Shown: in pieces, positions 1-40,974 of the stretch
How the letters are laid out: each line of letters begins with the position of its first letter
Position numbering within the stretch: the stretch's first letter is position 1
Assembly: GCA_018003315.1 (NCBI GenBank)
Contig: JAGNEJ010000039.1
Span: 1-40,974, forward strand
Source of the DNA: Verrucomicrobiales bacterium
GTDB lineage: Bacteria; Verrucomicrobiota; Verrucomicrobiia; Verrucomicrobiales; V1-33
Length of the DNA: 40,974 nucleotides
Direction of reading: 5' to 3'
Program-made: the position numbers and the translations under genes
The notes under the pieces: generated by a model
What the model saw: the letters and a program-made list of their open reading frames with translations, nothing else
Databases searched by the model: none
What the model was told of the DNA's origin: nothing

Positions 1-1076
1 TCGCACTGGCGGCGGTCCACAGCTTCTGCCCGGTCCCCGTCACTGGCGGGCCGGAAAAGCATCGGCTGCATTTCAAACCCGGTGAGATTGTTACCAACGG
101 CGCCTTCAAACTGGGGGACTGGCGGCTCAATGACCACATCCGGCTGACAAAAAATCCCCACTACTGGGATGCGGCCAGCGTGCCATTGAACACCGTGGAC
201 GTGTTGCCGGTTTCCAATGCCTCCACGGCGCTGAATCTGTTTTTGAGCGGCGATGTGGATCTGATGCTCGACAAGGGGCTCATCCCCCCGAACCTCGGGG
301 ACAAACTCCGCCAGCAGCCGTTCTTCCATTCCAAGGAATTCCTCGCCACCTGGTTCCTCCGCTACAATGCGACCCGCAAGCCGTTCAACGATGCCCGGGT
401 CCGCCGCGCCTTCACCCTGGCGCTCGACAAGGAGCGCATCGTCACCAAAATCACCCAGTATGGCGAACCGGTGGCCTACAGTCTGGTGCCGCCCGGCGCG
501 GGCGAAAACTACCAGCCGCCCCCGGGGCTCAAGCAGGACATAACGGAAGCCAGAAGACTCCTGGCAGAGGCCGGATATCCGGACGGCGCAGGCTTTCCCA
601 CCGTGGGTTATCTCTTTCAGAACTCCAACCTGGAATCCAACATCGCCGGCGAAGTTCAGGCGATGTGGAAACGGAATCTCAACGTCAACGTTTCCCTCCC
701 CAAGCAGGAGTACAAGGTGTTTCTCAACAGCCAGAAGAATCTGGACTACGACCTGTGCCGCTCCACCTGGATCGGCGACTACAACGACCCCAACACCTTT
801 CTGGACATGTTCACCACCCACAGCGGCAACAACCGCACCGGCTGGGCGAGCGCGGAATACGACCGGCTCATCGCCGCCGCGGCATCCGAGCCCGACACCG
901 TGCGGCGTCACGACATTTTCCGCCAGGCGGAGACGCTGCTGCTGGACAAGGACTGTGTCATCACTCCGGTTTACCACATGGTCGCACCCCAGTTTTTCCG
1001 GGAGGATCAACTCGGCGGCGTGGAAGCCAATCTCACGGACGAACACCCGCTGCGGCTCATTTTTCGCCGCCGGTGA
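1..1076 (+). CDS. ABC transporter peptide-binding protein (OppA/SBP_bac_5 family), C-terminal part
   Basis: The reading frame is open from base 3 to the TGA at 1074-1076, so the N-terminus and any signal peptide lie before the window. The visible part of about 357 residues has family 5 solute-binding features: a GAFKLGDWR segment (the conserved G-x-[FY]-x-L block), NPHYWD, then the block FNDARVRRAFTLALDKERI found in almost all OppA/DppA-type proteins. By family, this is the extracytoplasmic receptor that delivers oligopeptides or similar ligands to an Opp/Dpp importer. No permease or ATPase gene follows, so any partners lie upstream or elsewhere. The ligand cannot be read from the sequence. 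The family is secure; substrate is unknown. Confidence 0.93.
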   Translation, partial: ALAAVHSFCPVPVTGGPEKHRLHFKPGEIVTNGAFKLGDWRLNDHIRLTKNPHYWDAASVPLNTVDVLPVSNASTALNLFLSGDVDLMLDKGLIPPNLGDKLRQQPFFHSKEFLATWFLRYNATRKPFNDARVRRAFTLALDKERIVTKITQYGEPVAYSLVPPGAGENYQPPPGLKQDITEARRLLAEAGYPDGAGFPTVGYLFQNSNLESNIAGEVQAMWKRNLNVNVSLPKQEYKVFLNSQKNLDYDLCRSTWIGDYNDPNTFLDMFTTHSGNNRTGWASAEYDRLIAAAASEPDTVRRHDIFRQAETLLLDKDCVITPVYHMVAPQFFREDQLGGVEANLTDEHPLRLIFRRR

Positions 1077-1169
1077 TCCGCGCTTCCGCATGTGGCGGGA
1101 ACCGGCCGCAACGCACCTTGACGACGCCCGCAGGCCGCGGCACTGCTTGCATCTCAACGCCACCAAACC

Positions 1170-2585
<1,416 letters not shown>

Positions 2586-2712
2586 GTCTCGTTTCCCGCG
2601 AAGATGGCGAAAAAGCAAAGTATTCCTTTCCTTCTTCGGAATGGCCTGTGGATGCCGTCCGGGCAAGTATGGCACCGTCAACCATGCTCCAACCAAAACC
2701 GCCATCCACACC

Positions 2713-3048
2713 ATGAAACTCAGCCTGCGTTTCCGCCGCCTGCCCGACACTGACAAAAACCGCGCCATCGTTCACGAAGAAATCAACCGGCTCGCCGCGG
2801 GCAATGACCTGGCCGCAGTCGAGGCGCTGGTGGAGCAGCCGGAGCAGGACGTATCCATCCGCGTGCAGGTGAAGGTGGATGCCGACGGAACTCCGCTGCG
2901 GGCGGAGGCGCGGGACTATACGCTGCGGGCGGTCATGCGGAAGGCGCTGGGGCTTCTCAGAAAAAAACTCAACCGCCGACGACTCCGGAGGCAGAGTGCC
3001 GAAACTCCCAAACGACGCCATTCTCCGGCCGCCGCGGCCCGGGCCTGA
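2713..3048 (+). CDS. Small RaiA/HPF-like putative ribosome-associated protein
   Basis: A 111-residue basic protein starting at MKLSLRFRRL. An in-frame start at 2641 would add 24 residues that look unlike protein. The alternating hydrophobic pattern (VSIRVQVKVDADG), an AEARDYTLRAVMRKALGLLRKKL helix ending in Arg/Lys, and the size resemble the beta-alpha-beta-alpha fold of hibernation-promoting factor / RaiA (sigma-54 modulation protein family), which binds the 30S decoding region in stationary phase. The match is by pattern only; there is no long C-terminal dimerisation domain, and the last 20 residues are a basic, Pro/Ala-rich tail. It lies between fumC and terC on the same strand. The family call is tentative; the coding call is firmer. 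Confidence 0.6.
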   Translation: MKLSLRFRRLPDTDKNRAIVHEEINRLAAGNDLAAVEALVEQPEQDVSIRVQVKVDADGTPLRAEARDYTLRAVMRKALGLLRKKLNRRRLRRQSAETPKRRHSPAAAARA

Positions 3049-3081
3049 CAAACCGCCCGCTGCGTCTCCGCTTCATCCTGC

Positions 3082-4020
3082 ATGACCGAATCTCCGCTTT
3101 TCTGGTCCATTTTCGCCACGGTCATCCTGACGATGCTGGCATTGGACCTCGGTGTCTTCCACCGCAAATCCCACGTCGTCACCTTCAGGGAATCGCTCAC
3201 CTGGACCATCGTCTGGGTGACGCTGGCCAGTGCCTTCGGTGCCTGGATCTGGCTGGCCCGCGGGCCGCAGGCCGGACTGGAGTTCATGACCGGCTATCTC
3301 ATTGAGCTGTCGCTCAGTGCGGACAACGTGTTCGTCTTCGCCCTGCTGTTCGGCTATTTTGCGGTGCCGCCGCAATACCAGCACAAGGTCCTCTTCTGGG
3401 GCGTGCTGTCCGCCATTGTCCTGCGCTTTGTCATGATCATGGTTGGAGACGCGCTGCTCACCCGGTTTGCATGGCTCATCTATGTATTCGGAGGCTTTCT
3501 CATCTTCACCGGCATCAAGCTCCTTCTGCAGAAATCCCAGGAACACCACCCGGAACGAAACGTGGTGGTCCGCCTCTTCCGGCGTCTCATGCCCACCACG
3601 GATGACTACCACGGTGCCGCCTTCTTTTTCAAGATGGGCGGGCGGATCTCAGCCACGCCGTTGATGATGGTGCTGCTGTGCGTGGAAGTCAGCGATGTCA
3701 TTTTCGCCCTGGATTCCATCCCCGCGATCTTTGCCATCACCCGCGACTCCTTCATCGTCTTCACTTCCAATGTGTTTGCCATCCTGGGATTGCGCTCGCT
3801 CTATTTTCTTCTCGCCGGAGTCATGGACAAATTCCACTACCTGCGCGCCGGCCTGGGATTGGTGCTGGCATTCGTCGGTGTGAAAATGATTCTGGGGCAC
3901 ACACCCTGGAAAATTCCGGTGGGTCCCGCTCTGGGCGTGGTGGCGTTGATTCTGGGCGCCTCGATTGCCGCATCGCTGCTCTGGCCGCCGAAGGATTCCC
4001 GCTCGGAAACCGCCGCATAA
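3082..4020 (+). CDS. TerC/Alx family integral membrane protein
   Basis: A 312-residue polytopic membrane protein with about eight hydrophobic helices. The motif ELSLSADNVFVFALLFGYF and the later EVSDVIFALDSIPAIFAIT are the two paired acidic intramembrane motifs of the TerC family (E. coli Alx, YgjT, TerC). Family members are linked to tellurite resistance, alkaline pH response and Mn2+ export. Length matches Alx. It begins 33 bases after the small RaiA-like gene and is followed after 89 bases by a NhaR-like regulator. NhaR family members respond to Na+/pH, so a pH or metal stress role is a reasonable inference. In some bacteria terC/alx is preceded by a yybP-ykoY riboswitch; the short upstream gap leaves no room for one. 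Confidence 0.92.
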   Translation: MTESPLFWSIFATVILTMLALDLGVFHRKSHVVTFRESLTWTIVWVTLASAFGAWIWLARGPQAGLEFMTGYLIELSLSADNVFVFALLFGYFAVPPQYQHKVLFWGVLSAIVLRFVMIMVGDALLTRFAWLIYVFGGFLIFTGIKLLLQKSQEHHPERNVVVRLFRRLMPTTDDYHGAAFFFKMGGRISATPLMMVLLCVEVSDVIFALDSIPAIFAITRDSFIVFTSNVFAILGLRSLYFLLAGVMDKFHYLRAGLGLVLAFVGVKMILGHTPWKIPVGPALGVVALILGASIAASLLWPPKDSRSETAA

Positions 4021-4109
4021 GAATCCGTAAGTGAGCAGTTGAAGCCATGCGTCCGCGCACCCATCATTCCCCCGGCCCTCCGGCTCCCCAACGGACGGAC
4101 CGTGGTCCC

Positions 4110-5006
4110 ATGGAATCACTCAACTACCACCACTTGCGCTATTTTTGGATGGTGGCCCGCGAGGGCAGCCTGAAAAAGGCATCCGAACGCATGAACATCT
4201 CCCAGCCGACCATCAGCGCCCAGGTAGCCGCGCTGGAGGAAAGTCTGGGACAGTTGCTGTTTCGCCGCAGCGGCCGCTCCCTGGTGCTCACCGAAGCAGG
4301 CCGGCGAGCGTTTACCATTGCCGAGGAGATCTTCACCCTGGGCGAGGAACTCATCGCCCAAGTGCGGGAACGCAACAACGAACGGCCCCTGCCCCTGCAC
4401 CTGGGACTGGCGGATTCACTGCCCAAGCTGGTGAGCTGGGAGGTCTTTTCCGCCGTCTTCAACCTGCCTCACCTGGTGCATCTGGTCTGCCATGAGGGCA
4501 ACAGCCAGGAACTGCTGGCCGACCTCGCCGCGGGACAACTGGATCTGGTCATCTCCGACGAACCCGCCCCCAGTTCCCTTCCGCTTCGGGCCATCAATGC
4601 CCAGTTGGGTGAATCGCCCACGAATTTCTGCGCCGTCCCGGCACTGGCAAAAAAACTGCTGAAATCCTTCCCGGCCTCTCTGGACGGTGCGCCCATGCTG
4701 CTGCCCACGGGAAAAACTGCCTGGCGTCATGAACTTGAAGCATGGTTTTTGCGCCAGAACGTGCGCCCCCGCATCATCGCGGAATTTGACGATGCCGCCC
4801 TGCTCAATGTCGCCGGGGCCAAGGGACTTGGCGTCGCCCCCATTCCTGCCAGGGTCGGAGCGGATGCCAGTGAACGCTACGGACTCCAGCATTTTGGCAC
4901 CGCGGAGGACTGCATTCTGCGCTTTTACGGCATTGCCGCCCAGCGCCGCATCAGCAATCCCGCGGTCGCCGCCATCATGTCCGGCCATCCGCCAAAGGAA
5001 TCCTGA
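4110..5006 (+). CDS. nhaR: LysR-type transcriptional regulator, NhaR-like
   Basis: A 298-residue protein from the ATG at 4110; the frame opens at 4047 but the family N-terminus is LNYHHLRYFW, found here right after the chosen start. Residues 5-65 form the LysR winged helix (KASERMNISQPTISAQVAALEE). The block GRSLVLTEAGR is standard, and the remainder is a periplasmic-binding-like effector domain. NhaR in E. coli activates the Na+/H+ antiporter gene nhaA in response to Na+. No nhaA is in the window; the nearest upstream gene on the strand is terC, so it may control that or a distant antiporter. The LysR family is certain; NhaR subgroup is based on the N-terminal match. Confidence 0.88.
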   Translation: MESLNYHHLRYFWMVAREGSLKKASERMNISQPTISAQVAALEESLGQLLFRRSGRSLVLTEAGRRAFTIAEEIFTLGEELIAQVRERNNERPLPLHLGLADSLPKLVSWEVFSAVFNLPHLVHLVCHEGNSQELLADLAAGQLDLVISDEPAPSSLPLRAINAQLGESPTNFCAVPALAKKLLKSFPASLDGAPMLLPTGKTAWRHELEAWFLRQNVRPRIIAEFDDAALLNVAGAKGLGVAPIPARVGADASERYGLQHFGTAEDCILRFYGIAAQRRISNPAVAAIMSGHPPKES

Positions 5007-5080
5007 CATCCGAAATTCAGGAATGCCGGAATTCAAACGCCGGTGACAGTCGCGGGAAACATGCCATATTCTCCCGAGCC

Positions 5081-6103
5081 ATGAACCGTCTCTTCCTCTT
5101 CTCCGGCATTTCCTTCCTCATCGGCGCAGCACTCGGCGCATTTTTAATTTCCCGCCAAAATGCGGCCGAACAGGAACGCTGGCAGGCCAAAGTCTCACAG
5201 TTGGAGGAAAAGCTGGCAGGCTCCCCGGCCTCCGCCGGAAAACACTTGGCAGTGAAAGCCGCCCGGCCTGACCATTCGGAGACGAAATCTGCCGAGGGGG
5301 CATCGTCCCCCAAGATGGCCGTCTTTGGTGCCACCACGCCGGGACCCGAAGCCATGAAACTGGCGGAAGAGTGGCGGCAAAAAATGCGAAAAAGCCGCGA
5401 GGAAAAAAACAAACTCAAAGTGGACGAACGGCTGGCAGCGCTGCGCGGTCGGCTCCATCTGACCGCAGAGCAGGCTGAAGCCCTGAAGCCGCTGCTGGCA
5501 CGCATGCTGTCCCGCGCGGGAGGAATCGATCTCCTCAACGACAACCTCAGCGGCGACCCAAAAGTCGATTGGAGCATGGATGCCATCAAGCAACGGCAGG
5601 AAAAAGCCAGGGAGGACCGTGAAGCGGCCGAACAGGAAATGCTGACCAGCCTGACTCCGGAGCAGCGCCAGGCCTACGAACAATGGAAGGAGGAGGAACG
5701 AGCCAACCGGCTGGAAATGCGCGCCAATCAAGACCTCACCGCACTGCAAAGCCAGTTCACATTAACGGCAGAGCAAAAGGACAAAGCCTTTGCCGCCTTT
5801 TCAAAATTAGCCGCAGACGAGGGGGAGACTCCTGCAGTGCCTTTCGGTGATCCGGCTGCGTTCACGAAGCGCCGGGAGCAGCGCATCGACGCGATGAAGG
5901 ACATTCTGACGCCCGAACAGTTGGCCGTTTACCAGAGAAATGCCGGCGGCCCCATCGTCAACATCGGCTTCGACGGAATGGACGACTTCTTCATGGATGG
6001 AGATCTCATTCCCGGCAGCGCCGCCGTGATCGCAGAGCCCGGCAGTGCCAACACCCCGCCGCTGCCACCGTCCCCGCCACCGGCGGAACTCACCGGAGAG
6101 TAG
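5081..6103 (+). CDS. Membrane-anchored LTxxQ-repeat (Spy/CpxP-like) protein
   Basis: A 340-residue protein with one N-terminal hydrophobic segment (FLFSGISFLIGAALGAF, about 5-22), so probably anchored with its body outside the cytoplasm. The rest is highly charged and predicted helical. Four LTxxQ motifs occur at about 127-131, 191-195, 228-232 and 276-280, alternating LTAEQ and LTPEQ, which suggests duplication of a two-motif unit. LTxxQ defines the Spy/CpxP family of periplasmic chaperones and stress sensors, but those are about half this length and not membrane-anchored. The C-terminus is acidic, then Pro-rich. A possible promoter just before the start (GTGACA near 5043, TATTCT at 5067) would give an almost leaderless mRNA and is weak. 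Function is inferred from the motif only. Confidence 0.7.
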   Translation: MNRLFLFSGISFLIGAALGAFLISRQNAAEQERWQAKVSQLEEKLAGSPASAGKHLAVKAARPDHSETKSAEGASSPKMAVFGATTPGPEAMKLAEEWRQKMRKSREEKNKLKVDERLAALRGRLHLTAEQAEALKPLLARMLSRAGGIDLLNDNLSGDPKVDWSMDAIKQRQEKAREDREAAEQEMLTSLTPEQRQAYEQWKEEERANRLEMRANQDLTALQSQFTLTAEQKDKAFAAFSKLAADEGETPAVPFGDPAAFTKRREQRIDAMKDILTPEQLAVYQRNAGGPIVNIGFDGMDDFFMDGDLIPGSAAVIAEPGSANTPPLPPSPPPAELTGE

Positions 6104-6145
6104 CCGGCTTCCGCCTGCCGGAAATGCTTCTGTTTTCCCGATCTC

Positions 6146-6985
6146 ATGCCTGATTCCAGCAGTCCGGTCGGCGTTTTTGACAGTGGCGTGGGCGGCTTGT
6201 CAGTGCTGCAGGAACTGCGCCGTCTGCTGCCATTGGAGAATTTCATCTATGTTGCTGACAGCGGTCAGGTCCCATACGGAAACAAGCCACCGGCATTCAT
6301 TTTGGAACGCAGCCGGACGCTGACCCGGTTCCTGGTGGAATGCGGTTGCAAAGCGGTGGTCATCGCCTGCAATACCGCCACCGCCAGCGCCGCAGCCGCC
6401 TTGCGACGTGAGTTTTCAGACATCCCGGTCATCGGCATGGAACCAGCCGTAAAACCCGCGGTTGCGGCCACCAGGCGAAAAATCATCGGAGTGCTGGCCA
6501 CCGTTGGCACATTGCAAAGCGCCCGGTTTGCAGCCCTGCTGGATCAATTCGCCGCGGAAGTCCAAGTCATCACGCAACCCGCTCCAGGGCTGGTGGAATG
6601 CGTGGAAGCCGGGGATCTGACCTCCGATGCGACGCGATCGCTCGTCAGCAGTTTCGTGTCTCCCCTGGTTGCCCGGGATGTGGATGTGATCGTGCTGGGC
6701 TGCACGCATTACCCCTTTCTGCGCCCGGTGATTCAAGAGTGCGCCGGGCCCGGCGTCGCGCTGATTGATACCGGCGGGGCGGTGGCCAGGCAGGTGAAGC
6801 GACGGCTGGGAGAATTCGACCTGGATCGAAAGGACGGGCAACCGGGCACCGAGAGGTTTTTCACCACGGGTTCGCCGGAGCACACCGCTGCCGCCGTCCG
6901 CATTCTGTGGCCCGCCAGCGTGGAAATCGATTCCCTGACTGAAATCGCGCTCCGGCGCACGGCAACGGCCCCCAAAACATCCTAA
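6146..6985 (+). CDS. murI: Glutamate racemase
   Basis: A 279-residue cytoplasmic enzyme that makes D-glutamate for peptidoglycan. GVFDSGVGGLSV (D12, start of the active site), the first catalytic cysteine in ACNTATA (C75) and the second in VLGCTHYPFL (C186) are all present and correctly spaced, so it should be active. The block VADSGQVPYGNK is also typical. It lies 42 bases after the LTxxQ gene; the gap contains a short inverted repeat (CCGGC 6104 / GCCGG 6117) of doubtful meaning. The peptidoglycan-recycling ligase Mpl is encoded convergently about 1.3 kb downstream, so two steps handling D-Glu-containing murein lie close together. Confidence 0.97.
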   Translation: MPDSSSPVGVFDSGVGGLSVLQELRRLLPLENFIYVADSGQVPYGNKPPAFILERSRTLTRFLVECGCKAVVIACNTATASAAAALRREFSDIPVIGMEPAVKPAVAATRRKIIGVLATVGTLQSARFAALLDQFAAEVQVITQPAPGLVECVEAGDLTSDATRSLVSSFVSPLVARDVDVIVLGCTHYPFLRPVIQECAGPGVALIDTGGAVARQVKRRLGEFDLDRKDGQPGTERFFTTGSPEHTAAAVRILWPASVEIDSLTEIALRRTATAPKTS

Positions 6986-6998
6986 CTAGACCGACAGC

Positions 6999-8054
6999 AT
7001 GTCCATGACCAAACCCACCCAGCCTGTCCACTGTCCCAACTGCGATCTCGTGTTCTATCCATCCGTGGAAAATCCGGACCAGGTCGTCCAGTGCCCCGCA
7101 TGTTTCATGCGGACGCTGCTGTCATCGTGCCGACCCGCCGCCGAGCCAAAACTGGAGTTCCCCGAACGCTGGGTCACAGAGGCGGACGAAACGGAGGCGC
7201 GCCGCCAAATCGTCCGCGGCAGGCAGGGAAAATTCCTGCTCGCCGCAGCCCTCGGGGTGGTGGCCCTGGCAGCCCTGCTGCTCGTGCGTTACCTGCCGGA
7301 AATCCACCAGACGCCTTCCGGTGCCGACACCGCGGGAAATTCTCCCGCGGAAGTGGAAAAACAAAAGGCACTCGCCGCCGCCACCGCCCTGGCAAAAACC
7401 GCCCTGGAAGCGCCGGACTGGCAGACGCTGCTCCACAGCGTGCGCAAACCGGACCACGTGCGCCCCCTCATGGAGTGGTACTACAAACACCGGACGGGAG
7501 GCTATGTTCCCTATCATATCCAACGGATCAAAACGGGCATCTATCAGGCGTCCAATCCGCCGTCCGTCGTCGTCAAACTGGCAACCGCCGACAGCAGGAT
7601 GCTGGATGTGGTGGTGGAGCAGACCTCTGAAGGCTGGAAACTGGACTGGGAAGCGTTCTCCAATGTTCATGGCATTCGCTGGCGCTTGTTTCTCAGCCGG
7701 GAAAAGGAATTTTCGGATTCGCTCATCGTTCCCGTCCGGGTGGCGCGCCTGCCACTCAGCCTGTTGACTTCCGGGTTTTACTCCAGCATCCAGGCCGATC
7801 CTGCCGCCACGAAGTCTGCTGCGCGCCTCTTTGTAACCGATCCCGAAGCCGAATACGCCGCCGCCATTTTCCCGGCAGATGCTCCGTTGGCCGCGGAATT
7901 GCTCTCGGCGAATGAGGAGGAAAATGTGCGGAAATTTGTGGTCGAAGTTCGCCTGCGGGGAACCGATCCCGACCAATACCCGCCGTGCGTTGAAATCAAG
8001 CGCATCCTGCAGCATGGGTGGGACATGCCGGAGGTGACTGAGTTGCCCAAGTGA
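6999..8054 (+). CDS. Zinc-ribbon, single-pass membrane protein of unknown function
   Basis: A 351-residue protein with three visible parts. Residues 12-35 carry two CPxC knuckles (C12/C15 and C32/C35), forming a small zinc ribbon on the cytoplasmic side. A transmembrane helix follows at about 78-97 (LLAAALGVVALAALLLV). The C-terminal 250 residues are soluble and presumably outside the membrane, with beta-rich pattern and a WYYKHRTGGYVPY segment; I do not recognise a family. It begins 13 bases after murI, so probably shares its transcript. The cytoplasmic zinc ribbon plus single membrane helix resembles the architecture of the kinase at 37187-39553, without a kinase domain. No function is proposed. 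Confidence 0.75.
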   Translation: MSMTKPTQPVHCPNCDLVFYPSVENPDQVVQCPACFMRTLLSSCRPAAEPKLEFPERWVTEADETEARRQIVRGRQGKFLLAAALGVVALAALLLVRYLPEIHQTPSGADTAGNSPAEVEKQKALAAATALAKTALEAPDWQTLLHSVRKPDHVRPLMEWYYKHRTGGYVPYHIQRIKTGIYQASNPPSVVVKLATADSRMLDVVVEQTSEGWKLDWEAFSNVHGIRWRLFLSREKEFSDSLIVPVRVARLPLSLLTSGFYSSIQADPAATKSAARLFVTDPEAEYAAAIFPADAPLAAELLSANEEENVRKFVVEVRLRGTDPDQYPPCVEIKRILQHGWDMPEVTELPK

Positions 8055-8276
8055 ACAGACCGCGGCGTACGCATGGATGCCTCATGGAAGACTGAATCAA
8101 AAACCACCAGGACGGAGGGACGTGCTGTTGCTGGATCCGCAAACGGTCGGACATCCTTGGTCCGCCTCGGCTCGCACAAAAACCGCAATCCGCGAAGCCG
8201 CCCCGCCTCGTCCTGCTGACGATGAACGGTTGGTGGACCCGGAAAAAAACGGGAGGCAGGACCGGAAAGTCCGCGA
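8055..8276. other. Convergent intergenic region between zinc-ribbon gene and mpl
   Basis: 222 bases between two gene 3' ends. I see no credible ORF or RNA gene. A run of seven A residues at about 8244-8250 would read as a T-run for minus-strand transcripts leaving mpl, flanked by short CCCG/CGGG arms, but the stem is too weak to call a terminator. Confidence 0.4.
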
Positions 8277-9698
8277 TTACCGCCTGACGAGTTCGCTGAT
8301 GGCACGAAGAATCTGCTCGCGGGCGGTGGGAAATCCCGGCGTGAGCGCCAGGAGGAAGATGTCGCCATCTTTGCAGAGTCCGGAAATCTGGGACAGTGCC
8401 TCCGGCAGCGACGCCGGGATGCGGGCGATGACGCCGCGACGTCTCAAATCCCGGCGCAAGCGGTCGTTGTCAAAAGGGCCTGCGGCAGGAATTTTCGGAT
8501 CGAAGGCCGGAAATGCCAGGACCACGGAAGCGCCCGAAAGGGCTTCCGGCAGATACCGCTGGCAAAGCCCGCTGCGACCACCCGTATGGCAGGGCACCAT
8601 GAGGACGACAATTCTCCTGCCAGGATGCCGACTGCGCAGACTGCGGACCAGCGGACCAAGCGCCACTGGGTGGCTGGTTTCATCCCCATAGACGATGGAC
8701 CGCCCCAAAACCGCGAGCACCTCCTGCCGACCGGCAACGCCTGGGAAATCGGTCAGGAACCGGGCAGAGTCAGCGAGGCAGACTCCCGCCGATTCCGCAG
8801 CGCAGGCGGCGAGGGCGGCATTGATGGCGTTCATGCGGCCATGCAAGGGGAGGGAAAATGGAACGCCGTTCAAACGAAACCGGCATCCTGAGTTGCGGTC
8901 AGTGAATGCAGTGATGCGATGGGTGGACAGTCTTGAGAAGCCTGCGGTGGCGACGGAGCAGTTGGCAGGGGGGAGGAGAGCGAGGGCTCCGACATCCTCC
9001 GCATTCACGATCAAGCGCCCATTTTCCGGAAGTTGCCGACACGCATGGTCAAACACCTCCGCATACGACGACTCCGTCGGGTAGATGTCGGGGTGGTCAT
9101 GGGAGACATTGGTGACGACGAGCAGCTCCGGATGATAGCGCCAGAGTTTTGGAAGCGGATCATCCGGACTGCAGGGAAATTCATCGCCTTCCAGCACCGC
9201 AAGCGGACCTCCCCTCAGCCTCAGCAGCGGCCAGTCCGCACTGCGCATCTGACCGCCAATGAGATGCACGGGGGTTTTGCCGGCTCTGCACAAAATCCAG
9301 GCCAGCATGGCCGTGGTGGTCGTCTTTCCCTTGGTTCCTGCCACCACCAGATTCCGCGTTTGGCGCAAAAGATGCGCTTCAAGAAAGGCGGCCGCATTCC
9401 AGATCGGAATGCCTCGGCGCAGCGCATCGGCAAGTTCAGGATTGTCATCCGCGCACTGGCCCCCGGTCACGACGGCATCGATGTTGGAAGAGAGATTTTC
9501 CGGAGACCAGGCTGTAGAAACTCGAATACCGGCAGCTTCCAGCATCCCCGGCATGGGGGGGAACTGTACGGGGTCGGATCCGGCAACATGGACGCCTGCC
9601 TCCTTGAGAGCCAGCGCCAAACCGCCAACCAGCCGTCCGCAAATGCCGGTGAAGTGGATGGATCGGGGCAGTGGATGGGTAAACCTGGGCAAGGTCAT
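8277..9698 (-). CDS. mpl: Mpl-type UDP-N-acetylmuramate:murein tripeptide ligase (Mur ligase family)
   Basis: A 473-residue Mur-ligase. The start IHFTGICGRLVGGLALALKEAGVHVAGSDP matches the Mpl N-terminus and differs from MurC (GIGGxGMSG). The ATP loop is VVAGTKGKTTTTAMLAW, followed by LEGDEFPCSPDDPLPKLW, corresponding to the Mpl GDEYDTAFFD acidic segment, and SHDHPDIYPT. Mpl joins recycled L-Ala-gamma-D-Glu-meso-Dap tripeptide to UDP-MurNAc in the cytoplasm. The ATG at 9698 is preferred because AAGGAA sits nine bases upstream, one of few Shine-Dalgarno sequences in the window; a TTG at 9743 would add 15 unlikely residues. MurC paralogues are the main alternative. It is divergent from the graspetide-like locus. 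Confidence 0.88.
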   Translation of the reverse strand: MTLPRFTHPLPRSIHFTGICGRLVGGLALALKEAGVHVAGSDPVQFPPMPGMLEAAGIRVSTAWSPENLSSNIDAVVTGGQCADDNPELADALRRGIPIWNAAAFLEAHLLRQTRNLVVAGTKGKTTTTAMLAWILCRAGKTPVHLIGGQMRSADWPLLRLRGGPLAVLEGDEFPCSPDDPLPKLWRYHPELLVVTNVSHDHPDIYPTESSYAEVFDHACRQLPENGRLIVNAEDVGALALLPPANCSVATAGFSRLSTHRITAFTDRNSGCRFRLNGVPFSLPLHGRMNAINAALAACAAESAGVCLADSARFLTDFPGVAGRQEVLAVLGRSIVYGDETSHPVALGPLVRSLRSRHPGRRIVVLMVPCHTGGRSGLCQRYLPEALSGASVVLAFPAFDPKIPAAGPFDNDRLRRDLRRRGVIARIPASLPEALSQISGLCKDGDIFLLALTPGFPTAREQILRAISELVRR

Positions 9699-9767
9699 GA
9701 GCGGAGTTCCTTGGTTGCCGCAGCCAGCACGCCATTGCCTCAAAATCCAGACGAATGCGAAGAATAA

Positions 9768-9796
9768 TTGACAGTTTCTCCGAAATACGTCAGGCT
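9768..9796 (+). promoter_or_regulatory. Candidate sigma-70 promoter of the small peptide gene
   Basis: A perfect -35 hexamer TTGACA (9768-9773) stands 17 bases before CAGGCT (9791-9796), which is a poor -10 (only A2 and T6 match). The region just upstream is locally AT-rich (AATAATTGACA). The start would fall near 9803, at the palindrome. The -35 is good; the -10 suggests either an activated promoter or a different sigma factor. Confidence 0.4.
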
Positions 9797-9802
9797 TTCA
9801 TC

Positions 9803-9819
9803 CGGAGCGCGGTGCTCCG
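9803..9819 (+). promoter_or_regulatory. Palindrome at the expected transcription start of the peptide gene
   Basis: CGGAGC (9803-9808) and GCTCCG (9814-9819) pair perfectly around a five-base loop. As DNA it could be an operator overlapping the transcription start; as RNA it would be a 5' hairpin protecting the transcript. Nothing in the sequence decides between these. Confidence 0.45.
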
Positions 9820-9849
9820 CAACAACAGAAAAACCAAACCATCGCCATC

Positions 9850-9942
9850 ATGACACTGCTTGAAGAATTGTGTGCGTCCGCTGAACAGGTTGTCGTTTCC
9901 AACACCGTGCCGACCGGTACGGCCCAGGAAATCGTAGAGTAA
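9850..9942 (+). CDS. Candidate graspetide (omega-ester peptide) precursor, 30 residues
   Basis: ATG at 9850 to TAA at 9940-9942, flanked upstream by a -35 element and palindrome and downstream by a strong terminator 15 bases after the stop, so it looks like an independent, highly transcribed unit. The N-terminal half is leader-like (LLEEL helix, then hydrophobic VVVS). The C-terminal 13 residues, NTVPTGTAQEIVE, contain three Thr (T19, T22, T24) and two Glu (E27, E30), with no Lys or Asp. Graspetide synthetases esterify Thr/Ser hydroxyls to Glu/Asp side chains, and precursors show Thr-rich then acid-rich order, as here. The gene 95 bases downstream is such a synthetase. At 30 codons it is shorter than usual precursors (roughly 40-100). 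It has no Shine-Dalgarno. Alternatives: a regulatory leader peptide, or chance. Confidence 0.55.
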   Translation: MTLLEELCASAEQVVVSNTVPTGTAQEIVE

Positions 9943-9956
9943 GCAACCTGTTTCAG

Positions 9957-9997
9957 AAACAGCCAGTCCTGTCCTTCAGCAGGCTGGCTGTTTTTGC
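9957..9997 (+). terminator. Strong intrinsic terminator / attenuator between peptide gene and ATP-grasp gene
   Basis: AAACAGCCAG (9957-9966) pairs with CTGGCTGTTT (9984-9993); the stem continues through CCTG (9968-9971) with CAGG (9980-9983) after one bulged T at 9967, leaving an eight-base loop. The T-run TTTTTGC follows directly. This is one of the two best terminators in the window. Its place, 15 bases after the peptide stop and about 40 before the enzyme start, would give abundant peptide mRNA with limited read-through into the enzyme. Confidence 0.85.
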
Positions 9998-10037
9998 TTT
10001 TCCGGGAGCGGTGTGAATGGATGGAAAGGACGAGTCA

Positions 10038-11054
10038 ATGATCGTCATTGTCGCCACGGAGGATGACCTGGCAATGCCTTCGGTCGTGCAGGCATTGGAG
10101 CGGCTGGGGCGGAGGGATGTGCTTCTGCTGGATCTGGAAAAGGCGCATGAAAAAATGATCCTGACCAGCCGGGTGGAAAACGGTTGCGTCGATTGGAGCA
10201 TTCAGTCACGGGTGCAGCCGGATCTGGTGGTGACGCCTGAAAATGTCACCGCGGTCTATTGGCGCCGACCCATCAGCTACATCGGATCGCCAGTGCTCGG
10301 CCTGCCAACCACTGCCAATCTGGACCAGATCGAAATTTTCTGGTCGATCCGCTGGCATCTGGAGGCACTTTCCCCGGCGCTGTTCCCCCTGGGACACCCG
10401 TGGGTGTTTGCGCGTGCGGAAAACAAGCACCGTCAGATGGAGGCTGCCCGGAAAGTGGGCTTCACCGTTCCGCAGACCATCCACTCCAACGATCTCGCGG
10501 CCCTGCGTGACTTTATCGCGCGCCAGCAGGAAGTCGCGGTCAAGGCGCTGCGGATGCCTGCGGTGAGTGCGGATGGGGACGTGAAAAGGGCGCGGCACAT
10601 CGCCTGCAAACTCTTCACCGCAGAGTTTCTCGATGCCCGGCTTGCTGCGGTCGAACGCGGGCAGCTTTTCTGCCAGAAGGCGGTGCGGCGCACCCATGAC
10701 CTGCGCATTACCGTTTTGCCCCGGCAGACCATCTGCGCGGCCATTGACACCACCACGCTGGAAGGCAACAAGCTGGACTGGCGCGAGGATTCCCTGCATC
10801 TGGCACACAAAATCCTGCCGGTGGATCCAGTGTTCGATCGGCAACTGCGCGCCTTCCTTGAGGAAATGGAACTGACCGCAGGCTATTTTGACTTCGCCGT
10901 GCCGAACGAAGGGCCGCCGATTTTTTTCGAGTGCAACACCAATGCCCAATGGCACTGGATCGAGGCGGTAACCGGTCATCCGTTTTCCGAGGCCATCGCC
11001 CGGGAACTCGCCGAGTGCGGTCAGGGCATCAGCGAGGCCCGCAGCCGGAGATAG
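10038..11054 (+). CDS. MvdC/MvdD-family ATP-grasp peptide ligase (graspetide synthetase)
   Basis: A 338-residue ATP-grasp ligase. Family landmarks as I know them from MvdD: the N-terminal pre-grasp domain ending VTAVYWRRP (about 71-79); ATP-binding lysine in EVAVKAL (K169); the DxR motif THDLRITVL (D221, R223), involved in core binding in this family; then AAIDTTTLEGNKLDWRE, aligning with MvdD AAINSQQLDGAIYDWRKE; and the Mg-binding FFECNTNAQW (296-305), replacing the usual FLEINPxG. Such enzymes form ester (MvdD-like) or amide bonds between core side chains. ATG at 10038 is chosen because GGAAAGGA lies seven bases upstream; 10017 is possible. No transporter, protease or acetyltransferase follows. 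Its last 34 bases overlap the convergent 11021-14587 gene. Confidence 0.88.
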   Translation: MIVIVATEDDLAMPSVVQALERLGRRDVLLLDLEKAHEKMILTSRVENGCVDWSIQSRVQPDLVVTPENVTAVYWRRPISYIGSPVLGLPTTANLDQIEIFWSIRWHLEALSPALFPLGHPWVFARAENKHRQMEAARKVGFTVPQTIHSNDLAALRDFIARQQEVAVKALRMPAVSADGDVKRARHIACKLFTAEFLDARLAAVERGQLFCQKAVRRTHDLRITVLPRQTICAAIDTTTLEGNKLDWREDSLHLAHKILPVDPVFDRQLRAFLEEMELTAGYFDFAVPNEGPPIFFECNTNAQWHWIEAVTGHPFSEAIARELAECGQGISEARSRR

Positions 11055-14000
11055 CGGAAGTCCGAGGCCAGCGGCACCCGCAAACCAAGGGCAGTGGGAG
11101 AGTTGAGGATGATCTCCACCTCTGGCGGGGAGGAAGCCCACGCAGATGGATCCGCCGCTGCCTCCGGCGTTAGGACCACATCGGGCAGGACCGGCCTGCT
11201 GAAGATGACTTCAAAATGGACGCCGTTGATCCTGACCACGAGCGCAGGGCGTGAAGCACCTTGTCGGGGGTGGGTGTCGAGCGCATATTCCAGCAGGTTC
11301 GATGCACCATCCTCGTCGGGATCGGCATTCCATCCGCTGATGGCGGGATCGCTGCGTTCTGCAGCGGAAAAGTAGGCATTGAAAAAGGGATGGTCGATCG
11401 TGACATAAACCGCAGCGCGATTTGATGTCAGCGCGGTGGAGTCGCTCACTGAATAAACGAGGATGTCACTGGCTGGGGCGCTGCCTCCTCCATGCGTGTA
11501 GGTGATGACGCCTGACGGACTGACGGTGGCGCTGCCGTGCGACGGCGGAGTGACGATCTGAACGGTGCTGGCGGAGAGATTGCCGTCAGGATCGAAATCA
11601 TTTGTTAGGACATGGACGGTGGCGGACGCACCGCGGTTCACGGTGAGGGTGTCGCTGGCGGCAACCGGATGGTCTCCCCCTTCCGCAGGCAGGAAGAACT
11701 GGGTGGCGGGAATGACGCGCTTGGTCCCGGCAGGGGGCGTCCAGGAAAGGACCGCCCAGGCGGAATTGAGTTTGTCGAGCATTTCCAGGTGAAGGCGCGC
11801 GTATTTGCCTCCTGTCAGTTGGATGAGTCCGGAATCTTCCGCAGGTCCCCAGTCGGTGCTCCACCGGGAAATGATCTGCTGCTGGCCGAAGTCGTTAGTG
11901 ACCCAAAGCCGCACGCGGTTGTCCTTGTTGGTGCTGTCCCCGGCGTTGACATGGAACGCATAGGAACCGGTGGTGGGAACGTAGAGGAGCGCGTCCCATT
12001 TGACGGCAAAGTTGTCGGCATTGACCGTGGTACCCGGCGGGGCCAAGGCACCCCAGACGGTTGCGGGAAAATTCACCTCGGCATCCACCCGTGACGTTTT
12101 CAGGGTGGAAAAGACGGTCGCCCCGGAACTGTTCCAGTATTCGGCATTGATCCCGTTGGCATCGGGATAATCCTCGGCCCGCAGGCTGTTGATCCATTCC
12201 TCGATCGTTCTGACGCCGGATGCATCCACCACATTTTTCCCCAGGGGCGGCATCTGATTTGCCCCGGCCAGGTTTGCCCGGAAATGCAGGAGCGATTTCG
12301 CCACGGTGCGCGGCCTGACAATGGCCCCGCTGGTGATGTTGAGCGGTCTGGCCACGCTGGCATTGTTGATGACATTCATTTGATCCGGCGGCGTGTGGAA
12401 GCGCAGGTCGAACGCCGGCTGGACGCTGCCGGGCCGGTGACAGTGGGAACAATTGGCATCCAGATAGGATTTGGCACGCAGTTCCACGGGCTGGGTGAAG
12501 TCGTTTTCGGCACAAGCCCGCGGCAGCGCTGCCGCGGCCGCTTCGCTGATGGGCGTGTTCAGCAAGCCGACGGAACTGAGCGTGTAGAGCTGATTCGCCG
12601 TCCGTCCGGTCGCGGGATAAAAGCAGTCGCCGTTCATCTGGTGCGTTTTCAGACCCAGCGCGATTCCGGCAGCGGTCTGGTGACAGTTGAAGCATTCCGT
12701 CCGCGAGGGGATCGGCCAAATTTGGCTGCGCGTTCCGCCGTTCTGCGTCTGGATGGTGAACGTCCGCGAGCCGCCGGCAAAAAGCAGATCGGCGTCGCTT
12801 TGATCCTCGCGCCACTGGTAGGTGAAGGCATACCAGGTGCCGCCATTGCCGCGGATGAGAAAGCGTGTTTCGATTTTTGCGGTTAGGGATGGCTGAGTTT
12901 CATCGACAGGAAGCTCGAAATGCTTGATCAGCACGGTGCCGTCCGGAAAGCTCCAGTCTCCCGTGGCGGAATAGCCAATCTGCTCCGCCGCAGAATTCGG
13001 CTGCCCGTCGTTGGGGATGATCATCCATCGGCGCTTGGCCGCGCCGTCCGTCCACAGGGGGGAATTCACCGCGTAGGGCAGGACGCCCGGGGCAGTGGCC
13101 AGCGATTGGAGATCGGTAAAAACCCCCGTTTCCGACAGGCGGAGCGGCGGATCGGGCACATTCACCGCGGTGCGGGCCAGCTTGTAAATTTTCCCGTTAG
13201 GGCTGCCATAACCCGCAAGTTTGACCATGCAGGGCTCGCCATTGTGATCGACTCCCCATCCGGCAATGTTGGCGTGGAATCCGCCAGTCGGCATGTCGCA
13301 GAGGAATTCGACCGTGGCCGGAGTGGTGGCGGGATTGAGCGCCCAGACGTGGCGGTATTCGTGGTCGGCAAAGAGCACTTTTCCGGTGAGGGCGCTGCCG
13401 TGCTCCCGTCCGCGGTAAACGGGGCCGCAAATGACGCAGACGCCGGTGGAGCGCAGATAGGAATGGACCGGAGGCATTTCGGTTCCCAGCACGGGATTCG
13501 GTGTCGCCCGCAAACGGAGGGTGCCCTCCATGTATGGCCATTGGTAATTTCCCCCTTTCACAATCCGGTTTACTTCCTCGCGCGATCCCTGGCCCACATC
13601 TCCCTCAAAAATCATGCCGGTGGCTTCATCGTAGGTCATGGTGTGGGGGCTGCGAATGCCGAGGCACCAGTATTCCTCCAATTGACTGCCATCCGGATGC
13701 AGCCAGGGGTTGTCATCGGGTATGCCGTAGTGGGCGGAAAACGACCCTGGCCAGCCCGCCGGGGGCGTTCCACCGGGGCTGGGCTGGCGGCGGATGGGGT
13801 GGCTTCGGGCGGCGTCGCTGTCCACATCGATGCGGAAAACCCCGCCGTGCATTCCCTTGTTGCGAAGCTGCCCGGTCACGTAGGGGTCGTAGTCGCCGCC
13901 TTCATCGCCGATCGCAAAATACAGGAATCCATCATTCCCGAAAAACATCGCGCCGCCGTTGTGCCAGTCGTGCCGCTCGTATTGCTGAAGCAGAATTTGT

Positions 14001-14587
14001 TCCGATGCCGGATCCGCGATGGTCTGCCCATCGGGCACGTTAAACCGCGACAGGCGGACGTAGCCGTTTTTCACCACGTTCAGCCCCACCGGAACCGGTG
14101 CCGGCGAATAATAATACATGACGTAAAACAGCCCGCGGTTCGGCGAGGCGGGGTCGCCAAAGCTGGGATGGAAAACCAGCCCCACCAGGCCGGTGTTGTC
14201 AGTCACCTGAACGTTCGAGGAAATGTCCAGGAAAAGGGATTTGACGGACGTGGCCGGGTTGTCGTCAAAGCTCCAGATGTATCCTTCCTTCCCGACGACA
14301 TGCAGGCGATTGCTGTGCGGCTCCGCCACCAGGCGGACGGGATCGCGAAAAGTCAGTCCCGGAAAAGCCTCCACAGCCTGCCAGCTGCCGGAACTGCCGG
14401 GCGGCGAGGCGGGAAAGACACCGTTGAAAAATTTGCCTGCCGGCTGGACGGCATCCAGTCCGGGCGGGCGGGCCATGACAACAGCACTGGGCATGACGAA
14501 CCAGAGCAGGATCCAACACCGAACCCACCGGGACAGGTGGACGGCCATGCTGCGGCGTGCCGGAGGGGTCTGAGGGGAAGGAGGCAT
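11021..14587 (-). CDS. Secreted PQQ-type sugar dehydrogenase / di-haem cytochrome c / PA14 fusion protein
   Basis: About 1188 residues. A signal peptide (WILLWFVMPSAVVMA, about 27-41) leads to a six-bladed beta-propeller of the soluble glucose/sorbosone dehydrogenase type (about 60-480; NTGLVGLVFHPSF, FAIGDEGGDYDPY, WCLGIRSPHTMTYD, EGDVGQGSREEVNRI). Next come two CxxCH haem sites, CFNCH (632-636) and CSHCH (713-717), with a possible Met ligand in NQMPPLG (M779). A PA14 lectin-like domain (about 814-964) follows, then a cadherin-like module (965-1065) with HVLTNDFDPDG, a calcium-type loop WNADPDEDG (about 1084), and a tail ending YLRLRASLMP. It probably oxidises a sugar or alcohol outside the cytoplasm and passes electrons to its own haems. 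Start at 14587 or 14548 is uncertain; neither has a Shine-Dalgarno. Confidence 0.9.
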   Translation of the reverse strand: MPPSPQTPPARRSMAVHLSRWVRCWILLWFVMPSAVVMARPPGLDAVQPAGKFFNGVFPASPPGSSGSWQAVEAFPGLTFRDPVRLVAEPHSNRLHVVGKEGYIWSFDDNPATSVKSLFLDISSNVQVTDNTGLVGLVFHPSFGDPASPNRGLFYVMYYYSPAPVPVGLNVVKNGYVRLSRFNVPDGQTIADPASEQILLQQYERHDWHNGGAMFFGNDGFLYFAIGDEGGDYDPYVTGQLRNKGMHGGVFRIDVDSDAARSHPIRRQPSPGGTPPAGWPGSFSAHYGIPDDNPWLHPDGSQLEEYWCLGIRSPHTMTYDEATGMIFEGDVGQGSREEVNRIVKGGNYQWPYMEGTLRLRATPNPVLGTEMPPVHSYLRSTGVCVICGPVYRGREHGSALTGKVLFADHEYRHVWALNPATTPATVEFLCDMPTGGFHANIAGWGVDHNGEPCMVKLAGYGSPNGKIYKLARTAVNVPDPPLRLSETGVFTDLQSLATAPGVLPYAVNSPLWTDGAAKRRWMIIPNDGQPNSAAEQIGYSATGDWSFPDGTVLIKHFELPVDETQPSLTAKIETRFLIRGNGGTWYAFTYQWREDQSDADLLFAGGSRTFTIQTQNGGTRSQIWPIPSRTECFNCHQTAAGIALGLKTHQMNGDCFYPATGRTANQLYTLSSVGLLNTPISEAAAAALPRACAENDFTQPVELRAKSYLDANCSHCHRPGSVQPAFDLRFHTPPDQMNVINNASVARPLNITSGAIVRPRTVAKSLLHFRANLAGANQMPPLGKNVVDASGVRTIEEWINSLRAEDYPDANGINAEYWNSSGATVFSTLKTSRVDAEVNFPATVWGALAPPGTTVNADNFAVKWDALLYVPTTGSYAFHVNAGDSTNKDNRVRLWVTNDFGQQQIISRWSTDWGPAEDSGLIQLTGGKYARLHLEMLDKLNSAWAVLSWTPPAGTKRVIPATQFFLPAEGGDHPVAASDTLTVNRGASATVHVLTNDFDPDGNLSASTVQIVTPPSHGSATVSPSGVITYTHGGGSAPASDILVYSVSDSTALTSNRAAVYVTIDHPFFNAYFSAAERSDPAISGWNADPDEDGASNLLEYALDTHPRQGASRPALVVRINGVHFEVIFSRPVLPDVVLTPEAAADPSAWASSPPEVEIILNSPTALGLRVPLASDFRYLRLRASLMP

Positions 14588-14703
14588 GCTTGCGCCAAAC
14601 AGTCTGCCCCACCTCCGGTTTGCTGCAAAGGTGAAAATGCTTCCGGACTGGTGGGGGCGGTTTTGGTGGTTGCACTTTTTTGCGAGGCTTTCAGGTTGGC
14701 GGC

Positions 14704-15924
14704 ATGCCGACGCCCATTGCCCCATCTTCGCTGCCAGACTCCCACGGCCATTTTGGCCGGTTCGGGGGGATGTTCGTTCCGGAAACCTTGATGGCAGCGC
14801 TGCGCGAACTGGAGACGGAATACGTTGCGGCCAAGGCGGATCCGGCTTTCCAGGCGGAACTGGACCACCTGCTGCACAACTACTGCGGCCGCCCGACGCC
14901 GCTCTATTTCGCCGAACGCTGGACGAGCCAGCTTGGCGGGGCCAAAATTTATCTGAAACGCGAGGATCTGCTTCACACCGGAGCGCACAAGATCAACAAC
15001 GCCCTGGGGCAGATCCTGCTGGCAGTACGGCTGGGGAAAAAGCGGATCATTGCCGAGACCGGAGCCGGTCAGCACGGAGTGGCCACGGCAACGGTGGCGG
15101 CGCGCTTTGGGTGCGAGTGCGTGATTTACATGGGTGCCGAGGACATGCGGCGGCAGGCGCTGAACGTGGCCCGGATGCGCTTTCTGGGCGCGGAAGTCCG
15201 TTCGGTGACCGCCGGACAGGCGACGCTGAAGGAGGCGGTGAACGAAGCGATGCGCGACTGGGTGACCAATGTCAGGACCACGCACTACATTCTGGGATCG
15301 GCGCTGGGGTCCCATCCATTCCCGATGATTGTGCGTGATTTCCACCGCGTCATCGGACAGGAGGCGCGGCGACAGATTTTGGAAGCGGAAAACCGGTTGC
15401 CGGATCTGCTGGTGGCCTGCGTGGGCGGGGGCAGCAATGCGATCGGCCTCTTTCACCCGTTCCTGGAGGATGATTCCGTGCGCATGATCGGTGTCGAGGC
15501 GGGAGGAGAGGGAATTGTGGCGGAAAAGCACGCCGCCCGGTTCCAGGGAGGGCGGCTGGGCGTTTTGCAGGGGACGAAAACCTATCTTTTGGCCAATGCG
15601 GATGGGCAGATTGAACTGACACACTCCGTCAGTGCGGGGCTCGACTATGCCGCCGTGGGGCCGGAGCACGCCTACTACCGCGACGCCGGACGCATTGAAT
15701 ACACCTACGCCACGGATGCGGAGGCGCTGGACGCCTTCCAGACCCTGGCCCGCAGCGAAGGCATCATTCCCGCCCTGGAAACCTCCCATGCCGTGGCCCA
15801 CGTGAAGAAAATCGCTCCCCGGATGCGCAGGGATGAAATCATCATCGTGAACTGTTCCGGACGCGGGGACAAGGATGTCGCGGAAGCAGCCCGGCATCTG
15901 CTGGGCGAGGATCTGAAATTTTAG
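14704..15924 (+). CDS. trpB: Tryptophan synthase beta chain
   Basis: A 406-residue PLP enzyme that joins indole and serine to make tryptophan, normally in an alpha2-beta2 complex. [16 protein letters not shown] is the classic TrpB1 N-terminus. The PLP lysine lies in [15 protein letters not shown] (K96), followed by [12 protein letters not shown] and the phosphate-binding glycine loop [11 protein letters not shown]. Length fits TrpB1 rather than the longer TrpB2. No trpA or other trp gene is adjacent, so the operon is broken up in this genome. The ATG at 14704 is chosen from homology; a TTG at 14680 is possible. It is divergent from the PQQ-type gene over a 116-base gap. Confidence 0.97.
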
Positions 15925-16008
15925 GCTGATCCGCCAAAGCAGCAGGTCCGTCCAGGAATCCTCGTTGCCGGAACCGGACAGCGGATGCACAGTCGCCAAA
16001 GTTTTTCC

Positions 16009-17604
16009 ATGAAACTGCATTTGTCCTCATTCCCCGCTGTTTTGTCTGCCGTGACTGCCGCATGTTTGGCGTCCGCCGGTGCTGCCGAATTCAATTTTGA
16101 TGCCGTCAGGAAAATGGCCGCCGAACGTGCTGCCGCACCCTATCAGGCTCCGCCGGACTCGCTTGCTGATTTCTGGAAGAACCTCACTTACGACCAGCAT
16201 CGCGACATCCGCTTCCAGATGGAACACGGGCTGTGGATGAAGGACAAGCTCCCCTTTTCGGTGGACTTCTTTCACCCTGGCTGGACCGCGAAGAAAACTG
16301 TGGAGCTGCTGCAGGTGACCGGCGGTGAGGCCCGGCCCCTGGCATTTGATTCCGGACTTTTCAATTACGGGAAGCAGCAGATCCCGGCAGGAACGCCCCC
16401 GCCGCCAGGTTACGCCGGCTGGCGGGCCCGGTGCCACCTGAATTCCCCTGACTACATGGACGAGTTCCTGGTATTTTTGGGGGCCAGTTATTTCCGGGCC
16501 ATTCCGGCCAAGGCACCTTACGGACTTTCCGCCCGCGGGCTCTCCATCAACAGCGGACTGCCGGGCGTGCCGGAGGAGTTCCCGGACTTTCAGAAATTCT
16601 GGCTGGAACGCCCGGCTGGCGATGGCGGCCAACTGGTGGTCCATGCCCTGCTTGATGGTCCCAGCGTGGCCGGTGCCTATCAATTCAAGATCACTCCCGG
16701 TGCGGAAACGATCGTGGATGTCACTGCCGAGCTGACCCTGCGCCAGCCGGTGCAGCAGCTGGGGCTGGCACCGTTTTCCAGCATGTTCTGGTTTGGCGAG
16801 CTGACGCACCCACGGCCTTATGATTTCCGTCCGGAGGTGCATGACAGCGACGGCCTGCTCATGGAACTGGTCAACGGAGAACGGCACTTTCGCCCGCTCG
16901 ACCACACCAAGGACAAGTTCCGCCACTGTGTCTTCAGTCTGGAACAGCCGAAGGGCTACGGCCTGCTGCAGCGCGACCGTTCGTTTTCCTCCTATCAGGA
17001 TCCGGAAGCGCTCTATCACAACCGCCCCAGTGTGTGGGTGGAGCCCGGCCAGGGCTGGGAAAAAGGCAGCCTCCACCTCATCGAAATGCCGACCATCGAC
17101 GAGACCAATGACAATGTGATTCTCCTGTGGGAGCCGACGCCGAAACCCGAACCGGGCAAGGCCTTCCGGGTCCATTACCGGCTGCGCTGGCTGCGCGATC
17201 CCGCCCCCCCCGGTCTGTTTCAAGTGCGGGCCACCCGCTTTGGCCACCCGGTGCAGCAGCCGGACAAGCTCCTGTTCACGGTGGACTTTGCCAAGCCGCT
17301 CCAGCCCGTGCAGAAGGTGGGCGACCCCAAATGGGACGATGCTTCGAAATTCAAAGTCTCCGTGAAGTGCAATCGGGAGACCAAGCTCGTCCACGCGGAT
17401 ATTTCAGACCTGAGCATGGCCAACGTGGATGATCTGCCGCTGGGTCTGGGCCGGAGCAGGGAAATCCACATGCCCCAGGTGCTGCGCGCCTTTTTTGTAT
17501 TGGAACCACCGGCCAATGCGGATGACCTCGACCTCTCGTGTGAGATTCTCGACGCTTCCGGCAAGGCGGTTTCCGAACGCTGGCTGTATCTTTGGAAGCG
17601 CTAG
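16009..17604 (+). CDS. opgG: OpgG/MdoG-family periplasmic glucan biosynthesis protein
   Basis: A 531-residue exported protein. Signal peptide about 1-24 (PAVLSAVTAACLASAGAA). The mature start FNFDAVRKMAAERAAAPY and the blocks LTYDQHRDIRF, FFHPG, GASYFRAI, YGLSARGLSINSG and FSSMFWFGE are hallmarks of MdoG/OpgG/OpgD, a two-domain beta-sandwich protein needed for osmoregulated periplasmic glucan synthesis or modification; recent work shows beta-1,2-glucanase activity in this family. The partner glucosyltransferase OpgH is not in the window. The ATG at 16009 fits the signal peptide; 16985-style longer starts are not needed, though an in-frame ATG at 15985 adds eight residues. OpgG and OpgD cannot be separated by eye. 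Confidence 0.93.
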   Translation: MKLHLSSFPAVLSAVTAACLASAGAAEFNFDAVRKMAAERAAAPYQAPPDSLADFWKNLTYDQHRDIRFQMEHGLWMKDKLPFSVDFFHPGWTAKKTVELLQVTGGEARPLAFDSGLFNYGKQQIPAGTPPPPGYAGWRARCHLNSPDYMDEFLVFLGASYFRAIPAKAPYGLSARGLSINSGLPGVPEEFPDFQKFWLERPAGDGGQLVVHALLDGPSVAGAYQFKITPGAETIVDVTAELTLRQPVQQLGLAPFSSMFWFGELTHPRPYDFRPEVHDSDGLLMELVNGERHFRPLDHTKDKFRHCVFSLEQPKGYGLLQRDRSFSSYQDPEALYHNRPSVWVEPGQGWEKGSLHLIEMPTIDETNDNVILLWEPTPKPEPGKAFRVHYRLRWLRDPAPPGLFQVRATRFGHPVQQPDKLLFTVDFAKPLQPVQKVGDPKWDDASKFKVSVKCNRETKLVHADISDLSMANVDDLPLGLGRSREIHMPQVLRAFFVLEPPANADDLDLSCEILDASGKAVSERWLYLWKR

Positions 17605-17625
17605 TGTGCGTGTCGCGTCACACGC
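17604..17625. terminator. Short hairpin between convergent opgG and pdhB (weak)
   Basis: GCGTGT (17608-17613) pairs with ACACGC (17620-17625) around a six-base loop, directly after the opgG stop and 25 bases from the pdhB stop. No T-run follows on either strand, so an intrinsic terminator is doubtful. Confidence 0.25.
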
Positions 17626-17649
17626 TGGATGCTGAACCCGGCCTGCCTC

Positions 17650-18651
17650 CTACATGCCTTCGCAGGTGCGCAGGGCTTTAGCGACCACTCGGTCCGCCTG
17701 TGGCAGTTGGAGTTCCTCCAGCGGCGGGCTGTAGATGGCCGGGCTGTCCAGGGCGCTGATGCGCCCAACGGGGGCATCCAGATCATCGAATGCCTGCTCC
17801 TGAATCAAGCTCACGATCTGGGCGCCCACTCCGCAGAACGGCTTGTTTTCCTCCACATAGACGGCGCGGTGCGTTTTGCGCACAGAGTTGAGGATGGTTT
17901 CCTCGTCGAGCGGGCGAATGCTGCGCAGGTCAATCACTTCCGCACGGATGCCATGATCCCGTTCCAGGATTTCCGCGGCCTTGAGACTGGTGATGACTCC
18001 CCGACCGTGGGCGATCAGCGAGAGGTCGGTTCCCTCCCGCTTGATGTCCGCAACCCCAAGGGGAATCAGCAGTTCCCCATCCGGTAGGCTGGCGTTGTCA
18101 GGCACTTCCCCGGTATCTCCATAAAGCATGATGTTCTCCATGACATAGACTGGATCATTGTCACGGATGGCGGACTTCATCAGGCCCTTGGCATCGTAGG
18201 GCGTAGCTGGACAGACCACCTTGAGCCCCGGCACGTTGGCAATGGCGTTTTCCGGAGTGTGGCTGTGGGTGGCGCCCACGTTGTTGCCGCCATTGGCCGG
18301 TCCGCGGATGACGATGGGGCAGTGGACTTTGCCGCCGCTCATGTAGCGCAGCATCGCGGCATTGTTGATCAACTGATCCCAGGCCACATAGGCGAAGCTC
18401 CAGAACATCAGCTCCATGACCGGCCGCATCCCAAGCATGGAGGCGCCGATGCCCATGCCGATGAACCCCGCTTCGGAAATCGGCACGTCCACGACCCGCC
18501 GGTCGCCCCACTTTTTCCACAGGCCTTCGGTGACTTTGTAGGCACCGTCATATTGCGCGACTTCCTCGCCCATCAGGATGACGTTTTCATCGCGGGCCAG
18601 TTCTTCATCGAGGGCTTGGCGCAGCGCTTCGCGGTAGGTAATCAAGGGCAT
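17650..18651 (-). CDS. pdhB: Pyruvate dehydrogenase E1 component, beta subunit
   Basis: A 333-residue protein of the alpha2-beta2 type 2-oxo acid dehydrogenase E1 family. N-terminus ITYREALRQALDEELARDENVILMGEEVAQYDGAYKVT, then the core ADIKREGTDLSLIAHGRG and IDLRSIRPLDEETI are characteristic of PdhB. With PdhA it decarboxylates pyruvate and transfers the acetyl group to lipoylated E2. It lies 62 bases downstream of pdhA on the same strand. E2 and E3 genes are not in the window. A branched-chain 2-oxo acid or acetoin dehydrogenase is the alternative; the GEEVAQYDGAYKVT block favours pyruvate. Confidence 0.95.
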   Translation of the reverse strand: MPLITYREALRQALDEELARDENVILMGEEVAQYDGAYKVTEGLWKKWGDRRVVDVPISEAGFIGMGIGASMLGMRPVMELMFWSFAYVAWDQLINNAAMLRYMSGGKVHCPIVIRGPANGGNNVGATHSHTPENAIANVPGLKVVCPATPYDAKGLMKSAIRDNDPVYVMENIMLYGDTGEVPDNASLPDGELLIPLGVADIKREGTDLSLIAHGRGVITSLKAAEILERDHGIRAEVIDLRSIRPLDEETILNSVRKTHRAVYVEENKPFCGVGAQIVSLIQEQAFDDLDAPVGRISALDSPAIYSPPLEELQLPQADRVVAKALRTCEGM

Positions 18652-18713
18652 TGGGGAGAGAGGGGGGCGAAATGAAATGGTTTGGGAAATGGAATGAAGC
18701 CGTAAAGCAAAAG

Positions 18714-19811
18714 CTAGTCTCCGCCGAAAAAGTGTCGTCCGGTGCGTCCGGAAATGGTGTCCTGATCGACTTCCCAGTAAACGTCCTTCATGATGTCCGC
18801 AGGCTCCGGAAAGGGACTCTCATCGGCAAAACGGGCGGCATCTTCCGCTTCCTTTTTGGCGGCTTTGTCAATTTCCTTGCACGCCTCCTCGGTCACTACG
18901 CCCTCCTCGATGAGGCGGTTTTTCCAGAGCTGAATGGGATCGTGGCCGGTTTTGTAGCTGTTGATCTCCTCTTCCGTGCGGTATTTCTTGGCGTTGGCAT
19001 CCGCGACGGAGTGTCCGTAGTAGCGATAGGTCTGGATTTCGACCACCGTGGGGCGCTTCTCCTCGTGCGCACGGGTGATGGCGATCTGCATCTTGGCGCG
19101 GACTTCATAGAGATCCCATCCGTGAATGAGATCCCAGATGATGTCATAGCCGTCGGCGCGGTAGGCGAGGCAGTTTTTGTAGGCTGAGGATCTGGCCTGG
19201 CTGGTGCCCATGGAGTAGCCGTTGTTTTCGATGACGAAGATGACCGGCAGGTCCAGAAGTCCGGCCAGATTGAGCGATTCGTGGAAACAGCCTTGATTGA
19301 CCGCACCATCTCCCAGGAAGGTCATGCAGGATCCGGTGATGCCGTGGTGTTTGAGGTAGAAGGCAATTCCGGTGCCCAGCGGGGTCTGGGCTCCGACGAT
19401 ACCGTGGCCTCCCCAGTAGTTTTTTTCCGGGGCAAAGAAGTGCATGGAACCGCCCTTGCCCTTGGAACATCCAGTGGCTTTTCCAAACAATTCCGCCATG
19501 CATTCGTTCATCCCCATGCCCGCAGCCAGTGCGTGGCCGTGGTCGCGGTAGGCGGTGATCATGTGGTCATTCGGCCCCATCAGCGAGGCGCAGCCCACGG
19601 CAATCGCTTCCTGCCCGTCGTACCGGTGAAGGAAGCCGCCCATTTTCCCCATCGCGTAGTATTTCCCGCTCGCCTCTTCGAAGCGGCGGATGCGGACCAT
19701 CTCCCGAAACAGGAAAATCTTCCGCTCTGCGTCCAATGTCTGGTTGATGCGGTAGGAGGCAAAATCCGTGGGATCGGCAACGGTTTGGGGGGAGGCGGCG
19801 GTCTGGCTCAT
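18714..19811 (-). CDS. pdhA: Pyruvate dehydrogenase E1 component, alpha subunit
   Basis: A 365-residue thiamine-diphosphate enzyme subunit. FREMVRIRRFEEASGKYYAMGKMGGFLH and GQEAIAVG open the domain; the ThDP/Mg motif is GDGAVNQGCFHESLNLA to ENNGY; the phospho-loop-like YRYYGHSVADANAKKYRT is also present. The ATG at 19811 is chosen because it overlaps the stop of the upstream membrane-protein gene (ATGA, 19808-19811), implying translational coupling; upstream in-frame residues do not resemble the family. It works with PdhB, encoded next. Confidence 0.96.
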   Translation of the reverse strand: MSQTAASPQTVADPTDFASYRINQTLDAERKIFLFREMVRIRRFEEASGKYYAMGKMGGFLHRYDGQEAIAVGCASLMGPNDHMITAYRDHGHALAAGMGMNECMAELFGKATGCSKGKGGSMHFFAPEKNYWGGHGIVGAQTPLGTGIAFYLKHHGITGSCMTFLGDGAVNQGCFHESLNLAGLLDLPVIFVIENNGYSMGTSQARSSAYKNCLAYRADGYDIIWDLIHGWDLYEVRAKMQIAITRAHEEKRPTVVEIQTYRYYGHSVADANAKKYRTEEEINSYKTGHDPIQLWKNRLIEEGVVTEEACKEIDKAAKKEAEDAARFADESPFPEPADIMKDVYWEVDQDTISGRTGRHFFGGD

Positions 19812-20410
19812 GGCAGGGTGGAGGCGGCGGAGTCGGTGCTGGTTTGGACGGCGACCAGGGATTTTTCGGGAACCAGGCTCCAAACCCCGCAGGCCAAGGT
19901 AAAGAGAACGGTGAATGTGAGATCCCCGGCGAGGGATTTGAGCAGGAACATCCAGGTGGGCGGGTAGCCAGGCACCCCGGTTGTCAGGGCCTGCAGCCAG
20001 CCGCCCATCGATTTTTCATACCCAGGGTCATACCAGAAGGCCGCGGTATTGGTCACGGCATAGAAAAACAGTGATCCGCCCAGCGACGCCAGCAGCAGTT
20101 TGGCCAAGGTGGGGCGCTGGCGCAGCGCCCAGCCCATGCCCGCCAGGGCGAGGCAGCAGGCGAGCAGCAGGAGGGAATAGCCCGCATGGAACGCATGCGG
20201 TTTAAGCAGGTGAATGACCGCATCCGAAACCACCTGCGCTGCCACCGGCACCGCAAGCGCCCATTTCCGCGGGAACAGCGCCCCGGAACACAGCGCCATG
20301 GCGGCGAGCGGAGAAAAATTCGCGACCGCACGGAGCGTCGCGTCATCCAGGACGGCCGCGGTGCACCGGAAGAAGACAACCGCAGCGATGAGGAAAAGGG
20401 CGGGAATCAT
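19808..20410 (-). CDS. DUF6580-like integral membrane protein
   Basis: About 200 residues with five to six hydrophobic helices. NFSPLAAMALCSGALF, followed by a helix pair, then GSLFFYAVTNTAAFW and a late KSLAGDLTFTVLFTLACG match the pattern I associate with DUF6580, a small membrane family resembling ECF-transporter S components. The start is taken at 20410 (MIPALFLIAAVVFF), which leads straight into helix 1; 20440 and 20464 are also in frame. Its stop overlaps the pdhA start by four bases, so it is the first gene of a likely three-gene unit with pdhA and pdhB. A vitamin or precursor uptake role (for example thiamine for E1) is speculation. Confidence 0.72.
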   Translation of the reverse strand: MIPALFLIAAVVFFRCTAAVLDDATLRAVANFSPLAAMALCSGALFPRKWALAVPVAAQVVSDAVIHLLKPHAFHAGYSLLLLACCLALAGMGWALRQRPTLAKLLLASLGGSLFFYAVTNTAAFWYDPGYEKSMGGWLQALTTGVPGYPPTWMFLLKSLAGDLTFTVLFTLACGVWSLVPEKSLVAVQTSTDSAASTLP

Positions 20411-20557
20411 GGGATGGATTGTGATGGTCCTGCCAAACATGCCGCCTTCCGCCCCGTTTGGCAACCGGCAGTCTGCGGAATTGCAACGTCAGGATCGGCT
20501 GGAGCAACTCGTGGGAAATCGCCTTGCCGCCGACGGGATTCACCGCATCTTTGCGGC

Positions 20558-21016
20558 ATGTCAGACAGCGTCACCATTGATTTCATTGAGTCCCATCATC
20601 TGTTCGACGGCGTTGCGGATGCCGATGTGGCGCTGATCTTTCCCTTCCTGGAGACCAGAAAGTTCAAGGCGGGCGACTGCATCATTTCCGAAGGCAAGCC
20701 GGGCGATGCCATTTATGTGATTGCCAAAGGAACGGTGCGGGTGACCAAGCACAGGGCCAGCGGCGGGGACCTGCTGCTCGGGGAAATGGGCCGGGGCGAC
20801 GCTTTCGGCGAAATGGGGGTCTTGGATGACGCAGCCACCACGGCATCGGTCCACGCGACCAAACCGACCACCACGCTGGTCATTTCCAAACAGGCATTTC
20901 ATGACATTTTTGAATTTCGTCCGAATGCCTTCCGCTCCATCATGTGCAACATCGCCAAGGATCTGAGCGTCCGACTGCGGGACGCTGTGGAAAAACTCGC
21001 GGCGTCCAACGCCTGA
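20558..21016 (+). CDS. Stand-alone cyclic-nucleotide-binding-fold protein
   Basis: A 152-residue protein that is almost only a CRP-type cNMP domain. The beta-barrel FKAGDCIISEGKPGDAIYVIAKGTVRVTK is typical, followed by the phosphate-binding cassette FGEMGVLDDAATTASV. In cAMP binders that cassette reads FGE(L/I)AL..xPR(A/T)A; here the arginine that holds the cyclic phosphate is Thr. There is no helix-turn-helix or other output domain; the C-terminal helix may mediate dimerisation or protein contact. It is divergent from the DUF6580-like gene and 63 bases before the peptidase-like gene. Ligand binding is uncertain. Confidence 0.85.
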   Translation: MSDSVTIDFIESHHLFDGVADADVALIFPFLETRKFKAGDCIISEGKPGDAIYVIAKGTVRVTKHRASGGDLLLGEMGRGDAFGEMGVLDDAATTASVHATKPTTTLVISKQAFHDIFEFRPNAFRSIMCNIAKDLSVRLRDAVEKLAASNA

Positions 21017-21079
21017 CCGGCGTGCGGTTTTCGCGGCTTTTGGAGTGCGGACGGCATTTTTCACACTACCAGTCTGCCC

Positions 21080-22516
21080 ATGCATTTGTTCCGAATTTCT
21101 GCATTCCTGTTGCTGACCGCCGGGTGCTCCCTGGCCGGGGACACCTATGCGGTGGTGGCCTCTGAAAAAATCAAGGCGGACGCCGCCTGGGCTGCCGTGG
21201 CGGCCAGTCTCACGGCAAAACACCCCGGAGCCGTAGAAATACACTGGTCCGCTCAGCTGTCTGAATCCCTGCCTGCCTTGCGGAAAGCATTTCCAAAGTG
21301 GGTCGCATTTGTAGCGCGTCCAGAGGAAGTCACGGTGGCATTTGTCCGGGATGCCCACCAGATGCTGCGACGCCTGGATGATGATCCCTTCACAGACGCC
21401 TTTTGGGGCATTGTGACCGGATTCGATGCTGCGAATGCCCGCCAGATGGCCGCAGAGGAAAAGCCGCTAACCATCCGGAAAGTCGCCGCAGGAACGGAAG
21501 TGGAGCTTTCCCGCTGCGAGGAGGGCATTTGGTACTGCGAGCTGAATCAAGGCCGGATGGTGCGCAAGCAGAAGGGTGGAGAGCCCAAAACGGAAACCGC
21601 CCCTGCGGACACCACCGAGGCGCTGGCCAAAACGCTTGCCGATTATCATGCCGACCTTTTCATCACCTCCGGCCACGCCACGGAGCGCGACTGGCAAATC
21701 GGTTTTCGCTACCGCAATGGTTCCTGGCACAGCAAGGGCGGTGAACTGTTCGGCACCGACACCTCGGGCAGGCGCATCAACATCCGCAGCGAAAACCCCA
21801 AGGTTTTCATGCCCATCGGCAACTGTCTGATCGGGCACATTGACGGCCCGGATGCCATGGCCCTGGCCTTCATGAAAAGCGCCGGTGTGCGGCAGATGCT
21901 CGGCTACGTGAAACCCACCTGGTACGGCTATCAGGGCTGGGGGTGTCTGGACTACTTTGTCGAGCAGCCCGGCCGGTTTTCGTTTTGTGAGGCGTTTTTT
22001 GCGAACCATCACGCGCTGATCCACCGGCTGCTGGCTGCCTGTCCTGAAGCCGCAGCGGTCACCAACGTCGATGCGATGGGCCGCAGTCCAGAGCGGCTGC
22101 ATCTCTCGGCCGCAGGACGGAAACTGGGACTCAAAGACATGGACGTGAACGGACTGTTGTTCGATCGCGATGTGGTCGTCTTTTACGGGGACCCCGCCTG
22201 GGATGCCCGGATGGCACCGGGCGCCTGTTCCTGGACACAGGAGTTGAAGAGGGAAGAGAACTCCTGGCGGTTCGTTGTTTCACCCCGCCTCGGCAAGGCC
22301 AGCTTCGCCACCGTGAACCACAACGGCACCCAGCGGGGCGGGCGGCCCGTGGTGCAGTTTTTGCCGCAGCGCATTGCTGTGAACTCCATCAAGGTCACGA
22401 AGGGCGGAGAATGGAATCCGGTCATTGCGGACAATTTTTTGCTCGTTCCCGCGCCTGCTGCTTCTCCTGAGAAACCAATGGAAATTTGCTTTGATGCAGA
22501 GGTCATTTCGCCATGA
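21080..22516 (+). CDS. Secreted protein with caspase/gingipain-like His-Cys dyad (putative C25-like)
   Basis: A 478-residue exported protein; the N-terminus FLLLTAGCSLAG could be cut by signal peptidase I or lipidated at C16, though Thr at -3 is a poor lipobox. Residues 194-205 (FITSGHATERDW) place H199 after a beta-strand, and 243-256 (FMPIGNCLIGHIDG) place C249 after another, followed by AFMKSAGVRQMLGYV. This strand-His / strand-Cys order, with a following Gly-Tyr block, is the pattern of clan CD peptidases such as gingipain-type C25. Overall similarity to a named family is not evident by eye, so activity is an inference. Its stop overlaps the ATG of a tiny ORF (22513) and the FtsX-type permease follows. 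Confidence 0.65.
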   Translation: MHLFRISAFLLLTAGCSLAGDTYAVVASEKIKADAAWAAVAASLTAKHPGAVEIHWSAQLSESLPALRKAFPKWVAFVARPEEVTVAFVRDAHQMLRRLDDDPFTDAFWGIVTGFDAANARQMAAEEKPLTIRKVAAGTEVELSRCEEGIWYCELNQGRMVRKQKGGEPKTETAPADTTEALAKTLADYHADLFITSGHATERDWQIGFRYRNGSWHSKGGELFGTDTSGRRINIRSENPKVFMPIGNCLIGHIDGPDAMALAFMKSAGVRQMLGYVKPTWYGYQGWGCLDYFVEQPGRFSFCEAFFANHHALIHRLLAACPEAAAVTNVDAMGRSPERLHLSAAGRKLGLKDMDVNGLLFDRDVVVFYGDPAWDARMAPGACSWTQELKREENSWRFVVSPRLGKASFATVNHNGTQRGGRPVVQFLPQRIAVNSIKVTKGGEWNPVIADNFLLVPAPAASPEKPMEICFDAEVISP

Positions 22517-22602
22517 ACCGAACGTGCTGCCGGAGCCTGGAATGGACGGTCAGCAGCGGCCTGCTGCTAAGCCTCGCAAAGGGCATTGGCAAATGCCCGT
22601 AG
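22513..22602 (+). CDS. Possible 29-codon coupled ORF containing two hairpins
   Basis: ATG at 22513 overlaps the upstream TGA (ATGA), giving a 29-residue peptide with a hydrophobic middle (SSGLLLSLAKGIG) and stop at 22600-22602. The same bases form two hairpins: CAGCAG/CTGCTG around CGGC (22551-22566) and GGGCATT/AATGCCC around GGCA (22581-22598). Neither has a T-run. It could be a leader that links translation of the upstream gene to the permease start at 22622, or chance. Confidence 0.25.
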   Translation: MNRTCCRSLEWTVSSGLLLSLAKGIGKCP

Positions 22603-22621
22603 TCGTGCAGAGGCAGCGGAA

Positions 22622-24988
22622 ATGATCGCGAGTCTGGACCGCAAGCTGTTTCGCGACCTTGGCCGGATGAAGGGCCAGATGGTGGCGGTGGGCCTGGTGA
22701 TGGCCTGCGGGCTAGCCATGATGATCATGACCCGCAGTCTGATGTTGACACTGGAATCGACCCGCGACGCCTATTATCAGCGCTACCAAATGGCGGACGT
22801 GTTTGTTTCGCTGAAGCGGGCGCCCCTGGCCGTGGCGGAGCAGCTGGGGGCAATCGCGGGGGTTGCTGCGGTGGAGGCCAGGATTTCAGTGAATGTTACG
22901 CTGGATCTGCCCGGCCTGGCAGAGCCGGCCAGCGGAAGAATCGTTTCCCTGCCGGAGGATCGACCGCAGGTGCTGAATCAGGTTTTTCTGCGCAGCGGAC
23001 GACTCCCGCAGCTCGATCAGCGGCGTGAGTGCGTTGTGAGCGAGGCCTTTGCCCAGGCCAACGGGCTGCATCCGGGTGATTCCGTCGCCGCGGTCATCAA
23101 TGGCCGGCGCACCACGCTGGTCATTTCGGGAATCGGACTTTCTCCGGAGTTTGTCTTCGAGGCCCGTCCCGGCGAGACGCTTCCTGACAACCGGCGCTTT
23201 GGCGTGTTCTGGATGAACTACCGCGCCGTCGCCACGGCGTATGACATGGACGGCGCCTTCAACGATGCCTGCCTGGACCTGGCTCCGGGAGTCAATCCCC
23301 TGCCGGTGCAGGCGGAAGCGGACCGGCTGCTGGCGGACTACGGCGGACTGGGTGCCTACACGCAGAAGGACCATGCCTCCGCTTCCCGTCTGCTGGACGA
23401 ACTGCGGGTGTTGCGTGCGCTGTCGGTGGCTTATCCTGCCATCTTCCTGAGCGTTGCGGCTTTCATGGTAAACGCCATTCTGGCGAGGCTCATCCGCCTG
23501 CAGCGCGAACAGATCGCCCAACTGAAAGCCCTTGGGTATTCCTCATGGCAGGTGGGGATGCATTACATGAAGTTTGCCCTGGTGATTGTGGTGCTCGGAA
23601 CGGTTTTGGGTGCCGTTGGAGGCCGGTTCATGGGCGACGGCCTGGTGCAGCTTTATACGTTGTTTTTCCGGTTTCCGTCGCTGGTGTTCCGGATGGATTA
23701 CAGCGCCATGGGAACGGCCTTGTTCGTGAGCGCCGCCGCGGCAATGGTGGGGGTGGCTGGCGTGGTCCGGCAGGCGGTGAAACTTCCTCCCGCCGAGGCC
23801 ATGCGCCCGGAGCCTCCGGCGGATTTCAAGCCATCGCGCCTTGAGCGCATGGGGCTGACGCGCTGGTGCTCTCCGTCATTCCGCATGGCCCTGCGCAACA
23901 TCGAACGTCGGCCGTTTGCCGCCCTGTTCACCGTGGCCGGGCTTGCCCTGGCCACCGGGCTCATGGTGCTGCCAGGGTCGCTGCACGACAGCATCGACTA
24001 TCTGCTCACCTATCAATGGAACCTGACGCAGCGGCAGAATGTGGTGGTGTTCCTAACCGAACCAGGATCTGGAAAAGCATTTCATGATCTGCGCCACCTG
24101 CCGGGTGTGCTTGCTGCGGAGCCGCTGCGCAGCGTTCAGACCAGACTGCACTTTGGTCCGCACAGCCGGAAGCTGGCACTGACCGGGATGCCGCGGGGGA
24201 CGGAGTTGAACCGCCTGCTGGATTCCAACGCCCGCCCCATCCTGCTGCCGGAGGAAGGGCTGGTCATGTCTGCCAAACTGGCGGAGGTGCTGGGAGTGAA
24301 ACTGGGGGACGAAGTGGAAGTGGAAGTCCTGGAGGGAGCGCGTCCGCGGCGGTTTTCGCCGGTGCGTGGACTGATTGAGGATTTTTCCGGCATCGCCGCC
24401 TACATGGATCTGGGGGCGTTGCGGCGTTTCCTGCGGGAGGATGCCACGATCAATGGCGCCTATCTCACCGTCGATCCGCTGCGCTGGGATGACTTCATGC
24501 GCCTGACCAAGGATACGCCGGCGGCCTCGGTGGTGCTGGTGAAGCGGGAGCAACTGGCAGCCTTCCGCAAAACCACCGGGCAGAGCATCGACATCATCCG
24601 GAAACTCTATCTTACCCTGGCCATCATTGTTGCTTTCGGCGTCGTTTACAACAGCGCCCGTATCGCCCTTTCCGAGCGCAACCGCGACCTGGCCACGCTG
24701 CGCGTGGTGGGATTTTCGCAGCGGGAAGTGGCTGCGGTCCTGCTGGGGGAACTAACCATGCTGGTGCTGGCTTCACTCCCGGTGGGCTTGTTATTCGGAA
24801 AGTCGCTCGCCACCTTCATCGTGGCGACCATCAATACGGAAACGGTTCGCCTGCCGCTGGTCATTGAGAAGCAAACTTACATCGTGGCGGTCGGAGTGGT
24901 GCTGCTGGCCGCAGCGGCATCGTTTCTGATCGTCGCCCGCATGTTGCGCAAATTGGATCTCGTCGGGGTGCTCAAGGCGCGGGATTGA
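22622..24988 (+). CDS. ABC transporter permease, FtsX/MacB type, large two-domain form
   Basis: 788 residues. A first helix (about 20-40, VAVGLVMACGLAMMIM) is followed by a large extracytoplasmic domain, three helices (about 265-400), a fifth (FTVAGLALATGLMVLPG), a second extracytoplasmic domain, and three last helices with the FtsX signature RNRDLATLRVVGFSQREVAAVLLGEL. The first FtsX unit carries LQREQIAQLKALGYSSWQVGMHY. This duplicated plan is that of lipoprotein- or peptide-export permeases, which work with a LolD/MacB-like ATPase. No ATPase gene is adjacent, unusual for this family. The ATG at 22622 is chosen over a TTG at 22586. Substrate is unknown. Confidence 0.9.
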   Translation: MIASLDRKLFRDLGRMKGQMVAVGLVMACGLAMMIMTRSLMLTLESTRDAYYQRYQMADVFVSLKRAPLAVAEQLGAIAGVAAVEARISVNVTLDLPGLAEPASGRIVSLPEDRPQVLNQVFLRSGRLPQLDQRRECVVSEAFAQANGLHPGDSVAAVINGRRTTLVISGIGLSPEFVFEARPGETLPDNRRFGVFWMNYRAVATAYDMDGAFNDACLDLAPGVNPLPVQAEADRLLADYGGLGAYTQKDHASASRLLDELRVLRALSVAYPAIFLSVAAFMVNAILARLIRLQREQIAQLKALGYSSWQVGMHYMKFALVIVVLGTVLGAVGGRFMGDGLVQLYTLFFRFPSLVFRMDYSAMGTALFVSAAAAMVGVAGVVRQAVKLPPAEAMRPEPPADFKPSRLERMGLTRWCSPSFRMALRNIERRPFAALFTVAGLALATGLMVLPGSLHDSIDYLLTYQWNLTQRQNVVVFLTEPGSGKAFHDLRHLPGVLAAEPLRSVQTRLHFGPHSRKLALTGMPRGTELNRLLDSNARPILLPEEGLVMSAKLAEVLGVKLGDEVEVEVLEGARPRRFSPVRGLIEDFSGIAAYMDLGALRRFLREDATINGAYLTVDPLRWDDFMRLTKDTPAASVVLVKREQLAAFRKTTGQSIDIIRKLYLTLAIIVAFGVVYNSARIALSERNRDLATLRVVGFSQREVAAVLLGELTMLVLASLPVGLLFGKSLATFIVATINTETVRLPLVIEKQTYIVAVGVVLLAAAASFLIVARMLRKLDLVGVLKARD

Positions 24989-25050
24989 CCGGCCAGATCA
25001 CATCGCTGCAACGAACGCACACTGGCTTGCGTCCGCGGGTGATTTGCGCC

Positions 25051-25317
25051 ATGCGTGTCGCCATCATGAATGTGACTCCAATCCTGTATGTCAAAACTGG
25101 CTGCCCGTGGTGCGAAGAGGTGCTGGCCTTCCTCGACCGCCACTGCCTGCCCTACGAGAAGTGTGTCGTGACCGGAGATGCGGCAGCGATGCAGCGCATG
25201 GTCGCCCTGTCTGGTCAGACCAAGGCTCCGACCATGGATTGGGCGGGCGAAGTGCTGGCCGACTTCGGCGTCAATGAACTGGTGCCATTTCTGCGCGGCA
25301 AGGGGATTGGAGTCTGA
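25051..25317 (+). CDS. Glutaredoxin-like protein
   Basis: An 88-residue thioredoxin-fold protein. ILYVKTGCPWCEEVLAFLD carries a CPWC redox-active pair, and the cis-proline position is KAPTMDW, followed by a short C-terminal helix. Glutaredoxins use CPYC/CPWC to reduce disulfides with glutathione; a mycoredoxin- or NrdH-like protein is the alternative. The ATG at 25051 has GGGTGA eight bases upstream; an ATG at 25066 is also possible. It follows the permease by 62 bases and ends 12 bases before the convergent secreted-protein gene. Confidence 0.87.
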   Translation: MRVAIMNVTPILYVKTGCPWCEEVLAFLDRHCLPYEKCVVTGDAAAMQRMVALSGQTKAPTMDWAGEVLADFGVNELVPFLRGKGIGV

Positions 25318-25329
25318 CGCTGCCGGATC

Positions 25330-28296
25330 TCAGCGGACTCTGAAAAACATGCGGTTTGACGGCCCGTTGAGCGGAACTGGGCTCTTCATTTCCGGATGCG
25401 GAAACCAGGAATTCAGATCCGGCGAGGTTTCCAGCGACAGACCCGGATCCAGCCAGTAAAACAGGCTGGCGTCAGACTGCGGCAGGATTCCCACACCACC
25501 GCTGGAGGAGGACTGAAAGCTCACGGACAGCTTTGCATCCATGCCCATGTCGCCGGAGGAGGCTCCATTCTGGTGGACTTCGATCGCGACTACATTGGAC
25601 AGCGGGGCGGCCCGCAGCGCGGGCAGGGAGACGCCGGTGAGGGACAATGCGTGATAGGTCGATTCTGCAGAACCGTCCAGATACCTAGAGGACAACTGGT
25701 CGTAATAGAGCGTCCCGCCCGGATTGGTTCCCGGGTCCAGTCCCCAGGAGGTGGGACTGACTCGGACGCCGTTGACATAAACCGAGGCCCCATCGTCGGC
25801 GAGGCATTCCAGGTTGAGCGTTTTCACCAAGGCCGGATCCGCCACCGTGAAGGTTTTGCGGAAGTAGGCGGTGATGGGGCGCGTGCCGGAGGGAAACGTG
25901 GTGGCCAGCGTGATTCCAGTAACTGAACCCCACCCAAACGGAGCCGTTCCGGTGCTCCACGATGCCGTCTCCACGAAATCCGGCGATGTCCAGGATCGGC
26001 TTCCGGCATCCAGCGGCGGCCAGGGAGCATTGTGATCCACAGGGTTCTGGGCCGCGGAATGATACCGCCACCCGGCAGCACCCCGGGCGATGTAAACCGT
26101 GTCCGGGGGCGGACCAGACGAGGCTGGAAAATAAACCAGCGGCGTTCCCGTTATTTGCGCATTGGCTGGCGCGGACAATGCAACCTGAACGAAATTCAGA
26201 TCGTTGGGAATCACCGGAGCGGCGAATATTTTGACGGTTTCGCCCTGTTCAAAACTCAGCACTCCGCTGGCGATGGTGCTGGTGGCCGTGGCATCGACAC
26301 TGGTTTTGCCAATGGCCTTCCATGTCAGGCTCACGGGCAGTGAGGAAAAGGTGCTCAGCCGCACGGTGAAGCTGGCCGGGAGATTTGTCAGGATGTCCTG
26401 GCGCACCGCGGTGGTGAAGTCGGCTCCCACCGCCGACCCGGGCACAGGCATGAAGGCGGCCAGTTGAGCGCCGTCGGATGCGGCATTCCACAGGGAGTTG
26501 CCGGAATCCTCCGCTCCATTTTGCGCGGCGAGGTCCGCCGCCTTGCTGACCTTGGTTCCGGTCATGGTGAGCTTGTTGCCGGAATCGTTCCAGGTGGAAA
26601 ACTCCTTCGCCCAGGTGTCATGGAAGTAGTTGTAGAGGCAGAATGAGTCCTGCACCGTCAGGGTTCCGCTGTACTGGCTGGTTCCGGAACCGTTGCTCCC
26701 GGAATTGTTGCCGTAGTTGTCGCCATAGCGGGCCCCCACCATGCAGCCGATCATCGCGCAGTTGTCCACCACGGATAGTGGTCCGCCATAGCCGCATTCC
26801 ATGCCCTGACCGCAGTTGAAATGCACGCCGCGATGGGTTTCCGGCACCCTTCCCACGCCGGAATTGGAAAATGCCTCATGCGTGCAGTTTTCAAACCAGC
26901 AGTCCGTGCAGATGGTGGCCCCGGCGCCATCCGCGCCACTGTCGATTCCGTCATCCTTCACCCAGCCAATGACTGTTTTGCTCAGATGATAGGTTCGTCC
27001 GCTGCCCGGAACCAGATAGATGCCGTCATTGTCGGCATCGGCAAAGGCATCACTGTCGGCGTCCAAACCGGCATTGGTCATTTCCAGCAGGGCGCACTGG
27101 TGAATTTCCACGGTGCCTCCCACCTGCTCCCCTCCCGTGATGCAGCGCTGCGCGAGGGTGCGGGTCAGGTTGAGCGTTCCGTTGGTCATGGCAAAGGCGG
27201 AACCGCGCGTGTCGGCCAGGCCGGTGGGACCAACCAGCGCACAGTCTGTCAGGTTCAGAATGCCTCCGGCACTGACGGCGAAACACGGTTCTTCATTGCG
27301 ATGGGCCGCAAAGGAGTGGGGCGACTGGGAAAGCCAGTTCTGGTTGTTGCCGAACCGGCAGAAAATGGTGCCAGTGGCGCTCACCTGGGCGTTCTGGCCA
27401 CCGGATGTCGGCTGCAGCCAGAATCCCCCCCAGAGCTGGGTGGCCTGCTCCGGAACAAACACCACGGGGTTGGATACCGTGCCGTTGATCTGAATGCTGC
27501 CGCCGGGCGCCACCTCGATTTCCACACCCTGGGCGCATTTTACAATGGTGCCTGCGCCAATGGTCACGCTGCCCCCGGTGCCGACCGTCAGTTTGGATGT
27601 CAAATGAATGCGGGCGTTGCTGCCCCAGTCGTCGGCGGCGGCCACGGCACCGCCCTTGGTTGTGTAGGAAGTGGCGTTTTCGATGGTGATTGTCTTTGGG
27701 GCAGACAGCGGTCCGACTGCGGCATCATAGTTGAGCGCGCCGTCGCTGCTCTGGGGAGGCAAAATGGTTGACCCCCAGCCGCGTCGCAGCCGCAGGCTGG
27801 AAGCGGGGGCGCTGAACGCACTGACAATTCCATTGAGGAACAGGGGTTCTCCCGCGGTCGCACCGAAGGATGGCCCCTTCACCAGCCTGGCCACGACGGG
27901 CACCGGCAGGTCCTTGGGGAAGGCGGATGGCGCCATGACCAGCAACTGCCCGCTGGCGAAGGCGGAGGGAGCATCGTTCACGATCCGGTATGGGCGCATG
28001 GTGGGGATTCCATCTTCAGTCCCTCCCCGTTCGCTGTTTTTGATGATGAAACGATGCGTGATCGTGTTCGGCGTGGTGCCGGGGTCGGTAACGGTCAGCT
28101 CATGATAGCCAACCGATGTCACTGCCGTGGCTACATTCAGCGGAAATGCCGCTCCGTCGAGCGTGGCGGCGGTGCCGGTAGCGGTGATGGTGACGCTGGT
28201 GGTGTAACGTTTCCGGTCAAGGGGATTCGGCGTGACGCCGGCAACGGCGCAATGCGTGCTGACAAGCAGCAGGAGGGAGATCAGTCGGCGGTTCAT
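25330..28296 (-). CDS. Large secreted right-handed beta-helix protein
   Basis: 988 residues with a signal peptide (LISLLLLVSTHCAVAG, about 5-20). Residues about 230-560 show the repetitive hydrophobic/Asn/Gly pattern of a parallel beta-helix (for example GGSIQINGTVSNPVVFVPE, GGFWLQP, GGTVEIHQCALLEMTNAGLDADSD). A C-terminal jelly-roll-like module with VYVNGVRVS and NVVAIEVHQNG resembles a module common in planctomycete and verrucomicrobial secreted proteins, often after CotH or lamin-tail domains. The last 50 residues (SLETSPDLNSWF to FFRVR) are the tail typical of Verrucomicrobiota exported proteins. No CotH kinase domain is visible. Probably an extracellular polysaccharide-binding or -cleaving protein. 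Confidence 0.82.
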   Translation of the reverse strand: MNRRLISLLLLVSTHCAVAGVTPNPLDRKRYTTSVTITATGTAATLDGAAFPLNVATAVTSVGYHELTVTDPGTTPNTITHRFIIKNSERGGTEDGIPTMRPYRIVNDAPSAFASGQLLVMAPSAFPKDLPVPVVARLVKGPSFGATAGEPLFLNGIVSAFSAPASSLRLRRGWGSTILPPQSSDGALNYDAAVGPLSAPKTITIENATSYTTKGGAVAAADDWGSNARIHLTSKLTVGTGGSVTIGAGTIVKCAQGVEIEVAPGGSIQINGTVSNPVVFVPEQATQLWGGFWLQPTSGGQNAQVSATGTIFCRFGNNQNWLSQSPHSFAAHRNEEPCFAVSAGGILNLTDCALVGPTGLADTRGSAFAMTNGTLNLTRTLAQRCITGGEQVGGTVEIHQCALLEMTNAGLDADSDAFADADNDGIYLVPGSGRTYHLSKTVIGWVKDDGIDSGADGAGATICTDCWFENCTHEAFSNSGVGRVPETHRGVHFNCGQGMECGYGGPLSVVDNCAMIGCMVGARYGDNYGNNSGSNGSGTSQYSGTLTVQDSFCLYNYFHDTWAKEFSTWNDSGNKLTMTGTKVSKAADLAAQNGAEDSGNSLWNAASDGAQLAAFMPVPGSAVGADFTTAVRQDILTNLPASFTVRLSTFSSLPVSLTWKAIGKTSVDATATSTIASGVLSFEQGETVKIFAAPVIPNDLNFVQVALSAPANAQITGTPLVYFPASSGPPPDTVYIARGAAGWRYHSAAQNPVDHNAPWPPLDAGSRSWTSPDFVETASWSTGTAPFGWGSVTGITLATTFPSGTRPITAYFRKTFTVADPALVKTLNLECLADDGASVYVNGVRVSPTSWGLDPGTNPGGTLYYDQLSSRYLDGSAESTYHALSLTGVSLPALRAAPLSNVVAIEVHQNGASSGDMGMDAKLSVSFQSSSSGGVGILPQSDASLFYWLDPGLSLETSPDLNSWFPHPEMKSPVPLNGPSNRMFFRVR

Positions 28297-28599
28297 GGAG
28301 GGGATGGGAGGAGTGCGGTGGCGGTGAGCTTATCTGCAAAACAACAGCAGGTCCAGCCTCAGAATTTGGCGGAGTAATGACCCGAACCCGGCCCGCGCAG
28401 ATCTAAAAGCGCCGGAAGCACTGGCACACCGTCTGGACAGCGAGCCCTCACAGCGCCTTTGCGGATATGGAGGCTCTTCCCACAAACTGAAAACGCCTCC
28501 ACAGTCGGCGCTGCACCTGTGCGGCGTCCCCCCGCTGTCCGCTCCAGCCAGCGGCAATGAGGGACAATTCGGGATTGCCTCCGAGAATCGAAATTCTCC
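28297..28599. other. Divergent intergenic region with three inverted repeats
   Basis: 303 bases between two divergent secreted-protein genes. I find no convincing ORF or clean promoter. On the right side, toward the plus-strand gene, lie three perfect inverted repeats: TGGAGGC/GCCTCCA (28468-28474, 28495-28501), GGCAAT/ATTGCC (28553-28558, 28574-28579) and GAGAAT/ATTCTC with loop CGAA (28583-28598), the last ending one base before the ATG at 28600. Confidence 0.5.
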
Positions 28600-30339
28600 A
28601 TGAAAACAGCCAGACCATCCACTGCCCATCACCGGAAATTCCAGCCCCGTTGTTGCGCCCTGCGGGGTGCGCTTGCCATGGTTGCCTCTGCCGGTCTGCT
28701 TGCGGCGTCGGCGGGGGAGAAAAAATTCATCGAAATCGGCTGGGACATTCCGGACACCGCTTTCCTGCGCGAAAACTTCCGCGAAATGGAAAAGGAGGGA
28801 GCATTTTCCGGCGTTCTCTTCCGCGCCGAGGCGAAATCCGGCACCGAAACCACGGTCACCACGCTGAGCGGCTGGAACGGAGAACCTTGGGAGAAGGCAT
28901 GGTTCCAGCCCGCTCTGGACGACCTTCGGGCGTGTCGATTTGTGAAATTCACGGACAACTTTCTCCTCATCAATGCAACCCCGCAGCGGATTGAGTGGGA
29001 CAACGACGCAGGCTGGATGGCGCTTGAAGGCAAGGCGCGGATTGGTGCATGGCTCGCACAGGCGGGCGGTGCCAAGGGCCTCGCGCTGGATTTCGAACCG
29101 TACGGGCAGAATCAATGGAAGTTCGATCCCGCCAAGGGGAGGACGTTTTCGGAAACCTCGGCCCTGGCCCGCAAGCGGGGGGCCCAATTCGTCCGCGGAG
29201 TGGCGGCGGAAATGCCCCATGCGGTGCTGCTGACCTTTTTTCTGAACAGCGTGGTGCTGCGTGCGGGGCGTGCGGACGATCCCGACGCGATCCTCGCCCA
29301 GGAGCATTACGGATTGCTGCCGGCCTTTTTCAACGGAATGCTCGACGCAGCTCCTCCCGGCATGGTGATCGTGGATGGCTGCGAGAACGGCTATTACCTG
29401 GACAGCGTCGAAGCCTATCAGCGCGCTGCTCTGGACATGCGCTCGTGGAACGGCCCGTCCATCCGGCTGGTTGCACCGGAGAACCGCGCCAAATACCGGA
29501 TGCAGGTCCAGGCGGGATTCGGCTTTTATCTCGATATGTTTGTCAATGCGGAAGGCAACCAGTATTTTCGCGGACCGCTGGAGGGCTCGCGGTTGAAGCA
29601 TCTGGAGCGCAATCTGGCCGCGGCCCGCGACGCCGCCGACGAATACGTCTGGATCTACGGCGAGCAGTGCCGCTGGTGGAGCGGACTGGCGCGCGATAAA
29701 CCGTGGCGGGAGGAACCATTGAAGCAGACCGCCGGCAAAGGCCGCGCCTGGGAACAAACCCTGCCGGGAATCACCCGCACCATCGCATGGACCCGCAACC
29801 TGGAGGCCGCCGCACGCGAGGCATTGGCCAGGCAAAAGGCCGAAGGCACCGCCGCCAATCTGCTGGTGAATGCAGATTTCCGCGAACCGCCCGCAGCGGG
29901 AGCCGCCCTGCCGCCCCACTGGTCCGCGTGGCAGGAGGAAACGCACGCGACGGGAACATTCTCATGGGACGAAAAAACCGGTGAGGGGTCCGCACGAGCC
30001 GCCAGCGTTTTCGGCGGCTGTTTCATCCAAAAAATTGTCGCTGCACCCAGCGAAATCTTCGTGGTGCAGGCGCAGTGTCTGACCCGGGGCGCCTCCACTC
30101 CCAGCCTGACAATTCGGTGGCAGACCAATGACGAGAAATGGACGCATGAAGCGGACGACCAGACCTTCACTTTTGCTCCAGGAAGCGGCAAATGGACTCA
30201 GGCCTCGGGCGTTGCAACCGTCCCACCCGGTGCTGGCCGACTGGTTGTGCTGCTGTCCATCCGCGGCCAGCAGACCGCAGCGGATGGCTGTTGGTTTGAC
30301 AATGTGGAAGTCCACCGAATCAAGCCAGCAGGGCCTTGA
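28600..30339 (+). CDS. Secreted TIM-barrel-like putative glycoside hydrolase with C-terminal carbohydrate-binding-like domain
   Basis: 579 residues with a long basic N-region and hydrophobic signal core (LAMVASAGLLAASAG). The central part has alternating strands and helices like a (beta/alpha)8 barrel, with acidic strand ends GLALDFEPYGQNQW and MVIVDGCENGYY, and aromatic-rich WIYGEQCRWWSG, as in many glycosidases. The D-F-E pair in LDFEPYG is a candidate catalytic site. After about residue 425 a beta-sandwich-like region (NADFREPP, WQTNDEKW, GCWFDNVEV) resembles CBM-like ligand-binding modules. I do not recognise the GH family. The start codon sits directly after a perfect hairpin. Its 3' end overlaps the convergent DUF1501 gene by 20 bases. 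Confidence 0.7.
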   Translation: MKTARPSTAHHRKFQPRCCALRGALAMVASAGLLAASAGEKKFIEIGWDIPDTAFLRENFREMEKEGAFSGVLFRAEAKSGTETTVTTLSGWNGEPWEKAWFQPALDDLRACRFVKFTDNFLLINATPQRIEWDNDAGWMALEGKARIGAWLAQAGGAKGLALDFEPYGQNQWKFDPAKGRTFSETSALARKRGAQFVRGVAAEMPHAVLLTFFLNSVVLRAGRADDPDAILAQEHYGLLPAFFNGMLDAAPPGMVIVDGCENGYYLDSVEAYQRAALDMRSWNGPSIRLVAPENRAKYRMQVQAGFGFYLDMFVNAEGNQYFRGPLEGSRLKHLERNLAAARDAADEYVWIYGEQCRWWSGLARDKPWREEPLKQTAGKGRAWEQTLPGITRTIAWTRNLEAAAREALARQKAEGTAANLLVNADFREPPAAGAALPPHWSAWQEETHATGTFSWDEKTGEGSARAASVFGGCFIQKIVAAPSEIFVVQAQCLTRGASTPSLTIRWQTNDEKWTHEADDQTFTFAPGSGKWTQASGVATVPPGAGRLVVLLSIRGQQTAADGCWFDNVEVHRIKPAGP

Positions 30340-31771
30340 CGACGGTTCCATGCACATCCGTCAGGCGGTAGCGCCTTCCCTGATAGCGATAGGTGAGGCG
30401 TTCGTGATCCACCCCCAGCAAGTGCAGGATGGTGGCATGCCAGTCATGCACATGCACCGGATCGGCCGCGATGTTATAACTGTATTCGTCGGTCTCGCCG
30501 TGAGAGCAGCCCGCCTTGAACCCGCCACCGCAGGCCCAGCCGGCGAAACAGCGGGGGTGGTGGTCCCTTCCGTAGTCGGTCGGAGTCAATTTTCCCTGAC
30601 TGTAGGAGGTACGGCCAAATTCCCCACCCCAGAGCACCATGGTTTCATCCAACAGCCCGCGCTGCTTCAAGTCCTTGACGAGTGCGGCACAGGCCTGGTC
30701 AGTCTGTTTCGCTTCCGAGCGGATGGCGCCCGGCAGTCCGCCGTGGTGGTCCCAGTCCTGATGAAAAAGCTGCACAAACCGCACCCCGCGTTCGATGAGT
30801 CTGCGGGCCAGTAGGCAGTTTGCGGCAAAGGTTCCTGGTTCCCGGCTGTCCGGGCCATACATGTCGAAAATGTGCGCCGGTTCGCTGCTTAAATCCGTCA
30901 CTTCCGGCACCGACGTCTGCATGCGATAGGCCATTTCATACTGGGCGATGCGGTCGTTGATTTCCGGATCCAGCGTTTGGGCCAGCGCCTCACGGTTCAG
31001 ATCATTGAGACGATCCAGAAACCGGCGGCGCTGCGACGGGCTGACCCCCTCCGGATTCCGCAAAAACATGACTCCCTCGCGATTGGACAGGAATTTCACT
31101 CCCTGGTGACTGGCGGGCAGAAATCCGCTGCCCCACAGCCGGGCATAGAGCGGCTGCCCGCCCTTTCCCTTGGTCACCAGCACGCTGAAAGCCGGCAGAT
31201 TGTCGTTCTCGCTGCCCAATCCATAACTCAGCCATGCCCCCATGGATGGACGTCCGGCGATCTGGCTTCCAGTCATGAAAAAGGTGATCGCCGGATCGTG
31301 GTTGATGGCCTCAGTGTGCAGGCTTTTGATGAGGCAAAGTTCATCCACCACTTGTGCCGTATGCGGCAGCAGGTCGCTCACCCACGTTCCGCTTGTCCCT
31401 TGCGGGGCAAATTTGAAAACGGATCCCGCCAGCGGCAGCGTGGCCTGGTTGGCAGACATGCCGGTAAGCCGCTGCCCCTGGCGCACGGAGTCGGGCAGCT
31501 CCCGGCCATGGTCTGCATTGAGCCGTGGTTTGTGATCCCAGAGATCGATCTGGCTGGGGCCGCCGCTCATGAACAGATAAATCGCCCGCTTCGCCCTGGG
31601 CACCGTGTGAGGATTTCCCAGAATGCCCCTGCCCTCAGCATGGGCTGCCGCCTGATCCGAAAGTCCCGCCAGCGCCAGCGCACCAAGCCCAAGGCTGGAC
31701 CGGGAAAAAAACGTCCTCCGGTTCAGCAAAAGTCCCGGATGCTCGGCAGGAGAAAACAGATGCGGCTGCAT
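30320..31771 (-). CDS. Tat-exported DUF1501 protein
   Basis: 483 residues from the ATG at 31771. A twin-arginine signal follows (NRRTFFSRSSLGLGALALAGL), then AKRAIYLFMSGGPSQIDLWDHKP, the DUF1501 opening, and MVLWGGEFGRTSYSQGK, DHHPRCFAGWACGGGF and GCSHGETDEYSYN near the end, all diagnostic. DUF1501 belongs to the alkaline-phosphatase/sulfatase-like superfamily and is expanded in Planctomycetes and Verrucomicrobia. It usually sits beside a DUF1549/DUF1553 cytochrome-type gene; none is present here. An in-frame opening to 31948 adds residues unlike the family. Its reaction is unknown. Confidence 0.93.
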   Translation of the reverse strand: MQPHLFSPAEHPGLLLNRRTFFSRSSLGLGALALAGLSDQAAAHAEGRGILGNPHTVPRAKRAIYLFMSGGPSQIDLWDHKPRLNADHGRELPDSVRQGQRLTGMSANQATLPLAGSVFKFAPQGTSGTWVSDLLPHTAQVVDELCLIKSLHTEAINHDPAITFFMTGSQIAGRPSMGAWLSYGLGSENDNLPAFSVLVTKGKGGQPLYARLWGSGFLPASHQGVKFLSNREGVMFLRNPEGVSPSQRRRFLDRLNDLNREALAQTLDPEINDRIAQYEMAYRMQTSVPEVTDLSSEPAHIFDMYGPDSREPGTFAANCLLARRLIERGVRFVQLFHQDWDHHGGLPGAIRSEAKQTDQACAALVKDLKQRGLLDETMVLWGGEFGRTSYSQGKLTPTDYGRDHHPRCFAGWACGGGFKAGCSHGETDEYSYNIAADPVHVHDWHATILHLLGVDHERLTYRYQGRRYRLTDVHGTVVKALLA

Positions 31772-31843
31772 GTGCGCAGTGTTGTCCGGCTCACCCGCCC
31801 CCGCAAGCCGCCGCTTGCAAGGCCGCTCCGGATTCGCGGACCA

Positions 31844-31879
31844 TCCCCCGGCTTCACCCTCCAGGGTGCAGCCGGGGGA
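31844..31879. other. Very stable hairpin spanning the gamma-carbonic anhydrase stop codon
   Basis: TCCCCCGGCT (31844-31853) pairs with AGCCGGGGGA reading 31870-31879 in reverse, then after one mismatch CACCC (31855-31859) pairs with GGGTG (31864-31868), closing on a four-base loop. Fifteen pairs, nearly all G-C. No T-run follows on the minus strand. It includes the last codons and the stop of the carbonic anhydrase gene and lies 73 bases before the DUF1501 start. Confidence 0.6.
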
Positions 31880-32393
31880 GTCCGGCCTTGTAGGCGGGCA
31901 GCAGGTCCACGTAATGATCCGCCCAGACCTTGATTCCCTGCTGCTCATCCTGACTGAGCCGACGAATGACTTTTGCCGGCGACCCTAACACCAGAGAGCC
32001 GGGTGGAATCACGGTGCGTCCCGTCACCAGGGCGCCGGCCCCAATGATGCTCCGCGCTCCAATCTCCGCTCCATCCAGGATGATCGCTCCCATGCCGATG
32101 AGCACCTCGTCATCCACCCGGCAGGCATGCAGTACCGCCTTGTGCCCCACCGTCACATTCTCTCCGACATAACATCCCATCTCATGCGACAAATGCACCA
32201 CGCAGCCGTCCTGGATGTTGGATCGTGCTCCTATCACAATTCGCTGGATGTCCCCGCGCACCACCGCCGCATACCAGACGCTGGACTCCGCCCCAAGCGT
32301 GACATCCCCCAGCACCACCGCCGTGGAAGCAACAAAGGCCGTGGGATCCACACTGGGTTGGACTGACAAATGGGCAGAGCTGGACAGGGGCAT
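31854..32393 (-). CDS. Gamma-class carbonic anhydrase family protein
   Basis: 179 residues of left-handed beta-helix hexapeptide repeats. The three zinc-ligand histidines are present: H67 in NIQDGCVVH, H84 and H89 in TVGHKAVLHAC, with the usual VVRGDIQRIVIG before them. The family (CamH, YrdA, PaaY) includes active carbonic anhydrases and proteins of unsure activity; the extra Glu loop of archaeal Cam is absent, so this is CamH/YrdA-like. It acts as a cytoplasmic trimer. It is divergent from HU across an AT-rich 143-base gap, in which TAAAAT (minus strand, 32404-32409) may be its -10. DUF1501 follows after 82 bases. Confidence 0.93.
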   Translation of the reverse strand: MPLSSSAHLSVQPSVDPTAFVASTAVVLGDVTLGAESSVWYAAVVRGDIQRIVIGARSNIQDGCVVHLSHEMGCYVGENVTVGHKAVLHACRVDDEVLIGMGAIILDGAEIGARSIIGAGALVTGRTVIPPGSLVLGSPAKVIRRLSQDEQQGIKVWADHYVDLLPAYKAGLPRLHPGG

Positions 32394-32454
32394 AATTTCA
32401 AAAATTTTATGGTTAGGAAGTTTTATTTTGAAAGATAATTTTTACCGGTGATGA

Positions 32455-32483
32455 TTGACAGGAAATGGCTGAATCCTTACAAA
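32455..32483 (+). promoter_or_regulatory. Sigma-70-type promoter of the HU gene
   Basis: TTGACA (32455-32460, perfect -35), 17-base spacer, TACAAA (32478-32483, four of six to TATAAT). Predicted start near 32490 gives a leader of about 47 bases to the HU ATG. The surrounding stretch 32394-32490 is clearly more AT-rich than the rest of the window. Confidence 0.7.
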
Positions 32484-32536
32484 TTGGCAGTCAACACAAT
32501 GTTGATGCCAACAAACACTCAACCAAAAAAATCCGA

Positions 32537-32830
32537 ATGAACAAAGCAGAACTGATTGAAGCGGTGCAGAAAGCACTTGGCAAGGAAACGTCAAAGAAGG
32601 CCGCTACCGATGCCGTCGCTGCCGTGATTGACTCGATCGCCGCCGGCGTGAAGAAGGACGGAAATGTGCAGTTGATCGGCTTCGGCACGTTCAAGGTGAC
32701 GGAGCGCAAAGCCCGAAAGGGACGCAATCCCAAAACCGGCCAGTCGATGACGATCAAAGCATCGAAAAACGTGCGCTTTGCCGCTTCCAGCGCCCTGAAG
32801 GCCGCAGTGAAGAAGGGCGGCAAGCGGTAA
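32537..32830 (+). CDS. hup: HU family DNA-binding protein
   Basis: 97 residues, standard HU length. MNKAELIEAVQKALG, the helix pair DAVAAVIDSIAAGVKKDGNVQLIGFGTFKV, and the DNA-intercalating arm ERKARKGRNPKTGQSM with its conserved RNP proline are all present; the C-terminus is KAAVKKGGKR. HU bends DNA non-specifically and compacts the nucleoid as a dimer. The frame opens at 32465, but the family start is at 32537, which lacks a Shine-Dalgarno. It has its own promoter and terminator and so is monocistronic, as expected for an abundant protein. Confidence 0.97.
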   Translation: MNKAELIEAVQKALGKETSKKAATDAVAAVIDSIAAGVKKDGNVQLIGFGTFKVTERKARKGRNPKTGQSMTIKASKNVRFAASSALKAAVKKGGKR

Positions 32831-32862
32831 GCACTCCGCGGGCAAACGGTTCTCATCCTCAC

Positions 32863-32904
32863 AAAAAGTCCCGGTTCTCTCCCGCAGAGCACCGGGCTTT
32901 TTTT
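32863..32904. terminator. Bidirectional intrinsic terminator between HU and recR
   Basis: AAAAAG (32863-32868) and CCCGGT (32870-32875) pair with ACCGGG (32891-32896) and CTTTTT (32897-32902) with one bulged T; inside, CTCT (32877-32880) pairs with AGAG (32886-32889). A run of seven T follows on the plus strand and an A-run precedes the stem, so it can end HU transcripts and those leaving recR (stop at 32932). Confidence 0.85.
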
Positions 32905-32931
32905 GCCCTCAACACCCTCCGGATGCACGTC

Positions 32932-33540
32932 CTACAGTTTCTGCCGGCCATTGAGGGCGCGGAACAGCGTGAGTTGATCGGCTGATTCCAAACCGCCCCC
33001 GGCCGGCAATCCCTGAGCCAGACGGGAGACGGTCACACCCATTGCGCGCAGGGCGTCCGCCAGGTAATGGGCCGTGGCCTCGCCTTCGACATCGCTGCCC
33101 ACGGCCAAAACGACTTCCTGAACTCCGGTGCGCCGGATGCGGGTGAAGAGTTCTTCCACGCGCAAATTCTCAGGACCGATGTTTTCCAGCGGGCTGAGTT
33201 TTCCACCCAGGGCATGATAGAGACCATGATAGGCTCCGGTGCGTTCCAGCGGCAGAATGTCCGTGGCTTGCTCGACCACGCAGAGCAGCGCATGATCGCG
33301 TGCCGGATTTCCGCAAAGCGAACAGGCTTCGCCCCGAGAGGAAAAGAATCCGCAATCGACACAGGTGGCAACCGATTGCGCCGCAGTCGCAAGAGCGGCG
33401 GCCAGTTGTCCGGCAGAAAGCGCGGGACCGCGCAGCAGCCAGAGGGCGAGGCGTTCGGCACTCTTCGGTCCGATGCCGGGAAGCCGCTTCAACTGAAGAA
33501 TCAGTTGGCGAATCGGCTCTGGATAGTCAACCCTGGTCAC
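32932..33540 (-). CDS. recR: Recombination protein RecR
   Basis: 202 residues. The helix-hairpin-helix LPGIGPKSAERLALWLL, a C4 zinc finger (C60, C63, C73, C76), and the Toprim block LCVVEQATDILPLERTGAYHGLYHALGG, then GSDVEGEATAHYLAD with a Walker-like end, are all canonical. RecR acts with RecO/RecF in loading RecA on gapped DNA. Its GTG start (33538-33540) overlaps the stop of the upstream pseudo-cyclase (GTGA), so its translation is coupled to a signalling-type gene rather than to dnaX/YbaB, its usual neighbours. Confidence 0.96.
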   Translation of the reverse strand: MTRVDYPEPIRQLILQLKRLPGIGPKSAERLALWLLRGPALSAGQLAAALATAAQSVATCVDCGFFSSRGEACSLCGNPARDHALLCVVEQATDILPLERTGAYHGLYHALGGKLSPLENIGPENLRVEELFTRIRRTGVQEVVLAVGSDVEGEATAHYLADALRAMGVTVSRLAQGLPAGGGLESADQLTLFRALNGRQKL

Positions 33541-35441
33541 TTTTTCTTCCTGCGGTGCTGTTTCTTTCGTTTGCCAGCGGATTCCGGCGGCTGTTTCGCC
33601 TTGACCACGCGGGCCGCGCCGCCTTTGGCAGGATCCGGGGATGGGCCATCCGGTTGCGCCGCGGGCGATCCACCGGAGTCCAGCGCGGCGAAGAGATCGG
33701 GCTGTGCCGCAGCGGCATCGGCCGGTGCGGATTCCTCCCTGGCAGCAACGCTTTCAAACATGTCGCCAACCCTGCGTCCGCGTCCGAAAGATTTGCGCGG
33801 CACCACCGATTTGGAAAAGGTTTCCCGCAAGATTGGGGCCTTGCCCACCGGTGGCCGCGGCGAATTGAGGGCCCGGGTGACAAAGGCAGGCAGGCTCGAC
33901 AATGGTTGAGGTTCGGCCTGCACGGGTGGTGCTGCGGCCTCCTCTGGAGGAGGAGGCGTTGCTTCATCGGGCGCTGACACCGCTGCGGTCGTCGCTTCTG
34001 CATTGCCAGCCTCCGTCGGTTGGTTGTCAGGATTCTGTGGGGGCAATGGTGCGGCCACCGGGCGTTCGGACGGCGTGGCCGTCTGCTCAACTTCTGCGGC
34101 TGGCGGCACCGGGCTGGGGGCTGGAGCCGGCGCAGGGGTTGTCGGCGGCGGTGCCAAGGCAGCCTCCAGAAGTGCCGTGACCGGAACCTTGCCAGTGGCT
34201 GCTTTGGCGGTTGCAGGTTGCGGGACCGGCGTCGCAGGATCCGGCAGGCCGGCTGCCGCTGCTTCCAGGAAAAGCGCCAGCGTGACATCCTCCGTTCCAT
34301 CACGCGGTTCGCACTGTTGGAATTGCTCCAGAGCGGCGGCGGCATTGCCGGAACGCAGCAGTCCCACGCCTTGGGCAAAGCGTTCCATTCGCTCCCGCTG
34401 CGCCGGGAGTTCATCCATTTCCACCGCCGGGCAAAGCTCCATCAGATCCATGACCTCCTCCTCGGTGCCGACGATCATGCTGTCGATGGGACGAGACAGG
34501 AAACCGACGCCTGCCAGTGACAGGGTTTTCGCGTCCGTCAACACGCCGGTCAGCCAGGCATCGTTGGCGTCGGCCAAGTGGCGGCTGCGTTCCAGCACGT
34601 CGCCTTCGGTTTGGTATTCTCCGTTGACCAGGCCGCTTGCCGCCAGACCCTGACAGACCCCGATCCCGAAACGCAGCCGCCCGCCCCCGTTCGGATTGCG
34701 CTGCCCGACAAACTCCCGCATCATCCCCAGGAGCAGCAGTGCGGCCTGGCAGCCCTCCCTGACATCATTTTTGCCTTCCAGCGGAACGCCGAAGCACGCC
34801 TGAATGGCCTGGGTGGCACCGGGAAGCAGCAGCGCCCCGCGGGCCAGCAGTCCGGAAACAGCCCGCTGCCGGAACTCCTCCGCCAGCTTGAGCACAGCGG
34901 CGGGACCGATCAATTTTCGCACTTCCTGTTCATTCAATATGCGCAGGGTAATCACGACCACCGGGCGATTTTCGCACTGCAGATCAGGCAGCGGGCGGCT
35001 CTGGCGCAGCTTCTGCATCTGCTCCGCTGAAATGCGTCCGGAAAAAATGACCGGCAACTGCGCAGCAAGGGACAGCCGTGAGCGCCCCACCGCCCAGCCG
35101 ACGAGCCCTCCCAGCATCAGCGCGATGCTGGACGGAAAGGGATCGAAGCCGATCTTGTGGAGCGCCACGGCAGCGGACCCGCTGAAGCACAGCGCAGTCC
35201 CCGCCGCCATCAGGGAAGCCGCCCGAAGCGTCCCGGACACCGCATAGCCAATCCAGGCTCCGGCCACTCCGAAAACGGCAGCGCTGAGGTGGAGCACCCA
35301 TTCCGCCGGATTCCAGGCGGTTGCAGACATCCAGGGCAGAGCGGCCGCCCAGGCTCCGGTGGGGGCAACCCAGCGCAGACTGTCACCGACAAGACCTGCC
35401 AGCAGGCCAACAAGCAATGCAAAGAGCCACGGATGACGCAT
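33537..35441 (-). CDS. Membrane-anchored pseudo-nucleotide-cyclase (degenerate class III cyclase) with Pro/Ala-rich tail
   Basis: 634 residues from the ATG at 35441. Three to four N-terminal helices (about 5-120) precede a domain at about 160-330 with the class III adenylate/guanylate cyclase outline: VVVITLRILNEQE, ATQAIQACFGVPLE, RLRFGIGVCQGLAASGLV, GDVLERSRHLAD. The catalytic residues are gone: the first metal Asp is R167, the second (in GDxxMAxFG) is Q211, and the N...R transition-state pair reads E and H. A short helical region like a TPR (SGNAAAALEQFQQCEP) follows, then a Pro/Ala/Glu-rich linker (about 430-530) and a very basic end (KRKKQHRRKKK). It is probably a sensor or scaffold. The gene starts 32 bases after the ClpX-like gene and overlaps recR by four bases. 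Confidence 0.78.
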   Translation of the reverse strand: MRHPWLFALLVGLLAGLVGDSLRWVAPTGAWAAALPWMSATAWNPAEWVLHLSAAVFGVAGAWIGYAVSGTLRAASLMAAGTALCFSGSAAVALHKIGFDPFPSSIALMLGGLVGWAVGRSRLSLAAQLPVIFSGRISAEQMQKLRQSRPLPDLQCENRPVVVITLRILNEQEVRKLIGPAAVLKLAEEFRQRAVSGLLARGALLLPGATQAIQACFGVPLEGKNDVREGCQAALLLLGMMREFVGQRNPNGGGRLRFGIGVCQGLAASGLVNGEYQTEGDVLERSRHLADANDAWLTGVLTDAKTLSLAGVGFLSRPIDSMIVGTEEEVMDLMELCPAVEMDELPAQRERMERFAQGVGLLRSGNAAAALEQFQQCEPRDGTEDVTLALFLEAAAAGLPDPATPVPQPATAKAATGKVPVTALLEAALAPPPTTPAPAPAPSPVPPAAEVEQTATPSERPVAAPLPPQNPDNQPTEAGNAEATTAAVSAPDEATPPPPEEAAAPPVQAEPQPLSSLPAFVTRALNSPRPPVGKAPILRETFSKSVVPRKSFGRGRRVGDMFESVAAREESAPADAAAAQPDLFAALDSGGSPAAQPDGPSPDPAKGGAARVVKAKQPPESAGKRKKQHRRKKK

Positions 35442-35473
35442 GAAAAAATTCGAATTTGGAGGGAGCAAAGTCC

Positions 35474-37087
35474 TCAGCCAGCTTCACCGCTTTTTCCATA
35501 GGATTCAACCACGCGCCTGCTGATGTAGCCATCGGGATTGCGGACCGCGTCGGCATCCAGAACGAATGCCGTCTGGCCGGTGTTGCGGCCAATCAATTTG
35601 AGGGCGAACTGATAATCTTTGAACCGCCGGTCCAGGAAGTCCCCCGGGGTGCCGCTTTCCCGTTCCCATTGGCGCTGCAGTTCCCGCAACCCTTCCTGCG
35701 TGAATTCAAGCGTGATGTCATGCGTCTGAAGAAACGTGCGGCAGAAGGCTTCTGCCGCCTGCAGCACCGCCGGCGATGTCTCCTTCCCCGCCTGTTCGCG
35801 CAGCCGCTGCAGCACCGATTCCTTCTGGAATATCAGCTCGGCATCCACCCGAAGTTCACCCACCGAGGTGCCGGGCAGTTCGAATTTGAAATCCCGCAGC
35901 ATGGACTCGCAGACCGTGAGCAGGCCGCGGGCGCCGGTTTTTTCCATGGCGGCCCTGGAGGCGATTTCCCGCAGCGCCTCCTCCGTGAAGGTGATGCGGA
36001 TGCCATAGGCATTGAACTCCTGCTCGTATTGCCGGAGGATGCTCCCTTCCGATGTCGTCAGGATGTCGTAAATGTCCGCTGCCGCCAGCGGCTCGCACAC
36101 CACCCGCACCGGCAGGCGTCCGATGAACTCCGCCTCAAAGCCGTACTCGATGAAGTCCGCAGTCACCGCATGGCGAAACCACGCATCCTCCGAAGGGATG
36201 CCGGGCGACTCCTCATTGAAGCCGATGCGGCCCTGGCGCAGCCGCTGGCCGACGATTTTTTCCAGTCCGGAGAAGGCTCCACTGACGATGAAAAGGATGT
36301 TCCGCGTGCTGATCTTGGCCGGGCGCTGGCGTCCCTGCTGGAGGTCAAAGAATGCCTGCATCTGGCTCTGGATGTCATGCTGGCCGCGCAGGTTGACTTC
36401 CGTTTCCTCCATGAGCTTGAGCAGCGCCGTCTGCACGCCGCGTCCGCTCACATCGCGCCCCATCATGTTGCCCCGTGTGGCCAGCTTGTCGATTTCATCG
36501 ATATAAACGATGCCATACTCCGCCAGCGCCACATCGCCGCCAGCCTTGTGCACCAGTTCCCGCACCAGGTCATCGACATCGCCACCAACGTAACCGGTTT
36601 CGCTGAACTTTGTGGCATCGGCCTTCACAAACGGCACGCCGATGAGATCGGCCACATGTTTGACCAGATAGGTTTTGCCGACGCCCGTGGGGCCGATGAT
36701 CAGCACGTTTTGCTTGGCAAACTCGATCGCACCGCCCCCGTCGCCCTCGCTGTCCTTGACCCGCTGTTCGCGCAGGAACCTAGCATGGTTGTAGTGGTCG
36801 CACACCGCGATGGCCAATGCCTTTTTCGCCTCATCCTGCCGGATCACATACCGGTCGAGGTGGGCTTTGATCTGGCGCGGCGTGAGGCCGAAGTCGAAGA
36901 CGTCCGGCTTTTCCGGCGGGGTCTGCACCTCGTCAACCGGTGCGGATGCGGCAGCCGTGCCGCCTGTAAATGGATTCATCATCTCCACCCGGGATCCACC
37001 GAGACTGGACCGGAAAAGATTCTGCAACCTCCTGGCCAATTCCTCAGGGCTCCGCGGCGGTTTCTGATCATCGTCGTCTTTGGACAT
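35474..37087 (-). CDS. ClpX-like AAA+ unfoldase lacking the N-terminal zinc domain
   Basis: 537 residues. The core is ClpX: Walker A GPTGVGKT (132-139), Walker B VYIDEID (194-200), pore-1 loop GYVG (165-168), [18 protein letters not shown], the ClpP-docking IGF tripeptide (288-290), arginine finger in EFIGRLPV (R324), sensor 2 GARG (385-388). The C4 zinc-binding domain of true ClpX is missing; the first 60 residues are charged and then Ala-rich. About 125 extra residues follow the ClpX C-terminal domain (from about 411). The retained IGF loop suggests it can still dock on a ClpP ring. It lies between the kinase and pseudo-cyclase genes. Annotation pipelines may call it clpX; it is better treated as a paralogue. 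Confidence 0.88.
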
Positions 37088-37186
37088 GGTTATTGGGGAT
37101 TGGGGGGATTAAGCGGCCCAAGGCCGGGAAAAAACCGCCATCAGGTGGCGGACACTGGACCGCATTACGGCAAGAATTCCGGAAAA

Positions 37187-39553
37187 TCAAAATTCCACAT
37201 TCGGCTGCATCCGCTTCCAGCGGGCCTGGAAACCGCGCAGCTCCTTCGCCAGTTCATTGCCGCGCATTCCTGCATAAATGGTCTGCCCGGTTTTCAGTGC
37301 AAAGGCCACAACCTGTTCGCGACGGCGGTAGTATTCATCGGAGTCGGAAATTTTGTCTGCCAGCAGCGGGCGTTCCGCAATTTTAATCAGTGCCGGGGGA
37401 GGCATTTGCCCGTAGGGAATGACTGTCTCGCCAGCAGCACCGGCCACGCGCAGGGTGATGCCATCGCGGGTGGCAGCCACCACGGTTCCGACTTGGGGTG
37501 CCGCGCCCAGCCGTTCGATTTCCCCTTGGTAGCCGACGGCATCCCGGGAGACCTGCACCAGAAAGTCTTCCGCCTGCTGCCAGGTTAGGATTTCGTCCTG
37601 ACTCAACTGCTGCATTGCGGCGGACTGGAAGCGTTCCTTCTGCAGGCGCTGCACCGCCTGGTAAAATTTCATGCCTGCCGCCGCGGAGGCGGCCTCTGCA
37701 ACCGCAGCAGCCAGTTTTTTCGATTCCACCTTCTCCAGCTCGGCCTCGCGGGCGCTGGCCAGCTTTTGCGCGGCTTCCAGCTGGGCGTCCACTGCCTTGC
37801 CAAAGGCAGCCACCTCCGCCACCACGGCGTTTTTGACAGCGCCAGGCAGGTTCAGTCCCGCAGCGATGGCCGATGCCTTCTCCCGTGCCTGCTTTGCCGC
37901 TTCCGGGCTGACATTTTCCAATTGGAAGGAAGGCATGTCGGCCAGCAGTTTTAGATCGGCTGCCTGGGGCCGCACCAGTTCCTTATAGCTGTTGACCCAG
38001 GCGTGGGATGGTCCCGGCGTGGCGGATTCAAATGCCAGCAGCATGGCCCTGGCTCCGCGCCAGTCGCCCAACTGCCAGTTTTTCAGGCCCGCCGCCAGCA
38101 GGCCCATGGCCTTGAATGAATCCGTTGAAAACGCAGCCGCGGCACCCGCAGGCACCGGTCCGTCCTCGCCCAACACGCGGCTGACTTCGGCAAAAAATCC
38201 TGCCAGTTCACCCTCGCCGCTGGGAGGCATGCTGGCAAAAACGCTGCGCGCCTCGCTCTCCTTCGCCTGGAACAGCAGGCACAGTCCGTCGTTGAAGACC
38301 GCCCAGTTGGCCGTGGGCTGCGGAGAATTTTTCGCCAAGGTACCGAACTTTTCGCTGGCTTCGGGGAACCTTCCGCCGAGCAATGCATCGCGGGCCGCAG
38401 TGAACTGGGCGGAAACGGTCTTGTCGGATGTTGCCGATGGGTCCGTGTCGATCTGCAAAGCGGCGGCATCCTGCTGTTCCGGTCCGCGCACTGCCAGCCA
38501 GGTCCCGATCCCCGCGATCCCCACCAGCGCTGCGGCAATGCCCGCCTTGACCGGCCCGGAAAATCCGCCCGCCATCTGTCCGCGCCCGGAACCCGGCTTG
38601 GCCTTGCCTGGCAACTGCTGGGCATACTCCAGATCGGCAATCAGTTCGTCGTAGGATTCATAGCGGTTTTCCGGCTTGTTTTCCAGGCAACGCGCCAGAA
38701 TCGCCGCGGATTCACTGGAAATCAGCGAACGATCGCGATCGGAAAGTTTTACGGTCTGGGCTTTGATGACTTTCAGTTCCTCCAGGGAATTGGTGTCATT
38801 TTCGTAGGGCGGATGCCCCAGCACCGCATGGAAAAGGGACGCCCCCAGGCTGTAAATGTCGCTGCGGTGGTCCTCAACTCCGCCGTTAAGTTTTTCCGGC
38901 GGCACGTAGTAGGGAGTGGCCCAGATTTCGGTGTCGGTGTCCACATCCTTTTCAAACATGAGCGCCAGTCCGAAATCCACGATTTTCGCGGCCCCCTCTT
39001 CCGTAAAGAGGATGTTTCCCGGCTTTACATCCCGATGAATGAGGCCTGCCAGCAGCGCTGCCTTCAGTCCCCGGGCAGTGTCAATGGCGACCTCCAGCAT
39101 CCTGGCTTCTTCCACCCGCTGTTCCTTGCGAATCCAATCATCCAGGCTCCCACCGATCACCAGCTCCATGGCAATGTAAAAATAGCCCTGGTCTTTTCCG
39201 GAGCTGAACACCGTGACCACATTCGGGTGGCTCATGGCCGCAGTGATCCGGGCTTCCCGCTCGAACTGTGCCACGCGGTGTTCGTCACTCGAGCACTGCC
39301 GGTTCAGAATCTTCAGCGCCACTTCCCGCTTCAGCCCGGTATCCACCGCACGGAAAACCCGGCTCATCCCGCCGATTCCGATTTGTCCCTTGATCGCAAA
39401 CTGATCGAAGCTCGTCCGCACCCGAATGGAATCAGCACACTTTTCGCAGACAATCTTTGCATAGGGTTCGAAGGCCGTCACGTCGATGACCTGTCCGCAG
39501 TTCGGGCAGGCATTGAAGAGCCGGTTTTCGTCAGTCGGGTTGGTCGCATCCAT
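37187..39553 (-). CDS. Membrane Ser/Thr protein kinase with N-terminal zinc ribbon
   Basis: 788 residues. A zinc ribbon (C16, C19, C36, C39) precedes a Hanks-type kinase domain (about 50-310): glycine loop GQIGIGGMSRVF (57-68), ATP lysine in VALKIL (K81), catalytic loop HRDVKPGN (173-180), DFGLA (193-197), and activation segment ATPYYVPPEKL. A single helix follows (about 334-356), and about 430 residues face outward or the periplasm, helix-rich with Ala/Lys coiled-coil segments (about 600-660). All catalytic residues are present, so it should be active. It is first in the minus-strand cluster with the ClpX-like gene (99-base gap), pseudo-cyclase and recR, and is divergent from the GH128-like gene. 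Confidence 0.93.
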   Translation of the reverse strand: MDATNPTDENRLFNACPNCGQVIDVTAFEPYAKIVCEKCADSIRVRTSFDQFAIKGQIGIGGMSRVFRAVDTGLKREVALKILNRQCSSDEHRVAQFEREARITAAMSHPNVVTVFSSGKDQGYFYIAMELVIGGSLDDWIRKEQRVEEARMLEVAIDTARGLKAALLAGLIHRDVKPGNILFTEEGAAKIVDFGLALMFEKDVDTDTEIWATPYYVPPEKLNGGVEDHRSDIYSLGASLFHAVLGHPPYENDTNSLEELKVIKAQTVKLSDRDRSLISSESAAILARCLENKPENRYESYDELIADLEYAQQLPGKAKPGSGRGQMAGGFSGPVKAGIAAALVGIAGIGTWLAVRGPEQQDAAALQIDTDPSATSDKTVSAQFTAARDALLGGRFPEASEKFGTLAKNSPQPTANWAVFNDGLCLLFQAKESEARSVFASMPPSGEGELAGFFAEVSRVLGEDGPVPAGAAAAFSTDSFKAMGLLAAGLKNWQLGDWRGARAMLLAFESATPGPSHAWVNSYKELVRPQAADLKLLADMPSFQLENVSPEAAKQAREKASAIAAGLNLPGAVKNAVVAEVAAFGKAVDAQLEAAQKLASAREAELEKVESKKLAAAVAEAASAAAGMKFYQAVQRLQKERFQSAAMQQLSQDEILTWQQAEDFLVQVSRDAVGYQGEIERLGAAPQVGTVVAATRDGITLRVAGAAGETVIPYGQMPPPALIKIAERPLLADKISDSDEYYRRREQVVAFALKTGQTIYAGMRGNELAKELRGFQARWKRMQPNVEF

Positions 39554-39601
39554 GGCACGTTTTCAACGACCGTATCACCGCTTCCCAAATCAGCAACCAC
39601 C

Positions 39602-39643
39602 CGCCTGCGCCTTCCCTCCCCGTCGCTGGCGGGGCGGCAGGCG
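39602..39643. promoter_or_regulatory. Two-tier inverted repeat in the kinase / glycoside hydrolase divergent gap
   Basis: CGCCTGC (39602-39608) pairs with GCAGGCG (39637-39643), enclosing CCCCG (39618-39622) and CGGGG (39630-39634) around a seven-base loop. It sits about 50 bases from either start codon. It could be an operator shared by both genes or an mRNA 5' structure. Confidence 0.4.
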
Positions 39644-39692
39644 TGCCATCTTGCGCTTTGCTTCCAGGTGCGGCTGCGGTATAAGCGCTGTT

Positions 39693-40974
39693 GTGCTCCC
39701 CGGGTTCAAATCCTTCCCCTCCTTCCTGCATTCGGTGCGTTTCTGGCTGTGGTGGACGCTGCCAGCGCTCCTGTTGACGCCATCACCGACCGGTGCCCAA
39801 ACGCTGGCCATTGCCAATGACATCCAAACCATGTCGTCGCTTTCCGCCACGGCGGCCACGGTCTCCGGCAGGGCGGAATTGCGGCTCACCGGCAGCGGCG
39901 ACGTTCTGCCGGGCAGCACGGTGAACCTGACATCTCCGGACTCCTGGCTGATTTTCACAAGGATCGCCCCGTCCGCGGTGATCTCCACTTTTTTAAGCCG
40001 CGTGCTGGTCAGCAGTGTTCCCGCAGTCGCCGACGCAAATGTCCGCGTAGTGCAGTATGGAATGGGCGCGGTGGTGATTCCCCAGGCGCCGGATTTCCAG
40101 CCGCTGGAAGCATTTGATGGGCGCTACTTTCGCGGCACTTCCTGGAAATTGAATGCCCACGCGCACTATGACACCGCCGCGCTGGGGGCCGCCGCGGGGC
40201 GCATCAGTTCGTTCAAATTGAAGCGAGGCTACCTGGCGACGTTTGCGGCGTCAGACAACGGCGCGAGCAGCAGCCGGTGCTATGTGGCTCAGGACGGCGA
40301 CATCGAACTCACCCGGCTGCCCGCATCCCTGGACAACAGGGTGCGTTATGTCAGGGTTTTCCCCTGGCGGTGGGTCAGCAAGAAGGGAATCGCCGGAAAC
40401 ATCGCCAGCGCGGTGCACGCCCACTGGTGGTACAACTGGAACCTGGATCAAAATTCCACGTCCGACCGCGAGTATGTCGCGATTCGCCAGTCGCGCTACT
40501 GGCCGGGCTTGGACCAGAACTGGAAGGCGCGGGGCGTCAATCATGTCCTGGGCTACAACGAACCTGACAATTCCGTGGAAGCCAACCTTTCCGTGGGCGA
40601 TGCCATCTCCTCCTGGCCGGATGTGCTCTGGCCGGGGCTGCGCGCGGGATCTCCCGCGCCAACCGACGGCGGGCTGAACTGGCTCTACAGCTTTGTGGAC
40701 CAGGCGGACGCAGACGGGCTGCGCGTGGATTACATCGCGGTCCACTACTACCGCAGTTACTGGAACAACAACGATCCGGGGGCGATCGCGAACCAGTTTT
40801 ACAATTTTCTCAAGGGCATCTACGACCGCACCCGGCGACCCATCTGGATCACCGAATGGAACAACGGCGCCAACTGGACGGGGGATCCGGATCCCACGGA
40901 ATCTCAGCAGGCGGATGCGGTGGAGGCCATCATCACCATGCTGGACAACACACCGTTCGTGGAACGCCATGCCC
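39693..40974 (+). CDS. Secreted GH128/Asl1-like glycoside hydrolase, N-terminal part
   Basis: The frame is open from the GTG at 39693 (or TTG at 39651) to the end of the window, 427 residues and incomplete. The GTG start gives a signal peptide (RFWLWWTLPALLLTPSPTGA). About 130 residues of beta-rich sequence precede a catalytic domain with GYNEPDN (E290) and WITEWNNG (E388), the two acidic sites of the glycosyl-hydrolase catalytic core family (Asl1-like, GH128), with YIAVHYYRSYW between them. GH128 enzymes are beta-1,3-glucanases, so an extracellular glucan substrate is likely. It is divergent from the kinase gene. The ending and any carbohydrate-binding modules lie beyond the window. Confidence 0.85.
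   Translation, partial: MLPGFKSFPSFLHSVRFWLWWTLPALLLTPSPTGAQTLAIANDIQTMSSLSATAATVSGRAELRLTGSGDVLPGSTVNLTSPDSWLIFTRIAPSAVISTFLSRVLVSSVPAVADANVRVVQYGMGAVVIPQAPDFQPLEAFDGRYFRGTSWKLNAHAHYDTAALGAAAGRISSFKLKRGYLATFAASDNGASSSRCYVAQDGDIELTRLPASLDNRVRYVRVFPWRWVSKKGIAGNIASAVHAHWWYNWNLDQNSTSDREYVAIRQSRYWPGLDQNWKARGVNHVLGYNEPDNSVEANLSVGDAISSWPDVLWPGLRAGSPAPTDGGLNWLYSFVDQADADGLRVDYIAVHYYRSYWNNNDPGAIANQFYNFLKGIYDRTRRPIWITEWNNGANWTGDPDPTESQQADAVEAIITMLDNTPFVERHA

Follow-up and report, generated by a model that had tools for sequence, protein, structure and literature searches.

The closest described systems are the graspetides of the TIGR04187 type, in which an ATP-grasp enzyme of the MvdC/MvdD/TIGR04187 family is encoded beside a short ribosomal precursor, Thr, Ser or Lys donors lie N-terminal to an Asp or Glu acceptor, and multiple precursors per enzyme occur at some loci. 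Known core motifs include TxKxPSDx[ED][ED] in microviridin and TTxxxxEE in plesiocin. The locus analyzed here lies in a stretch of 40,974 nucleotides from a Verrucomicrobiales bacterium (the whole stretch is called the window below). It shares the features listed for TIGR04187-type graspetides, and it has in common with microviridin and plesiocin the enzyme superfamily and the order of donors before acceptor. It differs from TIGR04187-type graspetides in its short precursors, a single conserved acceptor, a [TS]x2[TSK]x4[DE] spacing and an LxxLC leader without Phhx(1,2)h, as well as in an enzyme well under the curated cut-off and in its partners, a Mur ligase and a GT4 glycosyltransferase. An ATP-grasp domain fused to a Mur ligase and devoted to peptide chemistry is found in cyanophycin synthetase, one non-ribosomal polymerase; at this locus, by contrast, the two enzymes are encoded by separate genes, belong to other subfamilies and would act on a ribosomal substrate.

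The ATP-grasp gene occupies positions 10038 to 11054 of the plus strand and encodes a protein of 338 amino acids, identified as a TIGR04187/MvdC/MvdD-like graspetide synthetase by profile, PDB sequence match and fold; the listed ORF starts at 10017, and the homologs favour the ATG at 10038. It matched the TIGR04187 profile with an E value of 1e-48, MvdD with 3e-29 and MvdC with 2e-25, and its closest PDB sequence was CdnC (8e-20). Since the TIGR04187 score (166 bits) is well under the curated cut-off of 350 bits, the protein falls outside that subfamily as curated and is better regarded as a divergent relative. An AlphaFold model built from a seven-row alignment had a pLDDT of 81, and the first 31 Foldseek rows obtained with it were all graspetide synthetases (MdnC, CdnC, PruB, AMdnB, MdnB, and PsnB), followed by RimK. 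By profile and modelled fold, the enzyme is a divergent graspetide synthetase.

Among 387 genomes of the order Verrucomicrobiales, seven carry this ATP-grasp subfamily (E about 1e-52 or better): that of the window, a Verrucomicrobiales MAG (L003), and L012, L013, L014, L015, and L019. The seven loci span four genera and three families. No further close relatives emerged when the class and two families were searched, and a separate contig scan of the genomes yielded one locus, L003. Homologous short ORFs, 17 in the six other genomes, were found beside the homologous ATP-grasp genes, with up to four copies in tandem. In all seven carriers the precursors lie upstream of the ATP-grasp gene, giving a total of 18 (one each in the window and L003, two in L015, three each in L013 and L019, and four each in L012 and L014). 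They measure 26 to 42 amino acids, most of them about 30. The precursor alignment (A4) contains 16 rows, two L014 copies that are identical in protein sequence to L012 copies having been omitted. In L015, two precursor genes flank a gene in their own orientation (9945-11366) whose 473-residue product has no Pfam match.

The window precursor gene spans positions 9850 to 9942 of the plus strand and encodes 30 residues (MTLLEELCASAEQVVVSNTVPTGTAQEIVE); it is supported by the ORF call, the homolog alignment, a leave-one-clade-out profile and dN/dS. No in-frame ATG, GTG or TTG start lies upstream of its ATG. With a profile trained on the other clades only, the ORF ranked first among the 1123 six-frame segments of the window (E=0.011), and reciprocal profiles, each built without the clade searched, also placed the true ORFs on top (ranks 1-3 in L019, 1-2 in L015, and 1-4 in L012). 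The L003 ORF scored at noise level with a profile built without the L003 and window sequences, and its kinship to the window precursor rests on a pairwise similarity score of 57, against a shuffle maximum of 49 (n=20,000), and on its place before an ATP-grasp gene whose product is 57% identical. A search of the seven carriers, with a model trained on the same precursors, located precursor-like ORFs only in the clusters (E of 7e-9 or better, against E>1 for the next best match). The initial annotation had made its reading depend on coding constraint, and such constraint is present: dN/dS was 0.08, 0.18, and 0.32 for ortholog pairs among the sister genomes L012, L013, and L014, and about 0.21 between the window and L003, where dS is saturated. 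As judged from these comparisons, the short ORF of the window is a real gene under purifying selection.

Translation of 9850-9942 places Thr at positions 19 (9904-9906), 22 (9913-9915), and 24 (9919-9921) and Glu at positions 27 (9928-9930) and 30 (9937-9939), ahead of the stop codon (9940-9942), just as the initial annotation had it. That annotation had proposed a core of the form T-x-x-T-x-T-x-x-E-x-x-E, and the alignment of homologous short ORFs, the check it had put forward, retains three of its five residues. The conserved core is [T/S]-x2-[T/S/K]-x4-[D/E], that is T19, T22, and E27 in the window (positions 0, +3, and +8 of the presumed core NTVPTGTAQEIVE, which with its stop codon covers 9901-9942), position 0 being whichever Thr or Ser comes first in the NTV/NTI/NSV/ETV/DTV/PTI block. 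Neither T24 nor E30 is matched by a conserved residue in the homologs, so that by the refuting condition of the initial annotation these two positions fail and the other three stand. All aligned precursors have Thr or Ser at 0 and Thr, Ser or Lys at +3; the Lys is found in an L015 precursor, and this exchange agrees with the donor set given for graspetides (PMC13097080). The acid at +8 is present in all precursors except two: one L019 copy carries it at +7, and the L003 precursor (MSILESLCASVEIQVNTVPTTIVANP, 2410-2490) has Asn at +8, with no acid downstream of the conserved NTVPT. A base error behind this Asn is possible, because the coverage of the L003 contig is only about 2.65x. In seven representative cores, which are incompletely independent as the three L019 copies are paralogs, an acid stands at +7 in one and at +8 in five, the latter a frequency that within-core shuffles reach in 0.07% of cases.

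Thr donors preceding a Glu acceptor, the order typical of graspetides, are thus upheld by the aligned homologs together with the adjacent graspetide synthetase, and the distinctness of the core from the described patterns holds as well: the microviridin motif is absent from the window and from all aligned precursors, and the plesiocin motif from all aligned precursors. Collectively, the locus combines an ATP-grasp enzyme of the synthetase family, an adjacent constrained precursor in seven of seven genomes, and Ser/Thr/Lys donors before Asp/Glu, with L003 as the exception. We infer that the product of the ORF is a very short graspetide precursor of ribosomal origin in which the adjacent ATP-grasp enzyme would close one ring between E27 and either T22 or T19, a reading to which we assign a probability of about 0.82.

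The initial annotation had allowed for two nested or parallel ester rings, drawing on T19, T22, and T24 with both E27 and E30. All five residues do occur in the window peptide, and characterized graspetide synthetases usually install more than one linkage (PMC13097080). Nevertheless, T24 and E30 are unconserved, and the tail beyond the +8 acid is free to vary among tandem copies (SGLG, GGIE, STLQ, NGDV), which makes two rings an improbable outcome. There is one conserved acceptor and therefore one ring is predicted, the likelier number on the aligned sequences. The initial annotation was right about the class and the order of the residues, and probably wrong about the number of rings and about two of the five residues.

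The putative leader comprises positions 9850 to 9900 of the plus strand, as judged from alignment A4. Three columns, M1, L4, and C8, are invariant over the 16 aligned precursors, C8 lying within an LC[AGSV] motif. We know of no role in graspetides for this invariant leader Cys (9871-9873 in the window). The window leader contains no Pro and does not match Phhx(1,2)h, a motif present in about half of graspetide precursors and not obligatory for members (PMC8939145). In the mechanism that we propose, the ATP-grasp enzyme would bind the N-terminal hydrophobic LxxLC region of the precursor and phosphorylate the side-chain carboxylate of E27, whereupon the hydroxyl of T22 or T19 would attack the activated E27 to give a single, presumably ester, ring; for the relative whose +3 residue is Lys, a lactam would be expected.

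The same enzyme could instead ligate the carboxylates of the peptide to an amino acid or a sugar with no cyclisation, the Mur ligase then acting on the product. Conjugation chemistry of this kind is suggested by the Mur ligase and GT4 partners, the C-terminal carboxylate as acceptor would explain the lack of a +8 acid in L003, and in fold the next neighbours are RimK-like ligases. We consider such a reaction unlikely, however, since the best sequence and fold matches are exclusively graspetide synthetases, and since the donors at 0 and +3 are conserved, including their T/S/K exchange, although an acceptor-only reaction has no need of them.

A gene for an accessory Mpl-type Mur ligase (8277-9743, minus strand, with a likely start at the ATG at about 9698) is divergent from the window precursor. 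All seven loci have a Mur ligase gene at most a few kb from the precursor/ATP-grasp pair, divergent in the window and L019 and convergent in L003 and L012-L015, and in five of them (L012-L015 and L019) it is followed by a GT4 glycosyltransferase gene, which was not found beside the Mur ligase in the window. No gene for a protease or an exporter was recognised near the precursor/ATP-grasp pair of the window. A glutamate racemase (MurI) gene is located at 6146-6985, separated by about 1.3 kb from the gene of the accessory Mur ligase; it was not seen in the stretches read from the relatives, and its presence was treated as coincidence.

The accessory enzyme belongs with the MurC/Mpl ligases, and its profile found its best PDB match in the Psychrobacter Mpl 3HN7. 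Like this three-domain ligase (PMC3060825), it keeps the glycine-rich UDP-MurNAc-binding loop (GICG), GSD, PPM, the P-loop (GTKGKTTTT), and EGDE with the catalytic Glu. Unlike Mpl, it has neither the (S/T)AFFDKRSK loop specific to that enzyme nor the peptide-site residues of EPRSNT and DFxHHP, which have been named among those likely to recognise substrates (PMC3060825). Relative to the genome's housekeeping Mpl, AFFDKRSK, EPRSNT, and DFxHHP are all replaced, as they are in the other accessory paralogs, the replacements being PRxTGGRxG and DExxxHP-type motifs. Its score (184.6 bits) compares with an mpl cut-off of 388.7. A housekeeping identity was rejected, since separate MurC (C127) and Mpl (C13) genes are present elsewhere in the genome, and the accessory paralogs group apart from housekeeping Mpl with a support of 97/96. 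These replacements suggest that the substrate which the accessory ligase joins to UDP-MurNAc, or to an acceptor related to it, may be some peptide different from the cell-wall tripeptide, and the graspetide would be the obvious candidate.

A single inherited Mur-ligase clade for all clusters was rejected (AU p=3e-4), the window-type ligases and those of the L012/L015/L019 type being placed on different branches. This result bears on whether the Mur ligase is a bystander, one of the common Mpl paralogs located there by chance. In favour of chance, the cluster-linked ligases do not form one clade, and accessory Mpl paralogs also occur with no ATP-grasp gene in the stretch read (L053, L055, and L056). 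Chance is nonetheless a poor explanation for a Mur ligase within a few kb at all seven loci in four genera and three families, the expectation being roughly 0.008 per genome under random placement (four Mur-like genes, 5 Mb, 5-kb reach). In addition, the gene orders differ, so that synteny was not simply inherited, and five distant ATP-grasp loci outside the subfamily, in contexts of 10-18 kb, have neither Mur ligase nor GT4. Because the adjacency recurs with different branches and gene orders, function is favoured over inherited synteny, and the Mur ligase is probably a second enzyme of the graspetide pathway.

No precursor motif was found beside the accessory Mpl loci that lack an ATP-grasp gene (L052-L056), and GT4 genes stand beside the paralogs of L053 and L055. 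L053 belongs to the window's own genome (G000, contig C145, 3184-8224), where a second accessory Mpl paralog has as neighbours two GT4 genes and a third gene of transferase-like type, the stretch read containing no ATP-grasp gene. As a tentative and rather doubtful extension, the free amino end of the processed graspetide might be coupled by the accessory Mpl-type ligase to UDP-MurNAc or another acidic nucleotide sugar of that kind, the conjugate then being transferred by GT4 at the five loci that have it.

Neither Mur ligases nor glycosyltransferases are among the frequent partners in Table 1 of the 2022 survey of 174 families (PMC8939145), and the co-occurrence text of the 2026 survey (PMC13097080) does not list Mur ligase or GT4 as partners. 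The literature searched, main texts of freely available papers, contained no link between graspetides and Mur ligases, and a query combining ATP-grasp, Mur ligase and precursor peptide returned no paper. Provisionally, then, the seven loci appear to represent a new graspetide family with very short precursors and a new partner enzyme.

Upstream of the window precursor, an AAACCAA element (9831-9837, plus strand) lies 13-19 nucleotides before the ATG. The same element was found within about 35 nucleotides 5' of all five precursor ATGs in the window, L003 (2410), and L019 (1389, 1516, and 2040), and the whole window holds only four copies, both strands counted. Between the precursor and the ATP-grasp gene, positions 9954 to 9996 of the plus strand can form a hairpin ending in a U-rich tract (-28 kcal/mol, z -5.0), found by folding although a simple terminator scan gave no match there. 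Hairpins at the equivalent position were found in L003 (z -3.0) and L019 (z -4.4), and another follows a further L019 precursor (z -3.8). Such a terminator- or attenuator-like hairpin would permit precursor transcripts to exceed enzyme transcripts. The arrangement of a short ORF, a stable hairpin with a U tract and then the enzyme gene also recalls transcription attenuation, with the short ORF as a leader peptide regulating the ATP-grasp gene rather than a substrate, an idea with very little to recommend it given that conservation lies in the amino-acid sequence across families and not in a codon run, that three genomes hold three to four tandem copies each, that an L019 precursor with its own hairpin sits upstream of two further copies, and that this class of ATP-grasp requires a peptide substrate.

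If the reading of the ORF as a one-ring graspetide precursor is right, this family has precursors of about 30 residues, which are often missed by gene finders, and would offer a simple one-ring substrate for enzyme study. The recurrent Mur ligase and GT4 would then point to a route from a ribosomal peptide to sugar chemistry of the cell-wall type and, were the conjugation true, a ribosomal ring peptide would be incorporated into a muramyl glycoconjugate. The link to the Mur ligase is the part that most deserves testing and, if it is right, the accessory Mpl paralogs of the Verrucomicrobiales would acquire a testable peptide substrate.

Follow-up and report, generated by a model that had tools for sequence, protein, structure and literature searches.

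Our analysis of a 40,974-nt stretch of a Verrucomicrobiales genome (contig JAGNEJ010000039.1 of assembly GCA_018003315.1; hereafter the window) revealed, in a minus-strand cluster of four genes, a ClpX-clade paralog that has departed from ClpX in how its domains are composed. As judged by sequence and a structural model, this protein (AAA) keeps the ATPase motifs, the pore-1 motif and the IGF-type loop of ClpX intact, is without the zinc domain and the RKH loop, and has acquired at its C-terminus a diverged duplicate of its small AAA+ subdomain. We propose that AAA is probably an alternative, ClpP-docking, hexameric unfoldase of the ClpX type with substrates of its own. The cluster in which it lies, with a kinase (KIN), a pseudo-cyclase (CYC) and recR, is a recurrent inherited chain in Verrucomicrobiales and some Chthoniobacterales-like genomes, not an obligate module.

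Layout of the gene cluster

The positions of the four open reading frames were confirmed (Table 1). A gap of 99 nt separates KIN from AAA and one of 32 nt separates AAA from CYC, counting CYC from the ATG that gives 634 residues (a TTG at 35468 is a possible alternative start), and the CYC stop overlaps the GTG start of recR in a GTGA at 33540-33537. These gaps and the overlap agree with the preliminary description of the cluster, whose interval, 33537-39553, reaches only the first bases of recR (body 32932-33540). In the window, a terminator-like hairpin sets KIN apart from the other three genes; no hairpin of equal strength is present in 35 other KIN-AAA gaps, and a scan of the whole region for terminator-like hairpins gave no enrichment over shuffled sequences (10 versus 9.7).

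Table 1. Features of the cluster, in window coordinates.
Feature	Position	Strand	Basis
KIN, Ser/Thr kinase, 788 aa	37187..39553	-	Pfam Pkinase, AlphaFold secondary structure, hydropathy
Terminator-like hairpin, CCGCCA-CCTGA-TGGCGG, then TTTTTT, in the KIN-AAA gap	37135..37151	-	
AAA, ClpX paralog without zinc-binding domain, 537 aa	35474..37087	-	
Walker A of AAA, GPTGVGKT, aa 132-139	36671..36694	-	
IGF-type (putative ClpP-docking) loop of AAA, aa 288-290	36218..36226	-	
First (canonical) small AAA+ subdomain of AAA, aa 335-424, with sensor-2 GAR	35816..36085	-	
C-terminal extension of AAA, aa 425-537, predicted divergent second small AAA+ subdomain	35474..35815	-	hhalign, AlphaFold
CYC, predicted membrane pseudo-cyclase, 634 aa	33537..35441	-	
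recR, 202 aa	32932..33540	-	TIGR00615

A ClpX paralog with a second small subdomain

By sequence and by fold, the nearest relatives of AAA in the PDB are ClpX. Structure comparison (VIA), with alignments of the AAA model spanning residues ~65-433, gave Z ~34 for ClpX over ~300-330 residues and ~27 for HslU. The protein scores 339.4 bits against the NCBIfam ClpX model NF003745 (cut-off 359; the match begins at model position 60), 310.6 bits against ClpX TIGR00382 (cut-off 370.75) and 196.9 bits against the HslU model (cut-off 362.45), in keeping with its first characterization as an unusual ClpX-like AAA+ protein, and the AAA family and canonical ClpX form separate clades. Throughout 81 AAA sequences, Walker A reads GPTG[VC]GKT (GPTGVGKT in 80, GPTGCGKT in one), pore-1 reads TGYVG[GA]DV and Walker B is kept. 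A386 and R387 of the sensor-2 GAR are invariant among 48 sequences, as are G289 and F290 of the IGF-type loop, with I288 at 90% or above; an [ILVM]GF loop is present in 33 of the 34 AAA members of the phylum sample. Pore-2 reads DVSGRGVQ, an E-to-R change relative to the DVSGEGVQ of the canonical ClpX in the same genome.

The zinc domain and the RKH loop of ClpX are the textbook routes of substrate choice. None of the 34 phylum-sample members has a zinc-binding CxxC..CxxC in its first 70 residues, most of the variants listed have an R(N/G)(P/Q).DIQSQM-like sequence in the RKH-loop region, and the string RKH occurs, anywhere in the sequence, in one of the 34 proteins. With both elements missing from the family, as sequences and model indicate, AAA should not recognize ClpX adaptors or tags of the ssrA type as ClpX normally does.

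What is the C-terminal extension? Profile-profile comparison and the AlphaFold model together identify residues 425-537 as a predicted divergent second copy of the protein's own small AAA+ subdomain. Comparison of the extension with the first small subdomain by hhalign gave 97.5% (E 2.2e-11). In the control run, the extension matched residues 335-424 at 97.8%, four other core segments at no more than 0.3% and 20 column-shuffled versions at no more than 2.1%, and in canonical ClpX it matched the correct region weakly (42.6%). The helix and strand order of the small subdomain appears twice in the model, with pLDDT mostly at or above 90 in the extension, and a profile of the extension also detects the first small subdomain in many genomes. 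Searched alone by sequence, the extension found no ClpX in the PDB (Hsp70s came first, with E no better than 0.004) and none in Pfam, where the matches were single-member noise. The small AAA+ subdomain is the link between ring subunits, and AAA would carry an extra copy of it.

ClpX is near-universal in this phylum: of 144 sampled genomes, 139 have a sequence that scores above the ClpX cut-off. The AAA paralog family is present in 35 of the 144. Two complete genomes of 0.92 Mb have the paralog and ClpP and no canonical ClpX, and their genus mate G271 (2.5 Mb) has both ClpX types. Between these two reduced genomes dN/dS is ~0.12 for the whole AAA protein and ~0.13 for the extension; the extra domain is under purifying selection there. 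Both also carry a large ClpA/ClpC/ClpB-like ATPase besides true ClpB, so ClpP could work there without the paralog. All 12 genomes tested have ClpP, which makes its co-occurrence with AAA uninformative. The genome G054 has no canonical ClpX match, and we left it out of the evidence because its assembly is a draft in about 90 contigs and its congeners G042 and G072 do have such a match; G067 and G086 gave no ClpX match at 1e-60. On viral contigs, two ClpX-like loci were seen, at 36-38% identity.

The kinase and the pseudo-cyclase

KIN matches Pfam Pkinase at 6.6e-49, with a kinase domain at residues 53-299 that has all the Hanks-type marks (catalytic Lys, HRD, DFG), preceded by an N-terminal CxxC...CxxC zinc ribbon (C16, C19, C36, C39). 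Among 24 relatives these cysteines and the catalytic residues are invariant or nearly so: K81, H173, D175 and D193-F194-G195 do not vary, and R174 is kept in at least 90%. Hydropathy gives one hydrophobic region, with one transmembrane helix at ~334-355, beyond which AlphaFold secondary structure indicates a helical, TPR-like C-terminus plus a small beta domain. The gene is single-copy in its genome.

CYC begins with three to four hydrophobic segments in residues 1-120 (three at the hydropathy threshold used), followed by a degenerate class III cyclase domain at about residues 155-330, a TPR-like helix and a long Pro/Ala and Lys-rich tail; a number of its relatives have the membrane part alone, without the cyclase domain. 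The window protein by itself matched nothing among the Pfam or NCBIfam models, while the family profile found class III adenylate cyclases in the PDB (best E 1.2e-30) and 18 of 22 relatives matched Guanylate_cyc (PF00211). The first metal-binding Asp is present in 5 and the second in 10 of the 22 sequences, both in none, and the window CYC has R and Q at these positions. Judged by sequence, the earlier call of a catalytically dead cyclase holds; the zinc-ribbon kinase and the two membrane proteins of the same account were likewise recovered, with hydrophobic segments in KIN (one region) and CYC (three).

Conservation of the neighborhood

We compared 80 AAA loci and left out 20 whose flank was too short on one or both sides. 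KIN, CYC and recR surround AAA in 11 of the remaining 60, and kinase and recR in 2 more, so the four genes do recur together in related genomes, which supports this part of the earlier interpretation. Where CYC adjoins AAA, recR comes next in 31 of 33 both-flank loci. Full-length KIN relatives and recR flank AAA relatives in many genomes with order and strand preserved, and their recurrence beside AAA is more than chance would give. A divergent kinase, not counted as KIN, adjoins AAA at 7 of 72 loci; the one example scanned, L062, is a kinase-HEAT protein.

Among 143 genomes of the order, 90 have both KIN and AAA, 24 KIN only, 3 AAA only and 26 neither; KIN is found in 90 of 93 AAA genomes, and 24 of 114 KIN genomes lack AAA. 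The two genes lie within 8 kb of each other in 36 of the 90, on the same strand in all 36, and are not near in 54; in 50 of these they are on different contigs, in part perhaps through assembly breaks. G162, a genome of the same genus, has KIN-CYC-recR in order but no AAA, and the 9 other genomes sampled from the window's family all lack AAA. Of the 34 other AAA genomes in the phylum sample, a single one has a strong full-length kinase match near AAA, most of the 34 have AAA without close KIN, CYC or recR, and in most genomes of other orders AAA stands without the rest of the chain. We therefore rejected a strictly conserved four-gene module, which failed in three samples (G162 without AAA; 24 KIN-only and 3 AAA-only genomes of 143; AAA mostly by itself in the phylum sample). 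A dedicated module with DNA repair attached, as first suggested, is not supported, given G162, the nine family genomes, the single kinase match among the 34 phylum genomes, the housekeeping genes that flank the chain in relatives and the hairpin between KIN and AAA. The recR product scores 208.6 bits against TIGR00615 RecR (cut-off 162.55), and recR is an ordinary recombination gene, in the cluster by position. It has no second copy in the window genome, occurs once in each of 19 out of 20 genomes (the twentieth, an 86%-complete draft, yielded none) and in several lies on a different contig from KIN or AAA, on which grounds we dropped it as a functional partner.

It is quite possible that the chain is a conserved neighborhood without shared function, its order simply inherited, a reading compatible with AAA as an unfoldase. 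The chain breaks in many combinations, AAA is alone in most other orders, and the flanking genes of relatives are housekeeping genes such as pseudouridine synthase and lipoyl synthase. Less easily accommodated are the uniform strand of the near KIN-AAA pairs, at loci where the AAA protein shares only 52-58% identity with that of the window, and the regular succession of CYC by recR.

Models for AAA and its neighbors

In our favored reading of AAA as an alternative unfoldase, the protein would dock on the cell's ClpP through the IGF-type loop, the part by which ClpX docks ClpP, thread substrates through the GYVG pore and select them by its short N-terminal helix, the extra small domain or both. 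The reduced genomes that have an AAA copy and not the usual ClpX suggest that AAA may serve as a second machine for protein destruction, with targets of its own. A ClpP-independent remodeller, which would activate, disassemble or move its clients and whose IGF-type loop would be a relic or serve another partner, seems to us rather unlikely. Loss of the zinc domain and RKH loop together with the gain of a domain does imply changed handling of canonical substrates, and in the reduced genomes the other Clp ATPase could serve ClpP, but almost every family member in the phylum retains the loop, as do the copies in the two genomes that lack canonical ClpX.

How might the neighbors of such an unfoldase contribute? 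KIN, with its cytosolic kinase, one-helix tether and TPR-rich far side, and CYC, as a scaffold in the membrane whose cyclase domain is dead, are both plausible membrane regulators. Since the chain is often broken, regulation of AAA by either is only a possibility. We regard as improbable a single signaling-proteolysis module, in which KIN would sense across the membrane and phosphorylate AAA and/or CYC, with CYC bringing the unfoldase to the membrane. The recurring gene order, the near-constant presence of KIN in AAA genomes with joint absence in 26 of 143, and KIN-AAA gaps of 1 nt or overlaps at L035, L039, L061, L067 and L083 would suit it; the KIN genomes and G162 that do without AAA, the many distant pairs and the hairpin in the window argue against it. 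That the contig is a contaminant, as the absence of AAA from the other family genomes might suggest, is scarcely credible and was rejected on composition and synteny: the tetranucleotide distances of the window halves to their own genome (0.065 and 0.071) are at the low end of the range of own-genome stretches (0.068-0.176 for 16 others, 4 of 20 having been left out for masking or length) and below those of 11 loci of other genomes (0.15-0.77), G162 has the same KIN-CYC-recR order, and neither recR nor KIN has a second copy in the genome.

Returning to AAA as a ClpP-docking unfoldase, we speculate further on a second ClpXP, a ring of the tandem-small-subdomain paralog with its own substrate code that displaced ClpX in nematode-symbiont-sized genomes and is tuned at the membrane by KIN and CYC in Verrucomicrobiales; in its entirety this scheme is unlikely. 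A widespread ClpX paralog without the zinc domain and RKH loop and with an extra subdomain asks what these parts do, a question made testable by two tiny genomes with only the paralog version. If KIN controls AAA, there would be a kinase-regulated branch of ClpXP, a link that we did not find in the literature searched on Verrucomicrobia ClpX, ClpX paralogs and kinase/cyclase/ClpX.

Comparison with known systems

In the portions consulted of the literature on Verrucomicrobia ClpX, ClpX paralogs, Xiphinematobacter and kinase/cyclase/ClpX, we found no account of this gene set or of a ClpX with two small domains. KIN resembles PknB-like bacterial Ser/Thr kinases in its kinase domain (248 bits against NF033483 over the kinase part, well under the equivalog cut-off of 450) and differs from them in the zinc ribbon in front and the TPR-like region past the membrane helix. 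The CYC family profile matches the catalytic domain of class III adenylyl cyclases (6fht, 2w01, 3r5g), whose pair of metal-binding Asp is missing from all 22 CYC sequences with the domain. HslU, like AAA, is an AAA+ unfoldase of the same superfamily without a zinc-binding domain; HslU has an I-domain, and AAA reaches 197 of the 362 bits required.

Myxococcus xanthus ClpX3 is a divergent extra ClpX without the N-terminal zinc domain and the RKH motif; the same genome encodes canonical clpP-clpX, and deletion of ClpX3 weakens growth at 36 °C (PMC11423568). By its description ClpX3 resembles AAA in these losses and may or may not be its kin; the accessible part of that report does not mention a second small domain such as AAA has (PMC11423568).

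With canonical ClpX, represented by its own genome's copy beside clpP (L002), AAA shares the AAA+ core, Walker motifs, GYVG pore-1, IGF-type loop and sensor-2 GAR; it differs in the missing zinc-binding domain and RKH loop, the E-to-R change in pore-2 and the predicted second small subdomain.

Results

The preliminary description reported a minus-strand cluster of a zinc-ribbon kinase (KIN), an unusual ClpX-like AAA+ protein (AAA), a pseudo-cyclase (CYC) and recR. We confirm this arrangement: the four genes lie at the positions claimed, with gaps of 99 nt (KIN/AAA) and 32 nt (AAA/CYC) and a GTGA overlap between CYC and recR (Table). Relatives of the nearby HU and hexapeptide genes are also both present in another locus, L067, on opposite strands.

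Table. Features of the window and two further ClpX-like proteins of its genome (ZBD, zinc-binding domain)
Feature	Location	Strand	Remarks
KIN	39553-37187	minus	Pkinase in family searches
AAA	37087-35474	minus	ClpX-like in family searches
CYC	35441-33537	minus	No match in family searches with the window protein alone
recR	33540-32932	minus	RecR in family searches
HU-family DNA-binding gene	32465-32830	plus	Convergent with recR
Gamma-carbonic-anhydrase-like hexapeptide protein	31854-32393	minus	Score under its curated cut-off; beside HU gene
579-aa ORF	28600-30339	plus	No Pfam family
988-aa ORF	25330-28296	minus	No Pfam family
ZBD-less ClpX-like protein, 498 aa	L003, 964-2460		IGF-type loop; tree branch other than AAA's
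ZBD-less ClpX-like protein, 702 aa	L005, 403-2511		IGF-type loop; tree branch other than AAA's

The KIN-AAA gap carries a terminator-like hairpin, CCGCCA-CCTGA-TGGCGG-TTTTTT, of -9.6 kcal/mol (script estimate). None of 35 other KIN-AAA gaps has one as strong (best -6.6, in L041), and in five loci the two genes overlap or lie 1 nt apart. Since terminator-like sites over the whole region show no excess over shuffles (10 versus 9.7), the hairpin is only suggestive of a site that may part KIN from AAA in transcription.

Common to the KIN relatives are a four-Cys ribbon, which is invariant, the catalytic residues of the kinase, a TM helix and a TPR-like region of helices. For CYC, 18 of 22 members of the family alignment match Guanylate_cyc, and a PDB search with the family profile finds class III adenylate cyclases (1.2e-30). 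The cyclase had been called catalytically dead, and the alignment bears this out: the first metal Asp is present in 5/22 sequences, the second in 10/22 and both in 0/22, with R and Q at these positions in the window. A membrane region is common to CYC relatives, and it looks like the conserved core of the protein, because 16 of 38 relatives measure under 320 aa, and the majority of these either consist of the membrane part alone or are truncated where a contig ends.

Neighbourhoods were surveyed in a genome-contig scan with the AAA protein, using the best 80 of 457 relatives (52-58% identity, titles from Verrucomicrobiota), which as nearest relatives form a biased sample. Within it, a KIN relative adjoins AAA on the same strand in 33 of the 72 loci with enough upstream DNA, and a divergent kinase lies beside AAA in 7; a CYC relative is next to AAA in 34 of the 63 loci with enough downstream DNA, and recR lies within 2 kb in 35. 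The 60 loci with both flanks divide into KIN alone (15), CYC+recR (14), KIN+CYC+recR (11), none of these (9), divergent kinase+CYC+recR (6), KIN+recR (2), and KIN+CYC, CYC alone and recR alone (1 each). In L062 (5538-7838, minus) and similar loci, the kinase replacing KIN is divergent and just upstream of AAA; that of L062 is a kinase plus HEAT repeats. Downstream of KIN-AAA in L061 (8131-10043) are a DNA-binding-only 6-O-methylguanine methyltransferase-like protein and a HAMP histidine kinase, clusters of which recur in L067 and L083.

Among 144 genomes spread across Verrucomicrobiota, the AAA C-terminal extension is present in 35 and the C-terminal half of KIN in 13 at 1e-4, of which just 3 reach 1e-10. 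Besides the window's own, 34 of these genomes encode AAA, with a strong KIN nearby in one (G066), CYC in three (G013, G066, G125) and recR in four (G013, G066, G036, G057). The order sample (143 genomes) contains AAA in 93 and KIN in 114: both in 90, AAA alone in 3, KIN alone in 24 and neither in 26 (Fisher p = 9.5e-12, kinship ignored). The two genes lie within 8 kb in 36 of the 90, always on the same strand (36/36), on different contigs in 50, some possibly through assembly breaks, and far apart on one contig in 4. By family, near pairs number 32/43, 3/39, 0/5 and 0/2, plus the window itself.

AAA is absent from all nine further genomes that were sampled in the family of the window. In same-genus G162 (L182), KIN (4390-6819), CYC (6843-7970) and recR share a strand and follow one another without an intervening AAA, a natural deletion; in family member G145, CYC adjoins recR and KIN is elsewhere. 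Contamination was rejected as an origin of the window contig, which does not stand out from its genome in base composition.

Residues 425-537 of AAA align with its own first small AAA+ subdomain (335-424) at an hhalign probability of 97.5% (97.8% in the control run), with at most 0.3% on four other core segments and 2.1% on 20 column-shuffled copies; sequence-only searches with the extension gave nothing convincing. In an AlphaFold model from 48 sequences (mean pLDDT 80.9, pTM 0.66), the extension, mostly at pLDDT >=90, repeats the helix/strand order of the first subdomain. As read off the alignment, the TGAR sensor-2 motif is missing from the second copy.

Discussion

The finding that stands is a ClpX paralog, widespread in the phylum, whose small subdomain is present in tandem. 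The cluster had been proposed to form one signalling-proteolysis module with DNA repair attached. Its genes do recur as neighbours, but KIN, CYC and recR are often separate from AAA; as the gene content of relatives shows, they persist without it, and it without them elsewhere. A single module is thus possible but weakened, the genes frequently occurring independently.

What does the paralog do? Two reduced genomes, each a single contig (G036, 915,884 bases; G057, 917,278 bases), retain ClpP and the paralog, the latter adjoining recR; canonical ClpX was not found in either, and their genus mate G271 (2.5 Mb) has both ClpX types. Between the two, dN and dS are 0.10 and 0.86 for the paralog, 0.13 and 1.00 for its extension, 0.04 and 0.75 for ClpP, and 0.08 and 0.66 for RecR, so purifying selection acts on the paralog, extension included, where canonical ClpX has been lost. 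Partnership with ClpP is likely here but not forced, because both genomes also encode, besides true ClpB, a second Clp ATPase (831-841 aa, under every cut-off). The window's genome has four ClpX-type unfoldases (canonical ClpX, AAA and the L003 and L005 proteins), with one clear ClpP match and one weak.

With the ClpX model AAA reaches 339 bits, short of the cut-off of 359; with HslU it reaches 197. A FastTree tree built from core regions has one clade of canonical ClpX (support 0.997) and a separate one (0.849) of 21 paralogs, joined there by a second copy from G125 that has no extension. This copy (L161; G125:C42:150500-153500), a 425-aa open frame whose C-terminal small domain has been lost, is sister to the reduced-genome members.

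In ClpX, the IGF-type loop and the RKH and pore loops serve ClpP docking and tag reading. The IGF-type loop of AAA has invariant G289 and F290 in 48 sequences, and [ILVM]GF stands in its place in 33 of 34 phylum-sample members, the remaining one being without the anchor motif used for locating it. AAA is most likely an alternative ClpP-docking unfoldase. Walker A (GPTG[VC]GKT) and the pore-1 loop (TGYVG[GA]DV) are present in 81/81 AAA sequences. In this same set, pore 2 reads DVSGRGVQ, in contrast to DVSGEGVQ in the genome's own canonical ClpX, and the RKH loop of ClpX is replaced.
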